Below are positions 1 to 44,795 of a stretch of DNA of 44,795 bases, piece by piece. The notes beneath the pieces are model-generated. The model was given only the letters and a program-made list of their open reading frames with translations, was not told the origin of the DNA and did not search any database. Every line of letters begins with the position of its first letter. Position 1 is the first letter of the stretch. The stretch is from a virus, in IMG/VR virus record IMGVR_UViG_3300049893_001343, positions 1 through 44,795 of that record. One strand, written 5' to 3'. The translations under genes and the position numbers were made by a program.

Positions 1-1228
1 TGATGAAATTGAACACCTTAGTGTTGAGGCCACCGAGAGGATTGCGACCGCCAACATCTAGTGCGTGTTCCATCTTCTTCTCTAGTTCTTCTAATATCTG
101 ACATGCCCGCAAACACGTCTCTATCCCTATCTCAAACGTTAAGTTATCTGCAAAGTGTATGGCCATGCAGAGCTTCTCAGTGTGCACTCGCTTACGGGCG
201 AAGTAATGTAGAAGTTTGGGCGGGGCATCTTTTCGCTCTTGTGGTAATACAGTCTCAACGTAGTTACGCATATACTCACGAGCTTCTGGAGTATACGTCG
301 CTCTACCAAACAAATCAGTTAGGGCTTTGATGTGGTTAAGCAGTTGCTCTTTCGCAACAAGTTGCTCAGGTGACATCGTTGCAATATCAAATCGTTCGAA
401 GCGATTACTGTCAGCGTAAACGAATAATGTGCGACTAGCGAAACCTTCATTCAACAATCGGTCGCTAAATGAGGCTTTCATGAAGGATGGTTGAGTGCCC
501 CCAAATAAGTTCACACAGGTATTCTTAACTTGTTCAATACCCTGTGTCTTTGTCTCGTAGCGATAGTCACCACAGTCGTAAGTGCGGATGAGGTAGTTTA
601 CTACGTCGTGAGTATGCTGGCGGAATAGTGAACTGATTTCCTCCAGACAGAAGCATATTGAACTGTGCGTATACACTCCATTCTTAGTTAAGCCAGAGGT
701 TGCAGCAGCGCCAGATGGAACGATACTTCTGATGGCGCGGGCATTATTGCGGACTAAGCCTTCGTAAGTAATAGCATCTGCTGACATTGGAATAACTAGT
801 GGCTCATCTACTAGCTTCTTCTTCGTAACGCTATCGCCTGTATTGACACCGCCCTTGTTATTGTTGCTGCCAACGCCGGGAAGATTTAGATTATTAACTT
901 GCGCGTATTCCTCCATTAGAGCTTGCATCATCTCATCATTAAGCGATTCGTCAGGGGTTGCAGTCTTAACGCCGGGCAACTTAAGGCGTTTCATCTTATG
1001 ATGCTTTAAGAACTGTGAGACTGGAATGATGACTAAGCCTTTACCAATACCTGGGTCAGCTACTAAGATTACGTATAAGTTTGGAAAAAGAGGACGCTCA
1101 TCTGAGCCTAGATACACTCGCCTCTGCAAAGCTGCTGCTATCATGTAATAGAATCCCATATCAATAAAGATATCAGGCGATGTGATATCTTTCATATAGA
1201 ATCTCCAGCGTTCTAGGTTAGTTGTCAT
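1..1228 (-). CDS. DUF3987-like P-loop ATPase (helicase/primase-like), partial
   Basis: The frame is open from ATG at 1228 to the left window edge, giving 409 residues without a stop. A Walker A-like motif ADPGIGKG lies at about residues 57-64 in a hydrophobic beta-strand context (LYVILVADPG). A motif CLEEISSLFRQ further on resembles the acidic Walker B segment of DUF3987 proteins. Such phage proteins are thought to act as replicative helicase or primase-helicase ATPases. The Lys of the P-loop is followed by Gly instead of Thr/Ser, which is atypical. Its ATG overlaps the stop of the polymerase palm gene (TAATG), so the two are probably coupled. Family assignment is by motif recognition only; the C-terminus lies outside the window. 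Confidence 0.72.
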   Translation of the reverse strand, partial: MTTNLERWRFYMKDITSPDIFIDMGFYYMIAAALQRRVYLGSDERPLFPNLYVILVADPGIGKGLVIIPVSQFLKHHKMKRLKLPGVKTATPDESLNDEMMQALMEEYAQVNNLNLPGVGSNNNKGGVNTGDSVTKKKLVDEPLVIPMSADAITYEGLVRNNARAIRSIVPSGAAATSGLTKNGVYTHSSICFCLEEISSLFRQHTHDVVNYLIRTYDCGDYRYETKTQGIEQVKNTCVNLFGGTQPSFMKASFSDRLLNEGFASRTLFVYADSNRFERFDIATMSPEQLVAKEQLLNHIKALTDLFGRATYTPEAREYMRNYVETVLPQERKDAPPKLLHYFARKRVHTEKLCMAIHFADNLTFEIGIETCLRACQILEELEKKMEHALDVGGRNPLGGLNTKVFNFI

Positions 1229-2241
1229 TAGGCAGCCAATGGTAATTTGTATTCATCCATACCTTCTGGATTATTCTCCTTATGATATTTACCCCAGTTC
1301 ATTCCAGTGCTCGCCTCAGCTTTCATACGGAACTTAACGCCAGACGTAGACACCAAGTCTTGCTCCATAAACGAGAGCATAATGCGAACAGCTTCAACTA
1401 CTTCTGCAACAGGAACTTGAGCCAGATAAGAGTCGTGGCAATTATTAAGGATATCCCAATCAAGCCCGGCACTTTCGATATATGACTGCAAGTTACACAG
1501 AGCAATATTAGAAATGCACCCAACAGTAGATTGAGGAATAAATGCATAGGCTTCTTTCCATAGTTTGTCGTCTAAGTATCCGCTAAAGAAACGAGGGAAT
1601 CCAAACAAATTGCGCAGCGTGCGATTTGCTAACAACTGTTCCTTGATAATGTTGTGCCATAAACGAATCTCAGGGAATAAGTCATGGAACATCTGCAAAA
1701 ATTCATCAGCTTGCTTACGCGTTAGAACAACACTCCCTTGAGATTTCTGTAATACATTGAGCTGAAACGTCGGCCCCTTCATTCCGTAGCTGCTAGCATG
1801 AACAACCATCTTTGCAATAAAGTAGAAGCGTCGCTTAGCGTCCCAACTATCAGACTCTTTGATTATCTTAGCGAGCTTCTTCCATTCAGGATGGTTGGCT
1901 AAATCGGGGATACTGAGAGCGCATAGATGGATGATGTCGAATGGAGTGTTCTTCATCCAATACTCGCGGAATAGATGAAGCGCTAGCCAAGAGTGAACCT
2001 TTACTCCATGATAGAATAGTTGGCGATAGATACCAGCCGGAGCTTCGTGTGCTACAATCAACGCTTCAGCACCAGACTGGTCAACTTGCACCAACACCTT
2101 ACCTTCATCAGGTATGTAGATACGACGTAAGTCGTCAGGCTGGTTCTGCAAGTTTGTGCCGTATTCACCCCATAACTTACGAGAGCCATTACGGAACGAC
2201 TTCGTAAGTCCGGGCGCCCAGCCACAGGTGTTTCTATACAT
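1228..2241 (-). CDS. Family A DNA polymerase, palm/fingers half (split gene)
   Basis: This 337-aa protein carries all three polymerase motifs of family A. Motif A is VQVDQSGAEA (catalytic Asp about residue 54), preceded by the typical GTNLQNQP. Motif B is AKMVVHASSYG (about 143-153). Motif C is NNCHDSYL (about 267-273, with the HDS triad). It has no exonuclease or thumb, which are encoded by the gene at 2545-4074. I chose ATG at 2241 because the sequence from MYRNT onward aligns with the family. A longer frame to 2310 adds residues that do not look like polymerase and would overlap the previous gene by 77 bases. The chosen start overlaps the 104-aa gene by 8 bases. It presumably acts as one subunit of the replicative polymerase. 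Confidence 0.88.
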   Translation of the reverse strand: MYRNTCGWAPGLTKSFRNGSRKLWGEYGTNLQNQPDDLRRIYIPDEGKVLVQVDQSGAEALIVAHEAPAGIYRQLFYHGVKVHSWLALHLFREYWMKNTPFDIIHLCALSIPDLANHPEWKKLAKIIKESDSWDAKRRFYFIAKMVVHASSYGMKGPTFQLNVLQKSQGSVVLTRKQADEFLQMFHDLFPEIRLWHNIIKEQLLANRTLRNLFGFPRFFSGYLDDKLWKEAYAFIPQSTVGCISNIALCNLQSYIESAGLDWDILNNCHDSYLAQVPVAEVVEAVRIMLSFMEQDLVSTSGVKFRMKAEASTGMNWGKYHKENNPEGMDEYKLPLAA

Positions 2242-2548
2242 TGTATAAGAATTTGAAATCAAAGTTAAAAGCGTCAGCGCCGTCGATTTTCTCTTTAGTG
2301 ACTGGCCCAAACCACAAGAGAGGCTTACCTTTCCACATGATTAGCTCCTCTCCAGTTTCAGGTTTACGTTCTAATCTAGCGTGTTGAATGTAGGTTTCTC
2401 CAATGGGCAGCGAGCCTTCTAGTTCAATGAGGGATACACGTAGTAAACTATCTTTCCTACGCTCAATAGCTGCTATCATTTCGGGAGAAAACGTATTACG
2501 TTTGTCGTCGTCAGGTGACGAGAAGAATGAGAAATCTATTTGTTTCAT
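2234..2548 (-). CDS. Hypothetical protein between the two polymerase genes
   Basis: This 104-aa protein has no recognised domain. It starts MKQIDFSFF and ends FNFDFKFLYNV. The start overlaps the stop of the exonuclease-half gene as ATGA, and the end overlaps the palm-half start by 8 bases, so all three are likely translated as a coupled set. It has no LAGLIDADG, HNH or GIY-YIG motif, so it does not look like a homing endonuclease. A role as a bridge or accessory subunit joining the two polymerase halves is possible but only inferred from position. Confidence 0.65.
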   Translation of the reverse strand: MKQIDFSFFSSPDDDKRNTFSPEMIAAIERRKDSLLRVSLIELEGSLPIGETYIQHARLERKPETGEELIMWKGKPLLWFGPVTKEKIDGADAFNFDFKFLYNV

Positions 2549-4074
2549 ACGACAATAGGTTGTTTAGGCTCAATCCAAGGTTTGAATTTCAATTGACCAG
2601 ACTCCTTCGCTCGCTCACGATAAGCAAGCAAGAAGTCTAGCACTGCATTGTTAGGAAACTTTAACTTTAACTTTTGAATCGCTTTATCACCTGTGCTTGG
2701 ATTCCCTTTATCAGTCTTGTATTGCACAGGGTAATCGAGTTCTTCAAACAGATACTTAGCGCACTGTTGCGGCGATGTTGGAAGGAGTTCACGACCAACA
2801 AGCGTCCGCAATGCACGCAAGTAATGGGTCATTAAGCGATCATTCTCGCGTAGAGTTTGCTCCCTAATGTCATTGCGGAAGCGCATACCTTGAAGCATGC
2901 TTATGATGTAGGGTCTAATCATACGATTAGCTTGACCGATAGAGGCTAAGAGGCCGGCGTCTTTGGACGCATGCGTTAATTGAGCGTGCTTGATTAGCTT
3001 CATTGCCCAGACATCTTTTGCATTATAGTTCCACAATTGTTTCTCTTGGTCTGGATTGCGTGGAGGGAATACGCCTTCATCTTTATGGAATGGTTCCCAT
3101 ATGTCGGGCCACGCAGATAGACTGTGACCTAACGATTTCTCTGCTTCAGGAAAGCAACGATGTTGAGCGAGCATCGTATCATATATGCTATCATTAAAAG
3201 GTAAACTATATTTATGGGCAAGCACTCCCAAATCAAACATAGCATTATGGCATATAATGGTGTTACGCCGTAAAGCCACAGAAAAAGCGCGGAGGATTTT
3301 TGCATAGTCATTGTATGCTACTGCATAATTCCAGCGTAAGAAGGGAACAACATATACTCTATTTCCGCTACCAATATCCCCAAAAGAAAGCCCAATGCAC
3401 AACAGATTACGATCATCAACATCAGTTTCAATGTCAAGATAAAGGGATGTTGAGTGGGTCTCAGATAATACGCTAATGATTTCATTGGATGATGGTGCTA
3501 AGGTTACTTCGTATTTCGACGGTTGCATTGCGTGTCGACAGGCGTGCAATGCTTTACCTGTATCTCGTGAGAGCCAGAAGAAGTAATTACTATGGCTTGT
3601 CCTTCCATGTCTCTTGACTTCTTCATCGCCTTCCCCCTCATCATCTTCAGCGCCCGCAGTTTGTTGAGTATCAGCAGAGAGTAGAGGGTTGAGTTTGCTT
3701 TCATAATCTTTTAAGTCAAGTGCTTCTTGCGGAAGGTAGCTACAAATCGCTTGAACGCCTTCATACGGCGTTGTAAGTGGATATCCTCTTTGTTCGTTAA
3801 GACTATAATCTTTTGCGTATGCTGGATTGGCCCATTCAGCGAATGCTTCATCACCGAGAAGCAATAACATTTTCGTCCCGGGAAGCAAGGCTCGTCTATC
3901 TTCTCTAAGTCGTATCTCACAGTGCCATCTGGTAACACTGTGAGGAGCGAGACAATCATCGTTGAATCTGATTCCTGCTGCACCAGAGAGTAATGCATCC
4001 TTGTCGAAGCGTGAAGGGTTACTAAGAATGATAGTCAATCCACAATAAGGCTGTGTTGGTGGGTGGTAGAGCAT
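2545..4074 (-). CDS. UDG-like domain plus 3'-5' exonuclease and thumb half of family A DNA polymerase
   Basis: This 509-aa protein has three parts. Residues about 1-125 resemble the uracil-DNA glycosylase superfamily (KMLLLLGDEAFAEW, then RGYPL and a late YLP segment), as seen fused to some phage polymerases. An acidic linker (about 140-155) follows. The DnaQ-like exonuclease shows Exo I LYLDIETD (D214/E216), Exo II CHNAMFD (about 275-281) and Exo III YNAKD (about 350-354). The C-terminal 130 residues look like the polymerase thumb (LLPTSPQQCAKYLFEEL, then LAYRERAKESGQLKF). It then stops exactly where the palm should start; the palm is a separate gene at 1228-2241. The glycosylase call is the weaker part; the exonuclease is clear. 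Confidence 0.85.
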   Translation of the reverse strand: MLYHPPTQPYCGLTIILSNPSRFDKDALLSGAAGIRFNDDCLAPHSVTRWHCEIRLREDRRALLPGTKMLLLLGDEAFAEWANPAYAKDYSLNEQRGYPLTTPYEGVQAICSYLPQEALDLKDYESKLNPLLSADTQQTAGAEDDEGEGDEEVKRHGRTSHSNYFFWLSRDTGKALHACRHAMQPSKYEVTLAPSSNEIISVLSETHSTSLYLDIETDVDDRNLLCIGLSFGDIGSGNRVYVVPFLRWNYAVAYNDYAKILRAFSVALRRNTIICHNAMFDLGVLAHKYSLPFNDSIYDTMLAQHRCFPEAEKSLGHSLSAWPDIWEPFHKDEGVFPPRNPDQEKQLWNYNAKDVWAMKLIKHAQLTHASKDAGLLASIGQANRMIRPYIISMLQGMRFRNDIREQTLRENDRLMTHYLRALRTLVGRELLPTSPQQCAKYLFEELDYPVQYKTDKGNPSTGDKAIQKLKLKFPNNAVLDFLLAYRERAKESGQLKFKPWIEPKQPIVV

Positions 4075-4077
4075 GAG

Positions 4078-4284
4078 TTACTTCGACGGCTTTTTATTGT
4101 GGTGTAGTTCCATTATCAAGTCTTGAAGTTCAGTAACATATTGAACCATATGCTCATCTGGCCAAGGAATATCTGTATTAGATAAGCGTCGTTGAATACA
4201 ATCAACCAAATCGTATACGCGCTCCATCTGCCAGATACGTTTAGGCTTAATACCAAGAGGTGGTTTGTTAATTAGTGTAGCCAT
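4078..4284 (-). CDS. Hypothetical protein, 68 aa
   Basis: This short protein lies 3 bases upstream of the polymerase exonuclease-half gene in the same direction. It is a mixed helical sequence containing KRIWQMERVYDLVDCIQRRL with a Lys-rich end (KKPSK). No family is recognised. Tight packing with the neighbours supports it as a real gene of the replication operon. Confidence 0.55.
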   Translation of the reverse strand: MATLINKPPLGIKPKRIWQMERVYDLVDCIQRRLSNTDIPWPDEHMVQYVTELQDLIMELHHNKKPSK

Positions 4285-4296
4285 AATCAGTTATCG

Positions 4297-4482
4297 TTAA
4301 AGTTCCTCTTCCTCTTTCTTTACTTTTTCGCTACACTTGTAGCATCCTGGATGATCAGGGTCATCACATGATGGGTGACGATGAAATGCTTGACGACGGA
4401 AACGTTGATTACGCTTACGTTGACGATGTTCTTCAGCATCATCGTCATCCATCCATTCGGACCATTCATGAACGCGTGGCAT
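4297..4482 (-). CDS. Hypothetical charged protein with Cys/His cluster, 61 aa
   Basis: The protein begins MPRVHEWSEWMDDDDAEEH, continues with an Arg/His-rich stretch and ends in KKEEEEL. A possible zinc-binding knuckle is formed by HPSCDDPDHPGCYKC near residues 36-50, with three Cys and two His. No family is recognised. It sits in a compact run of minus-strand genes, which is the main support. Confidence 0.45.
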   Translation of the reverse strand: MPRVHEWSEWMDDDDAEEHRQRKRNQRFRRQAFHRHPSCDDPDHPGCYKCSEKVKKEEEEL

Positions 4483-4552
4483 AACATTAAAAGTGCCCCG
4501 ATATTTTTCTGTTGCCGTCGGGGCCAGCGGATTATTCTACTGCGACTACATC

Positions 4553-5110
4553 TTAGGCAGACAAGTCAATTTTCCGAAGAATGTCCTTCGTCTGCTTCTG
4601 CCACTCCCATCCACGAGACAACTCCTTACCAGTAGCAGGATTGATAACGGGGACGTATTGCCCGTTGGGCAGACGACGCTGTTCAATGCGCTCTTGAGTA
4701 GAGACAAGAGCATCGAAGCAAATCCCCTCTAACTTGAGGCCATTGGGATTCTTAGTCTCATCGAACAACGGACACTCATCATCAATCTCAGCAGGAAGTC
4801 CCAAGAGAGGAAGCAGAGTGTTGACGAAGTAATCGAGGTTCTCGCTATCCTTACCATCCTTCGTCTTGTCATTGAGCATCAGCCACCAAGGAACTTTGAG
4901 ACCAGTGAGGTCATAATCCTTGCCGTCGATGTCAGACTTAACACTAGTCGGCTGCACGATTTCAGTGTCAAGCGTAATCATCGGAAGTCCACTAGAGGAC
5001 GGACCAAACTTCGCAGTCTTGATTCGGAAGGTGAGAACACCCTTGAATCCCGGAGGAGTCTGACCAGTAACAGTGGGCTTGGTAATGTTGGTAGCGTTAC
5101 GGATTGCCAT
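4553..5110 (-). CDS. Putative single-stranded-DNA-binding-type replication protein
   Basis: This 185-aa protein has a beta-rich N-terminal half (FKGVLTFRIKTAKFGPSSSG, then MITLDTEIV) reminiscent of the OB-fold, DUF669-like helper proteins found next to phage polymerases and RecA-like ATPases. It lacks the acidic tail typical of SSB. Location between polymerase and Sak4-like ATPase genes agrees with a role in replication or recombination. Translation must start from a G-free A/C leader (5111-5152) without Shine-Dalgarno sequence. The function is a tentative reading of fold pattern and context. Confidence 0.6.
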   Translation of the reverse strand: MAIRNATNITKPTVTGQTPPGFKGVLTFRIKTAKFGPSSSGLPMITLDTEIVQPTSVKSDIDGKDYDLTGLKVPWWLMLNDKTKDGKDSENLDYFVNTLLPLLGLPAEIDDECPLFDETKNPNGLKLEGICFDALVSTQERIEQRRLPNGQYVPVINPATGKELSRGWEWQKQTKDILRKIDLSA

Positions 5111-5152
5111 ATGTTTTTGTTTTGTTTTGTTTGTTTGTTTTGTTTTTGTTAC
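5111..5152 (-). promoter_or_regulatory. G-free A/C-rich 5' leader
   Basis: Read on the minus strand, the bases between the HIRAN stop and the ATG at 5110 are almost only A and C, as repeats of the type AAAACAAAC, with no G. It contains no Shine-Dalgarno motif and cannot fold. Leaders of this type suit S1-dependent or SD-independent initiation. Similar leaders precede the genes starting at 15677, 17427 and 18684. Confidence 0.6.
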
Positions 5153-5500
5153 TTAGAACGGTGCCTCATTAGCATCGTCTAAAATTCTCGCGACATCACA
5201 TTTAACAGTAAGCATATGCCACGTAGGATTATTTTTATTGTAAGCAGCAAGAGTTGCATGCACTTTGATGCCACTCATACGATATTCATGCAGCATATCT
5301 TGGAACTCACCTTTAGGAACATAGCCTAGCTTGATGCCATCACAGCTAATTCGAATGGCATTAGAGTCATACTTATTATTACGTTCCCAGATAAGCGCAA
5401 GCTTAGCGCCAGCACGTAAATTTTTGCAACACTGATAATCATTATACTGAACACCAGCAATACTGAACCGACACAGTTCGATTTGTTTTTTATTTTTCAT
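5153..5500 (-). CDS. Stand-alone HIRAN-domain protein
   Basis: This 115-aa protein matches the HIRAN domain through its length: an N-terminal strand (FSIAGVQYNDYQ), then LRAGAKLALIWERNNKYDSN with the conserved N-x-YDxNAI core, and IKLGYVPKGE. HIRAN domains recognise 3' single-stranded DNA ends or stalled forks and are best known from Rad5/HLTF helicases. Here the domain is alone, beside replication and recombination genes, so it may guide a partner enzyme to DNA ends. A good Shine-Dalgarno motif (TAGGAGACC) precedes the start, unlike its downstream neighbour. Confidence 0.8.
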   Translation of the reverse strand: MKNKKQIELCRFSIAGVQYNDYQCCKNLRAGAKLALIWERNNKYDSNAIRISCDGIKLGYVPKGEFQDMLHEYRMSGIKVHATLAAYNKNNPTWHMLTVKCDVARILDDANEAPF

Positions 5501-5553
5501 TTTTTGTGGTCTCCTATAAGCTCATTGCCTAAAGGAGAAATTGTTAGCTAGAC

Positions 5554-5916
5554 TTAGATACGAACGCGATTGTGCAATGATTGAACGTAATCAATAAGAT
5601 ATTGAGTCTTTTGGTAAGTTGCACATAGCTCACGTTCAAGAGCACAAAATTCGGGGGGATATTCTTGTGCGATTGCTGATGGTTCAGGCGATTGTGAAAC
5701 ACTAATTAAGCATGGCTTAAGTACGTCCTCTAGTTTCTGTAGCGCTGAATACAAATCATTCAACTGTATTTGCACTCCGTTAAGTTTAGACGTAATATTA
5801 TCTGGCACTGATTGAGGTGCTCCAGTAGGCGCGCCACCAATAGCAGTTCCAAGGCCTTTTGTTAATTCTTCTAGCATTTTTGATTGAGGAGATGGGTATG
5901 ACTTCCACTTGCTCAT
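5554..5916 (-). CDS. Hypothetical helical protein, 120 aa
   Basis: I start this gene at ATG 5916 (MSKWKSYPSPQSK), 7 bases after the stop of the ATPase gene; the longer frame to 6045 would overlap that gene by 122 bases. A Gly/Pro-rich segment (GTAIGGAPTGAPQS) is followed by a probable coiled-coil region (QIQLNDLYSALQKLEDVLKP). No family is recognised. It is probably co-transcribed with the recombination ATPase. Confidence 0.6.
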   Translation of the reverse strand: MSKWKSYPSPQSKMLEELTKGLGTAIGGAPTGAPQSVPDNITSKLNGVQIQLNDLYSALQKLEDVLKPCLISVSQSPEPSAIAQEYPPEFCALERELCATYQKTQYLIDYVQSLHNRVRI

Positions 5917-5923
5917 ATAGTTA

Positions 5924-6727
5924 TTAGCTAGGTTTAATAAGTGAAGAGTAAAGGGCGGGCACTTGAGTAGGTAAGTTAGGCCACGAACATTTAGCATCGA
6001 AGTCCAGTGAACCCTTAGTCTGCCAAACATATTCGCGCTTCTCATCTACCAACTTGCCATCCTTATCTTTCACTTGCGTGATGACACAGCGCTGACGGAA
6101 GAAGTTAGGGTAGTAGCTTTTGAGCTTCGCTACGAATTTACCTTGCATGAGTGGTTGAATCTTATCAAGTAAGCGCCCCGTCCCTTGCTCCCGTTCTTGA
6201 ACTTCATGGAAGATTACCACGACGTTGCACTTGCATTGAAGTAGGGTATTGCTAACCTGTTCAGCAAAGTCAATCTTCCTAGCCCACGGAGCGAAGTCAT
6301 CAATCTCACCCTTACGAGAGTAAGTGGGATACAATGGAGCAGACCAATTAACTTTATCGAACTGCTCTTGCAAGCGAGTCCAATTGTCAATCACTAACGT
6401 CTGCTGTTGAGTGAGCTTAATGGCTTCAGTTTGAACCCACTTAACGAACGCATTAGCTGCATCGAAGTGTTCGCCGGACTTAGGTTGCTTAAGTTTATTA
6501 AGCACAAAGTCTGCATCGTAGAAAGGTAACACAATAGGCTGAACACCCTTCAAGTGTGGTAAGTCTTGTAGAACGCCTCGAAAATCGGGACGCTCGAATA
6601 GCGCAATCACTGGATTAGGAAATGATAGTGCGCTAGTAGTCTTGCCACTACCGGGTGGCCCTTGGATACCGACGATTACGTTAGCATAGGAGCTAACATC
6701 AGTGATGGAGTGTGGTGGTGTATACAT
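5924..6727 (-). CDS. Sak4-like RecA-fold ATPase
   Basis: From ATG 6727 (MYTPPHSITD) this is a 267-aa protein with Walker A GPPGSGKTTS near residues 22-31. A hydrophobic strand with an acidic end, QTLVIDNWTRL, is the probable Walker B, and NVVVIFHEVQ follows further on. This layout is that of the phage AAA/RecA-like ATPases often called Sak4, which take part in annealing and recombination. The longer frame to 6835 would overlap the dNMP kinase gene; the chosen start leaves a 1-base gap. Partners are likely the SSB-like, HIRAN and Cas4-like proteins next to it. Confidence 0.8.
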   Translation of the reverse strand: MYTPPHSITDVSSYANVIVGIQGPPGSGKTTSALSFPNPVIALFERPDFRGVLQDLPHLKGVQPIVLPFYDADFVLNKLKQPKSGEHFDAANAFVKWVQTEAIKLTQQQTLVIDNWTRLQEQFDKVNWSAPLYPTYSRKGEIDDFAPWARKIDFAEQVSNTLLQCKCNVVVIFHEVQEREQGTGRLLDKIQPLMQGKFVAKLKSYYPNFFRQRCVITQVKDKDGKLVDEKREYVWQTKGSLDFDAKCSWPNLPTQVPALYSSLIKPS

Positions 6728-6728
6728 A

Positions 6729-7328
6729 CTATTTGGTTCCGCTTGTCGATGTTGCTTTGAAGTGACCGTATTTCTCATAGATAAAGGAGAGCACACAACG
6801 CACTTCCCACAATAAGCGGGGCATGCTCTCTCCATTATTATCTATGCGAAAATCATGTTTGATGTGCATCAGTTCTTGTTCGCTAGGATGTGGGTCATCG
6901 CTTGTTTGACCCTTACGTTCAACGCGCAGGACTACGCCATCGTTATCTTGCACCCACGTAGCTTCATTAACGAAGCGCACGTCGGGGATGATGAGACAGT
7001 AGCGTTTCGTCTTGATGTCTAAGTCAGCGATGAAAGCATGCATGTGCTGAATCCAAATATCATCGCCGCTATTCTTTCGACAGAAGTCAGTGCCATACCA
7101 TTGGAATAGATGACGAATAAGTGGATGCTTCTTGTTAGCCTCTAGATGTTTGAGGTCAGCGCCCAGAATTTCAGCTACATCCTGCTTCAATGCGTCAGCA
7201 AATCCCCTACGGATAACGACAGGAAATTGATGCTTAGGTAGTTGAGAGTGAATAAGTGAAGCGACAGTGTCTTTACCTGAACGCTTAAATCCTGTGATAC
7301 CTATAATGAATGGGTTAGGATACGGCAT
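6729..7328 (-). CDS. Deoxynucleoside monophosphate kinase
   Basis: This 199-aa protein begins with a P-loop, IIGITGFKRSGKDTVA, matching T4 gp1-type dNMP kinases. A second family feature, IIPDVRFVNEA, lies near residue 110. The predicted reaction is ATP-dependent phosphorylation of dNMPs to dNDPs in the cytoplasm, feeding phage DNA synthesis. It is packed between the ATPase gene (1-base gap) and the nuclease gene (2-base gap). Confidence 0.87.
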   Translation of the reverse strand: MPYPNPFIIGITGFKRSGKDTVASLIHSQLPKHQFPVVIRRGFADALKQDVAEILGADLKHLEANKKHPLIRHLFQWYGTDFCRKNSGDDIWIQHMHAFIADLDIKTKRYCLIIPDVRFVNEATWVQDNDGVVLRVERKGQTSDDPHPSEQELMHIKHDFRIDNNGESMPRLLWEVRCVLSFIYEKYGHFKATSTSGTK

Positions 7329-7330
7329 AG

Positions 7331-8314
7331 TTACGCACTAGTTAAATCTTTCTGCTTATTATGTCCGCCCCCAAATTCAAGAGGACGGTATTCTTTCTTC
7401 TCGAAGTGAGACGTTAGCATAGCTTCTACGCCTCCTTTACCTAGCTTCGATTCATTGTGACAGATGTCGAAGAAGCTACAGTAGCTACCGAATGAGCTAC
7501 GACAAGTATCGTTATATGAGCCTTCGGGAGAAGGTATCCAATCATAACGTTGATAGTCAGCTATTAACTGACATTTACTTAGTAACCAATTATGAAACCT
7601 ACTAAGCTCATCCTCACTGTAGAAGAACATATCGCTAGCTTGGCACACTGTCTCCTTCTTAGGATCGTAGAATATCCCCTTGATGCGACATCCAATTTGT
7701 GGATTATCACGCAACAGTTTACCATAAGGACCATCGGGCGCTGCTTCAGCTAGCATACGCAACACTAAAGAATACACTTGAAGTTGCGGCCCCATCTTAA
7801 ACCCTTTGAAGTAAGCAGCTGGATCTTTTGATGCAGTAGTCTTGAAGTCTTCGAGGATGATGCAGCCATTAGGCATCCGTGTAATGCGGTCAATAGTGCC
7901 TTGCAGTAGAAACTCTATATCACCATGCTTCACCAATGGGATAGAGAACTTACACTCAACCATCGGCTGGCCATCAGGAGTATTGATTACTGATGGAGCA
8001 TTAAACCAATCACTCGTTTGCTCCAGTTGTTTGAGGTAGGCTAAGCATGTGCGCGTAAGATGGGCGACGTTGAGGTAATCTTTGCCGTATTTATCTATTG
8101 TATTTACGGCACAGAAATCCTCTTGCGTCTCGCGCATTGCATCCACTGGGGCTATACCGCGGGCAATTAGTTCAGCGAATTTGTGGAAGCATGTGCCATA
8201 GTGTAACTCAATACCTACGCCACCTTTAGCGCGATAGCCTTCAACTACTCGCCAATAAAGACGGCGTAAACAATTTGATTCTTTAAGTGAGGAAGCGTCG
8301 ATGCGAACAATCAT
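7331..8314 (-). CDS. Cas4/RecB-like PD-(D/E)XK nuclease with Fe-S cluster motif
   Basis: This 327-aa protein has the features of RecB-family nucleases: a GTCFHKFAE helix motif, a GTIDRITRMPNG core, and the catalytic ILEDFKTTASKD (Asp and D-x-K), followed by PQLQVYSLVL. A Cys near residue 16 (SNCLRRLYW) and a C-terminal group CRSSFGSYCSFFDIC could bind a 4Fe-4S cluster as in Cas4 and AddB. It probably resects DNA ends during phage recombination. Its start overlaps the preceding gene as ATGA. There are no CRISPR repeats in the window. Confidence 0.87.
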   Translation of the reverse strand: MIVRIDASSLKESNCLRRLYWRVVEGYRAKGGVGIELHYGTCFHKFAELIARGIAPVDAMRETQEDFCAVNTIDKYGKDYLNVAHLTRTCLAYLKQLEQTSDWFNAPSVINTPDGQPMVECKFSIPLVKHGDIEFLLQGTIDRITRMPNGCIILEDFKTTASKDPAAYFKGFKMGPQLQVYSLVLRMLAEAAPDGPYGKLLRDNPQIGCRIKGIFYDPKKETVCQASDMFFYSEDELSRFHNWLLSKCQLIADYQRYDWIPSPEGSYNDTCRSSFGSYCSFFDICHNESKLGKGGVEAMLTSHFEKKEYRPLEFGGGHNKQKDLTSA

Positions 8315-8529
8315 ACTTTAACTCCTAGAGACCTAGCTAATGCTAGCATCTCATCTAGTTTAGGTTTCTTAACTCGTGTGGTGGTTTTCTTTTGAGCCAA
8401 CTTATCAGCTACTTTCTGTAGGTCGGGACGTGTAACGTTAAAGTATGGCTGCAAAATCTTGGTGAGTTCATCGTCACTTAACTTATCCCAATCATCTGCT
8501 GATATGGTGAGTAGTTTGTCGAGGGTCAT
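8311..8529 (-). CDS. Hypothetical protein, 72 aa
   Basis: The protein begins MTLDKLLTISADDWDKLSDD from ATG 8529, which overlaps the stop of the 197-aa gene as ATGA; its own stop overlaps the nuclease start. It has an acidic helical N-terminus and a basic Lys-rich middle (KKTTTRVKKPK). No family is recognised. It could be a small adaptor of the nuclease, judged only from coupling. Confidence 0.6.
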   Translation of the reverse strand: MTLDKLLTISADDWDKLSDDELTKILQPYFNVTRPDLQKVADKLAQKKTTTRVKKPKLDEMLALARSLGVKV

Positions 8530-9119
8530 GAGATAAGATCCTTCTGCGAAGCAGCAAGTGTGCGATTCTTGGTGATGTGGAATCCGTTTGGATTCATGTG
8601 GATGATAGCGATTGATGTGCCCACGAATGGAGTCAGATAATCGCGCAACCACAACAGCTTCTCTGCATTGATAGGTTTGTTAACGTAGAGTGATTCACCT
8701 TCTGGAGCTTGCTCAACGAAATCAATTAGGTCTTGCTGCCATGACTCTGATAGACGACCATCTTCATCTACGAGATAATCTTCAATTACACCAGAGATAG
8801 GCTCGTTCTCCTCGCGCCCGCGAATGTAGACTTTACTCCCTCGAACTTGGATAACGCACTGAGCGCGCAAGGTTTTGTATATTCCTTCTGGGTCGAAGTT
8901 ATCTATTAGATACTTCCATCCCCAGTTTAGGCGGGCATATACTGTCTTTGATTGTAGCTTAAACTTATAGCAGTCAACAGCTACCTGCTTCTTCCTCAAT
9001 TCATCTTCTGTTAATCCAACTAAAGGTTCAATCAATCGACGAACTTCATGAGCAAAGCGTTTCTTGTAGTAAGAGTATTTCGATAGTGGACTTCTATCGT
9101 GTCGAAGATATAGAGGCAT
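8526..9119 (-). CDS. Hypothetical protein, 197 aa
   Basis: No family is recognised. The sequence starts MPLYLRHDRSPLSKYSYYKK, with a basic N-terminus followed by mixed alpha/beta content (CVIQVRGSKVYIRGREENEP). It is the first gene of a tightly overlapping run 9119-5924. About 430 non-coding bases lie upstream of it. Confidence 0.6.
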   Translation of the reverse strand: MPLYLRHDRSPLSKYSYYKKRFAHEVRRLIEPLVGLTEDELRKKQVAVDCYKFKLQSKTVYARLNWGWKYLIDNFDPEGIYKTLRAQCVIQVRGSKVYIRGREENEPISGVIEDYLVDEDGRLSESWQQDLIDFVEQAPEGESLYVNKPINAEKLLWLRDYLTPFVGTSIAIIHMNPNGFHITKNRTLAASQKDLIS

Positions 9120-9550
9120 AGGTTGGTGTGATATGGTAAAGTAAGGGGTAGTAGTTTACTCTGAAACCCTACCAGAAAAGTCACGCCGTGTATCATGTAG
9201 TTTAGCTTCTGCTGAAGATGACAGAAGCAAACTCATCCCACTAACTGACGTTTGTTAGATACTAGTAGCTCACGCAACTGACCTATGTTCAAGAGGCGAT
9301 GCGCGCACTTGAATGGTTATTGCGGACTCACACTAATACTCTATAGGATGGAAAGAAGCTAAAGAATTCTAGCGCCCCGCCCTTCATAACTGTATTGCAT
9401 TTTGCCGAGTGGACTTACGTTTCTTGCGAACAAGCAACGAGTTTGTTATTGTTGGTTACGTTAGTTTAGCTCGACCTGAACTGACAGTTTAACCAAACGG
9501 GAAACGACAAGAAAGAACGAGAGTTACTACAAGCTAGGTGCGCTAGAAAA
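9120..9550. other. Non-coding stretch with a small hairpin
   Basis: I see no convincing gene here on either strand. The clearest structure is a perfect 7-bp inverted repeat GCTTCTG/CAGAAGC (9205-9211 and 9222-9228). A small stem CTTG-TTCG-CAAG lies near 9420-9435. No sigma-54 or clear -10/-35 promoter was found. It probably carries the 3' end of the 90-aa gene transcript and the leader of the nuclease operon. Confidence 0.4.
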
Positions 9551-9823
9551 TTACCGTGCGATAGGAGCGAGCAAGTCAACCTTGGGTTCACTCACTCGCA
9601 GCGTCATGATTTGTCCGTAGAGTTCTTCGGTTTTGTTAACAGCAAGCTGAGTGCGCAAAGGCTTAACCTTTTCTTGAATCCACAAGTAGGGGTTAACGCC
9701 ATCTTTGCCAGCGTAATCTGCAATCACTTTAGCCTCGATGCTGTCAAGATGTTTAGCAGCTGCATCCCAATCAAGGACGACCTTGTTCTGGGTAGTTGAA
9801 GCTGGAGTTGGAGTAGTTGCCAT
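9551..9823 (-). CDS. Hypothetical protein directly behind a sigma-54 promoter, 90 aa
   Basis: The protein has a Thr/Pro-rich N-terminus (MATTPTPASTTQ) and then a helical body (WDAAAKHLDSIEAKVIADYAG). No family is recognised. Its interest is its position: a consensus -24/-12 element (9866-9882) ends about 40 bases before the ATG, so it should be strongly induced when the phage activator acts. The leader is rich in A and C and lacks a Shine-Dalgarno sequence. Confidence 0.65.
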   Translation of the reverse strand: MATTPTPASTTQNKVVLDWDAAAKHLDSIEAKVIADYAGKDGVNPYLWIQEKVKPLRTQLAVNKTEELYGQIMTLRVSEPKVDLLAPIAR

Positions 9824-9865
9824 TGTGTGTTAGTATATTAGTTGTTAGCTGACGGACGAAGTGTA

Positions 9866-9882
9866 AGCAAGAAGCGTGCCAA
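9866..9882 (-). promoter_or_regulatory. Sigma-54 promoter (-24/-12)
   Basis: On the minus strand the sequence is TTGGCACG-CTTC-TTGCT. It matches the sigma-54 consensus TGGCACG-N4-TTGCW with correct 10-base spacing between the invariant GG and GC. It lies in the short gap between the activator ATPase gene (upstream) and the 90-aa gene (downstream). The predicted transcription start is near 9855. Confidence 0.88.
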
Positions 9883-9906
9883 CCATTTTATATTAGTTGT
9901 TAGTGA

Positions 9907-10761
9907 TTAGCAATCTTTATCGCTAACGCCTAACACTAACCATCTACGCACTTGCGCCTGCAATGAACGTATGTTACCACGCAAGTCGAAGAACTCTATG
10001 TAGTCATTGGCAGTAGGTTCAGCATGATACTTAGCAAACTTATCATACAATGTGCTACCTCCAAGACTATCAACGATGTCTGCAATGTCTTCTGTTCTTT
10101 CGTGCAGTGGAATAGTCTTGATGATGAACGTGCTTAAGCGCCAATACAAATCAGTGCGGAAGGTATGCAGTAACAGTTCGTCGATGCGCTTATTAGTTGC
10201 AGCAACGATGCGACAGTTAACCTTCATCACCTTATTGTCCTCACCTACCGGCGAATACTCACGCTCCTGTAGCACGCGTAAGAGCTTAGCTTGCATATCA
10301 GGGGGCATATCTCCAATCTCATCTAGGAATAAAGTGCCGCCCCATGCAGCTTGAATCTTGCCGGGCCTATCATCAGTAGCCCCTGTGAAGCTACCTTTCT
10401 TATGCCCAAACAACTCTGACTCAATCATCTCACTCGGCAGCGCGGTGCAATTCACTCCAATGAATTTACCACTACGGCTACCATGTAAGGCGCGGGCGAT
10501 TAGCTCTTTGCCAGTGCCACTATCACCTATGATTAGCACGCTATCATCCTCAGCCTGTAATTTGCGGACAGTTACTTTCAACTGTTGGACGTAGGATGAG
10601 TGGCCGATGTATTTATCTAACCATTCTTCTGTATAAGTTGAGAACATCTTGATACCGGGGACACCGGCACGAGTGTTCATCTCCAAGATGCGCGCTTGTT
10701 CACGTTGCCCTGCTTTCCAGAATTGCAGGAGCAAATCATCTGGTCCTTTGGGTGGTGTCAT
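9907..10761 (-). CDS. Sigma-54 activator AAA+ ATPase without DNA-binding domain
   Basis: This 284-aa protein is almost only the central domain of a bacterial enhancer-binding protein. It has Walker A GDSGTGKE (79-86), the sigma-54 contact loop GSFTGA (123-128, usually GAFTGA), Walker B GTLFLDEIG (142-150) and the Arg-finger region FRTDLYWRL (201-209). GNIRSLQ (262-268) stands for the usual GNVREL. Known relatives hydrolyse ATP to remodel the closed complex of RNA polymerase and sigma-54. It lacks a receiver or other regulatory domain (only about 65 residues before the AAA+ core) and stops before the usual Fis-type helix-turn-helix. It may therefore act from solution, as reported for some activators lacking this domain, on the four sigma-54 promoters in this window. 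Confidence 0.92.
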   Translation of the reverse strand: MTPPKGPDDLLLQFWKAGQREQARILEMNTRAGVPGIKMFSTYTEEWLDKYIGHSSYVQQLKVTVRKLQAEDDSVLIIGDSGTGKELIARALHGSRSGKFIGVNCTALPSEMIESELFGHKKGSFTGATDDRPGKIQAAWGGTLFLDEIGDMPPDMQAKLLRVLQEREYSPVGEDNKVMKVNCRIVAATNKRIDELLLHTFRTDLYWRLSTFIIKTIPLHERTEDIADIVDSLGGSTLYDKFAKYHAEPTANDYIEFFDLRGNIRSLQAQVRRWLVLGVSDKDC

Positions 10762-10768
10762 AGTAGTG

Positions 10769-11179
10769 TTAGTCTTTGTAGAAGGATGACCACTCTAGCA
10801 TAGTAGGGTCAGGAGTATATTCCCAACCTTCTTTGGCTAGTGTTTCAAGACTACTGTAAGTAGCTTGTCCAATCATGATTGTGTTACGTTCTCGATGAAC
10901 TTCGGTAATGAGATACTCTACCATAGGCGCAGCACCCTTGCGAATAACGCAGCCTGGTCTAATCCAATCAATAGGAATAAGCTCTCGTTCTTTAGGCTTA
11001 GGTTGTAGAGGACGAACGATTGTATCTTTAGATAGCATGACACCAGGTCCTGCTTCAATCCATCTACTACTTGCTTGAGACCAGAACTCAATAATCTTTC
11101 CTTCTCTCCAATCGATGAAGGCTTGTTGTTGTTCAGCGATAGATGGAATCTCTTTTAGTGGTATGGTGTTGGTGTTCAT
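10769..11179 (-). CDS. Hypothetical protein, 136 aa
   Basis: The N-terminal half has the pattern FIDWREGKIIEFWSQASSRW, and the middle has PKPKERELIPIDWIRPGC. This resembles small phage proteins of unknown function in which a Trp-rich repeat surrounds a Pro-Lys motif. It lies 7 bases upstream of the sigma-54 activator gene, so the two are probably on one transcript. No function can be assigned. Confidence 0.6.
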   Translation of the reverse strand: MNTNTIPLKEIPSIAEQQQAFIDWREGKIIEFWSQASSRWIEAGPGVMLSKDTIVRPLQPKPKERELIPIDWIRPGCVIRKGAAPMVEYLITEVHRERNTIMIGQATYSSLETLAKEGWEYTPDPTMLEWSSFYKD

Positions 11180-11186
11180 AATAGTT

Positions 11187-11384
11187 TTAATTTAATAGCA
11201 CACAGAATTTACTATTGTATTTATCTGTCTCTGGATTATAACCTCCAAATACATATTCGTCACAATCAAAGCGTTCGATTAGCTTTGGTTCACTTGGGTC
11301 TAACCCATCAAAAACTGCAACATGAATATCTCCATGCTCTTTACCAATCTCTGCTAGCTTTTTAATTACTTGACTGATTAACAT
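11187..11384 (-). CDS. Hypothetical protein, 65 aa
   Basis: This small acidic protein begins MLISQVIKKLAEIGKEHGDI, followed by HVAVFDG. The pattern of a helix and then a strand ending in GD-x-x-V is shared by many small phage proteins of unknown role. It is tightly spaced with genes on both sides. Confidence 0.6.
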   Translation of the reverse strand: MLISQVIKKLAEIGKEHGDIHVAVFDGLDPSEPKLIERFDCDEYVFGGYNPETDKYNSKFCVLLN

Positions 11385-11390
11385 AAGTTT

Positions 11391-12608
11391 TTAATCTTCG
11401 TTGTTATCTTCGCTATCATCTTCCTCACCTGACTCATCCAAGTCAAACAAGTCAGACCCATTCATTAGTTCTTCGTCTGGCACTGGAGGCGGGGCATCTG
11501 CAATCTGCTGGTAAGCCTTAGCTCTACTAGTAATGATGTCCTCCCACGTCTCACGCTGGCGCACAACTTTCTTCAAGCACTTGAGCTTCTGACTTACAGC
11601 AGCAGCTACTCGTTCTTCGATAGTCCCTCTATAGAACAACATAATTTGTTCTGTATCTGATAGAGAGGTAATGCGAGCGGCCCGCCCTAAACCTTGAACC
11701 AATTCAATAGCTGAGAAGGTAGGGGTTAAAAGCACACGGCGGGGGCGCGTTGGGATACTAGGAATATCTTCCTCGTGTGCGTAGCCACTCTCTTTCTTAC
11801 GTCTGACCTTCTGCTTAGTTAGGTCATCGCAATGATGCAGCGATAGACCAACACCACCTGACTTGAAGTTGAACAAACAGTATAGACTATCGCCTCGTTG
11901 GAAGCGATCAATCTCATATTGTCGTTTTTTGTAGTCTTGTGGTCCCAAGTCTAAGTCATTAGGCAAATCGCCCAGCCCTTCACTATCATAAATAAGCTGT
12001 TGCTTAATCTTCTTCAATAGCTTGCTGTCTACTTCCTCTCCTCGTGCAGCCTTAGTGAGGGTAGCTACAATCTCGTCGCTACTGATACGCTTACCTTCTT
12101 GTTGAGTGAATGATGCACTACCTCCCCAAATGAGACTGATTTGAGGGCGGGGCACATGGTATTCACTGTTGAGGATGTAAGCAGTCTTAGCCATGCTAGG
12201 CTTGAAGCACATAGCTGCTACTGCTGCAAACCCTTGCGTCACTTTCTCATGCATCAAACGTGCTACTGTTGTGCAACGACAGAACTCAGCAGCTTGTCGG
12301 AACTTAAGCCACTCTACTAGAATAAGGAACTGTGTGTTGGGTCCATCACTCGCCTCTAGTTTACCTACTGCTTCTAGGTATCGGTCGAATGCTTTCTGGT
12401 AGTATTCGCGTTGCTCTCTTGTCTCGAACTCAATCATCATGATGCCATTGCGGGCATCAAATTGGGGACGCACATTCTTTACGTCAACTATGTATGGATT
12501 TAATTTATCCATTAATCGGTCGACTGCTGCTTCTACATATTCTTCTGGCGCAGCAGGTGACGCAACATTACGTGCCCACGCTGGCCAGGATTGTTGGTCG
12601 ACAATCAT
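11391..12608 (-). CDS. SF2 helicase, C-terminal (RecA2) half of a split gene
   Basis: This 405-aa protein holds the second helicase domain only. Motif V is FKSGGVGLSLH (about 248-258) and motif VI is QGLGRAARITSL (about 305-316), as in Swi2/Snf2-like and phage DEAD-type helicases. Residues about 30-80 (VDVKNVRPQFDARNG and following) resemble the linker region that normally joins the two domains. It has no Walker A or DEAD-type motif; these are on the gene at 12993-14123. A long acidic tail (DLDESGEEDDSEDNNED) closes the protein. Together the two products should form one ATP-driven translocase. Confidence 0.85.
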   Translation of the reverse strand: MIVDQQSWPAWARNVASPAAPEEYVEAAVDRLMDKLNPYIVDVKNVRPQFDARNGIMMIEFETREQREYYQKAFDRYLEAVGKLEASDGPNTQFLILVEWLKFRQAAEFCRCTTVARLMHEKVTQGFAAVAAMCFKPSMAKTAYILNSEYHVPRPQISLIWGGSASFTQQEGKRISSDEIVATLTKAARGEEVDSKLLKKIKQQLIYDSEGLGDLPNDLDLGPQDYKKRQYEIDRFQRGDSLYCLFNFKSGGVGLSLHHCDDLTKQKVRRKKESGYAHEEDIPSIPTRPRRVLLTPTFSAIELVQGLGRAARITSLSDTEQIMLFYRGTIEERVAAAVSQKLKCLKKVVRQRETWEDIITSRAKAYQQIADAPPPVPDEELMNGSDLFDLDESGEEDDSEDNNED

Positions 12609-12614
12609 AAGTTA

Positions 12615-12719
12615 TCACTCTTCTTTTGAAGCCTCGTAACAAACAAAGAACCACCAAATAAGAGCACCTAAACATAAAGTGCCGACAAACATATAGCCAT
12701 AAACATCATCTGGTTTCAT
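12615..12719 (-). CDS. Small membrane protein inside the split helicase locus, 34 aa
   Basis: From ATG 12719 the product starts MKPDDVYGYM, has one membrane segment (FVGTLCLGALIWWFFVC) and ends in EASKEE. It fits exactly between the 90-aa gene (4-base gap) and the RecA2-half helicase gene (6-base gap). Its small size makes the call less certain, but the hydrophobic pattern is well formed. Confidence 0.55.
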   Translation of the reverse strand: MKPDDVYGYMFVGTLCLGALIWWFFVCYEASKEE

Positions 12720-12723
12720 AAAC

Positions 12724-12996
12724 TTAAGGCGTCTGCTGTAACACAATAGTTGTTGTCGAGGGCACAATTCCCCATACATCCGGCGCAAAATCTGCCCAAA
12801 TTTCACAGTAATCGCCAACCTTACGATCAGGATGATCACTCCAAACTACCATACCACAACAAGGTTTATAAAAGAATACGATGAATGACGGACCATTATG
12901 TGCAGACCTTTTATATTGTAGTAAGCATGGATACGATGGTTCTTTTTCAACTGGCGGCGGTAGTGTATTAGTTTCGAGAGATGCGGTGATGTTCAT
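12724..12996 (-). CDS. Hypothetical protein inside the split helicase locus, 90 aa
   Basis: The start overlaps the stop of the RecA1-half helicase gene by 4 bases (ATGA type). The protein has a Thr/Pro N-terminus, a CC pair within FFYKPCCGMVVWSDH and a beta-rich C-terminus. No family or nuclease motif is recognised. It is one of two small genes separating the helicase halves. Confidence 0.6.
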   Translation of the reverse strand: MNITASLETNTLPPPVEKEPSYPCLLQYKRSAHNGPSFIVFFYKPCCGMVVWSDHPDRKVGDYCEIWADFAPDVWGIVPSTTTIVLQQTP

Positions 12997-14123
12997 ACAA
13001 TGTGGTATTTGATATGTGCATTGAGAACAAAGTATTTGCTCTCACTTACACGGGTGAATGGAGTGGCTGACGAACAAATTACTTTAACATCTGGATGTTT
13101 AATGCCAGCGATTGCTTGAGTTACTTGTGACTGTTGACTATCTTCATTCTTAGCAGCTTGACATTCATCGAGAATGAACACTAGTGGATGCATATATGGA
13201 CGCCACTTCCAACGCTTGCGCGGTATACCATCCTCAACTATAGTGTATGTCTCAATCATGTTACTGCCAGCTGATGAGCGCAGACCATCATAACTGAAGA
13301 CTTGGAATTGTTTGACTGGGTCTAGTCCAAACAAGTCCGCGCCCACTCGCCTAGTCTGTTCCATAATCGACGGGCGAGTGACAATGATAGCTGGCCAAGG
13401 AGTGAATGATTGAGGGCGAGTCTTGAACCAATTCAAGCGCCATAGCTGGAGCAGATATTCAAAATACATGAACGTCTTACCAGTTCCAACGCCGGCCCTC
13501 ATCAATGCAGCCCTATGGTCTTGCACATGCAGCTGATAAAGTAAATCTTTAGCAGCTTTAATCTGATGGCGAAACAACGTGCACTTACGTTGTGGGATAT
13601 CATCTACCCACCAGTCTCGTCCGTCAATAGGGTGAGGATTGTGTCCCTTTCGTTCTGCATCATCCGATGTTGCTGGATGTAGCGCTGGGCGTGTTGATAC
13701 ATCTTCTTGTCCAATGTCTGTAACCTTTGCATCAACATCAATCGCTCCCTGTTTGTCAACTTCTTCGGCTGGTTCTTCAGTGGAAGTTCCGGTTGATACA
13801 ACTTGGCCTGCTTCTTCTTGCTTGATTTCATATTGGAATTGTTTGGTAATGTAAGCGATGAGTGAATCGTGAATATCCTTATTGAATGAACGAACGTCGA
13901 TGGGTTGTTGTGCTTTTGCTACAACTTCAGCGGGTAATTTGCCGGCACTTACTGTCTCAGCTAATTGTCCGCCGAAGCCTAACCGAGTGAACACATCATC
14001 ATATATTTTAAGATGATGCATGCTGATGTCGAGGCGACACTTATTCAGTGTCTCAGTTAGCATCTGCAATCGTTGCTTACGATTACGAGCTGCTACTTTC
14101 TTTGGGTCCGGAGGGCGGGGCAT
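12993..14123 (-). CDS. SF2 helicase, N-terminal (RecA1) half of a split gene
   Basis: This 376-aa protein contains a variable N-terminal region, an acidic linker (about 115-145) and a single helicase domain. Motif Q-like FRHQIKAAKDLL is at about 184-195, Walker A GVGTGKT at 211-217, motif II LDECQAAKNED at about 318-328 and motif III SSATPFT at 351-357. It ends shortly after motif III (HIKYHIV), so it lacks motifs IV-VI. Those are supplied by the gene at 11391-12608, after two small intervening genes. Alone it could bind ATP but probably not unwind DNA. Confidence 0.87.
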   Translation of the reverse strand: MPRPPDPKKVAARNRKQRLQMLTETLNKCRLDISMHHLKIYDDVFTRLGFGGQLAETVSAGKLPAEVVAKAQQPIDVRSFNKDIHDSLIAYITKQFQYEIKQEEAGQVVSTGTSTEEPAEEVDKQGAIDVDAKVTDIGQEDVSTRPALHPATSDDAERKGHNPHPIDGRDWWVDDIPQRKCTLFRHQIKAAKDLLYQLHVQDHRAALMRAGVGTGKTFMYFEYLLQLWRLNWFKTRPQSFTPWPAIIVTRPSIMEQTRRVGADLFGLDPVKQFQVFSYDGLRSSAGSNMIETYTIVEDGIPRKRWKWRPYMHPLVFILDECQAAKNEDSQQSQVTQAIAGIKHPDVKVICSSATPFTRVSESKYFVLNAHIKYHIV

Positions 14124-14135
14124 AAAGCTATACGG

Positions 14136-14330
14136 TTAGACCTCAATAGTCTTAGCTTGCTCAGCCTGTTTCTTCAGGTGTTCTTCATATGCCTTGCGAT
14201 ATTCAGGAGAGCGTTTCATCTTACGCTCGTGCATGATAGCTCGCTTGAGTTGAGGCTTCATCTGATGCTCAACTCGCCAGCTAATCAATCGTTTAATCTG
14301 TCGTTCTTTGTAGGTGGTGGTGTGTTTCAT
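14136..14330 (-). CDS. Hypothetical basic helical protein, 64 aa
   Basis: The protein is strongly basic and helical (YKERQIKRLISWRVEHQ, then KPQLKRAIMHERKMKR). It could bind nucleic acid, but no motif proves this. It is 12 bases upstream of the RecA1-half helicase gene. Confidence 0.55.
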   Translation of the reverse strand: MKHTTTYKERQIKRLISWRVEHQMKPQLKRAIMHERKMKRSPEYRKAYEEHLKKQAEQAKTIEV

Positions 14331-14339
14331 GACGTTAGG

Positions 14340-14810
14340 TTAGTTAATGTCACCGCGTTTAATGAGTTCAATCTGCTCACTTGTTAAACCAAAGCACTGC
14401 AAGGATGTGTAGTTCCCATCCTTGACCACAACAAAGGCTAAGTTGCGGACGAAGTCTTTGCCATTAGCGGCTAAGATAGGCACCTTCTTGAGTAGCCAAG
14501 CAGTGAGTGCATCGGCACGTTTGTTGAATGTATCTTGAGCCTCCTTGAATTCCACTTCTCGTTGCCCACTACGCTTCCATTCATCTACATGCCACACTAC
14601 CGCATCTACTGAAGGTTGCGGACGCACTATCTTGAAAAAGCGGGCCGCGATTTCAGGAGGTATCTGTTGTTCTAGTGCGTTGATTACTTCTTCGCCGGGG
14701 TATGCACGCTCACGATAGTCACGTAGTTCACCTTGGTATTTGAATCCCCATAGTATGGTGAGGAATGTGCGAAGGGGGAGAGTAATGGTTGGTTCTTTGT
14801 CTGCTGACAT
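14340..14810 (-). CDS. Hypothetical protein, 156 aa
   Basis: No family is recognised. The sequence starts MSADKEPTITLPLRTFLTIL and includes a helical middle (FKEAQDTFNKRADALTAWLL). It is the first gene after the structured region 14844-15056, and is followed 9 bases later by the small basic protein gene. Confidence 0.6.
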   Translation of the reverse strand: MSADKEPTITLPLRTFLTILWGFKYQGELRDYRERAYPGEEVINALEQQIPPEIAARFFKIVRPQPSVDAVVWHVDEWKRSGQREVEFKEAQDTFNKRADALTAWLLKKVPILAANGKDFVRNLAFVVVKDGNYTSLQCFGLTSEQIELIKRGDIN

Positions 14811-14843
14811 AAGAGATATTAACTTTAATGTCTTGAAACTTAA

Positions 14844-14894
14844 TAGGCCCTATAGCGAGGACACCAACAAGATGGGTCTCTACTATAGGGCCTA
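14844..14894. repeat. Perfect 12-bp inverted repeat
   Basis: TAGGCCCTATAG (14844-14855) and CTATAGGGCCTA (14883-14894) are exact reverse complements separated by 27 bases. The loop holds a further imperfect GAGGACACC/GGGTCTC pairing. It is not followed by a T-run on either strand, so it may be an RNA stability element or a protein site instead of a terminator. Confidence 0.6.
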
Positions 14895-14901
14895 GTAAAT
14901 T

Positions 14902-14930
14902 GCCCGCAGTTTTAGACACTAGCTGCGGGC
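14902..14930 (-). terminator. Terminator-like hairpin behind the 199-aa gene
   Basis: GCCCGCAG (14902-14909) and CTGCGGGC (14923-14930) form an 8-bp GC-rich stem with a 13-base loop. On the minus strand the stem is followed by AATTTA, a weak U-rich tail. It sits downstream of the sigma-54-driven 199-aa gene and could end that transcript. Confidence 0.45.
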
Positions 14931-14947
14931 GCCTAGTTCAAGCTCAG

Positions 14948-15056
14948 AAAGAGTTACTTTGTTCCTTAGTTCAGATTTGTTCTAGGCAAGGAATCTAAAC
15001 TAGTTTGGATTGAGGTTGTTGAGCAGGCAGGATAGCTCGAAGATAAGTAACTCTTT
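14948..15056. repeat. Nested inverted repeats
   Basis: AAAGAGTTACTT (14948-14959) and AAGTAACTCTTT (15045-15056) are perfect 12-bp complements 85 bases apart. Inside them AGTTCAGATT (14969-14978) pairs 9 of 10 with AATCTAAACT (14992-15001). Together with the two stems to the left, this makes the whole gap 14811-15077 foldable. Confidence 0.55.
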
Positions 15057-15077
15057 CCTAGTCTAAACTCTGACTTA

Positions 15078-15677
15078 TTAAGCCGCCTTCTTACGAGGCT
15101 CGCGAGAACGAGCGTCGATGGCAACTTGCAAGTTCTGAGACTCGTTCGCAAGTTCAGCACAACGAACTTCAAGCCGCTGCTTCTCTTCGCCAGTAGACTG
15201 AACCATCTTGAGAATGGTAGTCTGCAACTCGGCCACAACCTCGGCAAGTTCCTCCGTCAACTTGCTCTTAGTAACTCCACCACGCATGGTGTCGCTGCTA
15301 TAGGCAGTGTAGAACTTGTCAACATCAATGTTGACAGGAACACGAACTTCCACTGGCTTCCCAGTCTCAGGATCAACTCCAGTAGATTCCTCGAATTCAC
15401 CTGCAAACTCAAGCGCTTGAAGTGCATCCATACGCTCCATGGAATTGAGAGCCTTAATGATAGCCTTAATTCCACGGAAACGGAAGAATTTAACAGCGTT
15501 CTCAAGAGACTTCTCTTCATCTACAGTCTTACCGTCAGCTTGGAGAGCGAAGGGAATCTGAACTGCAACATACTTCACTCCCGCTGAAGCTCCACGCTTA
15601 ACTTCAACTTCAACAGGGGACATGCTAATGCCATTCTTCTCAATAGTCCGAATGGGGATGGTGACATTGTTACTCAT
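15078..15677 (-). CDS. Hypothetical protein under a sigma-54 promoter, 199 aa
   Basis: The N-terminal part is beta-rich (VTIPIRTIEKNGISMSPVEV), and the C-terminal 60 residues form a probable coiled coil (LTEELAEVVAELQTTILK and following) ending in RKKAA. No family is recognised. It stands alone between a consensus sigma-54 promoter (15783-15799), a G-free leader and a terminator-like hairpin, which suggests a separate, strongly expressed unit. Codon use is less AT-biased than in its neighbours, as expected for an abundant protein. Confidence 0.7.
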   Translation of the reverse strand: MSNNVTIPIRTIEKNGISMSPVEVEVKRGASAGVKYVAVQIPFALQADGKTVDEEKSLENAVKFFRFRGIKAIIKALNSMERMDALQALEFAGEFEESTGVDPETGKPVEVRVPVNIDVDKFYTAYSSDTMRGGVTKSKLTEELAEVVAELQTTILKMVQSTGEEKQRLEVRCAELANESQNLQVAIDARSREPRKKAA

Positions 15678-15712
15678 AGTATTATACTGTGTTTTGTTTT
15701 TGTTTGTTGGTT
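15678..15712 (-). promoter_or_regulatory. G-poor A/C-rich leader of the 199-aa gene
   Basis: On the minus strand the leader reads as A/C repeats (ACCAACAAACAAAAACAAAA and onward), has no Shine-Dalgarno motif, and ends AGTATAATACT before ATG. It is of the same type as the leader at 5111-5152. Confidence 0.5.
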
Positions 15713-15782
15713 ACGGAATTCTATTAGCAGGTCTTGTTAGCTAATAGAAAGATCAGTTGTTGCCAGAAGGCAGGGCACGTAT

Positions 15783-15799
15783 AGCAATTAGCGTGCCAA
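15783..15799 (-). promoter_or_regulatory. Sigma-54 promoter (-24/-12)
   Basis: The minus strand reads TTGGCACG-CTAA-TTGCT, a full match to the sigma-54 consensus with correct spacing. The -24 half lies inside the last codons of the 54-aa gene (LAR-stop), and the -12 half lies just after its stop. The predicted start of transcription is near 15771, about 95 bases before the 199-aa gene. Confidence 0.87.
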
Positions 15800-15952
15800 C
15801 TTCTTATGCTTACGTTGTTCGGAGAGGGTATTCTTTAACGTTAAACCTAACGTATAAAGTTTAGCCCATGCTAGGTAGGGGTTGCCTTTAGAGGGAAGCA
15901 AATAGTTAGTGTATATATCTACACGTAATTGTTTTGCTTTGTTCATTTTCAT
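15788..15952 (-). CDS. Hypothetical basic protein, 54 aa
   Basis: From ATG 15952, which overlaps the stop of the 91-aa gene as ATGA, the product begins MKMNKAKQLRVDIYTNYLLP and ends QRKHKKLAR. It is basic, with the pattern GNPYLAWAKLYTLGLTLK. No family is recognised. The sigma-54 promoter for the next gene is embedded in its 3' end. Confidence 0.6.
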   Translation of the reverse strand: MKMNKAKQLRVDIYTNYLLPSKGNPYLAWAKLYTLGLTLKNTLSEQRKHKKLAR

Positions 15953-16224
15953 TTGACTAGTTCACCAAACACTAGAGTGTTACCATCATCGATGAGGGCG
16001 ATGTAGTAGGGTGAGTGTTCGATTAGTTTGGCAGAAGGGTGTTCAATGTTGAACTCTTTCCACGATTTGAGGGGGAAATCTGTGTCTAAGTCGAAGGGCG
16101 AAGTGATACTGTGCTTGTATTCGTGGACTAAGTGGCGCCAATCTTCATCGCTTTTGAGCATATGAAGAAGGTCGTCGATTGCATTAGTATCTTGTTCGAT
16201 GATTAGGTAGATGCGGTGGTTCAT
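15949..16224 (-). CDS. Hypothetical protein, 91 aa
   Basis: I take ATG 16224 (MNHRIYLIIEQDTNAIDDLL) as the start, because the longer frame runs back into the tRNA-Leu gene. The protein is acidic with alternating strands and helices. No family is recognised. It is coupled by an ATGA overlap to the 54-aa gene. Confidence 0.6.
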   Translation of the reverse strand: MNHRIYLIIEQDTNAIDDLLHMLKSDEDWRHLVHEYKHSITSPFDLDTDFPLKSWKEFNIEHPSAKLIEHSPYYIALIDDGNTLVFGELVK

Positions 16225-16266
16225 TGTGGGGTGTAGGTTTGGTGTTAGTGTGATGATGGTGAAAGC

Positions 16267-16354
16267 TGGTGCCACTCGCGGGACTTGAACCCGCACGACC
16301 AATAATGGTCAAGAGATTTTAAGTCTCTTGCGTCTGCCATTTCGCCAGAGTGGC
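16267..16354 (-). tRNA. tRNA-Leu (UAA anticodon)
   Basis: The minus strand folds as a complete class II tRNA. The acceptor is GCCACTC/GAGTGGC, the D-arm is GGCGAAATGGCAGACGC, and the anticodon arm is AGAGA-CTTAAAA-TCTCT. A long variable arm (GACCATTATTGGTC) and T-arm GCGGGTTCAAGTCCCGC follow. The 3' ACCA is encoded. Anticodon UAA reads UUA codons, which are frequent in this AT-rich phage. Confidence 0.95.
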
Positions 16355-16361
16355 TAATTGA

Positions 16362-16679
16362 TTAATCGTTAGTCCAAAGTCCTAATGTTTTCAAGAAAGC
16401 TTCTGCACGTTGGGAGGCGGTGGCGTGGAATGCCCAAGAATCAAGCCCGGCTTCGGGTAAAGAACGGGCAAGAATCACGAGGTAAGCCGCGCACTGATCG
16501 TTCGCCAACAATTTCTCCGCCTCATGCATTGCGTTGAGGTCGTTGAGGTAGTCGGGAAGAACCGTGAAAATTCCTCGTGGGTTCTCACCGTTGCATCCAT
16601 CCCGAAAATCCGTGACATGAATACACCTTTTCCACCCACAAGCCTGTGCGATTGCGATTCTTTGCTTTTCGGGATTCAT
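16362..16679 (-). CDS. Phage ABA-sandwich domain protein
   Basis: From ATG 16679 this 105-aa protein starts MNPEKQRIAIAQACGWK, has the motif PDYLNDLNAMHEAEKLL and ends ATASQRAEAFLKTLGLW. These are hallmarks of the small phage ABA-sandwich domain family, whose function is unknown. The gene lies between two tRNA-type genes, 15 bases after the 3' end of the upstream one; the longer frame to 16742 would run into that tRNA and is rejected. Confidence 0.82.
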   Translation of the reverse strand: MNPEKQRIAIAQACGWKRCIHVTDFRDGCNGENPRGIFTVLPDYLNDLNAMHEAEKLLANDQCAAYLVILARSLPEAGLDSWAFHATASQRAEAFLKTLGLWTND

Positions 16680-16694
16680 ATTTGGTAAAAAGGT

Positions 16695-16817
16695 TGAGCG
16701 CGGCAGGATTTGAACCTGCATGATAGTTATCAGAACAGTCATTAACTGTAACTTAGTTCACTATCTATTTGTAGTTCCGAGATACAAACTAGCGTCTACC
16801 AATTCCGCCACGCGCTC
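16695..16817 (-). tRNA. Abnormally long tRNA-Leu-like gene, possibly with an insertion
   Basis: Both ends are tRNA-like: acceptor GAGCGCG/CGCGCTC, a Leu-type D-arm GGCGGAATTGGTAGACGC and T-arm GCAGGTTCAAATCCTGC. The total is 123 bases, about 36 more than a normal tRNA-Leu, and no CCA is encoded. Between D- and T-arms there are competing stems: TTTGT/ACAAA, AGTTT/GAACT, GATAGT/ACTATC with inner ACAGT/ACTGT. None gives a 7-base loop with a Leu anticodon. It may be a degenerate tRNA, a tRNA with an unusual insertion, or a tRNA mimic. Confidence 0.6.
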
Positions 16818-16920
16818 ATTAAATTGTTAATGGCAGTTTAGGTGTGAACTCTGCCAAACACCTTCAATAGTTAAGGGTTTTAGTTACTCCCTTACTTAGT
16901 CATTCCAACAACGGTTTGAA

Positions 16921-17127
16921 CTATTGGAAAATCAAGCCACTATTTGAGTCGCTAGCATGATTAGCAATCCATTGAGCGGCAACTTGTAAAGCTTCAGCGC
17001 GTGATGGTTTAGCATCGAACATCATGATGCGACGCAATTCAACCTCATTAATGTTGACGTGAATTGAGGCAGACCACCAAGTAGTGCCATCGTTATGAAG
17101 ATAGATGCTGATTATGTTTGTGTTCAT
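16921..17127 (-). CDS. Hypothetical protein, 68 aa
   Basis: The product begins MNTNIISIYLHNDGTTWWSA and ends with a helix (ALQVAAQWIANHASDS). No family is recognised. It is the first protein gene upstream of the anomalous tRNA in the leftward direction, separated from it by about 100 bases holding small stems (TAAGGG/CCCTTA). Confidence 0.55.
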   Translation of the reverse strand: MNTNIISIYLHNDGTTWWSASIHVNINEVELRRIMMFDAKPSRAEALQVAAQWIANHASDSNSGLIFQ

Positions 17128-17136
17128 AAAAGTTAA

Positions 17137-17427
17137 TTAAACGTTCGCAATTTCAAGAATACGACGAATATCCTCAAAGGTTGTGGAAGAAGAATCATTG
17201 AAGTCTACGATACTAAGAAAACCGTTTTCATTCCTCAAAATGTCTCGAATTTTCTTCTCTACTTCCACACAGTTCAATAAATCTGGGTAACACTTTGCAC
17301 AAGCACCCAAGAGACAAAAAGAATAGGCATCTTTGTCAGAAGTAAACACCGGCTCGCCCTTCTTGTTTCTTGCAGCGAGTCCTTTTGTCCACTTATCAGG
17401 CGTAGATAGGAGTTCTTTAATTTTCAT
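17137..17427 (-). CDS. DUF6197-like hypothetical protein, 96 aa
   Basis: From ATG 17427 (MKIKELLSTPDKWTKGLAA) the protein has the order Trp-Thr-x-Gly, an Ala/Arg segment (ARNKKGEPV), then FCLLGACAKCY. This resembles small DUF6197-type proteins of phages. The upstream frame to 17505 is unlikely, because the start chosen is preceded by a G-free A/C leader like those of other genes here. The function of the family is unknown. Confidence 0.6.
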   Translation of the reverse strand: MKIKELLSTPDKWTKGLAARNKKGEPVFTSDKDAYSFCLLGACAKCYPDLLNCVEVEKKIRDILRNENGFLSIVDFNDSSSTTFEDIRRILEIANV

Positions 17428-17575
17428 TTGTTGTTGTTGGTGTGGTTGTGGTTTGAAAGAATAGGCCAGACGTTTTGCCTTCCGGAAATTGTCGCTGGCG
17501 TTCAACGGTAGGTCCCTAAGGCCCTGCTCCGTCTAAGTCTCATTATGCAATATAGGCAAGAGACGGCCTAAAAGT

Positions 17576-17785
17576 TTAACCAATGGGTGAAGTAAAGAAT
17601 TCTTTGAACTGTTTCAATGCACGTTCTTCTTTAACGCAAGCATCAAAATGTTTGTTGGCGTCATCCTTACGACCAATTGATTCAAGATGTAAAGCAATGT
17701 GAAACTCTTGTTCCAAGAGAGCTTCACGTTGCTTAATCATGCGGTGAACCAGTGTGAGGTCGTAGCGGTTGGCAGAGGAGGACAT
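17576..17785 (-). CDS. Hypothetical helical protein, 69 aa
   Basis: I start at ATG 17785 (MSSSANRYDLTLVHRMIKQR), which is 8 bases after the stop of the 41-aa gene. The rest is helical (EALLEQEFHIALHLESIGRK). No family is recognised. Behind it, before the next gene, CCGTCT/AGACGG (17529-17534 and 17561-17566) can pair. Confidence 0.55.
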   Translation of the reverse strand: MSSSANRYDLTLVHRMIKQREALLEQEFHIALHLESIGRKDDANKHFDACVKEERALKQFKEFFTSPIG

Positions 17786-17793
17786 AAAGTTAC

Positions 17794-17919
17794 TCAAAAG
17801 TGTGCAACGTAGCAATCGTCAATCCAGTCATAATGAAACCACGTGTAATTAAAACGCGTATTTTCATTCAACCATTCTTTGCATCTACGTTCACCCCACC
17901 AAGAAGGAAAAATAATCAT
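17794..17919 (-). CDS. Small Trp-rich protein, 41 aa
   Basis: ATG 17919 opens a short frame: MIIFPSWWGERRCKEWLNEN, then FNYTWFHYDWIDDCYVAHF. Five Trp and several aromatic residues in 41 positions and good spacing with the next gene argue for a real micro-protein. Similar E-W-x-x-E-N patterns occur in small phage proteins of unknown role. The plus-strand frame across the same place has no such features. Confidence 0.55.
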   Translation of the reverse strand: MIIFPSWWGERRCKEWLNENTRFNYTWFHYDWIDDCYVAHF

Positions 17920-18381
17920 AAACTAGAAGTTGTTTCCTCATTTTCAATGCACACAATAGATGTTCTACTAGGTGCACTGAAAAGAAGAAACGGCTGCACA
18001 ATACGTGTTTGCTATTGTGCAAGCCGCTTCTTTTGTTTTCTAGCCCCATTATGGGGCCGCAATTGCATAGGATAAGTCCAACGTAGTAGCGTTGTTGGTC
18101 GGCAAGTATAGGTTGATTATCAACCTACACTACCCTTTTACCTACCCTTTAAGCGCAATCACTCGCACTAAATCGCGGACGCACAATGCACTGTGTAGCA
18201 AGTCTCATGCCAGCTAGGAGCAAAGGCGCTGAAGTTAGTCAGGATACTTTAACGTTAGAGCGTTGAAGTGAATCCATCTACTTGCTATTGCATTTAATTA
18301 TGCCGCTTTTTAGGCTTCTTTGTTGTCTAATGGACACTACGCTATGACCCACTAACGTATTGTAAGTGAGTCATGCGATAC
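17920..18381. other. Non-coding stretch with several hairpins
   Basis: No gene is supported. It contains the long hairpin 17980-18034, a compact stem GCCCCA-TTA-TGGGGC (18043-18057), and TAGGTTGA-TTA-TCAACCTA (18109-18127). A 9-of-10 inverted repeat near 18346-18376 lies just behind the 100-aa gene. Confidence 0.5.
17980..18034 (-). terminator. Long hairpin, probable bidirectional terminator
   Basis: AAAAGAAG, CGGCT and GCACAATA pair with TATTGTGC, AGCCG and CTTCTTTT, giving 21 base pairs with small bulges and a 9-base loop. A-rich and T-rich outer arms give a T-tract on either strand. A competing inverted repeat, TTTTCAATGCAC/GTGCACTGAAAA (17941-17952 and 17972-17983), overlaps one arm, so alternative folding is possible. 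Confidence 0.55.
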
Positions 18382-18684
18382 TTAGTCGTATTTAGAGAGA
18401 CAAGCAGCGAAGAAGACTTCTTCCCAAATGTCAGAACATACAAACACGTCGTCGATAGCGTGCAGACGAGTTTGTTCAAGTTTAACATAGGAAGTAGACC
18501 AATCTTCTGCTACTGACCGGGCTTTTTTAACTTGAAGTGCTGTGCCAGTAACTTCTTCTGGCTTTTCAGCATCGCGAATCCATCCAATCGGACCGACTGA
18601 GATCCCCTCTGTTTGGTAAGATGGATGAACGATTACTGGTTTCCATTCTCCTTGCCGATTAAGCATTTCGCATGTGAATTTCAT
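18382..18684 (-). CDS. Hypothetical protein, 100 aa
   Basis: I start at ATG 18684 (MKFTCEMLNRQGEWKPVIVH). The upstream part of the frame reads as His/Asn repeats created by an ACAATC-type leader and is not protein-like. A strand-rich middle (GISVGPIGWIRDAEKPEEV) precedes a helical end. No family is recognised. The leader is G-free, as for several neighbours. Confidence 0.58.
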   Translation of the reverse strand: MKFTCEMLNRQGEWKPVIVHPSYQTEGISVGPIGWIRDAEKPEEVTGTALQVKKARSVAEDWSTSYVKLEQTRLHAIDDVFVCSDIWEEVFFAACLSKYD

Positions 18685-18812
18685 AGTAGTGTGAATGTGA
18701 TTGTGATTGTGATTGTTACGCCACGACTTGTTTGTCATAGCGTAGTATCCACTAAACAACTTGTTATGTGTGTAGTTAGTCACTGTAGGGGCCGTTTGGC
18801 CCGTGTGGTGTG

Positions 18813-19031
18813 TCAATTGATCAATTCATAATGTCTGACGTTCAGAATAGAAGTGATAGCTTTTTGCAACTCCGATTCAGCGTCAGTTAGTTGTCGACGA
18901 GCATTAAGCACTTTTTGCTCCAAGTGTTGAATGCGCAGTGCATCTTGTTCGTCAAGAGTAAGACTTTCAACAAATTGCTTCGCGAATTGTTGCTTTGCAA
19001 TTTGACCAATTTGAGGTTGTTGTGCGTTCAT
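18813..19031 (-). CDS. Hypothetical coiled-coil protein, 72 aa
   Basis: The protein is predicted to be one long helix (DEQDALRIQHLEQKVLNARR, then QLTDAESELQKAITSIL) after a Gln-rich start. No family is recognised. The 17 bases up to and including its start codon are identical to those of the next small gene upstream (start 19249), with an AAAAGGAAAATACA leader. Confidence 0.6.
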   Translation of the reverse strand: MNAQQPQIGQIAKQQFAKQFVESLTLDEQDALRIQHLEQKVLNARRQLTDAESELQKAITSILNVRHYELIN

Positions 19032-19045
19032 TGTATTTTCCTTTT
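19029..19045 (-). repeat. Repeated translation-start element, copy 1
   Basis: The minus strand reads AAAAGGAAAATACAATG. The identical 17 bases occur at 19247-19263, each ending in the start codon of a small gene. The AAGGA part may act as a weak Shine-Dalgarno motif. Confidence 0.6.
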
Positions 19046-19069
19046 AGGGGCCGTTTAAGGCCTTATGTG

Positions 19070-19249
19070 TTATTCGCCGTGTTTTGTAATGTTGAATACT
19101 ACTGCGATACTATTATCATCAGTAGATTGCTTGGCGTATTCAAAACTACCGCCAGTGATTGGATTCATGTCAAACATTACCAGCTTTTCGTCTGGTTGCT
19201 GTTGCAAGAAAGCTTTCCAATCTGCTACTGTTTTTAGAGTTTGAGACAT
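19070..19249 (-). CDS. Hypothetical protein, 59 aa
   Basis: From ATG 19249 the product begins MSQTLKTVADWKAFLQQQPD and continues EKLVMFDMNPITGG. No family is recognised. The longer frame to 19363 is rejected because this start carries the repeated leader seen at 19029-19045. The next gene follows after a small GGCC-AAAC-GGCC type hairpin. Confidence 0.6.
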   Translation of the reverse strand: MSQTLKTVADWKAFLQQQPDEKLVMFDMNPITGGSFEYAKQSTDDNSIAVVFNITKHGE

Positions 19250-19263
19250 TGTATTTTCCTTTT
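19247..19263 (-). repeat. Repeated translation-start element, copy 2
   Basis: This is an exact copy of the 17-base element at 19029-19045, ending in the ATG of the 59-aa gene. Confidence 0.6.
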
Positions 19264-19585
19264 GTTGAGGTTGAAGTTGAAGTGAGTTAAACGGTCCATA
19301 CAATGACCAACATACACTATTAATCCCCCCATGTCTTGTGGACTTTGTATGTCGCCACCTCATGGTGTGGAATTGTTATCTTGCAGACGATAATCAGTCT
19401 GCTAATTGCACGTCAAGTGTGCCAAACTTCATTTAGTATCGACAGACGATACATTGTCAGACAATCATTTTCCAATGACATGAGCCTGCTAGTTGCGCGA
19501 ACATTACGCGCAGTAAGGCTGTCATGACGCTATCTAAAGAACTTTTCTGGGAGGCAATGCTTTAATGGGGAAGCATTGAACCGCT
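19250..19585. other. Non-coding stretch with a series of hairpins
   Basis: No gene is supported. Perfect stems follow each other: GCAGAC/GTCTGC (19383-19402 region), TATCG/CGATA, ATTGT/ACAAT, and a compound stem near 19475-19525 with ATGAC/GTCAT, AGCCT/AGGCT and TGCGCG/CGCGCA. CAATGCTT/AAGCATTG (19555-19578) follows. The minus strand also has TTGACG as a possible -35 box near 19415 without a convincing -10. This could be a structured RNA. Confidence 0.45.
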
Positions 19586-19741
19586 CTAAATCTTCGCGTG
19601 CCCGCGAATTGAAATGTATCGGCCTCGGACGTATCCATCCTCTCGCCCTTTGGCTTTGTGGCGAGATACTTTGTTACTGCGGGGCGCTTTAAGGCTTGCT
19701 TTGTGGAAAGCGAGCAATCGATGGAATTCTTGTGTTGTCAT
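19586..19741 (-). CDS. Small basic protein, 51 aa
   Basis: ATG 19741 opens MTTQEFHRLLAFHKASLKAP, followed by a basic segment (SNKVSRHKAKGREDG) and the end YVRGRYISIRGHAKI. The high Arg/Lys/His content suggests nucleic-acid binding. No family is named with confidence. It directly follows the terminator behind the 137-aa gene. Confidence 0.6.
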   Translation of the reverse strand: MTTQEFHRLLAFHKASLKAPRSNKVSRHKAKGREDGYVRGRYISIRGHAKI

Positions 19742-19764
19742 AAGTTAACAAAAGGGAAAAAGAG

Positions 19765-19801
19765 AAAGCGCCCCACTAGCGTATAACTAATGGGGCGCTT
19801 T
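19765..19801 (-). terminator. Intrinsic terminator behind the 137-aa gene
   Basis: AAAGCGCCCCA (19765-19775) and TGGGGCGCTTT (19791-19801) are a perfect 11-bp stem, extended by a partly paired inner loop. On the minus strand it is followed by CTCTTTTTCCCTTTTG, a good U-rich tail. It begins 4 bases after the stop codon of the 137-aa gene. Confidence 0.75.
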
Positions 19802-19804
19802 GTG

Positions 19805-20218
19805 TTAAGCGCGCAAACCGTCAATCCATTCCCGGAGCGTTTGGGACAGCACGTAGGTTGACTCATGGGTCAGACCAAACGAGCGGGCTTCATCCAAGGC
19901 CACAATCAGACGAGCGAGCGTAATGCTATTCGTCGTGATGACCTTGACCTTAGCCGCTTCCTTCAAGGTCAACTCTCCATTCTTGGAGAGCTTGCCACTA
20001 ACGGCAGCCTTAACAGGAGCATTACCCAAGGCCCGCCCGAAGTCGCTGCCAAACTGGCGGGCGATGATTTCAGCCTTTTCAGCGGGCAGCCCAAAGACAC
20101 GTTGGATGTCTTTGAACATTTCCGCCATGACAGGCGAATAACGCCCGTTGCCGAAATCCGGCGCGGACTTGGTGTTGGTGTTGTTGGTTTGCGCTTTGGC
20201 GTCAATGGTGGGATTCAT
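19805..20218 (-). CDS. Hypothetical protein, 137 aa, GC-richer than its neighbours
   Basis: The protein has an Asn/Thr-rich N-terminus (DAKAQTNNTNTKSAPDF) and a helical body (EMFKDIQRVFGLPAEKAEII). No family is recognised. It is the outermost minus-strand gene next to the central non-coding region. A sigma-54-like element with one -12 mismatch (20367-20383) lies upstream, and a strong terminator follows it. Its codons contain more G and C than those of adjacent genes, which could reflect recent acquisition or high expression. Confidence 0.65.
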   Translation of the reverse strand: MNPTIDAKAQTNNTNTKSAPDFGNGRYSPVMAEMFKDIQRVFGLPAEKAEIIARQFGSDFGRALGNAPVKAAVSGKLSKNGELTLKEAAKVKVITTNSITLARLIVALDEARSFGLTHESTYVLSQTLREWIDGLRA

Positions 20219-20366
20219 GCTGTGACTGTGGTTAGCTTACTTGTTGGTTAATCCACCGTATCCGGTCTGCCTCAACATTAGGGCAGAATTCACCGGCACG
20301 CTGGAAATCGTGTTTTCAGCTAACAGACCATTGGCGCTGTTCCCTCCGGGTAAGGTAGTAGGCCAT

Positions 20367-20383
20367 TACAACAGGCGTGCCAC
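20367..20383 (-). promoter_or_regulatory. Sigma-54-like promoter with a -12 mismatch
   Basis: The minus strand reads GTGGCACG-CCTG-TTGTA. The -24 half and the spacing are perfect, but the -12 GC is GT, which usually weakens sigma-54 promoters strongly. It lies about 150 bases before the 137-aa gene, the same kind of place as the four strong sites. Confidence 0.4.
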
Positions 20384-20646
20384 TATGCCGGGGGCAAAGC
20401 TAGGTTCTCAAAGAGCTGCCCACTAGATAGCACAACGGATGCCATAGTCATGCCATGCGTAACTCGTTCAGCTACAACGTCTTGCGCCAATATCAGTTTC
20501 CCTTATGCTATCAATAAGGCGTGAATTTAACTCATTGATAATCAAGAACTTACGCATTTCCCATACGTAACTCCCTCTCTATCAACAGTTTGCATTTCAC
20601 GCATAATGCGTCAAAATCGCGCGCCCTTTATTCCTCATGCCCAATA

Positions 20647-20666
20647 AAGTTAGCCTAGGCTAACTT
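20647..20666. repeat. 20-bp perfect palindrome
   Basis: AAGTTAGCCTAGGCTAACTT is its own reverse complement. It lies about 100 bases left of the AT-rich core and could be a dimeric protein site or cruciform. Confidence 0.7.
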
Positions 20667-20749
20667 CTCTCGCCCGATGATAACATGCCCCTTGCCCCTC
20701 CCTCACCCTGCGCCGGCCGGGTCGTTGCGTCCGCGACTCGGATCATATT

Positions 20750-20850
20750 ATCTTATTTTATTTATTAGTATATCTTATTCTTATTTTATCTAATAATTAT
20801 TATTACATAAAATTATCTAATAATTAAAATTAGATATTGCCATGTCATTT
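20750..20850. other. AT-rich block with 14-bp direct repeat
   Basis: This block is nearly all A and T between GC-rich flanks. TTATCTAATAATTA occurs at 20786-20799 and again at 20813-20826. Such a block could be a DNA-unwinding element of an origin, or hold divergent early promoters. Confidence 0.5.
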
Positions 20851-21169
20851 TAACTTATAGCAATAAGTAGTAATGCTACTGCATACCCTAATATGGTCCC
20901 CGCCGCCGACGCCATGACGCCCCCGGCACTCGCTCACCCTCCATCGCCATCATGTTATATTTAGACTTAGAACAATTCTAAATACTGCTACCTAAGTAGT
21001 TCAGCTAATAATCCGAAGTAGACTAGCTAATAACCCCCAGAGGGGAGGCCCGAATTTGCGATGCTCTCATGGACCCAACTTTTCTGGCAAAATTTCCAAA
21101 ATCCAAAAATCAATCCACCTAAATTTAAGGGATAATTGAGTGAACTAGAGGGAGAGGATGGCGTAAAAG

Positions 21170-21186
21170 TTGGCACGGGAGTTGCT
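21170..21186 (+). promoter_or_regulatory. Sigma-54 promoter of the packaging/structural operon
   Basis: The sequence TTGGCACG-GGAG-TTGCT matches the sigma-54 consensus completely, with correct spacing. It lies at the left edge of the rightward module, with predicted start near 21197 and the terminase genes next. This is the expected place of a late promoter. Confidence 0.9.
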
Positions 21187-21235
21187 AAGTAATAATCGTG
21201 ACAGCAGTTAACGTTAACAGCAACTACTAATTACT

Positions 21236-21358
21236 ATGAATAATGACAACACCGCCGTTCGACACACCGTTCTAACCTACTTGTCCGCGTTTTCGGCCGA
21301 AGCCCAAGAGGAGTGTCGGAATAGCTTCATGTGGAAGGCGAACTTCTGCATCGTCTAA
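21236..21358 (+). CDS. Possible 40-aa leader peptide
   Basis: ATG 21236 opens MNNDNTAVRHTVLTYLSAFS and closes in MWKANFCIV at 21358, about 40 bases after the predicted transcription start. It ends 2 bases before an alternative ATG (21361) of the small terminase frame, so it could couple translation. It overlaps the longer terminase start (21331), and nothing else proves it is translated. Confidence 0.3.
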   Translation: MNNDNTAVRHTVLTYLSAFSAEAQEECRNSFMWKANFCIV

Positions 21359-21897
21359 ATATGCCACTGGACACCCCTTACGGACAGCATCTAATTACGC
21401 AAGTTGTCACTTCTTATGAAGTGCTCGGCTTAAACCCTCATGCTATCGCAGAGCAATTAGATATTGAAGAGGGCGCTGAAGGGGTAGAAGAAATATTGCG
21501 GACTAATAGTGATCTCTACGTCGCGCATTTGAGGCAGGCTGGAGCATTAGCTAAGAGGGACCCCGCTAATACAGCTATTGTTGTAACGCCAGAAGAAGCA
21601 GAGTATCAGCGTCTGAAGAAAATGTATATGATGCTCGCTGAAACAGCCCCAGAATCGTCAGTTCGTGAACGAGCTATTCGTTGGCTATTAGATGAGGCAA
21701 AGGGCCGCAATCATACTGGTGTTCGGCAAGTTGAGCTAAAAGAGCGCGAAATTGCTACACGTTCTAGCCAAGAAGAACGACTAGCTAAATTCAATGCCCT
21801 CATTCGTCAGACATTTGCTACTCAAGGGACCCCGGCCCCGAACGTAACTGTTATTGATGTCTTGCCCGAACAGCCTAAAATTGCGGACGCTAACTAA
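21331..21897 (+). CDS. terS: Small terminase subunit (putative)
   Basis: The protein is 188 aa from GTG 21331, or 178 aa from ATG 21361; the second start follows directly after the possible leader peptide and is a real alternative. An N-terminal helix-turn-helix-like part (SYEVLGLNPHAIAEQLDI) is followed by helices for oligomer formation and a charged C-terminus (RQVELKEREIATRSSQEER). Such proteins bind the packaging site on phage DNA and control the large subunit. The assignment rests on the fold pattern and its place before the large terminase. Confidence 0.7.
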   Translation: MEGELLHRLNMPLDTPYGQHLITQVVTSYEVLGLNPHAIAEQLDIEEGAEGVEEILRTNSDLYVAHLRQAGALAKRDPANTAIVVTPEEAEYQRLKKMYMMLAETAPESSVRERAIRWLLDEAKGRNHTGVRQVELKEREIATRSSQEERLAKFNALIRQTFATQGTPAPNVTVIDVLPEQPKIADAN

Positions 21898-21925
21898 ACC
21901 ACTACACCTTACACCACATCGACAT

Positions 21926-22654
21926 ATGCTTTGGAAACTTAAATATCTTTGGCTCGTAATTAAAAATTATCCTGTTTCACTCTTTTGGAATCCTTGGTTT
22001 GTTCTTCGTCTTACTTTGACACGTTTACTATTCACCGTTACGAGACGCTATTGTGGACCTAGTTTAACGACACCAAGTAGTGATCCAGTGTTTAATATCC
22101 AAGCTCTCGTTAACGCTTTCGCAATGTATGTAGTTAGAGAGTTAGACGGACCTTGGATTAAATTACTAAGAGAGACTCCAGCTCCAGTTATTCTCGATAT
22201 TGGCTCGAACATAGGCCAATTTGCTCGTTACGCTGGACAATTTAACCCAGGCGCTATTATTTACACATTTGATGCTTGGCGTGAACTAGCAGGATATAAT
22301 AGGGAATTTAGTCATCAAGTTGTTGCATTAGGTGACACTGATCAAGATTGGACCACACTTACTAAAAGTAACATTGGATGGACAGCTTCTACTGAGAGTG
22401 GTTATTATAGAGGCGAAGAAGACGATGTTCATTTGCAGCGTCTTGACTATCTTGTTGAACGCAATGATATTAGGTGTATCGACTTAATGAAAATTGACGT
22501 AGATGGAGCAGAATGGCAAGTTCTTAAAGGTGCTACTAAAGCTCTCAAGATTACTCGTTGTCTTTTAATTGAAACAAATGAACCAGAAAAGCTTCCAGCT
22601 GGATTCAAATGGACCACTCGAAATAGATTTGATTGGTGTGGAATAAGAGAATAG
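21926..22654 (+). CDS. FkbM-family methyltransferase inserted between terminase genes
   Basis: From ATG 21926 this is a 242-aa protein. The SAM-binding motif is VILDIGSNIGQFARYAG (about 88-104) and the family motif is LMKIDVDGAEWQVLKGA (about 188-204). FkbM enzymes usually O-methylate sugars or small molecules; the target here is unknown. The first 40 residues are hydrophobic and aromatic (WLVIKNYPVSLFWNPWFVL), so it may touch the membrane. It ends 1 base before the large terminase start. The codon pattern is AT-richer than in the terminase genes, as expected for an acquired cargo gene. Confidence 0.85.
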   Translation: MLWKLKYLWLVIKNYPVSLFWNPWFVLRLTLTRLLFTVTRRYCGPSLTTPSSDPVFNIQALVNAFAMYVVRELDGPWIKLLRETPAPVILDIGSNIGQFARYAGQFNPGAIIYTFDAWRELAGYNREFSHQVVALGDTDQDWTTLTKSNIGWTASTESGYYRGEEDDVHLQRLDYLVERNDIRCIDLMKIDVDGAEWQVLKGATKALKITRCLLIETNEPEKLPAGFKWTTRNRFDWCGIRE

Positions 22655-22655
22655 T

Positions 22656-24416
22656 ATGCCCCTCCTTCCATCTCCACTAACAGCTTCGATTGAGCAGAAT
22701 AATGCTCAAACGATAAACTATCAGCCTTTGCCATTTACCTCGGCAGCTGATTTTGTGGAGTTCTTTGACCCATCCTTACGATCTGGCCAAAAGCATCTTC
22801 ATCCTTGGCAACGTGAAACACTGGAGTTCTTGTCTGACGCAGACTCCCTAAGGCAAGGAAAGCGCCCCCGATTTACTATTGCTGAGAAACTTAAGTTCCT
22901 TCTAGGTGCAGCAAATGGGTCTGGTAAAGACGCTTTCGTTATCGCTGGCTTCGTGACCTTCGTTTTGTGTTGTTGGCAGCGTTACAAGATAGTAGTAACT
23001 TCATCGTCTGGACTTCAGTTAGACACGCAAACGCGGACGTATATTAAGAACCTCTGTCAAGAAGTTAACACATACCTCCGCCAAAATGGTATTTTAGATG
23101 AAGACGCAATCGACATCAAAGTCGCGACATTTAAGTCAAAGATATTCGAGAAGCAAGATGGTAGTAAATATGCTCTAACTGGTGGTGAAATCATCACGTT
23201 CGTAACTGACGAAGGTGGCCGCGCTGAAGGTCATCATCCTTGGCCTGACGCTTTACCAGGTGAAGGCGTAATCATTATCATTAACGAAGGTAAGTCAGTT
23301 CCAGATGAAATCTACACCCACTTAGGTAAATGTACTTACAATATTTGGGTAGAAGTATCATCCGCTGGTGAAGCATCACAACACTTCTATAGAGCATTTT
23401 CAAGTGCCCGCGATTGGGGCTCAGGGTGGCAGCCTAACACTTACTATAAGCGTAAGATTACGTCATATGACTGCCCCCATAAACCTACTAGTGCAATAGA
23501 AGCAGACAAGTTAGAGTATGGTGAGCAGTCGGATTTCTTCCGTGCTACACACTTAACCGAGTTCATTAACTCATCTGGCGCTGTCGTTATCACCGAGACA
23601 GCCCTCATTAAGTGTCTTAAAACTGCTAAACTTAAAGTAGACGTTGGTTTACCGCTTAGAGCAGGGCTTGACTTGGCAGGCGGGGGCGATGAGTGTGCAT
23701 TGTATGTTTTCGACAATAATGTATTTGTTGGACGTGAAGTTTGGCGTAGTAGAGACACCGAGTTTTCAGTAGATCTATTAGCTGGTATTGGTAATGAACC
23801 TGGCGTGTTTTCCAAGTTTGGCCTTAAACCAGAGAACATCTTTGGTGACGATAATGGCTTAGGGCAGCCAATTATTGACGGTTTAGCTCGACGAGGTTGG
23901 GATATTGTTCGTGTAAGGAATCAATCTTCAGCCTACAACAAGACATCTTACTTAAATCGAGGCATTGAATTGTGGGCCCGCTTCGCTAGGTTAGTAGAAG
24001 AATGTATCGTTGTTTTACCCCCAGACGATGAAAAATTACACAAGGAACTTGCCAATCGTCATTATGACACCAGTGAAGTTCAAGGTAAGCGTAAACTTCT
24101 CTCCAAAGAAGAGGAGAAGTCTCAAGGCCACCCATCACCTAATCGTGCAGACGCCGTCGTTCTTGCGTTTACAGGCTTAACGATTACAGATTTTCAGGAT
24201 GGTAAACGTAGTATTGCACGCACTGTTCCGCAGAATATCCCATCACAAGAGATACTCGCTAATATATCCAATGGTCCAAAAGAGCGGACGTATGATTTCG
24301 CTCCAGCTATTGAGAGTTTTCGTAGTGAAATACAAGCAGAGTTAAATAAGCAAAAGAAAGTAAATAAATTTGGCTTTAGTAATCCAGCAAACTTATTAAG
24401 ATCTATCTATGACTGA
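22656..24416 (+). CDS. terL: Large terminase subunit
   Basis: This 586-aa protein has the two terminase domains. In the ATPase, Walker A is GAANGSGKD (84-92) and the Walker B strand is GVIIIINEGK (about 204-213). In the RNase H-like nuclease, the acidic residues sit in RAGLDLAGGGDE (D339), IFGDDNGLG (about 396-404) and NRADAVVLAF. It pumps DNA into the prohead and cuts it. The Walker B usual Asp-Glu pair is Asn-Glu here, which is unusual. The end overlaps the portal start by 8 bases. Confidence 0.92.
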   Translation: MPLLPSPLTASIEQNNAQTINYQPLPFTSAADFVEFFDPSLRSGQKHLHPWQRETLEFLSDADSLRQGKRPRFTIAEKLKFLLGAANGSGKDAFVIAGFVTFVLCCWQRYKIVVTSSSGLQLDTQTRTYIKNLCQEVNTYLRQNGILDEDAIDIKVATFKSKIFEKQDGSKYALTGGEIITFVTDEGGRAEGHHPWPDALPGEGVIIIINEGKSVPDEIYTHLGKCTYNIWVEVSSAGEASQHFYRAFSSARDWGSGWQPNTYYKRKITSYDCPHKPTSAIEADKLEYGEQSDFFRATHLTEFINSSGAVVITETALIKCLKTAKLKVDVGLPLRAGLDLAGGGDECALYVFDNNVFVGREVWRSRDTEFSVDLLAGIGNEPGVFSKFGLKPENIFGDDNGLGQPIIDGLARRGWDIVRVRNQSSAYNKTSYLNRGIELWARFARLVEECIVVLPPDDEKLHKELANRHYDTSEVQGKRKLLSKEEEKSQGHPSPNRADAVVLAFTGLTITDFQDGKRSIARTVPQNIPSQEILANISNGPKERTYDFAPAIESFRSEIQAELNKQKKVNKFGFSNPANLLRSIYD

Positions 24417-26382
24417 TTTTTCGTTAGGCGAACGCACTCCATTTAATGCTCAAGAGCAAGCTCAAACTGAAGCTGGGCAGCCGATGGAATTTACTTATTC
24501 CTACATGACAGAGAAAGCCCGCGCTTTAATTGCTTCATGGAAACAAGAGCAAGATGATACTGATCGTCGTCGTCGGCAGAGGAAGATTGAAGTATCTCTT
24601 GAAGCATTGCGTCAACAAGGTCGTCTTAAGATGGATGAGACGCTGTTAGGAATTCGCGTGATTGACGAGAATATTCGTAAAGAGCAGCCACTCTTTATGA
24701 ACTATCTAACTGGTGCTCGCAGGGCCGCGATTTTCAAGAATAAGGAAACTCCTATCGAAGACATCGAGCGATTGGAAAACGAGGTAACTGAAGGATTACG
24801 CTACAAAGGTTGGATTGATAGTTACTTCTCCGTAACTGATGGTGCTCAGCTTCATGGATGGGATAGCGTGGAAGTTGTCTACGATGAGAAGAAACCCCTC
24901 CAAGTTTCCCTTGAGCACATCGGACACGATGATCTATTGTTTCCGCTTGATAGTTTAGACATTCAAGCTTGTGCCTTCATTTTGCGTCGTTATCACATGT
25001 CTCCGATGACGTTAATGAACATGGTTGCGGACTTCGGCTTCGATGCTGCCCAAGTTAATACATTAGTTGAAGAAGCTAAGAAGCAGGGGATGAATGTTCC
25101 CAAGAATATCTGCGTCTACAAGATTCAATTTAAGGTTAATCGAGTTGTTTATGTAGGGTGGATTGAACCAAATAAGGGAACAGATTGGCTGAAAAAGCCG
25201 GCCCCGCTTTTCGTTGGTAGACGTAAACTTACCCAAGAGATTGTCCCTACTCAGCAGACTATTGTAGACCCTACCACTGGTTTGCCAACAGCTATTGAAG
25301 TCCCTCAGACTGTAGAAAAGTGGGTTGATGAATACGAAAGTATTTATTTCGTCAGCATTTTACGGTATAGTCAGACGGAAGAAAAAGCTATCGCTGAACA
25401 GAAAGGTCATGCGTTCTATGATTTACCTTATCAAGAAGCCTCTACTGCTCTTGCGTCACTGTTTATCAATGGTTCCGTTAGAGCGTCAAACATCTTCGCT
25501 AGTTGGGCAAAAGGAACAGGAACAGGTTCGATGCCCAAGAAGATGGACATGGATTTGGAACATGGTTGTGTTTATAGCGAACCTATATCTTTTTGGAATC
25601 CTCCTTATCCTGACCCTAGTCTTTTACGAGGACTCCAGTTCTTAGATGTCCGCAAACAACAGGAGTCTGGTAATTTAGCGGCCGCCGTTGTTAATCGAGA
25701 TGATAGTCGCAAAACTGCTGAGGAGATCGAGACGGCGAAAGAAGAAACTAATAAGTTAGGTAGTGTTCAACTAGTTCTATACAGTGGCTTCGTAGGTGAT
25801 GTTCTATCGCTTCAATGGTATATTATCCAGAACTTATCACTACAAGGTCAGGTTAAGTTGCTTCAAAAGCCTGTGCCTGATGCTATGGGAGTGGAGATCT
25901 TGCAGAATGATATGGAAACATTGTCACGTCAGTTTGAAGTTCTGCCTTCTGGAGATACTGATGTTATTAAACGAGCTGAACGTATCCAGAAGCGAATGAT
26001 GCTGTTGCCAGTTGTTGGCCATATTCCTGAGTTGGCGATTGAACTAATTAAAGATTTGTTGCGCGAAATCTTACCAGAAGATTCTGCGCGCTACATTACT
26101 GTCCTCGAAAGTAGTTTAATGTTCAATAAAGATGCTATGATTATGGCTCTTGCTGGTATGCTTGAACAAGCTGTTACCGATGAACGAGGACAGATTAAAC
26201 CCGAGTTTGCCCAGTTTGCTCCGCAGTTGGCGCAGATGAAGCAAATTATTATGCAGCAGCAAGCTGCTAGTCAGACGCAACAAGCTGGACATGCTTCAGC
26301 TAATCCTGGTGCGTCTGGTCAGCAGAAGATGATACAAAATAATATGATGAGTCAACAAATGAGTCCCGCAAATAATCTATGA
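24409..26382 (+). CDS. Portal protein
   Basis: This 657-aa protein follows the large terminase with an 8-base overlap. The size is close to podovirus portals, and the long helical C-terminal part (KTAEEIETAKEETNKLGSVQ) is typical of the wing/stem region. A Gln/Met/Ala-rich tail ends the protein. It forms the dodecameric DNA gate at one capsid vertex. The assignment is from length, order and helix pattern, not from a single diagnostic motif. Confidence 0.75.
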   Translation: MTDFSLGERTPFNAQEQAQTEAGQPMEFTYSYMTEKARALIASWKQEQDDTDRRRRQRKIEVSLEALRQQGRLKMDETLLGIRVIDENIRKEQPLFMNYLTGARRAAIFKNKETPIEDIERLENEVTEGLRYKGWIDSYFSVTDGAQLHGWDSVEVVYDEKKPLQVSLEHIGHDDLLFPLDSLDIQACAFILRRYHMSPMTLMNMVADFGFDAAQVNTLVEEAKKQGMNVPKNICVYKIQFKVNRVVYVGWIEPNKGTDWLKKPAPLFVGRRKLTQEIVPTQQTIVDPTTGLPTAIEVPQTVEKWVDEYESIYFVSILRYSQTEEKAIAEQKGHAFYDLPYQEASTALASLFINGSVRASNIFASWAKGTGTGSMPKKMDMDLEHGCVYSEPISFWNPPYPDPSLLRGLQFLDVRKQQESGNLAAAVVNRDDSRKTAEEIETAKEETNKLGSVQLVLYSGFVGDVLSLQWYIIQNLSLQGQVKLLQKPVPDAMGVEILQNDMETLSRQFEVLPSGDTDVIKRAERIQKRMMLLPVVGHIPELAIELIKDLLREILPEDSARYITVLESSLMFNKDAMIMALAGMLEQAVTDERGQIKPEFAQFAPQLAQMKQIIMQQQAASQTQQAGHASANPGASGQQKMIQNNMMSQQMSPANNL

Positions 26383-26699
26383 ATCCCACCAACATCCTAG
26401 AAGACATCTACAGTAATAAAATCAAGAGCGACACAGTTGATGCTGATAAAGCCTCAGCGCAAGAGAAGTTGCAAGCAGCGTGGCAGCAATGGAATACTAA
26501 TCCAATTACCAACATGTTTCGCAATGCTCTTACTGATGAGTTTCAGCAAATCTTGCGTGGTTGCTGTAATGGTGTTATGACTGGCGAAATAAATGATCAA
26601 CAGTTACGTAGTAGTGTCGCAGCTCTTGCTGCCATTAGTCGTGCTGTTAATCTCGTTGAAAAAGGTCCTGGTCCTGTCGAAGTTGTCGTTAACTCTTAA
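26379..26699 (+). CDS. Hypothetical head-region protein, 106 aa
   Basis: The start overlaps the portal stop as ATGA. The protein is helical (DADKASAQEKLQAAWQQWN) with a Val-rich end (GPVEVVVNS). It lies between portal and scaffold, where many podoviruses keep a small head-assembly gene. No family is recognised. Confidence 0.65.
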   Translation: MNPTNILEDIYSNKIKSDTVDADKASAQEKLQAAWQQWNTNPITNMFRNALTDEFQQILRGCCNGVMTGEINDQQLRSSVAALAAISRAVNLVEKGPGPVEVVVNS

Positions 26700-26711
26700 T
26701 CTTATACTACT

Positions 26712-27929
26712 ATGCCTAAATCTGCCGAAGAAATGATTGCTAGCGGTCCTACTGGTGCTGGTGAACAACGTAGTGTTGAGTTTCAACCTTTGCCAACTAA
26801 TACTGAAGCTCCAAGCAATACGCCCGCCCCTGAGACTCCAGCCCCTCGTCCCCATCAACAATTAGAGGAAGTTGGTAATGTTACTCCTCCTAATGTTGAG
26901 ATTGGTGATGACACTAAAGTCTCCGATGTATTAAAGCAGTTCGATCGTTTGACGACGAAGCAAACGGAACAAGCTAAGTCAGCAGATAAAGCGAAGACGC
27001 CGGCCCCTACTAAGCCAACTGAAAAGCCTGTTGAGAAGCCTGTTCTTCCTCCAACCGCTAGTGAGGAGACTGTCGAGGAAGTTACTCCTCCTACTTCTGA
27101 GGAAGTTATTACAACGTCTGCTGTTGAAATCCCTGCTCCATTAGCTAAGCAGATGTCTAAGCAAGCTCAAGAGTGGGTGCTTGCTGAGATGAAGCGTAAT
27201 GCTAAAGCTGTTGAAGACGCTAAGGCTTTAGCTGCCAACAGTAAAGGTAAAGAAGCTACAAACAATGCTTGGTACGAGCATCCAAATAGTTTTGTTCTAG
27301 CTGAGGAGTTTCAGCAGTCTCAGCAGCATTTGGGTCAATACAAAGGTATCTTGCGTCACTATCAAGAGCAACTCGTTCGAGTTCGTGAAGGTGATGAATG
27401 GGAAGATTTGTCGCAAGATGCTGATGGTCGCGTTATTAAACTTCCTGCGAAACAGAAGGCGTCTGCTAAAGCTGAGGCTCTTATTGAAGAACGTATCGCA
27501 ATCGCCCGCGATTTGGTTCGTCAGGAAGAAGGTTATCAGCAGCAGTTCATTAACGAACATCAACAGCGCAGTACGCAAGTTCGTGGTGTTCTTGGTGAAC
27601 TTGAGAAGCGTTACTTTCCACAGTATGTCCAAGGTATTAAGTCTAAAAATGCGGACGTTCAGAAGTATGTTCAAGCTGCTGAGCAAGAATTGAAAGTGTT
27701 GCAGCAGTCTCATAATCCTCTTACTCCATTCATGTTGAAACTCTACGCTAGCTTCTTGGAACTGAAGTTAGGTGGTGCTGGTCAACAGACTCAACAGCAG
27801 GTGAATAAAGTTTCCAATACGCAAGCGCAAGCTGGACCTACTATTAGCAGTATCAATAGTTCTGGTGGACAACGTTCTGTTGATCCAGATGATTTACCGT
27901 TTAATCCAGCACAATGGCCAGGACGGTAA
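26712..27929 (+). CDS. Scaffold-like protein
   Basis: This 405-aa protein is rich in Glu, Pro and Thr in its first 170 residues (TPAPTKPTEKPVEKPVLPP) and in Gln/Glu/Lys helices after that (QQHLGQYKGILRHYQEQLV). It is likely a coiled-coil internal scaffold of the prohead, based on composition and its place between portal and major capsid genes. The C-terminus is SVDPDDLPFNPAQWPGR. Four bases behind the stop starts a sigma-54 promoter. Confidence 0.75.
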   Translation: MPKSAEEMIASGPTGAGEQRSVEFQPLPTNTEAPSNTPAPETPAPRPHQQLEEVGNVTPPNVEIGDDTKVSDVLKQFDRLTTKQTEQAKSADKAKTPAPTKPTEKPVEKPVLPPTASEETVEEVTPPTSEEVITTSAVEIPAPLAKQMSKQAQEWVLAEMKRNAKAVEDAKALAANSKGKEATNNAWYEHPNSFVLAEEFQQSQQHLGQYKGILRHYQEQLVRVREGDEWEDLSQDADGRVIKLPAKQKASAKAEALIEERIAIARDLVRQEEGYQQQFINEHQQRSTQVRGVLGELEKRYFPQYVQGIKSKNADVQKYVQAAEQELKVLQQSHNPLTPFMLKLYASFLELKLGGAGQQTQQQVNKVSNTQAQAGPTISSINSSGGQRSVDPDDLPFNPAQWPGR

Positions 27930-27933
27930 AGCG

Positions 27934-27950
27934 TTGGCATGGAAATTGCT
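27934..27950 (+). promoter_or_regulatory. Sigma-54 promoter of the major capsid unit
   Basis: The sequence TTGGCATG-GAAA-TTGCT fits the sigma-54 consensus TGGCAYG-N4-TTGCW with correct spacing. The predicted start is near 27961, giving a leader of about 128 bases before the capsid gene. It would boost capsid expression above the rest of the head operon. Confidence 0.87.
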
Positions 27951-28088
27951 TATATGAATTCGTTAGCGTTAAAGATTGCTTCTAAGGTAAGGGCATACCA
28001 TAGCTTCTATTGCAAAGGGCATTGCAGACGACAGACGTGTGTTTGTTGTCATAAACACAATAACCTTTACAGTTAGTCTCTATTAGTT

Positions 28089-29369
28089 ATGCCAAATGTA
28101 ATCGACTTACCTAGGGCTGCAAACCTTTGGACGGAAGTTGACAAGTCTCTCTACAATCAACTTCCGATTTATCTCGCGAAACGTCAGGTTGAGTATATTC
28201 AGGTTTGGGACACTTGGACCAAATTGCTGAAACCTCAGCCTTGGAGTCCGAACATGGGTAACATCATGAAGGGTGTTAACAAGGTTCGTTCTCCGATTCT
28301 TCGTGGACAGGCTCTTCCCAACGCAATTACTTCTCTCCCTAAGAAAGATGTAATTGAACCTCGTGAAACTTCGGAACAGGTCCAGCTTTATCGGCAGGAT
28401 TTTGAGTCGAATGTTTTCCAGTTCCTCCCTTCCTTCCAAGACTTCCTCACTGACCACATTGATGCTACGTCTGACGACATCAATGAGAAGGTGATGGTCT
28501 TTAAGGATCTATTCTACAGGACCGCGATTTTCCATGGATCCCCTAAGCTGTGGGTTTGTGGTAAGCCTACTGGAACGGAACTCACTGGTGTTGATTATTG
28601 GCGCTCTCCTACTATTGCTCTGAGCAAGACTCAGGCGATGTTGCAGGCGTTGATTGCTCAGACGACTGGTGCGCTTACTCTTGAGACTATCAAGAAGTTG
28701 GCGACGGTTGCTTACAACGATGAAGCTATCACTCCTTTCAGCGGGAAAGTTCTCCCTGATGGTAGTGATGGTTCTGGCCTTAACCAGAAGTATTGCTTGT
28801 ATATCGGTACTGAAGTTTGGGATAGCTTCACTGATACTGGCAGTTATCTGCTTAACAATCGTGCCTTGAATCTCGATGTTGTTACGTCTGGATTTACTGG
28901 TTCGTTGTTTGGTCGCTTCACTTGTAAGTTTGAGCGATTCGAAATGCGTATTGCTGCGGACGGGACTATTCCTGCTCCTGAAACTACGCAAGAGAATAAC
29001 AACGAATACAACTTTGGTGACCGCGTGATGAATCCTGCTTACGTTGCTGCTCCTATTGGTGTAGCATTCCTCGTTGGTATGGATGCTTACAAAGCTGTTA
29101 CCATTGGTGCTCCACCTAAGTATTTCTCTGACGGTGGAAGTGGTATGACGATGAAGCAGTTCCAGGGTATGGACTGGAATGGTCGTGTTAACATGACTCG
29201 TAATGTTCTTGTTCCTTCATTGGATCAGAATAACAAGGTTGTGCTTGATACTAACAAGCGTGGTGAATACTTGCAGCTTATCGCTGATGTTGCTCTCGGT
29301 ATTCTTCCCAATCAGCGTCGGAATATTATTCCGATTCTGTATCGTCGTAGTCGTATTGCCACTCAGTAA
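28089..29369 (+). CDS. Major capsid protein
   Basis: This 426-aa protein lies directly after the scaffold gene, behind its own strong promoter, and uses common codons, as expected for the most abundant virion protein. Recognisable parts are GSLFGRFTCKFERFEMR and MNPAYVAAPIGVAFLVGMDA near the C-terminal third, patterns seen in phage capsid proteins. No Shine-Dalgarno motif is present before the ATG. The fold is expected to be HK97-like, but this is not visible in the sequence itself. Confidence 0.8.
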   Translation: MPNVIDLPRAANLWTEVDKSLYNQLPIYLAKRQVEYIQVWDTWTKLLKPQPWSPNMGNIMKGVNKVRSPILRGQALPNAITSLPKKDVIEPRETSEQVQLYRQDFESNVFQFLPSFQDFLTDHIDATSDDINEKVMVFKDLFYRTAIFHGSPKLWVCGKPTGTELTGVDYWRSPTIALSKTQAMLQALIAQTTGALTLETIKKLATVAYNDEAITPFSGKVLPDGSDGSGLNQKYCLYIGTEVWDSFTDTGSYLLNNRALNLDVVTSGFTGSLFGRFTCKFERFEMRIAADGTIPAPETTQENNNEYNFGDRVMNPAYVAAPIGVAFLVGMDAYKAVTIGAPPKYFSDGGSGMTMKQFQGMDWNGRVNMTRNVLVPSLDQNNKVVLDTNKRGEYLQLIADVALGILPNQRRNIIPILYRRSRIATQ

Positions 29370-29404
29370 TCATTAACTAATAACGAGAAAGGACAATATA
29401 GACT

Positions 29405-29989
29405 ATGAATAAAACGTTTCTTAAATTGTGCGCGGTTGGACTTAGTGCTGTTTTGGCTAGCTTTATGGTTAGTCAAGCTGCTACTATTGTCTACACTATC
29501 CCTTCTGGGACTACGGCGTGGAACGCTACTAACTTGATTAGTGGCGCTGCCCGCATTACTGCGATTAGCATCAACACTGGCGCTGCTGGTGGTGTTACTA
29601 ATCTCACCTACGCGTTTAATGATTTCCCTGGCTTTAATGCTGCTAATGGCTGGGGCAATATCATGCAAACGAATAGTGGTTACATGGCAGTTGGTCAGTA
29701 TACGACGAACATCCTCAAGATTCAGACGAATTTTGGTGGTGTTTATACTAATGCTGACGGCACTACTAATTGGATTACGGTTAGTAATGCACTCTGGGTG
29801 TATACCAATTACGTTGGTGCGACCAGTAATGCTTGGCGTGTTGTGGCGTTTGGAACTGTTGGTTCTAACTCTACTGCTACGCTGACGTTGCCGTCTGGTG
29901 GTATTCCCGTTATCTATGGTCTCGGGTTTACCAACAATAACATTGGTGTCGGTAGCACGATTACTATCACCTATAATCCGTCGCTCTAA
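29405..29989 (+). CDS. Exported Asn/Thr-rich protein co-expressed with capsid
   Basis: This 194-aa protein begins with a complete Sec signal peptide: positive MNKTFLK, hydrophobic LCAVGLSAVLASFMV and a cleavage site SQA-A near residue 26. The mature part is a beta-rich Thr/Asn/Gly protein (TGAAGGVTNLTYAFNDFPGF) ending TITITYNPSL, similar to surface adhesin-type folds. It has a good Shine-Dalgarno motif (AGAAAGGAC). It shares a promoter with the capsid gene and is followed by a terminator, so it should be made in similar amounts. Decoration protein or exported surface protein are both possible. Confidence 0.75.
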   Translation: MNKTFLKLCAVGLSAVLASFMVSQAATIVYTIPSGTTAWNATNLISGAARITAISINTGAAGGVTNLTYAFNDFPGFNAANGWGNIMQTNSGYMAVGQYTTNILKIQTNFGGVYTNADGTTNWITVSNALWVYTNYVGATSNAWRVVAFGTVGSNSTATLTLPSGGIPVIYGLGFTNNNIGVGSTITITYNPSL

Positions 29990-30004
29990 TCTTCCAGAGA
30001 ATTC

Positions 30005-30086
30005 AGCAACGAGTCGATGCGTTGCTGTGGTGTGGTGGTGATGAGTTTTGGCTGTTCTCATTAAAAAACAGCCACTTTTTAATTTT
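30005..30086 (+). terminator. Tandem hairpins with T-tract ending the capsid transcript
   Basis: A first stem AGCAACG/CGTTGCT (30005-30026) is followed by TGGCTGTT/AACAGCCA (30049-30074) and then CTTTTTAATTTT. The second is a classical intrinsic terminator on the plus strand, 60 bases behind the exported protein gene. Confidence 0.85.
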
Positions 30087-30103
30087 CCCATATCTTACCT
30101 CAT

Positions 30104-30472
30104 ATGATTTTCCCTGGAATTGAATTGCGGACGCCTTATCAGTTGCTTCAATCGTTAGTGATGGGGCAAGAATTATTGGTGCAAGATCCAATTATCTTCG
30201 CAGCGGCCGGCCTTATCCTTCCTTCTAAACGTTTAGTCGGTATTCGAACTCTTGAAAATGTTGGAACTGTATCTGTTTTTTGGCGCATTGGTGGTGCTCC
30301 TAGTGCTGGCAGTTTTCATGGAGTTCTCAAAGGCTGCACAGTTGCCAATGACGGCACAGGCGGATTTGTGGATCTCAGTCGTTTTGTTGGGGATGTTTAC
30401 ATTGCTCCTACTACTGGCTCTACTTGTAACGTGGTAGCTTTCCAAGCGTTGCCTAAAGAAGCTCAGAGTTAA
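30104..30472 (+). CDS. Hypothetical virion-region protein, 122 aa
   Basis: No family is recognised. The beta-rich sequence includes LENVGTVSVFWRIGGAPSAG, then YIAPTTGSTCNVVAFQALP. Such short beta proteins are common among phage head or fibre accessory proteins. It has no signal peptide. It is the first gene after the capsid terminator, with no sigma-54 site before it, so it depends on read-through or another promoter. Confidence 0.6.
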   Translation: MIFPGIELRTPYQLLQSLVMGQELLVQDPIIFAAAGLILPSKRLVGIRTLENVGTVSVFWRIGGAPSAGSFHGVLKGCTVANDGTGGFVDLSRFVGDVYIAPTTGSTCNVVAFQALPKEAQS

Positions 30473-30477
30473 CTGAC

Positions 30478-31083
30478 ATGAGACCACCTATTCTTAAAGC
30501 TTGGAATAGAACTGCTATCCAATTTCGGGGCATCTATTCCAATCGTTATGGGATTGGTTCTCAGACTGGTGGTAGTAGTGGAGGCGGTAGTGGCGGTGAG
30601 ATTTCTGTTGTTCAAGGTGATAACTTTGAATTTAATTTTGACGGAGATATTACGCGGTTTTATTTAAAAGATGATTTTGGAGATAATTATTTAATTGATA
30701 TTGTAGACGTTGCAGGCGATTATCAAATTGAAATAGCGGCAGCAGCTGGTGGCTTGCCATCATCTGCTCCACCACCAGTGTTTGCCGGTAACTATGTTTT
30801 TTGTATTGATGCTTACCTACGTTTTCATATAGATGGTAGTGGTGGTATTAATTCTAGCTATATTGCTGTAAACTCAGATGGCTCGGCTACACCAGTTATC
30901 GAAGATCCAGCGGTAGCTAATACTGCAATTAAATCTACTACGACATATAAGGTTGGTTCGAATTTTGAGATTGTCGGCACCAAGTTTTATTTCAAGGATA
31001 TGCTAGGTAATGTTTATTATCCAATCATTGTCGAAGATACTCCTGGAAATTATGTGCTTCAATTAACTGCTGGTTACTTATGA
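30478..31083 (+). CDS. Hypothetical fibre-type protein with internal repeat, 201 aa
   Basis: A Gly/Ser linker (GGSSGGGSGGE, about 32-42) separates a basic N-terminus from a beta-rich body. Two related units are visible: GDNFEFNFDGDITRFYLKDD (start of the first) and GSNFEIVGTKFYFKDMLGN (start of the second), each ending in G-D/N-Y-x-x-x-L/I. It is likely a structural or fibre accessory protein. Its stop overlaps the next start (ATGA). Confidence 0.6.
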   Translation: MRPPILKAWNRTAIQFRGIYSNRYGIGSQTGGSSGGGSGGEISVVQGDNFEFNFDGDITRFYLKDDFGDNYLIDIVDVAGDYQIEIAAAAGGLPSSAPPPVFAGNYVFCIDAYLRFHIDGSGGINSSYIAVNSDGSATPVIEDPAVANTAIKSTTTYKVGSNFEIVGTKFYFKDMLGNVYYPIIVEDTPGNYVLQLTAGYL

Positions 31084-32783
31084 TGAAAAAATTACTTGCT
31101 AGTTTTTGTCTTTTACTCCCACTTTTGGGTTATTCCCAAACTCGAACTGTTGGTGTTAATAGTTCTGGCGTGCTAACTGCGCCTAGTAATTTTAAGGGAA
31201 CTAATTTTCAGCAAAACAATATTATATATTGTGACCCCATCAATGGAAATGACACTACGGCGCAATATGGAACTATCAATGCATATGCCGGCATTTCCAA
31301 TGCTTTCCGTGCAGTAGTTAATAATACTACCCTCCGTATCCGCGGCTTGAATACTGTTGGGACGATTGGTTATGGAACCAACGCGCCGCTGAAATTGTAT
31401 AGTCTTACGAATGTTGTTATTGAAGGCGAGGGAGGTGCTATCATTCAGGCTGGTGGTCTTGGAAGTCTTATTGCAATGGGCTTCTGTTCAAATGTTGTTA
31501 TTCGTAACCTCGAATTTTCGGGCGTTTTAACCAATAATCAACTTGGCGGACAATCAGGTTCTATTTGGATTGAGGGTGATAGCTCTGATGTTAGACTTGA
31601 GAATACGATTCATCGTAAGTGGATTAACCAAGCTTTTGTTACATATCGTCATCCAGACGCTGGATGGGGCTATGAAAGATTTGCAGTAAGAAATAATTTG
31701 TTCGAGTATGTTGGCTTTACTAACTACTCTGGTATTCAGCCTAATGATGGAACAGCTGTAGTTGTGTGTGGAAATTTTGTGGATATAACTGATAATTATT
31801 TTCGTTATAATCTACGCGATATCGAGACTTTTACTCATACCGATGCGCTTCCTGACCAAGTTTGGAAACATTATCGAATTACAGGGAATATTAGTGAGGG
31901 AGCCATTGAGGAGTTTTTAGCTCAAGGAGCTACGAATGTCCAGAACTGGGTTGTAGCTAATAATGTCGTGAAGATGTATGCTACGAATCGGACAGCTAAT
32001 GCTGCTCCACAAAAGGCTACCACATGGTATGGAGGGAAGAATATTGTTTTTGCTAATAATTCAATTAGCGGAGCTGAGTATGCGATGTTGTTCAAAGCGG
32101 ATAATACTGCTTTCTATGAGGATTGGAATATTCATAACAATCTTTTTACCGACATTGGAAATCACGCTATTTATCCAATCGTGAAAGCCGTTGGATACGA
32201 TAATCAATACAAACGGATTGCCATTGATAATAATATTTTCAATGTCATCGGTGGCTATGCCATTCTTGGTGGTTTCAGCGATGGAAGTATTCGAAACAAT
32301 ATTTTTGTAGACGTTGGAACAAACGGCCCCAATAATCGAGTTATCTCTTTTGGCACTTCTACGCTAGCCGATGGTGGTGGTTTTGCTATTACTAATAGCA
32401 CGAATACAACTATTAGTGGAAATATCATCGTTAATAGTTCTGCTTCGACAGCCTATACAGATGGAACGATTGTTGTTACTGATCGTGCTTATAGTATGAA
32501 TGTGCGAGATAACACTATCTTAGCTGGTTCTGCTCCTGTTATCAATTCGGCTGCCTATGGCCCAAGCTCCAGAGCTGGTAGTGTTACACTTAGTTCTGGC
32601 CTAGCTACTGTCAATACGACACAAGTGTTCACTAATAGTTACATTTTCCTACAACCAGTAGCTACGGCAAATGCAGTTGCTGCCGTTTGTGTTACTAATA
32701 GAACTGCTGGAACTAGCTTTCAGATTCGTTCAACGAGTAACACAGATGGTAATCGAGTTGATTGGTTTATTGCTTCTCCTTAA
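31080..32783 (+). CDS. Exported right-handed beta-helix protein
   Basis: This 567-aa protein starts with a Sec signal peptide (MKKLLASFCLLLPLLGYSQ; ATG 31080 or the next ATG 31083). The body has many short repeated turns such as NVVIEGEGGAIIQAG, NVVIRNLEFSG and IRNNIFVDVGTNGP, the pattern of pectate-lyase-like parallel beta-helices. These are found in tailspikes and polysaccharide lyases. No catalytic residues can be assigned. A tailspike with a cleavable signal peptide is unusual; a secreted polysaccharide-acting enzyme is the alternative. Confidence 0.78.
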   Translation: MMKKLLASFCLLLPLLGYSQTRTVGVNSSGVLTAPSNFKGTNFQQNNIIYCDPINGNDTTAQYGTINAYAGISNAFRAVVNNTTLRIRGLNTVGTIGYGTNAPLKLYSLTNVVIEGEGGAIIQAGGLGSLIAMGFCSNVVIRNLEFSGVLTNNQLGGQSGSIWIEGDSSDVRLENTIHRKWINQAFVTYRHPDAGWGYERFAVRNNLFEYVGFTNYSGIQPNDGTAVVVCGNFVDITDNYFRYNLRDIETFTHTDALPDQVWKHYRITGNISEGAIEEFLAQGATNVQNWVVANNVVKMYATNRTANAAPQKATTWYGGKNIVFANNSISGAEYAMLFKADNTAFYEDWNIHNNLFTDIGNHAIYPIVKAVGYDNQYKRIAIDNNIFNVIGGYAILGGFSDGSIRNNIFVDVGTNGPNNRVISFGTSTLADGGGFAITNSTNTTISGNIIVNSSASTAYTDGTIVVTDRAYSMNVRDNTILAGSAPVINSAAYGPSSRAGSVTLSSGLATVNTTQVFTNSYIFLQPVATANAVAAVCVTNRTAGTSFQIRSTSNTDGNRVDWFIASP

Positions 32784-32788
32784 TTTTT

Positions 32789-33064
32789 ATGGACGCTCCA
32801 GTTACTAACGCGCAGACTACTACACAAATTCAAACAACCCAAAACCCTGATTCTTCATTCTATGGAATCTCTGTTAGGGCTTGGCTCGCTATCCTTCTGG
32901 TTCTCACTGTTTGTTTTTGTCATGCAGCAGTTGTTATTGCAGTCCTCGTGGAGGCGGTTAAAAACAGAGATTTTGCCAAAGTCGGAACCTATACAACTAT
33001 CAGTGAACCGTTGTATACGTTGGTCATTGGAGCCGTCGCTTACTACTTTGGCCAAAAGAAATGA
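32789..33064 (+). CDS. Two-helix membrane protein, holin candidate
   Basis: From ATG 32789 this 91-aa protein has a polar Thr/Gln N-terminus, a first membrane helix (AWLAILLVLTVCFCHAAVV) and a second hydrophobic segment (LYTLVIGAVAYYFGQKK) with a positive tail. Size, two helices and a charged end suit a class II holin, but no lysin gene is visible nearby. The end overlaps the next start by 4 bases. Confidence 0.6.
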   Translation: MDAPVTNAQTTTQIQTTQNPDSSFYGISVRAWLAILLVLTVCFCHAAVVIAVLVEAVKNRDFAKVGTYTTISEPLYTLVIGAVAYYFGQKK

Positions 33065-33381
33065 GTAGTGCACTTATAGGTAATCAGCCACTAGGTGGCT
33101 ATGTTACTGACCAGATAGGTGTTCTATTCACCAACATGGGAACTGCTCCTGTGCTGTGCACTTTGCTAGAGTTCAATAACAATTCAACAACTGACGATGT
33201 TGTCCTCGAAGTCTTTCAGCCTGATGGTAACGTAATGGTCCGCGTTAAACGTTCAGTGCTTGATGCAGGCTATACTGAACAGCAAGATGTAGAGCGCATT
33301 GTATGTGTCGGTGAGTCGCTTGCTGCAAGGGCTTCAGTAGCGAACACTATTCAATGGCGAGTGAATTTGCGGGCGCTATGA
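33061..33381 (+). CDS. Hypothetical virion-region protein, 106 aa
   Basis: The start overlaps the membrane protein stop (ATGA). A beta-rich sequence with VLFTNMGTAPVLCTLLEFNN and EVFQPDGNVMVRVKRSVL suggests a small structural domain. No family is recognised and there is no signal peptide. Confidence 0.6.
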   Translation: MSSALIGNQPLGGYVTDQIGVLFTNMGTAPVLCTLLEFNNNSTTDDVVLEVFQPDGNVMVRVKRSVLDAGYTEQQDVERIVCVGESLAARASVANTIQWRVNLRAL

Positions 33382-33384
33382 TTT

Positions 33385-33567
33385 ATGCTTTACGATGCGG
33401 AAGGGCGTCTAGTAATTGGACTAAGCGATACTTATGTTCGAACGAAGAATGGTAAGCTACAGCTAAAGAATATCTCTGACGATTTGTGGTATGACCTTAT
33501 CTTGCAAAACGATGCTGAAACTGGTAATCCTGTGCTTGGTGTCTCTAATTCCGGTGAAGGTGAGTAA
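33385..33567 (+). CDS. Small phage protein with LKN-type motif, 60 aa
   Basis: The product MLYDAEGRLVIGLSDTYVRT continues KNGKLQLKNISDDLWYDLIL. The Gly-x-Leu-x-Leu-Lys-Asn...Trp pattern is seen in small proteins near phage tail genes. Its last 19 codons overlap, in another frame, the signal-peptide part of the next gene. Confidence 0.55.
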   Translation: MLYDAEGRLVIGLSDTYVRTKNGKLQLKNISDDLWYDLILQNDAETGNPVLGVSNSGEGE

Positions 33568-35254
33568 TGCACAGGGTTTTGCTGGCGTTACTTACAATAC
33601 AACTAATGCACGTATTCAAGCGCCCCGCTCGTTTTTCTTTACTAACATTTTGATGGGAACGAATATCGTCATTTACACGAATGGGAATGGAACTATTACC
33701 ATTGCCGGAACTGTAGTTGGGGGAGGTTCTGGAGATGCTGGTGGAACTAATGCTAGACAGTATGGTTCTTTGAACCTAACGAACTGGTCTCTCTATACTA
33801 CAAATGTTCTTGGCGATACTGCCACAAACGCTGCTCGTAATATCGGCACTATTGTCAGTAATGGAGTTATTACTGAAGTTATCACTTCATCGAATAATCT
33901 TTACGCTACAGAATCAACTCGAAATGCAGCTGTAAGTAACGGTGCAGTTAGCTTTACGATGACAGCCTCGAATAATCTCTACAGCACTGAAACTACTCGA
34001 AATGCCGCAGTTAGTAATGCAGTCATTGCGGAGATTATTACATCGTCTAATAATCTGCGAACTACGTTCGTAGCTAACGATACGACTACATCAAATGGAT
34101 TGTTGACAATCATTAATCCAAAACAGTTTGGTAGTGCCTCGCTTACGAATCTATCCGGTAATCCTAATGTTGTGACGAATATTTTGGGAGCTGGAACAGT
34201 AACAGTTACGAGCAATAATCAGGGCACTTTCACCATTACTGGCTCTGGAGGTGCTGGAAGTGTTCCAGTTGAACTGACGAACATTATTGTGTATGGCTCT
34301 AGTTCTAGCACAACTAATTTAACTGTTCGCCAGACAATTGGACAAACAGCTCCGATGCTTGCAGTTCGTGGCACTAACGGAACTATGTTGAGTGGTTTTG
34401 ATGAACATGGCCATTTAATTCTGTCTAACCTTGTTTCGACATTGCCGATAACTAATACTGTTGAAATTGATGCTGAAGATTTTGGACGCCTAAATCCGAT
34501 GTGGATTGATAGTTTGAGCAATCGTTATGCTTTTGGCTCTGCTATGTGGTCAACTAGACAAATTTGGTTTAGGCCTGGATCAAGTGCAAACCTTAGTTTT
34601 ACGGGTAGTTATCCAGTGACAAATGGTGGCTGTACTGTTTCCACTCCTGCGATTACTGAAGAATGGCCTCTTATGGCCCAGTTTGCTTCGGGAGCAACAA
34701 GTAATAATAGTGCATCTTGCTTCACTGAATTAGCTGTGGCTTATCGTGGAACCAAGACTGGTGCGAATGGATTCTTCTTTTCAGCTGAATGGGGAATCAC
34801 AAATGGTGTTATTGAATTTGGTGGTGGCGGTCTAGGCGTTTTTGTTGGACTTAGTGATGTAGCTGCGGCTAGTCAGACTAATATGGCTACGACTACTAAT
34901 TTAGCTAGCACTCGCTATGCTGGATTTGCTGTTCATAGTCAATTAGGTTCTGGCGCGACGAACTGGCATTTCATCACAAAAGATAATAGTGGTGCAAATG
35001 AAACGCGCACTGTTACACCATTACCACTGTTAGCGAGTAATATTTATCGTGGACAAATTTATTGTGGGCCACAAGCAGGTATCTTTGCAGTTCGTCTTGA
35101 TAATCTTACTACACAACAAAGCACAAACTTTTATGTTAGTTCAGTGCTTCCTACTAATGCACTTCGAGCTGGATTTGCTATAGCCAACAGGACTAATCGT
35201 ATTCATGCGATTCGTATGAGTAGTCTCTATCTTGAATCACCTTTGCGACCATAA
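33512..35254 (+). CDS. Exported repeat fibre protein
   Basis: From ATG 33512 this is a 580-aa protein with signal peptide MLKLVILCLVSLIPVKVSNA followed by mature QGFAGVTY. A shaft region has about four degenerate repeats of some 27 residues (ITSSNNLYATESTRNAAVSN type), suggesting a trimeric fibre. The C-terminal half is a beta-rich head (VEIDAEDFGRLNPMWIDSLS and following). The signal peptide is encoded across the 3' end of the 60-aa gene in another frame. A GTG start at 33559 would remove it and cannot be excluded. It is probably an adhesin-like tail fibre or exported surface protein. Confidence 0.7.
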   Translation: MLKLVILCLVSLIPVKVSNAQGFAGVTYNTTNARIQAPRSFFFTNILMGTNIVIYTNGNGTITIAGTVVGGGSGDAGGTNARQYGSLNLTNWSLYTTNVLGDTATNAARNIGTIVSNGVITEVITSSNNLYATESTRNAAVSNGAVSFTMTASNNLYSTETTRNAAVSNAVIAEIITSSNNLRTTFVANDTTTSNGLLTIINPKQFGSASLTNLSGNPNVVTNILGAGTVTVTSNNQGTFTITGSGGAGSVPVELTNIIVYGSSSSTTNLTVRQTIGQTAPMLAVRGTNGTMLSGFDEHGHLILSNLVSTLPITNTVEIDAEDFGRLNPMWIDSLSNRYAFGSAMWSTRQIWFRPGSSANLSFTGSYPVTNGGCTVSTPAITEEWPLMAQFASGATSNNSASCFTELAVAYRGTKTGANGFFFSAEWGITNGVIEFGGGGLGVFVGLSDVAAASQTNMATTTNLASTRYAGFAVHSQLGSGATNWHFITKDNSGANETRTVTPLPLLASNIYRGQIYCGPQAGIFAVRLDNLTTQQSTNFYVSSVLPTNALRAGFAIANRTNRIHAIRMSSLYLESPLRP

Positions 35255-35276
35255 TGGATAAGTTTTAGGGGAAACT

Positions 35277-35501
35277 ATGGAAAACTTAGTTGTTAAAATA
35301 GCCGAGCAAGTTCCAAATCTTGGAATCTTGGGCCTTATTGTTTACTTCTTCCTTAGCCATTTGGCTAGGCGAGATGAGGTTTTGCGAGATCTGCACAAAG
35401 AACATATTGACGAGAGGCAGAAAACTCGTGATGTAGTAAAAGAAAACACGGACAGTAACAAAGAGTTGATTCGTGTAATCAACAAAATCAAAGGAAGCTA
35501 A
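35277..35501 (+). CDS. Single-helix membrane protein with coiled coil, holin/spanin-like
   Basis: This 74-aa protein has a short N-terminal part, one membrane helix (LGILGLIVYFFLSHLA) and a charged coiled-coil tail (RRDEVLRDLHKEHIDERQK). This resembles BhlA-type holins and inner-membrane spanin subunits. A good Shine-Dalgarno motif (TAGGGGA) lies before the ATG. With the lipoprotein at 37273 it could form a lysis pair, although the two genes are not adjacent. Confidence 0.6.
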   Translation: MENLVVKIAEQVPNLGILGLIVYFFLSHLARRDEVLRDLHKEHIDERQKTRDVVKENTDSNKELIRVINKIKGS

Positions 35502-35508
35502 GCACATT

Positions 35509-36624
35509 ATGAAAAACACCATCCTACTAATTGCTGGCATTTTACTCGGATATGTTGTTCCGAGTAAGTCTCAATTTGTCGTTACGCCATTTCGCGTTCA
35601 GTATGTTACGAATGGAACTTTTATCCAAGCGCGCTGTTCATATTTGCTGGATACAACGAGAGATTATGTTGGTGAGCAGATTGATACAAGTGGAAAGAAA
35701 ATCCGTAATGTTGGTTTAGCTACTGTCACCACTGGCGGGGGCACTGCAATTAATAGTGCACAGATTCAGTCTAGTATTGTGCAGCCTGTTGTTAACGCCA
35801 CTCTTTACAGAATTATTGACGTAACTGGTGCGTCGGCAAGTCGAATTGCTGAGTTGCGTGATATTCCAGTATCGATTTATCCGCCAAGTGCAAGTCTTGT
35901 TCCGTCTGGAATTCCAGCTTACAAGACCACGTTGAGCAAAGGCGTGTTCTCGTTGACAGCTGAACGCAAGTTTGGTGAGTGGTTCTTGCTTGAAGAATTT
36001 CGTTATGGTGTTTGGCAACAAGCTCGTTGGATGCCTATTGGGGGCAAGGCTACTGTTATCCTTGGTCAGCGTTATATTGGAACTGGTGAACCTCCTACTT
36101 GGCGAGTTAGTAAGTGGAAGATTGGAAATGCTGTTCCGATGCCACCAACGCCTGCAAATTTTAGTTTTACCCCTTCTGAAGCTTATGTCGCGCCTTTATC
36201 CACATTTGCTGCAGCAGATGAACAAAGTGTTATTATTACCACAAATATTGTTGATAAGTATTACGATAACACAAATGGTTTGTTTTATGCTTGGGCTTGG
36301 CAACGCTCATTTAAGGCGTTGCTTTTTGAAGATGCAGATGAACCTACTGGACCTTGGACTGAAAGAGCTTATTGGAGTTGTTATAATATTGACCAGTTAA
36401 TTGTGGCAGCTTTTAATGGCGCGCTACAAAAACGCTATGTGCGAGCTAGGCTGGTTGATGATTGCGGGCAGGGCACTTTTGTTCCAAGTGAAGATATTAT
36501 GCTCGGAGAGAATATTCAAATTCCAACTTCTAGTGGACCTAAAGCTGTCGCTAGACTTGTCTCACCTAGGATGCGTTTGTCTCCGGGCGTAACGCTTTAT
36601 TTAGCGATGCATCCACACAAATAA
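35509..36624 (+). CDS. Exported structural protein with -1 frame continuation
   Basis: This 371-aa protein starts with a signal peptide (MKNTILLIAGILLGYVVPSK, cleavage near SQ-F). The mature part is beta-rich (FRVQYVTNGTFIQARCSYLL), with aromatic segments typical of fibre or receptor domains. Its stop at 36622-36624 is followed, in the -1 frame, by 44 more protein-like codons that end at an ATGA overlap with the next gene. So the natural product may be about 415 aa, made by frameshifting, or the stop may be a recent mutation. No function is recognised. Confidence 0.68.
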   Translation: MKNTILLIAGILLGYVVPSKSQFVVTPFRVQYVTNGTFIQARCSYLLDTTRDYVGEQIDTSGKKIRNVGLATVTTGGGTAINSAQIQSSIVQPVVNATLYRIIDVTGASASRIAELRDIPVSIYPPSASLVPSGIPAYKTTLSKGVFSLTAERKFGEWFLLEEFRYGVWQQARWMPIGGKATVILGQRYIGTGEPPTWRVSKWKIGNAVPMPPTPANFSFTPSEAYVAPLSTFAAADEQSVIITTNIVDKYYDNTNGLFYAWAWQRSFKALLFEDADEPTGPWTERAYWSCYNIDQLIVAAFNGALQKRYVRARLVDDCGQGTFVPSEDIMLGENIQIPTSSGPKAVARLVSPRMRLSPGVTLYLAMHPHK

Positions 36625-36755
36625 TTTACCCCAGTCAACAAAGTAACAATGAAAGGATTCCTCCTTACAATGTTGGAGAAGTGTATCGGGTCGGAGTTTG
36701 GAACACTACTGGTCCGACAGCATCCCTGTCGGCTGGGGTAATTAACTTTATATGA
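36621..36755 (+). other. -1 frame extension of the preceding exported protein
   Basis: Read in the -1 frame this stretch encodes IIYPSQQSNNERIPPYNVGE, then VYRVGVWNTTGPTASLSAGV, then INFI and TGA. The frame has no usable start codon of its own near its beginning and is open back to 36570. The TGA overlaps the ATG at 36752, the same coupling seen for real genes here. No canonical X-XXY-YYZ slippery heptamer is seen. Confidence 0.55.
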
Positions 36756-36979
36756 AAAAACAAACTAAGTCTCTTACGTTTGGTGTGAAAGGGAAGGAGC
36801 AAGATAATCGTTGGTATTCCCATTCTCAAGGACGAATTAGTAATCACCACTATAATAATCGTTCTACGGCCATTACCCAACTTGGACGTTATCTGAGGAA
36901 AATTATGGAAGGTGATTTCAAGTTCGAGGGGATGACACCAAGAGAACAGGCGAAATTAGAAAAGATTCTTACGTCCTAA
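36752..36979 (+). CDS. Hypothetical basic protein, 75 aa
   Basis: The product begins MKKQTKSLTFGVKGKEQDNR, is basic in the first half (with several His) and has a helical end (MTPREQAKLEKILTS). It does not carry a signal peptide. It overlaps the -1 frame stop of the previous gene by ATGA. No family is recognised. Confidence 0.55.
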   Translation: MKKQTKSLTFGVKGKEQDNRWYSHSQGRISNHHYNNRSTAITQLGRYLRKIMEGDFKFEGMTPREQAKLEKILTS

Positions 36980-36985
36980 AGCAAC

Positions 36986-37267
36986 ATGAAATTTCCGTTA
37001 ACGCTACTAGTCTTGTTGGGAGTTAGCGCCGCCGTTTTCGGCGTTAATTCGCCGCGACCTTCAAGCTTTAGCGTTAACGAATCTAATCTTGTTATCACTT
37101 GGACTAACCTCAGTACTAACCACGGATGGATTGTAAGCTACAAAGATGGCATGACAAATGCTTGGTTATGGGAGAATCAGCGATTAGAGGCTATGGGCGG
37201 GACGCTTACTATCATTAGACCTATGACCGAGCCAATTAGAATGTTTCGTTTGTGGCCCTCACCTTAA
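36986..37267 (+). CDS. Small exported beta-domain protein, 93 aa
   Basis: A signal peptide (MKFPLTLLVLLGVSAAVFG) is followed by a short beta domain: LVITWTNLSTNHGWIVSYK, then AWLWENQRL and the end IRMFRLWPSP. The order Trp, Tyr-Lys, Trp, Phe-Arg-Leu recalls the repeated secreted domains common in Verrucomicrobiota and relatives, which suggests that the gene came from such a host. The function is unknown. Confidence 0.65.
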   Translation: MKFPLTLLVLLGVSAAVFGVNSPRPSSFSVNESNLVITWTNLSTNHGWIVSYKDGMTNAWLWENQRLEAMGGTLTIIRPMTEPIRMFRLWPSP

Positions 37268-37272
37268 CTATT

Positions 37273-37548
37273 ATGATTAAACTATTACCATTGTTTGCGT
37301 GCGTGGGACTTGTTGGATGCACTACGGTTAAAATTACCCAAAAAGATGAAAGCCCAGAAAGAACAGTCGTTACAGACGTTAAGGCAACCGCGTGGTTCTC
37401 GTCCAGCCAGAACATCACGAAAATCAAGACCAGCCAGACCGACAAGACCCAGTCGACAGGCACCGAAGGAGTAACACAACAGGGTGCTACTAATGTTGTT
37501 GAAGCATTAAAGGCTATCAACGATATCTTAGGCAAAGTTCGTCCTTAA
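37273..37548 (+). CDS. Lipoprotein, possible outer spanin or surface lipoprotein
   Basis: From ATG 37273 this 91-aa protein has a type II signal peptide, MIKLLPLFACVGLVGCTT, with lipobox LVGC and the modified Cys at 16. The mature part is polar and Ser/Thr/Gln-rich (SSQNITKIKTSQTDKTQSTG), then helical. Phage lipoproteins are usually outer-membrane spanin subunits or superinfection-exclusion proteins. It overlaps no neighbour. Confidence 0.72.
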   Translation: MIKLLPLFACVGLVGCTTVKITQKDESPERTVVTDVKATAWFSSSQNITKIKTSQTDKTQSTGTEGVTQQGATNVVEALKAINDILGKVRP

Positions 37549-37561
37549 CAAAAGACATATC

Positions 37562-38743
37562 ATGAGTCGCGATTACTGGATGACAAGGCGCAAGACGCCT
37601 ATCATTGATAAGCTGAAGCAGACGATTACTATTCCTAACACGAATATTGAACAATGTTTTATCAATCGTTCTTCTGTTTATGGTAATGGCGGTAACGATT
37701 GTGATGTTGCGAGTAATGTTAGTGGCACGATTAGTTTAACCGATAACATCACTATTGAGTGTTGGGTTAAAGTATTACCTAAGGCTGGCGCTACAGACGC
37801 ATATCTTGTGCGCTTTTATGGTACAGCTTCTAGTTTATCTTTTTACGTTTCTTTTACGTCAAATGGTGCAATGGTTGAAGTTATTGGTGGTAGTGTAACT
37901 TATCCAACTGCTATTTTACCCATGAATGAATGGGTGCATTTAGCTACTACGTTTGATCACGCCGGAGAAGGTAAGATTAGATTGTATGTGAATGGATTGC
38001 TGGCTGACACCGAAAATACTGCTGGTGTACTTGCTACTGGCTTAGACCGTTATATTTTGAATCACGACAATACTGCCTTTTCGTTTATTGGTTATGTAGC
38101 AGAAGTTCGCATGTGGGATGTTGCACGTTCGGCAGGGCAAATTTATGCTGCGTATAATAAGCCACAAGGCTTAATCGGTGTTGCGCCTAATTTGTTATGT
38201 TACGCTCGCGTAAATGATGCTAGTGGTTCAACTGTAAGTGCAACTAATGGTGACTTAGTCGGGACACTTGAAGTAAATAATTCATGGTCAGTTAGTGAAT
38301 TTCCTCCTTTAATCTACGGAGCATCATTCGTTGTAGCTGAGTGGGCTATTACACTTAGTAATAACGTGTCACTTCAATGGCCCTTAACAATGCCAGATGA
38401 TACTACTGGTATGTTATGCGTTAGGTGGACTGATAGTGATAATGAAGTTCAACGCCGGCGCCTTTGGGATTTAGACGGTGTTGACATTGCTCCATTTCCT
38501 GAACTTTATGCGGGTGAGAATCTTGGCAGTAGTTTCACTATTGAACTATGGAATATCGACGGTGAAAATACTTGTGAACTGACTGAAGACGTTACGCTAG
38601 GTATTAGCTACTGCACTAATCCAACTACGTCATACGATCGCACACGTCAAGCTGCGACAACTGTAACCACTGATTCAACACTTGCTGCCAATTTCCCTCT
38701 AACCCCATTTCCTCTTACTTTCGATACTCAACAAACGTATTAA
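37562..38743 (+). CDS. LamG/concanavalin-like lectin-domain protein
   Basis: This 393-aa protein contains a laminin G-like jelly-roll domain at about residues 45-200. Its marks are ITIECWVKVLPKAG, the core MNEWVHLATTFDHAGEGKIR, LYVNGLLADTE and the end IGYVAEVRMWDVARS. Such domains bind sugars. The C-terminal 170 residues are another beta-rich part. It is probably a receptor-binding or fibre-tip protein of the virion. It has no signal peptide, unlike its left neighbours. Confidence 0.82.
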   Translation: MSRDYWMTRRKTPIIDKLKQTITIPNTNIEQCFINRSSVYGNGGNDCDVASNVSGTISLTDNITIECWVKVLPKAGATDAYLVRFYGTASSLSFYVSFTSNGAMVEVIGGSVTYPTAILPMNEWVHLATTFDHAGEGKIRLYVNGLLADTENTAGVLATGLDRYILNHDNTAFSFIGYVAEVRMWDVARSAGQIYAAYNKPQGLIGVAPNLLCYARVNDASGSTVSATNGDLVGTLEVNNSWSVSEFPPLIYGASFVVAEWAITLSNNVSLQWPLTMPDDTTGMLCVRWTDSDNEVQRRRLWDLDGVDIAPFPELYAGENLGSSFTIELWNIDGENTCELTEDVTLGISYCTNPTTSYDRTRQAATTVTTDSTLAANFPLTPFPLTFDTQQTY

Positions 38744-38746
38744 ACT

Positions 38747-39886
38747 ATGGCTGCACAATTTGATTTTATTGCTGGACTAGATATTAGCAGTTTGACGTCT
38801 GTTACTCAGGCGCAACTGATGCAGATGATTAACCAGATTGCTCCTTTGAGTAATATTGGTGGCGTCATCTTTCAGGCTGGAACTTCTCTCAATACAACCA
38901 TTGCGCAAGGAACTGGTGGTTCTCCAGACGTAACTAACAATCCTCGATTCGTTCGTTACATTTGGCTAAACACTTACTCTGCCGCTTCTGCGCCCCCGAC
39001 TGCATACTATTATGATGCGTCAACTGGAGACTGGACCTCTACTAGCGTTGCGGCAGGGAGTATTACTAACGCGAGCATTAACGCTGCGGCAGCAATTGCT
39101 GTATCCAAACTAGCTACGGGCACGGCACGTTATTTAGTTCGCACTAATGCTGCTGGAACTAGTGTTGAATATGTTGCTCCTGCTAGTATCTTCTCTGCTG
39201 GCGAAATGCCCATTGCTGGCTTAGTTCCGAATGGTAGTAATGGTTACCTGAAAACTTCTAGTGGCGTAGCTACTTGGGTTGATGATGCTACTGAACGTGC
39301 GTTGATTCAGTCTGCTATTACTGGCTTGTCTGTTAGCCAACTTACAGCGGGCAGTAATGGAGCTATTCTTTACGTAGCTGCTGGAACTCCTACATGGGGA
39401 GCGCCTGCTACTGCGTTGGCTGCTGGTAGTAATATCCCACTTGGTGCTTTAGCTCAAGGTGGAGCTACTACACGACAGCTGTTACAGTATGATGGTTCTA
39501 GTTGGGCTCCAGTTACACCATCGTTGCAGATTAATGCAACTACAGCTATTTCAGCAAGTGGCACTGTATCTCCTACTGGTAATATTTCGAACGCTGTTCA
39601 TACTATTCCACATTCTTTAGGCGCAATTCCTAAAATGGTTCGTGTTGTTTTGAAATGCTTATCAACTGAAGGTGGTTGGGCGGTTAATGATGAGGTTGAT
39701 ATTGCCAATTCTTACTATGATACTGGTGCTAGTATTGTTCCTAACATTACTGTAGGTAGTGATGCAACTAATATTACTGTTCTTATTAATCAGACTGCTA
39801 CTAAGAAACTAAGGAATAAGACTACAGCAGCTGTGTTTACTCCTACTGATGCCAATTGGCAGCCTAAAGCCTACGCTTGGGCCTAA
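38747..39886 (+). CDS. Tail fibre/appendage protein
   Basis: This 379-aa protein has a low-complexity Ala/Thr/Ser/Gly shaft with repeated patterns (GSNGYLKTSSGVATWVDDA and GSNGAILYVAAGTPTWGAP), typical of trimeric tail-fibre stalks. A beta-rich C-terminal domain begins with AVHTIPHSLGAIPKMVRVV. The His-Ser-Leu-Gly segment is common in phage fibre tip modules. It follows the LamG protein gene by 3 bases. Confidence 0.75.
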   Translation: MAAQFDFIAGLDISSLTSVTQAQLMQMINQIAPLSNIGGVIFQAGTSLNTTIAQGTGGSPDVTNNPRFVRYIWLNTYSAASAPPTAYYYDASTGDWTSTSVAAGSITNASINAAAAIAVSKLATGTARYLVRTNAAGTSVEYVAPASIFSAGEMPIAGLVPNGSNGYLKTSSGVATWVDDATERALIQSAITGLSVSQLTAGSNGAILYVAAGTPTWGAPATALAAGSNIPLGALAQGGATTRQLLQYDGSSWAPVTPSLQINATTAISASGTVSPTGNISNAVHTIPHSLGAIPKMVRVVLKCLSTEGGWAVNDEVDIANSYYDTGASIVPNITVGSDATNITVLINQTATKKLRNKTTAAVFTPTDANWQPKAYAWA

Positions 39887-39898
39887 TACTTAGTTACT

Positions 39899-40861
39899 AT
39901 GCCACTCCAAGATATTCTATTAGATATCTCAAAAGACTTAGGTCAGCCTGCTAATCAAGCAGAGACTGACATGCGAATCATTGATATCAATAATGCTGTT
40001 CGTGAAATACATGCAGCATGCGATTTACCCGAGAGTATTAAGGAGGAGATTTTCGATATCAATCTTCCGTCGCAACAAGTTGTTCTTCCTGCGCATATTG
40101 ACAAGATTCTAGGGATGCGCTATTGCGATACTCGCTTAGCTATTGACCGCGATAGTGCAGCGAATCGCTACAATTACCAGAACATGGGTGAGCATGAAGT
40201 TTGGTATTTGCAATGGCGTAGTAGGGGATGGTCTGCTCTGAGCCGCGAAATTCAGAATCAGTCTGTCCTTACGCTTAGGTTTCCTACTGGCTTAAGCAAT
40301 GGAGCAGCCTTCACTATAACCATCACTGGACAGACTGATAAGTCGCGTAGAATAAGTGAGACGTTAGCATTTAGTGCAACTGATAACACGAAAACGTCGG
40401 CGCAGAATTGGATATCTGTTGAGTCAATTGTTAAGTCTACGCTTACGCAATATGATATCATAGTAGAAGACCCTGATGGTAACGAAATGGCTGTGTTGCC
40501 TAACAGTGAGTATCAATCGTTGTATCAAAACTATCAGCTCTACGATACCGACTCGTTTGCTAATCCTCAGAATCAGTCTGGCGTTGAAGTTCTGTTCAAA
40601 CATAAGTTCTTTCCGTTCAAGAATAACCAAGATACTTACTTCGGAACAGACCGATATGATAAAGCGTTCTATTGGAAATTCATGGAATTGCGAGCTAAGT
40701 CTATCGAGACTGCGCAAGCGTATCATGCTAAGTGCCGCCAAGTTATTGTTGATGCGCTTAGTGACCACGAAAGAACTGTTAAACGCAAAATCAATTTCTC
40801 TCGCGTAACATTCTGGGATTTACCTTACACTAAATATACCAATGCTTACAGCTCCAGGTAA
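39899..40861 (+). CDS. Head-tail connector/adaptor (tail tubular protein A-like)
   Basis: This 320-aa protein starts with an alpha-helical adaptor-type part (DILLDISKDLGQPANQAETD, then DINNAVREIHAACDLPE) and continues with beta-rich and helical segments. Its place directly before the nozzle gene with a 20-base overlap is that of the podovirus ring protein between portal and nozzle. The motif evidence is modest, so the call depends on order. Confidence 0.68.
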   Translation: MPLQDILLDISKDLGQPANQAETDMRIIDINNAVREIHAACDLPESIKEEIFDINLPSQQVVLPAHIDKILGMRYCDTRLAIDRDSAANRYNYQNMGEHEVWYLQWRSRGWSALSREIQNQSVLTLRFPTGLSNGAAFTITITGQTDKSRRISETLAFSATDNTKTSAQNWISVESIVKSTLTQYDIIVEDPDGNEMAVLPNSEYQSLYQNYQLYDTDSFANPQNQSGVEVLFKHKFFPFKNNQDTYFGTDRYDKAFYWKFMELRAKSIETAQAYHAKCRQVIVDALSDHERTVKRKINFSRVTFWDLPYTKYTNAYSSR

Positions 40862-42593
40862 CAATCAGCAGACTAACTATTTCTCGCAAGGAGATTTTAG
40901 TGGTGGTATGCGTCGGAATGTAGATCCGGCGCAATTGGAAGATAATGAGTATGCTCTGTTGATGAATGGTCGGACACGTTATGGAACAATTCGAACCATT
41001 AAGTTACCGACTAATTTAACCACTGAATTGCCGAGCGGGACATATCAAGGGCTATATGGATACGGTAAATATCTGATTGCGTTCATTGATGGTAAAGCAT
41101 ACGTCCGCGATTATAGCCTTAACAATAACCAGTTCTATCTACTCTCAAACTTTCAGATGAACGCTAGCGTAGCTACGATTTACGCTGAAGCTGTTGAAGC
41201 TAGCTGGATGAATTATGAACGTAGACAATCAGTAAATGGACAAGCTGATAGCGAAGTGAATCTATTTACCAATGTAGCTGGAACACCATCTTGTTTAGTC
41301 TGTCAAGATGGAATGAATAGGCCCCGCCTCATCTTCCCAGACGGAAATTCGCGGCCAGCAAAGACGTTTGCAGAGTGGCAGAATACTAATGATGTCAATA
41401 GCGATGAACGTGAGTATGTTCCTATTGGCAAACAGATGCTTAATTTCGATGGCATTTTGTATATTGTATCTGCTGATGGAACACAAATCTATCGTAGCGT
41501 AACCGGACGCTTCCTCGATTTCGTTGTAGCTATTGACGTTAACGGCAATAAACTTCCTCCTCTCCAAAACTCTGCCGAAGAAGCTAGTCGATTGAGCTAT
41601 CGAGTTGACTTTAATCCTATTACTTGTATTGCTGCTCTGCCTAGCATCCCCATTAACCCACAACAAGGGGCCGGCTTTTACGTTGGAACCAGTCAGACTA
41701 GCTACATCGTATTGCCTAATTATGCTGACAGTATTTATGGTGAGCCTACGTTCAGCAAACAGACGTTGTTTGAAACTGGTCCATTGAATCAGTTCTCAGT
41801 TGCGGACATTTCTGGAGATACTGCTATCATCGACGCTGCTGGTATGGTATCCTTCAATGCTGTATTACAGTTGAGGAATGAAGGTCGCAATGCTCCATTC
41901 CATGATGAGATTCATGACCTATTCAAGAACATAACGCAGACTACGACTGCTGCTTACACATTTGATAATTACGCTCTATTCGGAGTAGATACAATCTTCG
42001 GGCCGGGCATCTTAGTATATGATACGATGCGGCGTAAGTATGTTAGCCTTGACCAATATCCTGAAGTTAGTGGATACATCGTTCAGTTCGCTGAGATTAA
42101 AGTTAACGGCATCCATCGTCTATTCTTTCGCACGTCAACTAACCAGTTGTTTGAAGCGTATGGAAGTAGCACTACTGCTACAGTCTCTCTTTACACTCGG
42201 GAGATGTCAGTAGATGACGAACCTGAAGTTGAAGCAACACCCAAACGATTAAGGTTAGTGTTTGAGGATGTAGTAGAAAGTGGCACAGTAAATGCTACAG
42301 AGTATGTTGATCGTAAAGTTGGCACTACTCGTAGTGTTGACGTAGATATTACAACAACTCCACCAACACCACCTTTAACGCCCCCGTTTGGGACACCATC
42401 TGATGTTGACACAACTCAAGTTAAGTCAATTCCCTTTGAGTTATCAAGAAAAGGTGATAAGTGCGGTTTGTGGTTACAGTGGTCAATGGAGTCAGACCTT
42501 ACGAAATTTGTTCTTGTCCAGGAGGCCGAGCGCGGAATCGTTAGCGAAGAAGAGCAAGGCGTCCAGTTTGCTAATACTAAGGGAACTCTGTGA
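40842..42593 (+). CDS. Tail nozzle protein (tail tubular protein B/gp10-like)
   Basis: This 583-aa protein begins with the signature FSQGDFSGGMRRNVDPAQLE, followed by DNEYALLMNGRTRYGTIRT, which is typical of podovirus nozzle proteins. The rest is rich in short beta strands consistent with a propeller-type ring. It ends with a Pro/Thr hinge (TTTPPTPPLTPPFGTP) and a beta C-terminus. It would form the tube tip through which DNA leaves. Confidence 0.82.
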   Translation: MLTAPGNNQQTNYFSQGDFSGGMRRNVDPAQLEDNEYALLMNGRTRYGTIRTIKLPTNLTTELPSGTYQGLYGYGKYLIAFIDGKAYVRDYSLNNNQFYLLSNFQMNASVATIYAEAVEASWMNYERRQSVNGQADSEVNLFTNVAGTPSCLVCQDGMNRPRLIFPDGNSRPAKTFAEWQNTNDVNSDEREYVPIGKQMLNFDGILYIVSADGTQIYRSVTGRFLDFVVAIDVNGNKLPPLQNSAEEASRLSYRVDFNPITCIAALPSIPINPQQGAGFYVGTSQTSYIVLPNYADSIYGEPTFSKQTLFETGPLNQFSVADISGDTAIIDAAGMVSFNAVLQLRNEGRNAPFHDEIHDLFKNITQTTTAAYTFDNYALFGVDTIFGPGILVYDTMRRKYVSLDQYPEVSGYIVQFAEIKVNGIHRLFFRTSTNQLFEAYGSSTTATVSLYTREMSVDDEPEVEATPKRLRLVFEDVVESGTVNATEYVDRKVGTTRSVDVDITTTPPTPPLTPPFGTPSDVDTTQVKSIPFELSRKGDKCGLWLQWSMESDLTKFVLVQEAERGIVSEEEQGVQFANTKGTL

Positions 42594-42948
42594 ATATATT
42601 GAGCGACGCAAGTCAGACAAAGTCTTTAATGGTTGGTCAATCTATCAGAGACATCACTGTAACGACATCTACATTAAATATGTTACAGGATTACTGTTTT
42701 TCTCTCGCGATGCAAGAACGGGAGTTATACAGGGAGCTGGCATTGTGGAACCATTGCAGGAAAACAAAAACCATTTCTTTATTTCACAGCTAATTGCTGA
42801 CAATAAAGAGGCTCGTCGTGATGTTATTCAATCATTTCTCAACAAATATCCAAGCGCAATCATTAGCGGATACGACCGAAAGGGCCGGCGTATAACTGTT
42901 AAAGATAGCGCGAAATTACTCAAACGTATATTGAAATATGGGTTCTGA
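42568..42948 (+). CDS. Conserved hypothetical phage protein, start uncertain
   Basis: The protein-like part begins near CEYIERRKSDKVFNGWSIYQ and ends GYDRKGRRITVKDSAKLLKR, a pattern met in small podovirus proteins coded behind the nozzle. No ATG, GTG or TTG lies between the nozzle stop and this part. The nearest start is TTG 42568, with 26 bases of overlap; an ATG at 42388 would overlap the nozzle gene by 206 bases and give a poor N-terminus. The function is unknown; a GNAT-like fold is a weak possibility. Confidence 0.6.
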   Translation: MLILRELCEYIERRKSDKVFNGWSIYQRHHCNDIYIKYVTGLLFFSRDARTGVIQGAGIVEPLQENKNHFFISQLIADNKEARRDVIQSFLNKYPSAIISGYDRKGRRITVKDSAKLLKRILKYGF

Positions 42949-44014
42949 CTATACTCCACCGAAGGTAGGTCCTCAAACTCGTGACACCTTAAGAGCTGTT
43001 ACGAATTATGGACCAAATGCTGTTGCTGCATTAAGTGCTGCTACACGTGCTCAAGCTGGTCCTCAGGCTGCTCTTGATGCTCAGCTTTATAGTCAGTATG
43101 CGCCAGGCTATTTTAACATTGGGGAAGGTTTTGCTGATCAGCAAGCTCAGCGCGCTACGCAACGTGACTTAGCTACTATTCAAGGTGGTGGCTTGGACTT
43201 AGCTCGTCAAGCTATTGCGCTTGATCGTGAAGCTAACCCTGAATTCTACTCTAATAGAGCTGCTGCTGGTCAAGGATTTCAAGCATTGTTAGCTGGCCAA
43301 GATCCCAATAAGCTAACTGGCAGCGAAATGGCTAATGTTGAGCGAGGTGTAAATCGGTTAAACACTTCACGTGGGACCCCTAGTAACATTGGTGATGCTA
43401 CTACAACTGCTAGCAATGCTATGATGTTTGGTGATAAGCTTAATCAGAAGCGTGCTATGTTTGGTCAATCATTAGCTTTATTCCCAGGGATTCAACAGGG
43501 AAGCCAAAGCGGAATTAACGCTTATCAAATTGCGGCGGGGCGTGGAGCTAGTAGTGGCAATAATGCTAGTTTACAACAATATAAAGGCTCACAAGCTTTT
43601 GACCAGAATGCTATGTATGGTAATACTACACAAGGAGCATTTGGTGTTCAACAGCAGCGCAATGATATTCTAAAAGACCATCGTGGTATTGCAGATTATA
43701 CTAATCAAGCGATTGGTTCTGTTTGTTGCTTCATCTTCTTAGAGGCTTACAATGGACAACTTCCTGAGAGTGTTCGCCTTTGTCGTGATATTTATTATCA
43801 GTCTGATCCTCAGCTTGCTACTGGCTATAAGCGCATGGCTACTTGGCTTGTTCCCATGATGCGTAAGTCTCGCGTTGTTAGTTGGCTTGTTAATCATACG
43901 ATGGTTAAGCCTATCACTCGTTATGGTGAATGGCTTGTTGGCAACAAGGAGACGTTCTGTGTTGGCGACAAAATGATTCGTGATTTTTGGTTTAGTATTT
44001 GGAAGAAAGGTTAA
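42938..44014 (+). CDS. Internal virion protein (gp14-like position) with Cys-containing C-terminal domain
   Basis: This 358-aa protein overlaps its neighbour by 11 bases. The first 250 residues are Ala/Gln/Gly-rich and helical (AQLYSQYAPGYFNIGEGFAD), like ejection proteins of podoviruses. The last 90 residues form a distinct domain beginning CCFIFLEAYNGQLPESVRLC and containing MATWLVPMMRKSRVVSWLV, which recurs in many phage structural proteins. It may be ejected into the cell envelope with the DNA. Confidence 0.72.
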   Translation: MGSDYTPPKVGPQTRDTLRAVTNYGPNAVAALSAATRAQAGPQAALDAQLYSQYAPGYFNIGEGFADQQAQRATQRDLATIQGGGLDLARQAIALDREANPEFYSNRAAAGQGFQALLAGQDPNKLTGSEMANVERGVNRLNTSRGTPSNIGDATTTASNAMMFGDKLNQKRAMFGQSLALFPGIQQGSQSGINAYQIAAGRGASSGNNASLQQYKGSQAFDQNAMYGNTTQGAFGVQQQRNDILKDHRGIADYTNQAIGSVCCFIFLEAYNGQLPESVRLCRDIYYQSDPQLATGYKRMATWLVPMMRKSRVVSWLVNHTMVKPITRYGEWLVGNKETFCVGDKMIRDFWFSIWKKG

Positions 44015-44020
44015 ATAATT

Positions 44021-44795
44021 ATGGCACAAAGAACTGGAAGAACAGGTAGAGCTGGTCGTGGCCAAGTTGGTGCTGGCGGAGGCGCAGGGGCTAGTGGTAT
44101 TGGTGCTATCTTCAATTCAATTTTTGACGATAATATCTATAGCACAGAAGTGCAGCCTAACCCATCTTATGGGATGGCTCCAGGAGATGTTCCGTATACT
44201 TATCAAGGTGATCCATCTGCATTAGCTGGACAAGAATTTATTGGCGTAAATGGTAAACCTAACAGTAAGTCTCGTAAATACTCTGCTAGTTATCGCACTG
44301 AAAATCTATTGACGAGTGATGAAAACAAACGTGAATTAGATTTTCAGCGTCAGTTAAACCAGCTACTCACTGAACAAGAGTTAGTGTTGAAGGCTGCTGG
44401 TAATGATTTAGATGTTTACAAGCAAGGACAATTGTTGCCACTAGACCGTCAGCGCGCACTTGATGCAGCACAAGCTACGTTCTATGGTGCTCAAGGAGGT
44501 AGTCCATTAGATGAGAATGTAAATGCCGCCAATTCTGCTATATTGGCTGGCTTAGAGAATAAAGGATTGGATGCAAAGCAAATGCGGGCACTCAGTCAAG
44601 CTACGTTTAGCAATCGCCTAGCTACAGCTACTAGTGAAGCTCAACGTGGAGCTGTTGAATCACGTGCTCGTGGGCGTGCTGCACTAAGTCCTCAAGGGCA
44701 AGAAGCACTTCAGATGGGCTACGTCGGACAACAAGTGCAACCGGCAGCGACTGCAATGGCTACTGCTCGTAATCGACTTGGAATAGGTGATGTTT
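44021..44795 (+). CDS. Internal virion protein, partial
   Basis: ATG 44021 opens a frame that runs off the right edge (258 codons seen). The product starts MAQRTGRTGRAGRGQVGAGG, a basic Gly/Arg-rich N-terminus, and then becomes Ala/Gln-rich and helical (FQRQLNQLLTEQELVLKAAG). Composition and order match a second ejection or internal core protein. No enzyme motif is visible in the part present. Confidence 0.68.
   Translation, partial: MAQRTGRTGRAGRGQVGAGGGAGASGIGAIFNSIFDDNIYSTEVQPNPSYGMAPGDVPYTYQGDPSALAGQEFIGVNGKPNSKSRKYSASYRTENLLTSDENKRELDFQRQLNQLLTEQELVLKAAGNDLDVYKQGQLLPLDRQRALDAAQATFYGAQGGSPLDENVNAANSAILAGLENKGLDAKQMRALSQATFSNRLATATSEAQRGAVESRARGRAALSPQGQEALQMGYVGQQVQPAATAMATARNRLGIGDV

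Follow-up and report, generated by a model that had tools for sequence, protein, structure and literature searches.

The window analysed here, a linear IMG/VR record of 44.8 kb, carries directly behind its inferred major capsid gene a block of genes of which many encode proteins with Sec signal peptides. We propose, with a probability of about 0.45, that this block supplies Sec-exported accessory parts of the particle, of the decoration, fibre and spike types, which would meet the virions at lysis. The textbook view places the assembly of tailed phages entirely in the cytoplasm, and export signals on fibre- or spike-like proteins are odd because the particles of tailed phages are built inside the cell. 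If the proposal is true, the morphogenesis of tailed phages can involve Sec, phage surface proteins could draw on the chemistry of the periplasm (glycosylation, N-terminal pyroglutamate, oxidative folding), and naturally secreted depolymerases are on offer. The wider picture, in which a tailed-phage lineage completes its particles outside the cytoplasm, fibreless particles are joined by these parts at lysis, and fibres switch between cytoplasmic and exported assembly as a signal peptide is acquired or lost, is put forward a shade more tentatively.

Genome organization, relatives and probable host

Minus-strand early genes are followed in the window by genes for a TerS-like protein, an FkbM methyltransferase, TerL, portal-like and scaffold-like proteins and the capsid protein, and then by the signal-peptide block and the tail genes. 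The names capsid, portal and tail derive from gene order and conservation; HMM searches gave no match. The inferred major capsid protein (28089..29369, plus strand), which stands after the TerL, portal-like and scaffold-like genes and lacks a signal peptide, is conserved in 26 related loci. The downstream anchor consists of two tail genes (39899..42593, plus strand), provisionally named tail-tube-like and conserved in relatives.

Searches of IMG/VR with one protein at a time (capsid, terminase, 31080) gave no match, and relatives were recovered by alignment-based searches, in which the terminase alignment retrieved 80 related loci and the capsid alignment 34. Terminase, portal and capsid are common to the window and about 25 of the 80 terminase-related loci. 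No capsid relatives were found in the genome-contig scan or in 388 Verrucomicrobiota genomes, and tblastn against INPHARED with the whole cluster and with the portal and tail genes yielded no match. The nearest named terminase relatives belong to Akkermansia phages (30% identity, E=1e-34), and the matches in bacterial genomes scanned with a terminase profile lie mostly in Verrucomicrobiota; the terminase thus points to this phylum as the probable source of the host. The lineage can be described as uncultured, tailed and podovirus-like, and it probably infects Verrucomicrobiota.

A cluster of signal peptides between the capsid and tail genes

Signal peptides were called with a home-made, rule-based scorer (charged n-region, hydrophobic h-region and the -3/-1 rule), and the gene caller was likewise home-made. 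The pattern taken to indicate Sec and signal peptidase I, namely a charged n-region, a hydrophobic core of 7-15 residues and small residues at -3/-1, is present in 5/5 non-lipoproteins at issue, all of them, like the other genes of the block, on the plus strand. With the predicted cleavage site marked by a slash, their N-termini are MNKTFLKLCAVGLSAVLASFMVSQA/AT in SP1 (29405..29989), MMKKLLASFCLLLPLLGYS/QT in SP2 (31080..32783), where cleavage would expose a glutamine, MLKLVILCLVSLIPVKVSNA/QG in SP3 (33512..35254), whose signal stays intact if the alternative start at 33491 is used, MKNTILLIAGILLGYVVPSKS/QF in SP4 (35509..36624) and MKFPLTLLVLLGVSAAVFG/VN in SP5 (36986..37267). The sixth protein (37273..37548; MIKLLPLFACVGLVG/CTT) agrees with the lipoprotein pattern [LVI][ASTVI][GAS]C after a short hydrophobic core through its lipobox LVG/C, and its homologues in L087 (LVG/C) and L102 (TVG/C) are also exported by prediction.

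The scorer called all six of these genes and, among the other approximately 49 listed genes, none except for two weak calls with doubtful starts; on shuffled N-termini its rate was only 3.1%. Hence, the 6/12 signal-bearing genes of at least 80 amino acids between the inferred capsid and tail anchors, versus 0 among plausible window genes elsewhere, are far above chance. The preliminary description had reported these six N-termini and regarded such signals amid virion genes as unexpected; all six are present and clear by rule-based prediction, and both their reality and their unexpected setting were borne out. Its suggestion that the same cluster be sought in other phages led to a positive result: across the 21 contigs that contain both anchors, of which one is the window and 20 are related IMG/VR records, signal peptides occur in 75/189 interval genes against 3/183 genes outside (Fisher p=1.8e-22), and the enrichment is unchanged with ATG-only gene calling. 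No such block was found in Akkermansia phages, which have at most two signal peptides and nothing comparable behind the capsid gene, or in other verrucomicrobial prophage loci, and the verrucomicrobial siphophage P8625, whose host belongs to the same probable phylum, has no predicted signal peptide (PMC4642752). From these comparisons the block looks like a trait of the window's lineage.

Not every gene of the block belongs to this exported set. Membrane proteins had been noted at 32789 and 35277, and hydropathy agrees, the 19-residue maxima being 2.87 and 1.72. The former (32789..33064) is holin-like with a homologue in L134, and the latter (35277..35501) is a single-TM protein and a possible lysis component; together with the lipoprotein at 37273, a probable lysis or surface lipoprotein matching phrog_902 of unknown function (E=1.6e-4), they look like a lysis cassette. 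Five soluble genes lack a signal peptide, namely those for a 122-aa possible decoration protein (30104..30472), a 201-aa repeat protein (30478..31083), a 106-aa protein (33061..33381), the gene at 33385 and a laminin-G-like lectin protein (37562..38743; PF13385, E=5.6e-18) in whose family 0/23 members have a signal. The initial treatment of the whole block as one system was therefore too broad, given these lysis-cassette-like and unsignalled genes. Likewise, the collective label of capsid-partner, beta-helix and fibre-like proteins holds for some of the six and fails for the lipoprotein and the 93-aa SP5, while the originally open-ended list of functions is narrowed by the evidence to exported proteins of decoration, fibre and spike type.

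SP1, the neighbour of the capsid gene, and a predicted promoter

SP1 belongs to one conserved family of beta-sandwich proteins of ~160-200 amino acids, and family comparison assigns to the window copy a signal peptide followed by a beta-sandwich of ~169 residues. Its gene starts 36 nt past the capsid gene in the window and 6-64 nt past it across loci. Among the 39 loci with a readable gene after the capsid gene, a signal-bearing member was identified in 34 by script and additionally in L089, where the gene caller had skipped it, although the resulting 35/39 overstates the number of independent cases because the set includes near-duplicate loci. The family was not detected in L112, nor in a distant clade (L105, L108 and L018) with 28% capsid identity, where a seemingly unrelated gene without a signal takes this place; relatedness of SP1 to that gene, or to the protein at 30104, was not detectable. 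The AlphaFold model of SP1, of moderate confidence (pLDDT 75, pTM 0.59), consists of a signal helix and a beta-sandwich. Its best viral matches in Foldseek are small unnamed phage proteins (E~1e-4), with virus jelly rolls among the weaker ones, and no match below 1e-3 was obtained against the PDB. The model is compatible with a protein of decoration or fibre type, but is not proof of one.

A sigma-54 type promoter (TGGCATGGAAATTGCT; 27935..27950, plus strand) is predicted ~139 nt upstream of the inferred capsid gene, and the element TGGCAY-N5-TTGCT precedes that gene by 102-186 nt both in the window and in many related capsid loci. The window also encodes a protein with a sigma-54 activator AAA+ domain (9907..10761, minus strand; PF00158, E=3.8e-58), a domain encoded in 29/30 relatives. 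The promoter before the capsid gene and the family-wide activator suggest that the capsid protein and SP1 are probably made together, late in infection.

Modules of the other exported proteins

In SP2 the signal peptide is followed by a beta-helix-like body and a K1-lyase C-terminal tailspike domain (PF24146; E=4.1e-17, 62.9 bits against a curated cut-off of 27), and the protein additionally matches phrog_24355 (E=3.6e-8). SP3 is a Thr-Asn-rich, fibre-like repeat protein; both SP2 and SP3 have homologues in L110 that are also signal-bearing. The 350-aa body of SP4, which begins with glutamine at +1, weakly matches the tail collar family phrog_31611 (E=0.019), and SP5 contains a short domain of unknown kind. 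In the L093 protein at 13423-16884 the K1-lyase C-terminal domain is joined to a GDSL esterase, and further exported proteins of the family contain beta-helix, laminin-G, GH43-like and collagen modules or match tail-fibre PHROGs, some of these matches (phrog_892-type) possibly being helped by low-complexity Thr-Asn-rich repeats. Receptor-binding proteins and depolymerases of phages are commonly built from such modules.

Enzyme and lectin modules such as PF24146, GDSL lipase, GH43 and laminin-G fit just as well with exported proteins that never join the particle. These would be soluble lectins, esterases and depolymerases, gathering in the periplasm and released by lysis or reaching the surface, which might clear capsule or slime, coat debris and neighbouring cells, or block receptors so that progeny are not wasted; a phage-made secretome of this kind, released at each lysis, would matter for ecology. 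The gene content apart from SP1, which differs strongly even between close relatives, favours such free action, as does the beginning of SP2, where the signal peptide occupies the N-terminus and Pfam and PHROG searches detected no particle-binding head domain. We hold free action to be the main rival and a real possibility, almost on a par with assembly after export for the enzyme-bearing proteins, though short of a likely one: SP1 accompanies the capsid gene in almost all genomes, and the exported tail fibre described below is a sole copy that retains the N-terminal domain of unexported fibres, as would be expected of a fibre that must still bind the particle.

A tail-fibre family with and without signal peptides

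The most informative case of the analysis is the family of the protein at 38747..39886 (plus strand), a tail fibre that lacks a signal peptide in the window. The family matches tail fibres by sequence and fold, although the structure model of the window copy is poor overall (pTM 0.34), its C-terminal domain alone being usable. Relatives match phrog_892 with E-values down to 1.4e-23 and Collar PF07484 with E=1.4e-18, whereas the window copy itself matches only phrog_2012, a minor tail protein (E=2.6e-5). Five homologues, in L087, L089, L102, L113 and L122, bear a signal peptide, and all five match tail-fibre PHROGs. Their mature N-terminus aligns with the start methionine of 15 unexported members, and a profile built from unexported fibre N-termini only matches the exported ones from residue 17-33 onwards. 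The same profile identified one copy per contig, the exported form being the only copy of this fibre where it occurs. Retention of the N-terminal domain, the single copy and the place beside the tail genes speak for a continued role of the exported fibre in the particle.

The exported alleles group as a single clade in the tree of the fibre gene, whereas at least 4 changes are needed on the capsid tree, and they have thus probably been transferred between phages. All five exceed all fifteen unexported members in Thr-Asn content, a contrast that counts as one event, not five, since the exported alleles are one clade.

Cleavage sites and composition of the mature chains

Glutamine occupies +1 in 35/96 predicted cleavage sites, versus 3.1% glutamine in the mature chains, and is a known preference of signal peptidase I in some bacteria (PMC5837995). 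The mature exported chains also differ in composition from unexported phage proteins. They have fewer Lys and Arg residues, and Thr-Asn occurs 5.6 times per 100 aa in mature SP1 and 2.6 times in the other exported proteins against 0.3-0.6 in unexported ones (p=1e-12). The order of the two residues matters, TN being 2.6-3.2 times as frequent as expected in the mature exported chains and NT 0.8-0.9 times. On account of the +1 glutamine bias and the distinct mature composition, export of the signal-bearing proteins looks real.

A DNA motif was ruled out as the source of the Thr-Asn richness, since the enrichment is confined to the reading frame (661 versus 19 and 44) and codon choice is normal. 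A general trait of host secretomes was also rejected, the observed/expected ratio in sampled hosts being 1.06; the TN preference might reflect a site of modification or a habit of structure. Disulphide bonding as a reason for export is unsupported, as cysteine is not enriched in the exported chains. We also dropped the glutamine rule of Bacteroidetes as a sign of the host: the frequency of +1 glutamine is 36% in the phages, 13/61 in sampled Verrucomicrobiota and ~71% in Bacteroidetes (PMC5837995), and these values do not settle the host.

Proposed route to the particle and remaining alternatives

Under the preferred reading, in which exported accessory parts meet the particle at lysis, the late sigma-54 promoter would drive the capsid gene and SP1, with the remaining genes of the block probably under its control as well. 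The capsid, portal and tail core would remain in the cytoplasm, while SP1, the proteins of tailspike/depolymerase or lectin type and also the tail fibre of some relatives would pass SecYEG, be trimmed by signal peptidase I and then fold in the periplasm. Inspection of the soluble exported proteins revealed no beta-barrel or other outer-membrane export signal, and they should therefore wait in the periplasm, accumulating until the holin and lipoprotein lysis genes open the envelope. At that point they would encounter particles set free by lysis and bind to them as decoration, fibre or spike. The P22 tailspike, T4 fibres and Soc/Hoc can join particles in vitro, so that joining at lysis is feasible. 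What the analysis demonstrates are the signals and their conservation, the adaptation of cleavage sites and mature composition, and the occurrence of the fibre family in both forms, while export itself, periplasmic waiting and attachment to the particle are inferred.

Alternatively, the proteins might modify the host surface before lysis and bring about superinfection exclusion, in the manner of lysogenic-conversion outer-membrane proteins and lipoproteins. Phage lipoproteins and outer-membrane proteins are a known precedent, six block proteins carry export signals and one of them is a lipoprotein. Furthermore, signal-peptide proteins of Porphyromonas phages have been interpreted as potential modifiers of the host (PMC10367356). 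We nevertheless consider this role improbable, for the genes stand directly behind the capsid gene, the single predicted sigma-54 promoter before both the capsid gene and SP1 speaks against a lysogenic-conversion (moron) gene, and the absence of recognisable outer-membrane signals from the soluble exported proteins, as inspected, tells against it as well. Slightly less probable still is that the hydrophobic N-termini serve as membrane anchors, act as assembly peptides that a phage protease takes off, or stem from wrong starts, the proteins being ordinary virion parts of the cytoplasm, as the cytoplasmic course of virion assembly and the phage-protease removal proposed for Porphyromonas phage capsid proteins with predicted signal peptides (PMC10367356) would allow, since the -3/-1 sites and +1 glutamine are signal-peptidase features, a lipobox lies within the same block, mature composition differs with exported status and ATG-only calling keeps the enrichment.

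Relation to known systems

Inoviridae have particle proteins that are Sec-exported and assembled outside the cytoplasm. The window phage differs from them in being tailed, with terminase, portal-like and fibre genes, and no inovirus gene was seen in it. The 31080 and L093 proteins resemble K1-lyase (PF24146) tailspikes and depolymerases in their C-terminal domain and beta-rich body, but differ in starting with a cleavable Sec signal peptide and in having no recognisable head domain. The 38747 family is similarly like known tail fibres (phrog_892, phrog_28766, Pfam Collar), to which the five exported homologues add a Sec signal before the N-terminal domain. The literature on signal peptides in phage virion proteins that was covered, with subscription journals mostly outside its scope, yielded no tailed phage with exported fibres. 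In Nixviridae phages of Porphyromonas gingivalis, Sec signal peptides are likewise adapted to the +1 glutamine preference of the host, in five prophage genes of unknown function (PMC10367356), whereas the window's family has a conserved, capsid-tied block that includes fibre and spike modules.

Apparent sigma-54 control of late genes

The window encodes a sigma-54 activator AAA+ protein (9907-10761, - strand; PF00158, E=3.8e-58), and carries five strict -24/-12 promoters, at 21171 and 27935 on the + strand and at 9866, 15783 and 18197 on the - strand. Sites with two or fewer mismatches to this promoter number 49 in the window, against 25 expected, a count reached in 0 of 100 shuffles. Among the relatives, the activator is encoded in 29 of 30; furthermore, in the window and many relatives a strict -24/-12 promoter precedes the capsid gene at 102-186 nt, and it is kept even in relatives down to 28% capsid identity. 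The late genes of this phage family thus seem to be run via sigma-54.

Thr-Asn enrichment in exported proteins

The phage proteins with predicted Sec signal peptides (window 29405-37267; related phage loci L086-L137) display a strong enrichment of the Thr-Asn dipeptide, which is order-specific and in frame, with normal codons. In contrast, the sampled host secretomes showed no such enrichment. The dipeptide is possibly a modification site. One exported protein of 1153 residues (L093:13423-16884, - strand) combines, after its signal peptide, a GDSL esterase and a K1-lyase_C tailspike domain in one chain.

Other features of the genome

An FkbM-type methyltransferase gene (21854-22654, + strand; PF05050, E=1.8e-13) is flanked by TerS and TerL; the block of the related locus L087 contains an unrelated methyltransferase. 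DNA polymerase A is apparently split (1228-4074, - strand): 2545-4074 (-) holds the exonuclease together with the beginning of the polymerase domain, 1228-2310 (-) holds the remainder, and a 104-aa ORF separates the two parts. Throughout the window, most start codons lack an obvious upstream Shine-Dalgarno sequence; positions -3 to -8 are A-rich, T occupies position -1 in 28 of 38, and ACT or CTT often lies immediately 5' of ATG. A tRNA-Leu (taa) gene is located at 16267-16354 (- strand).
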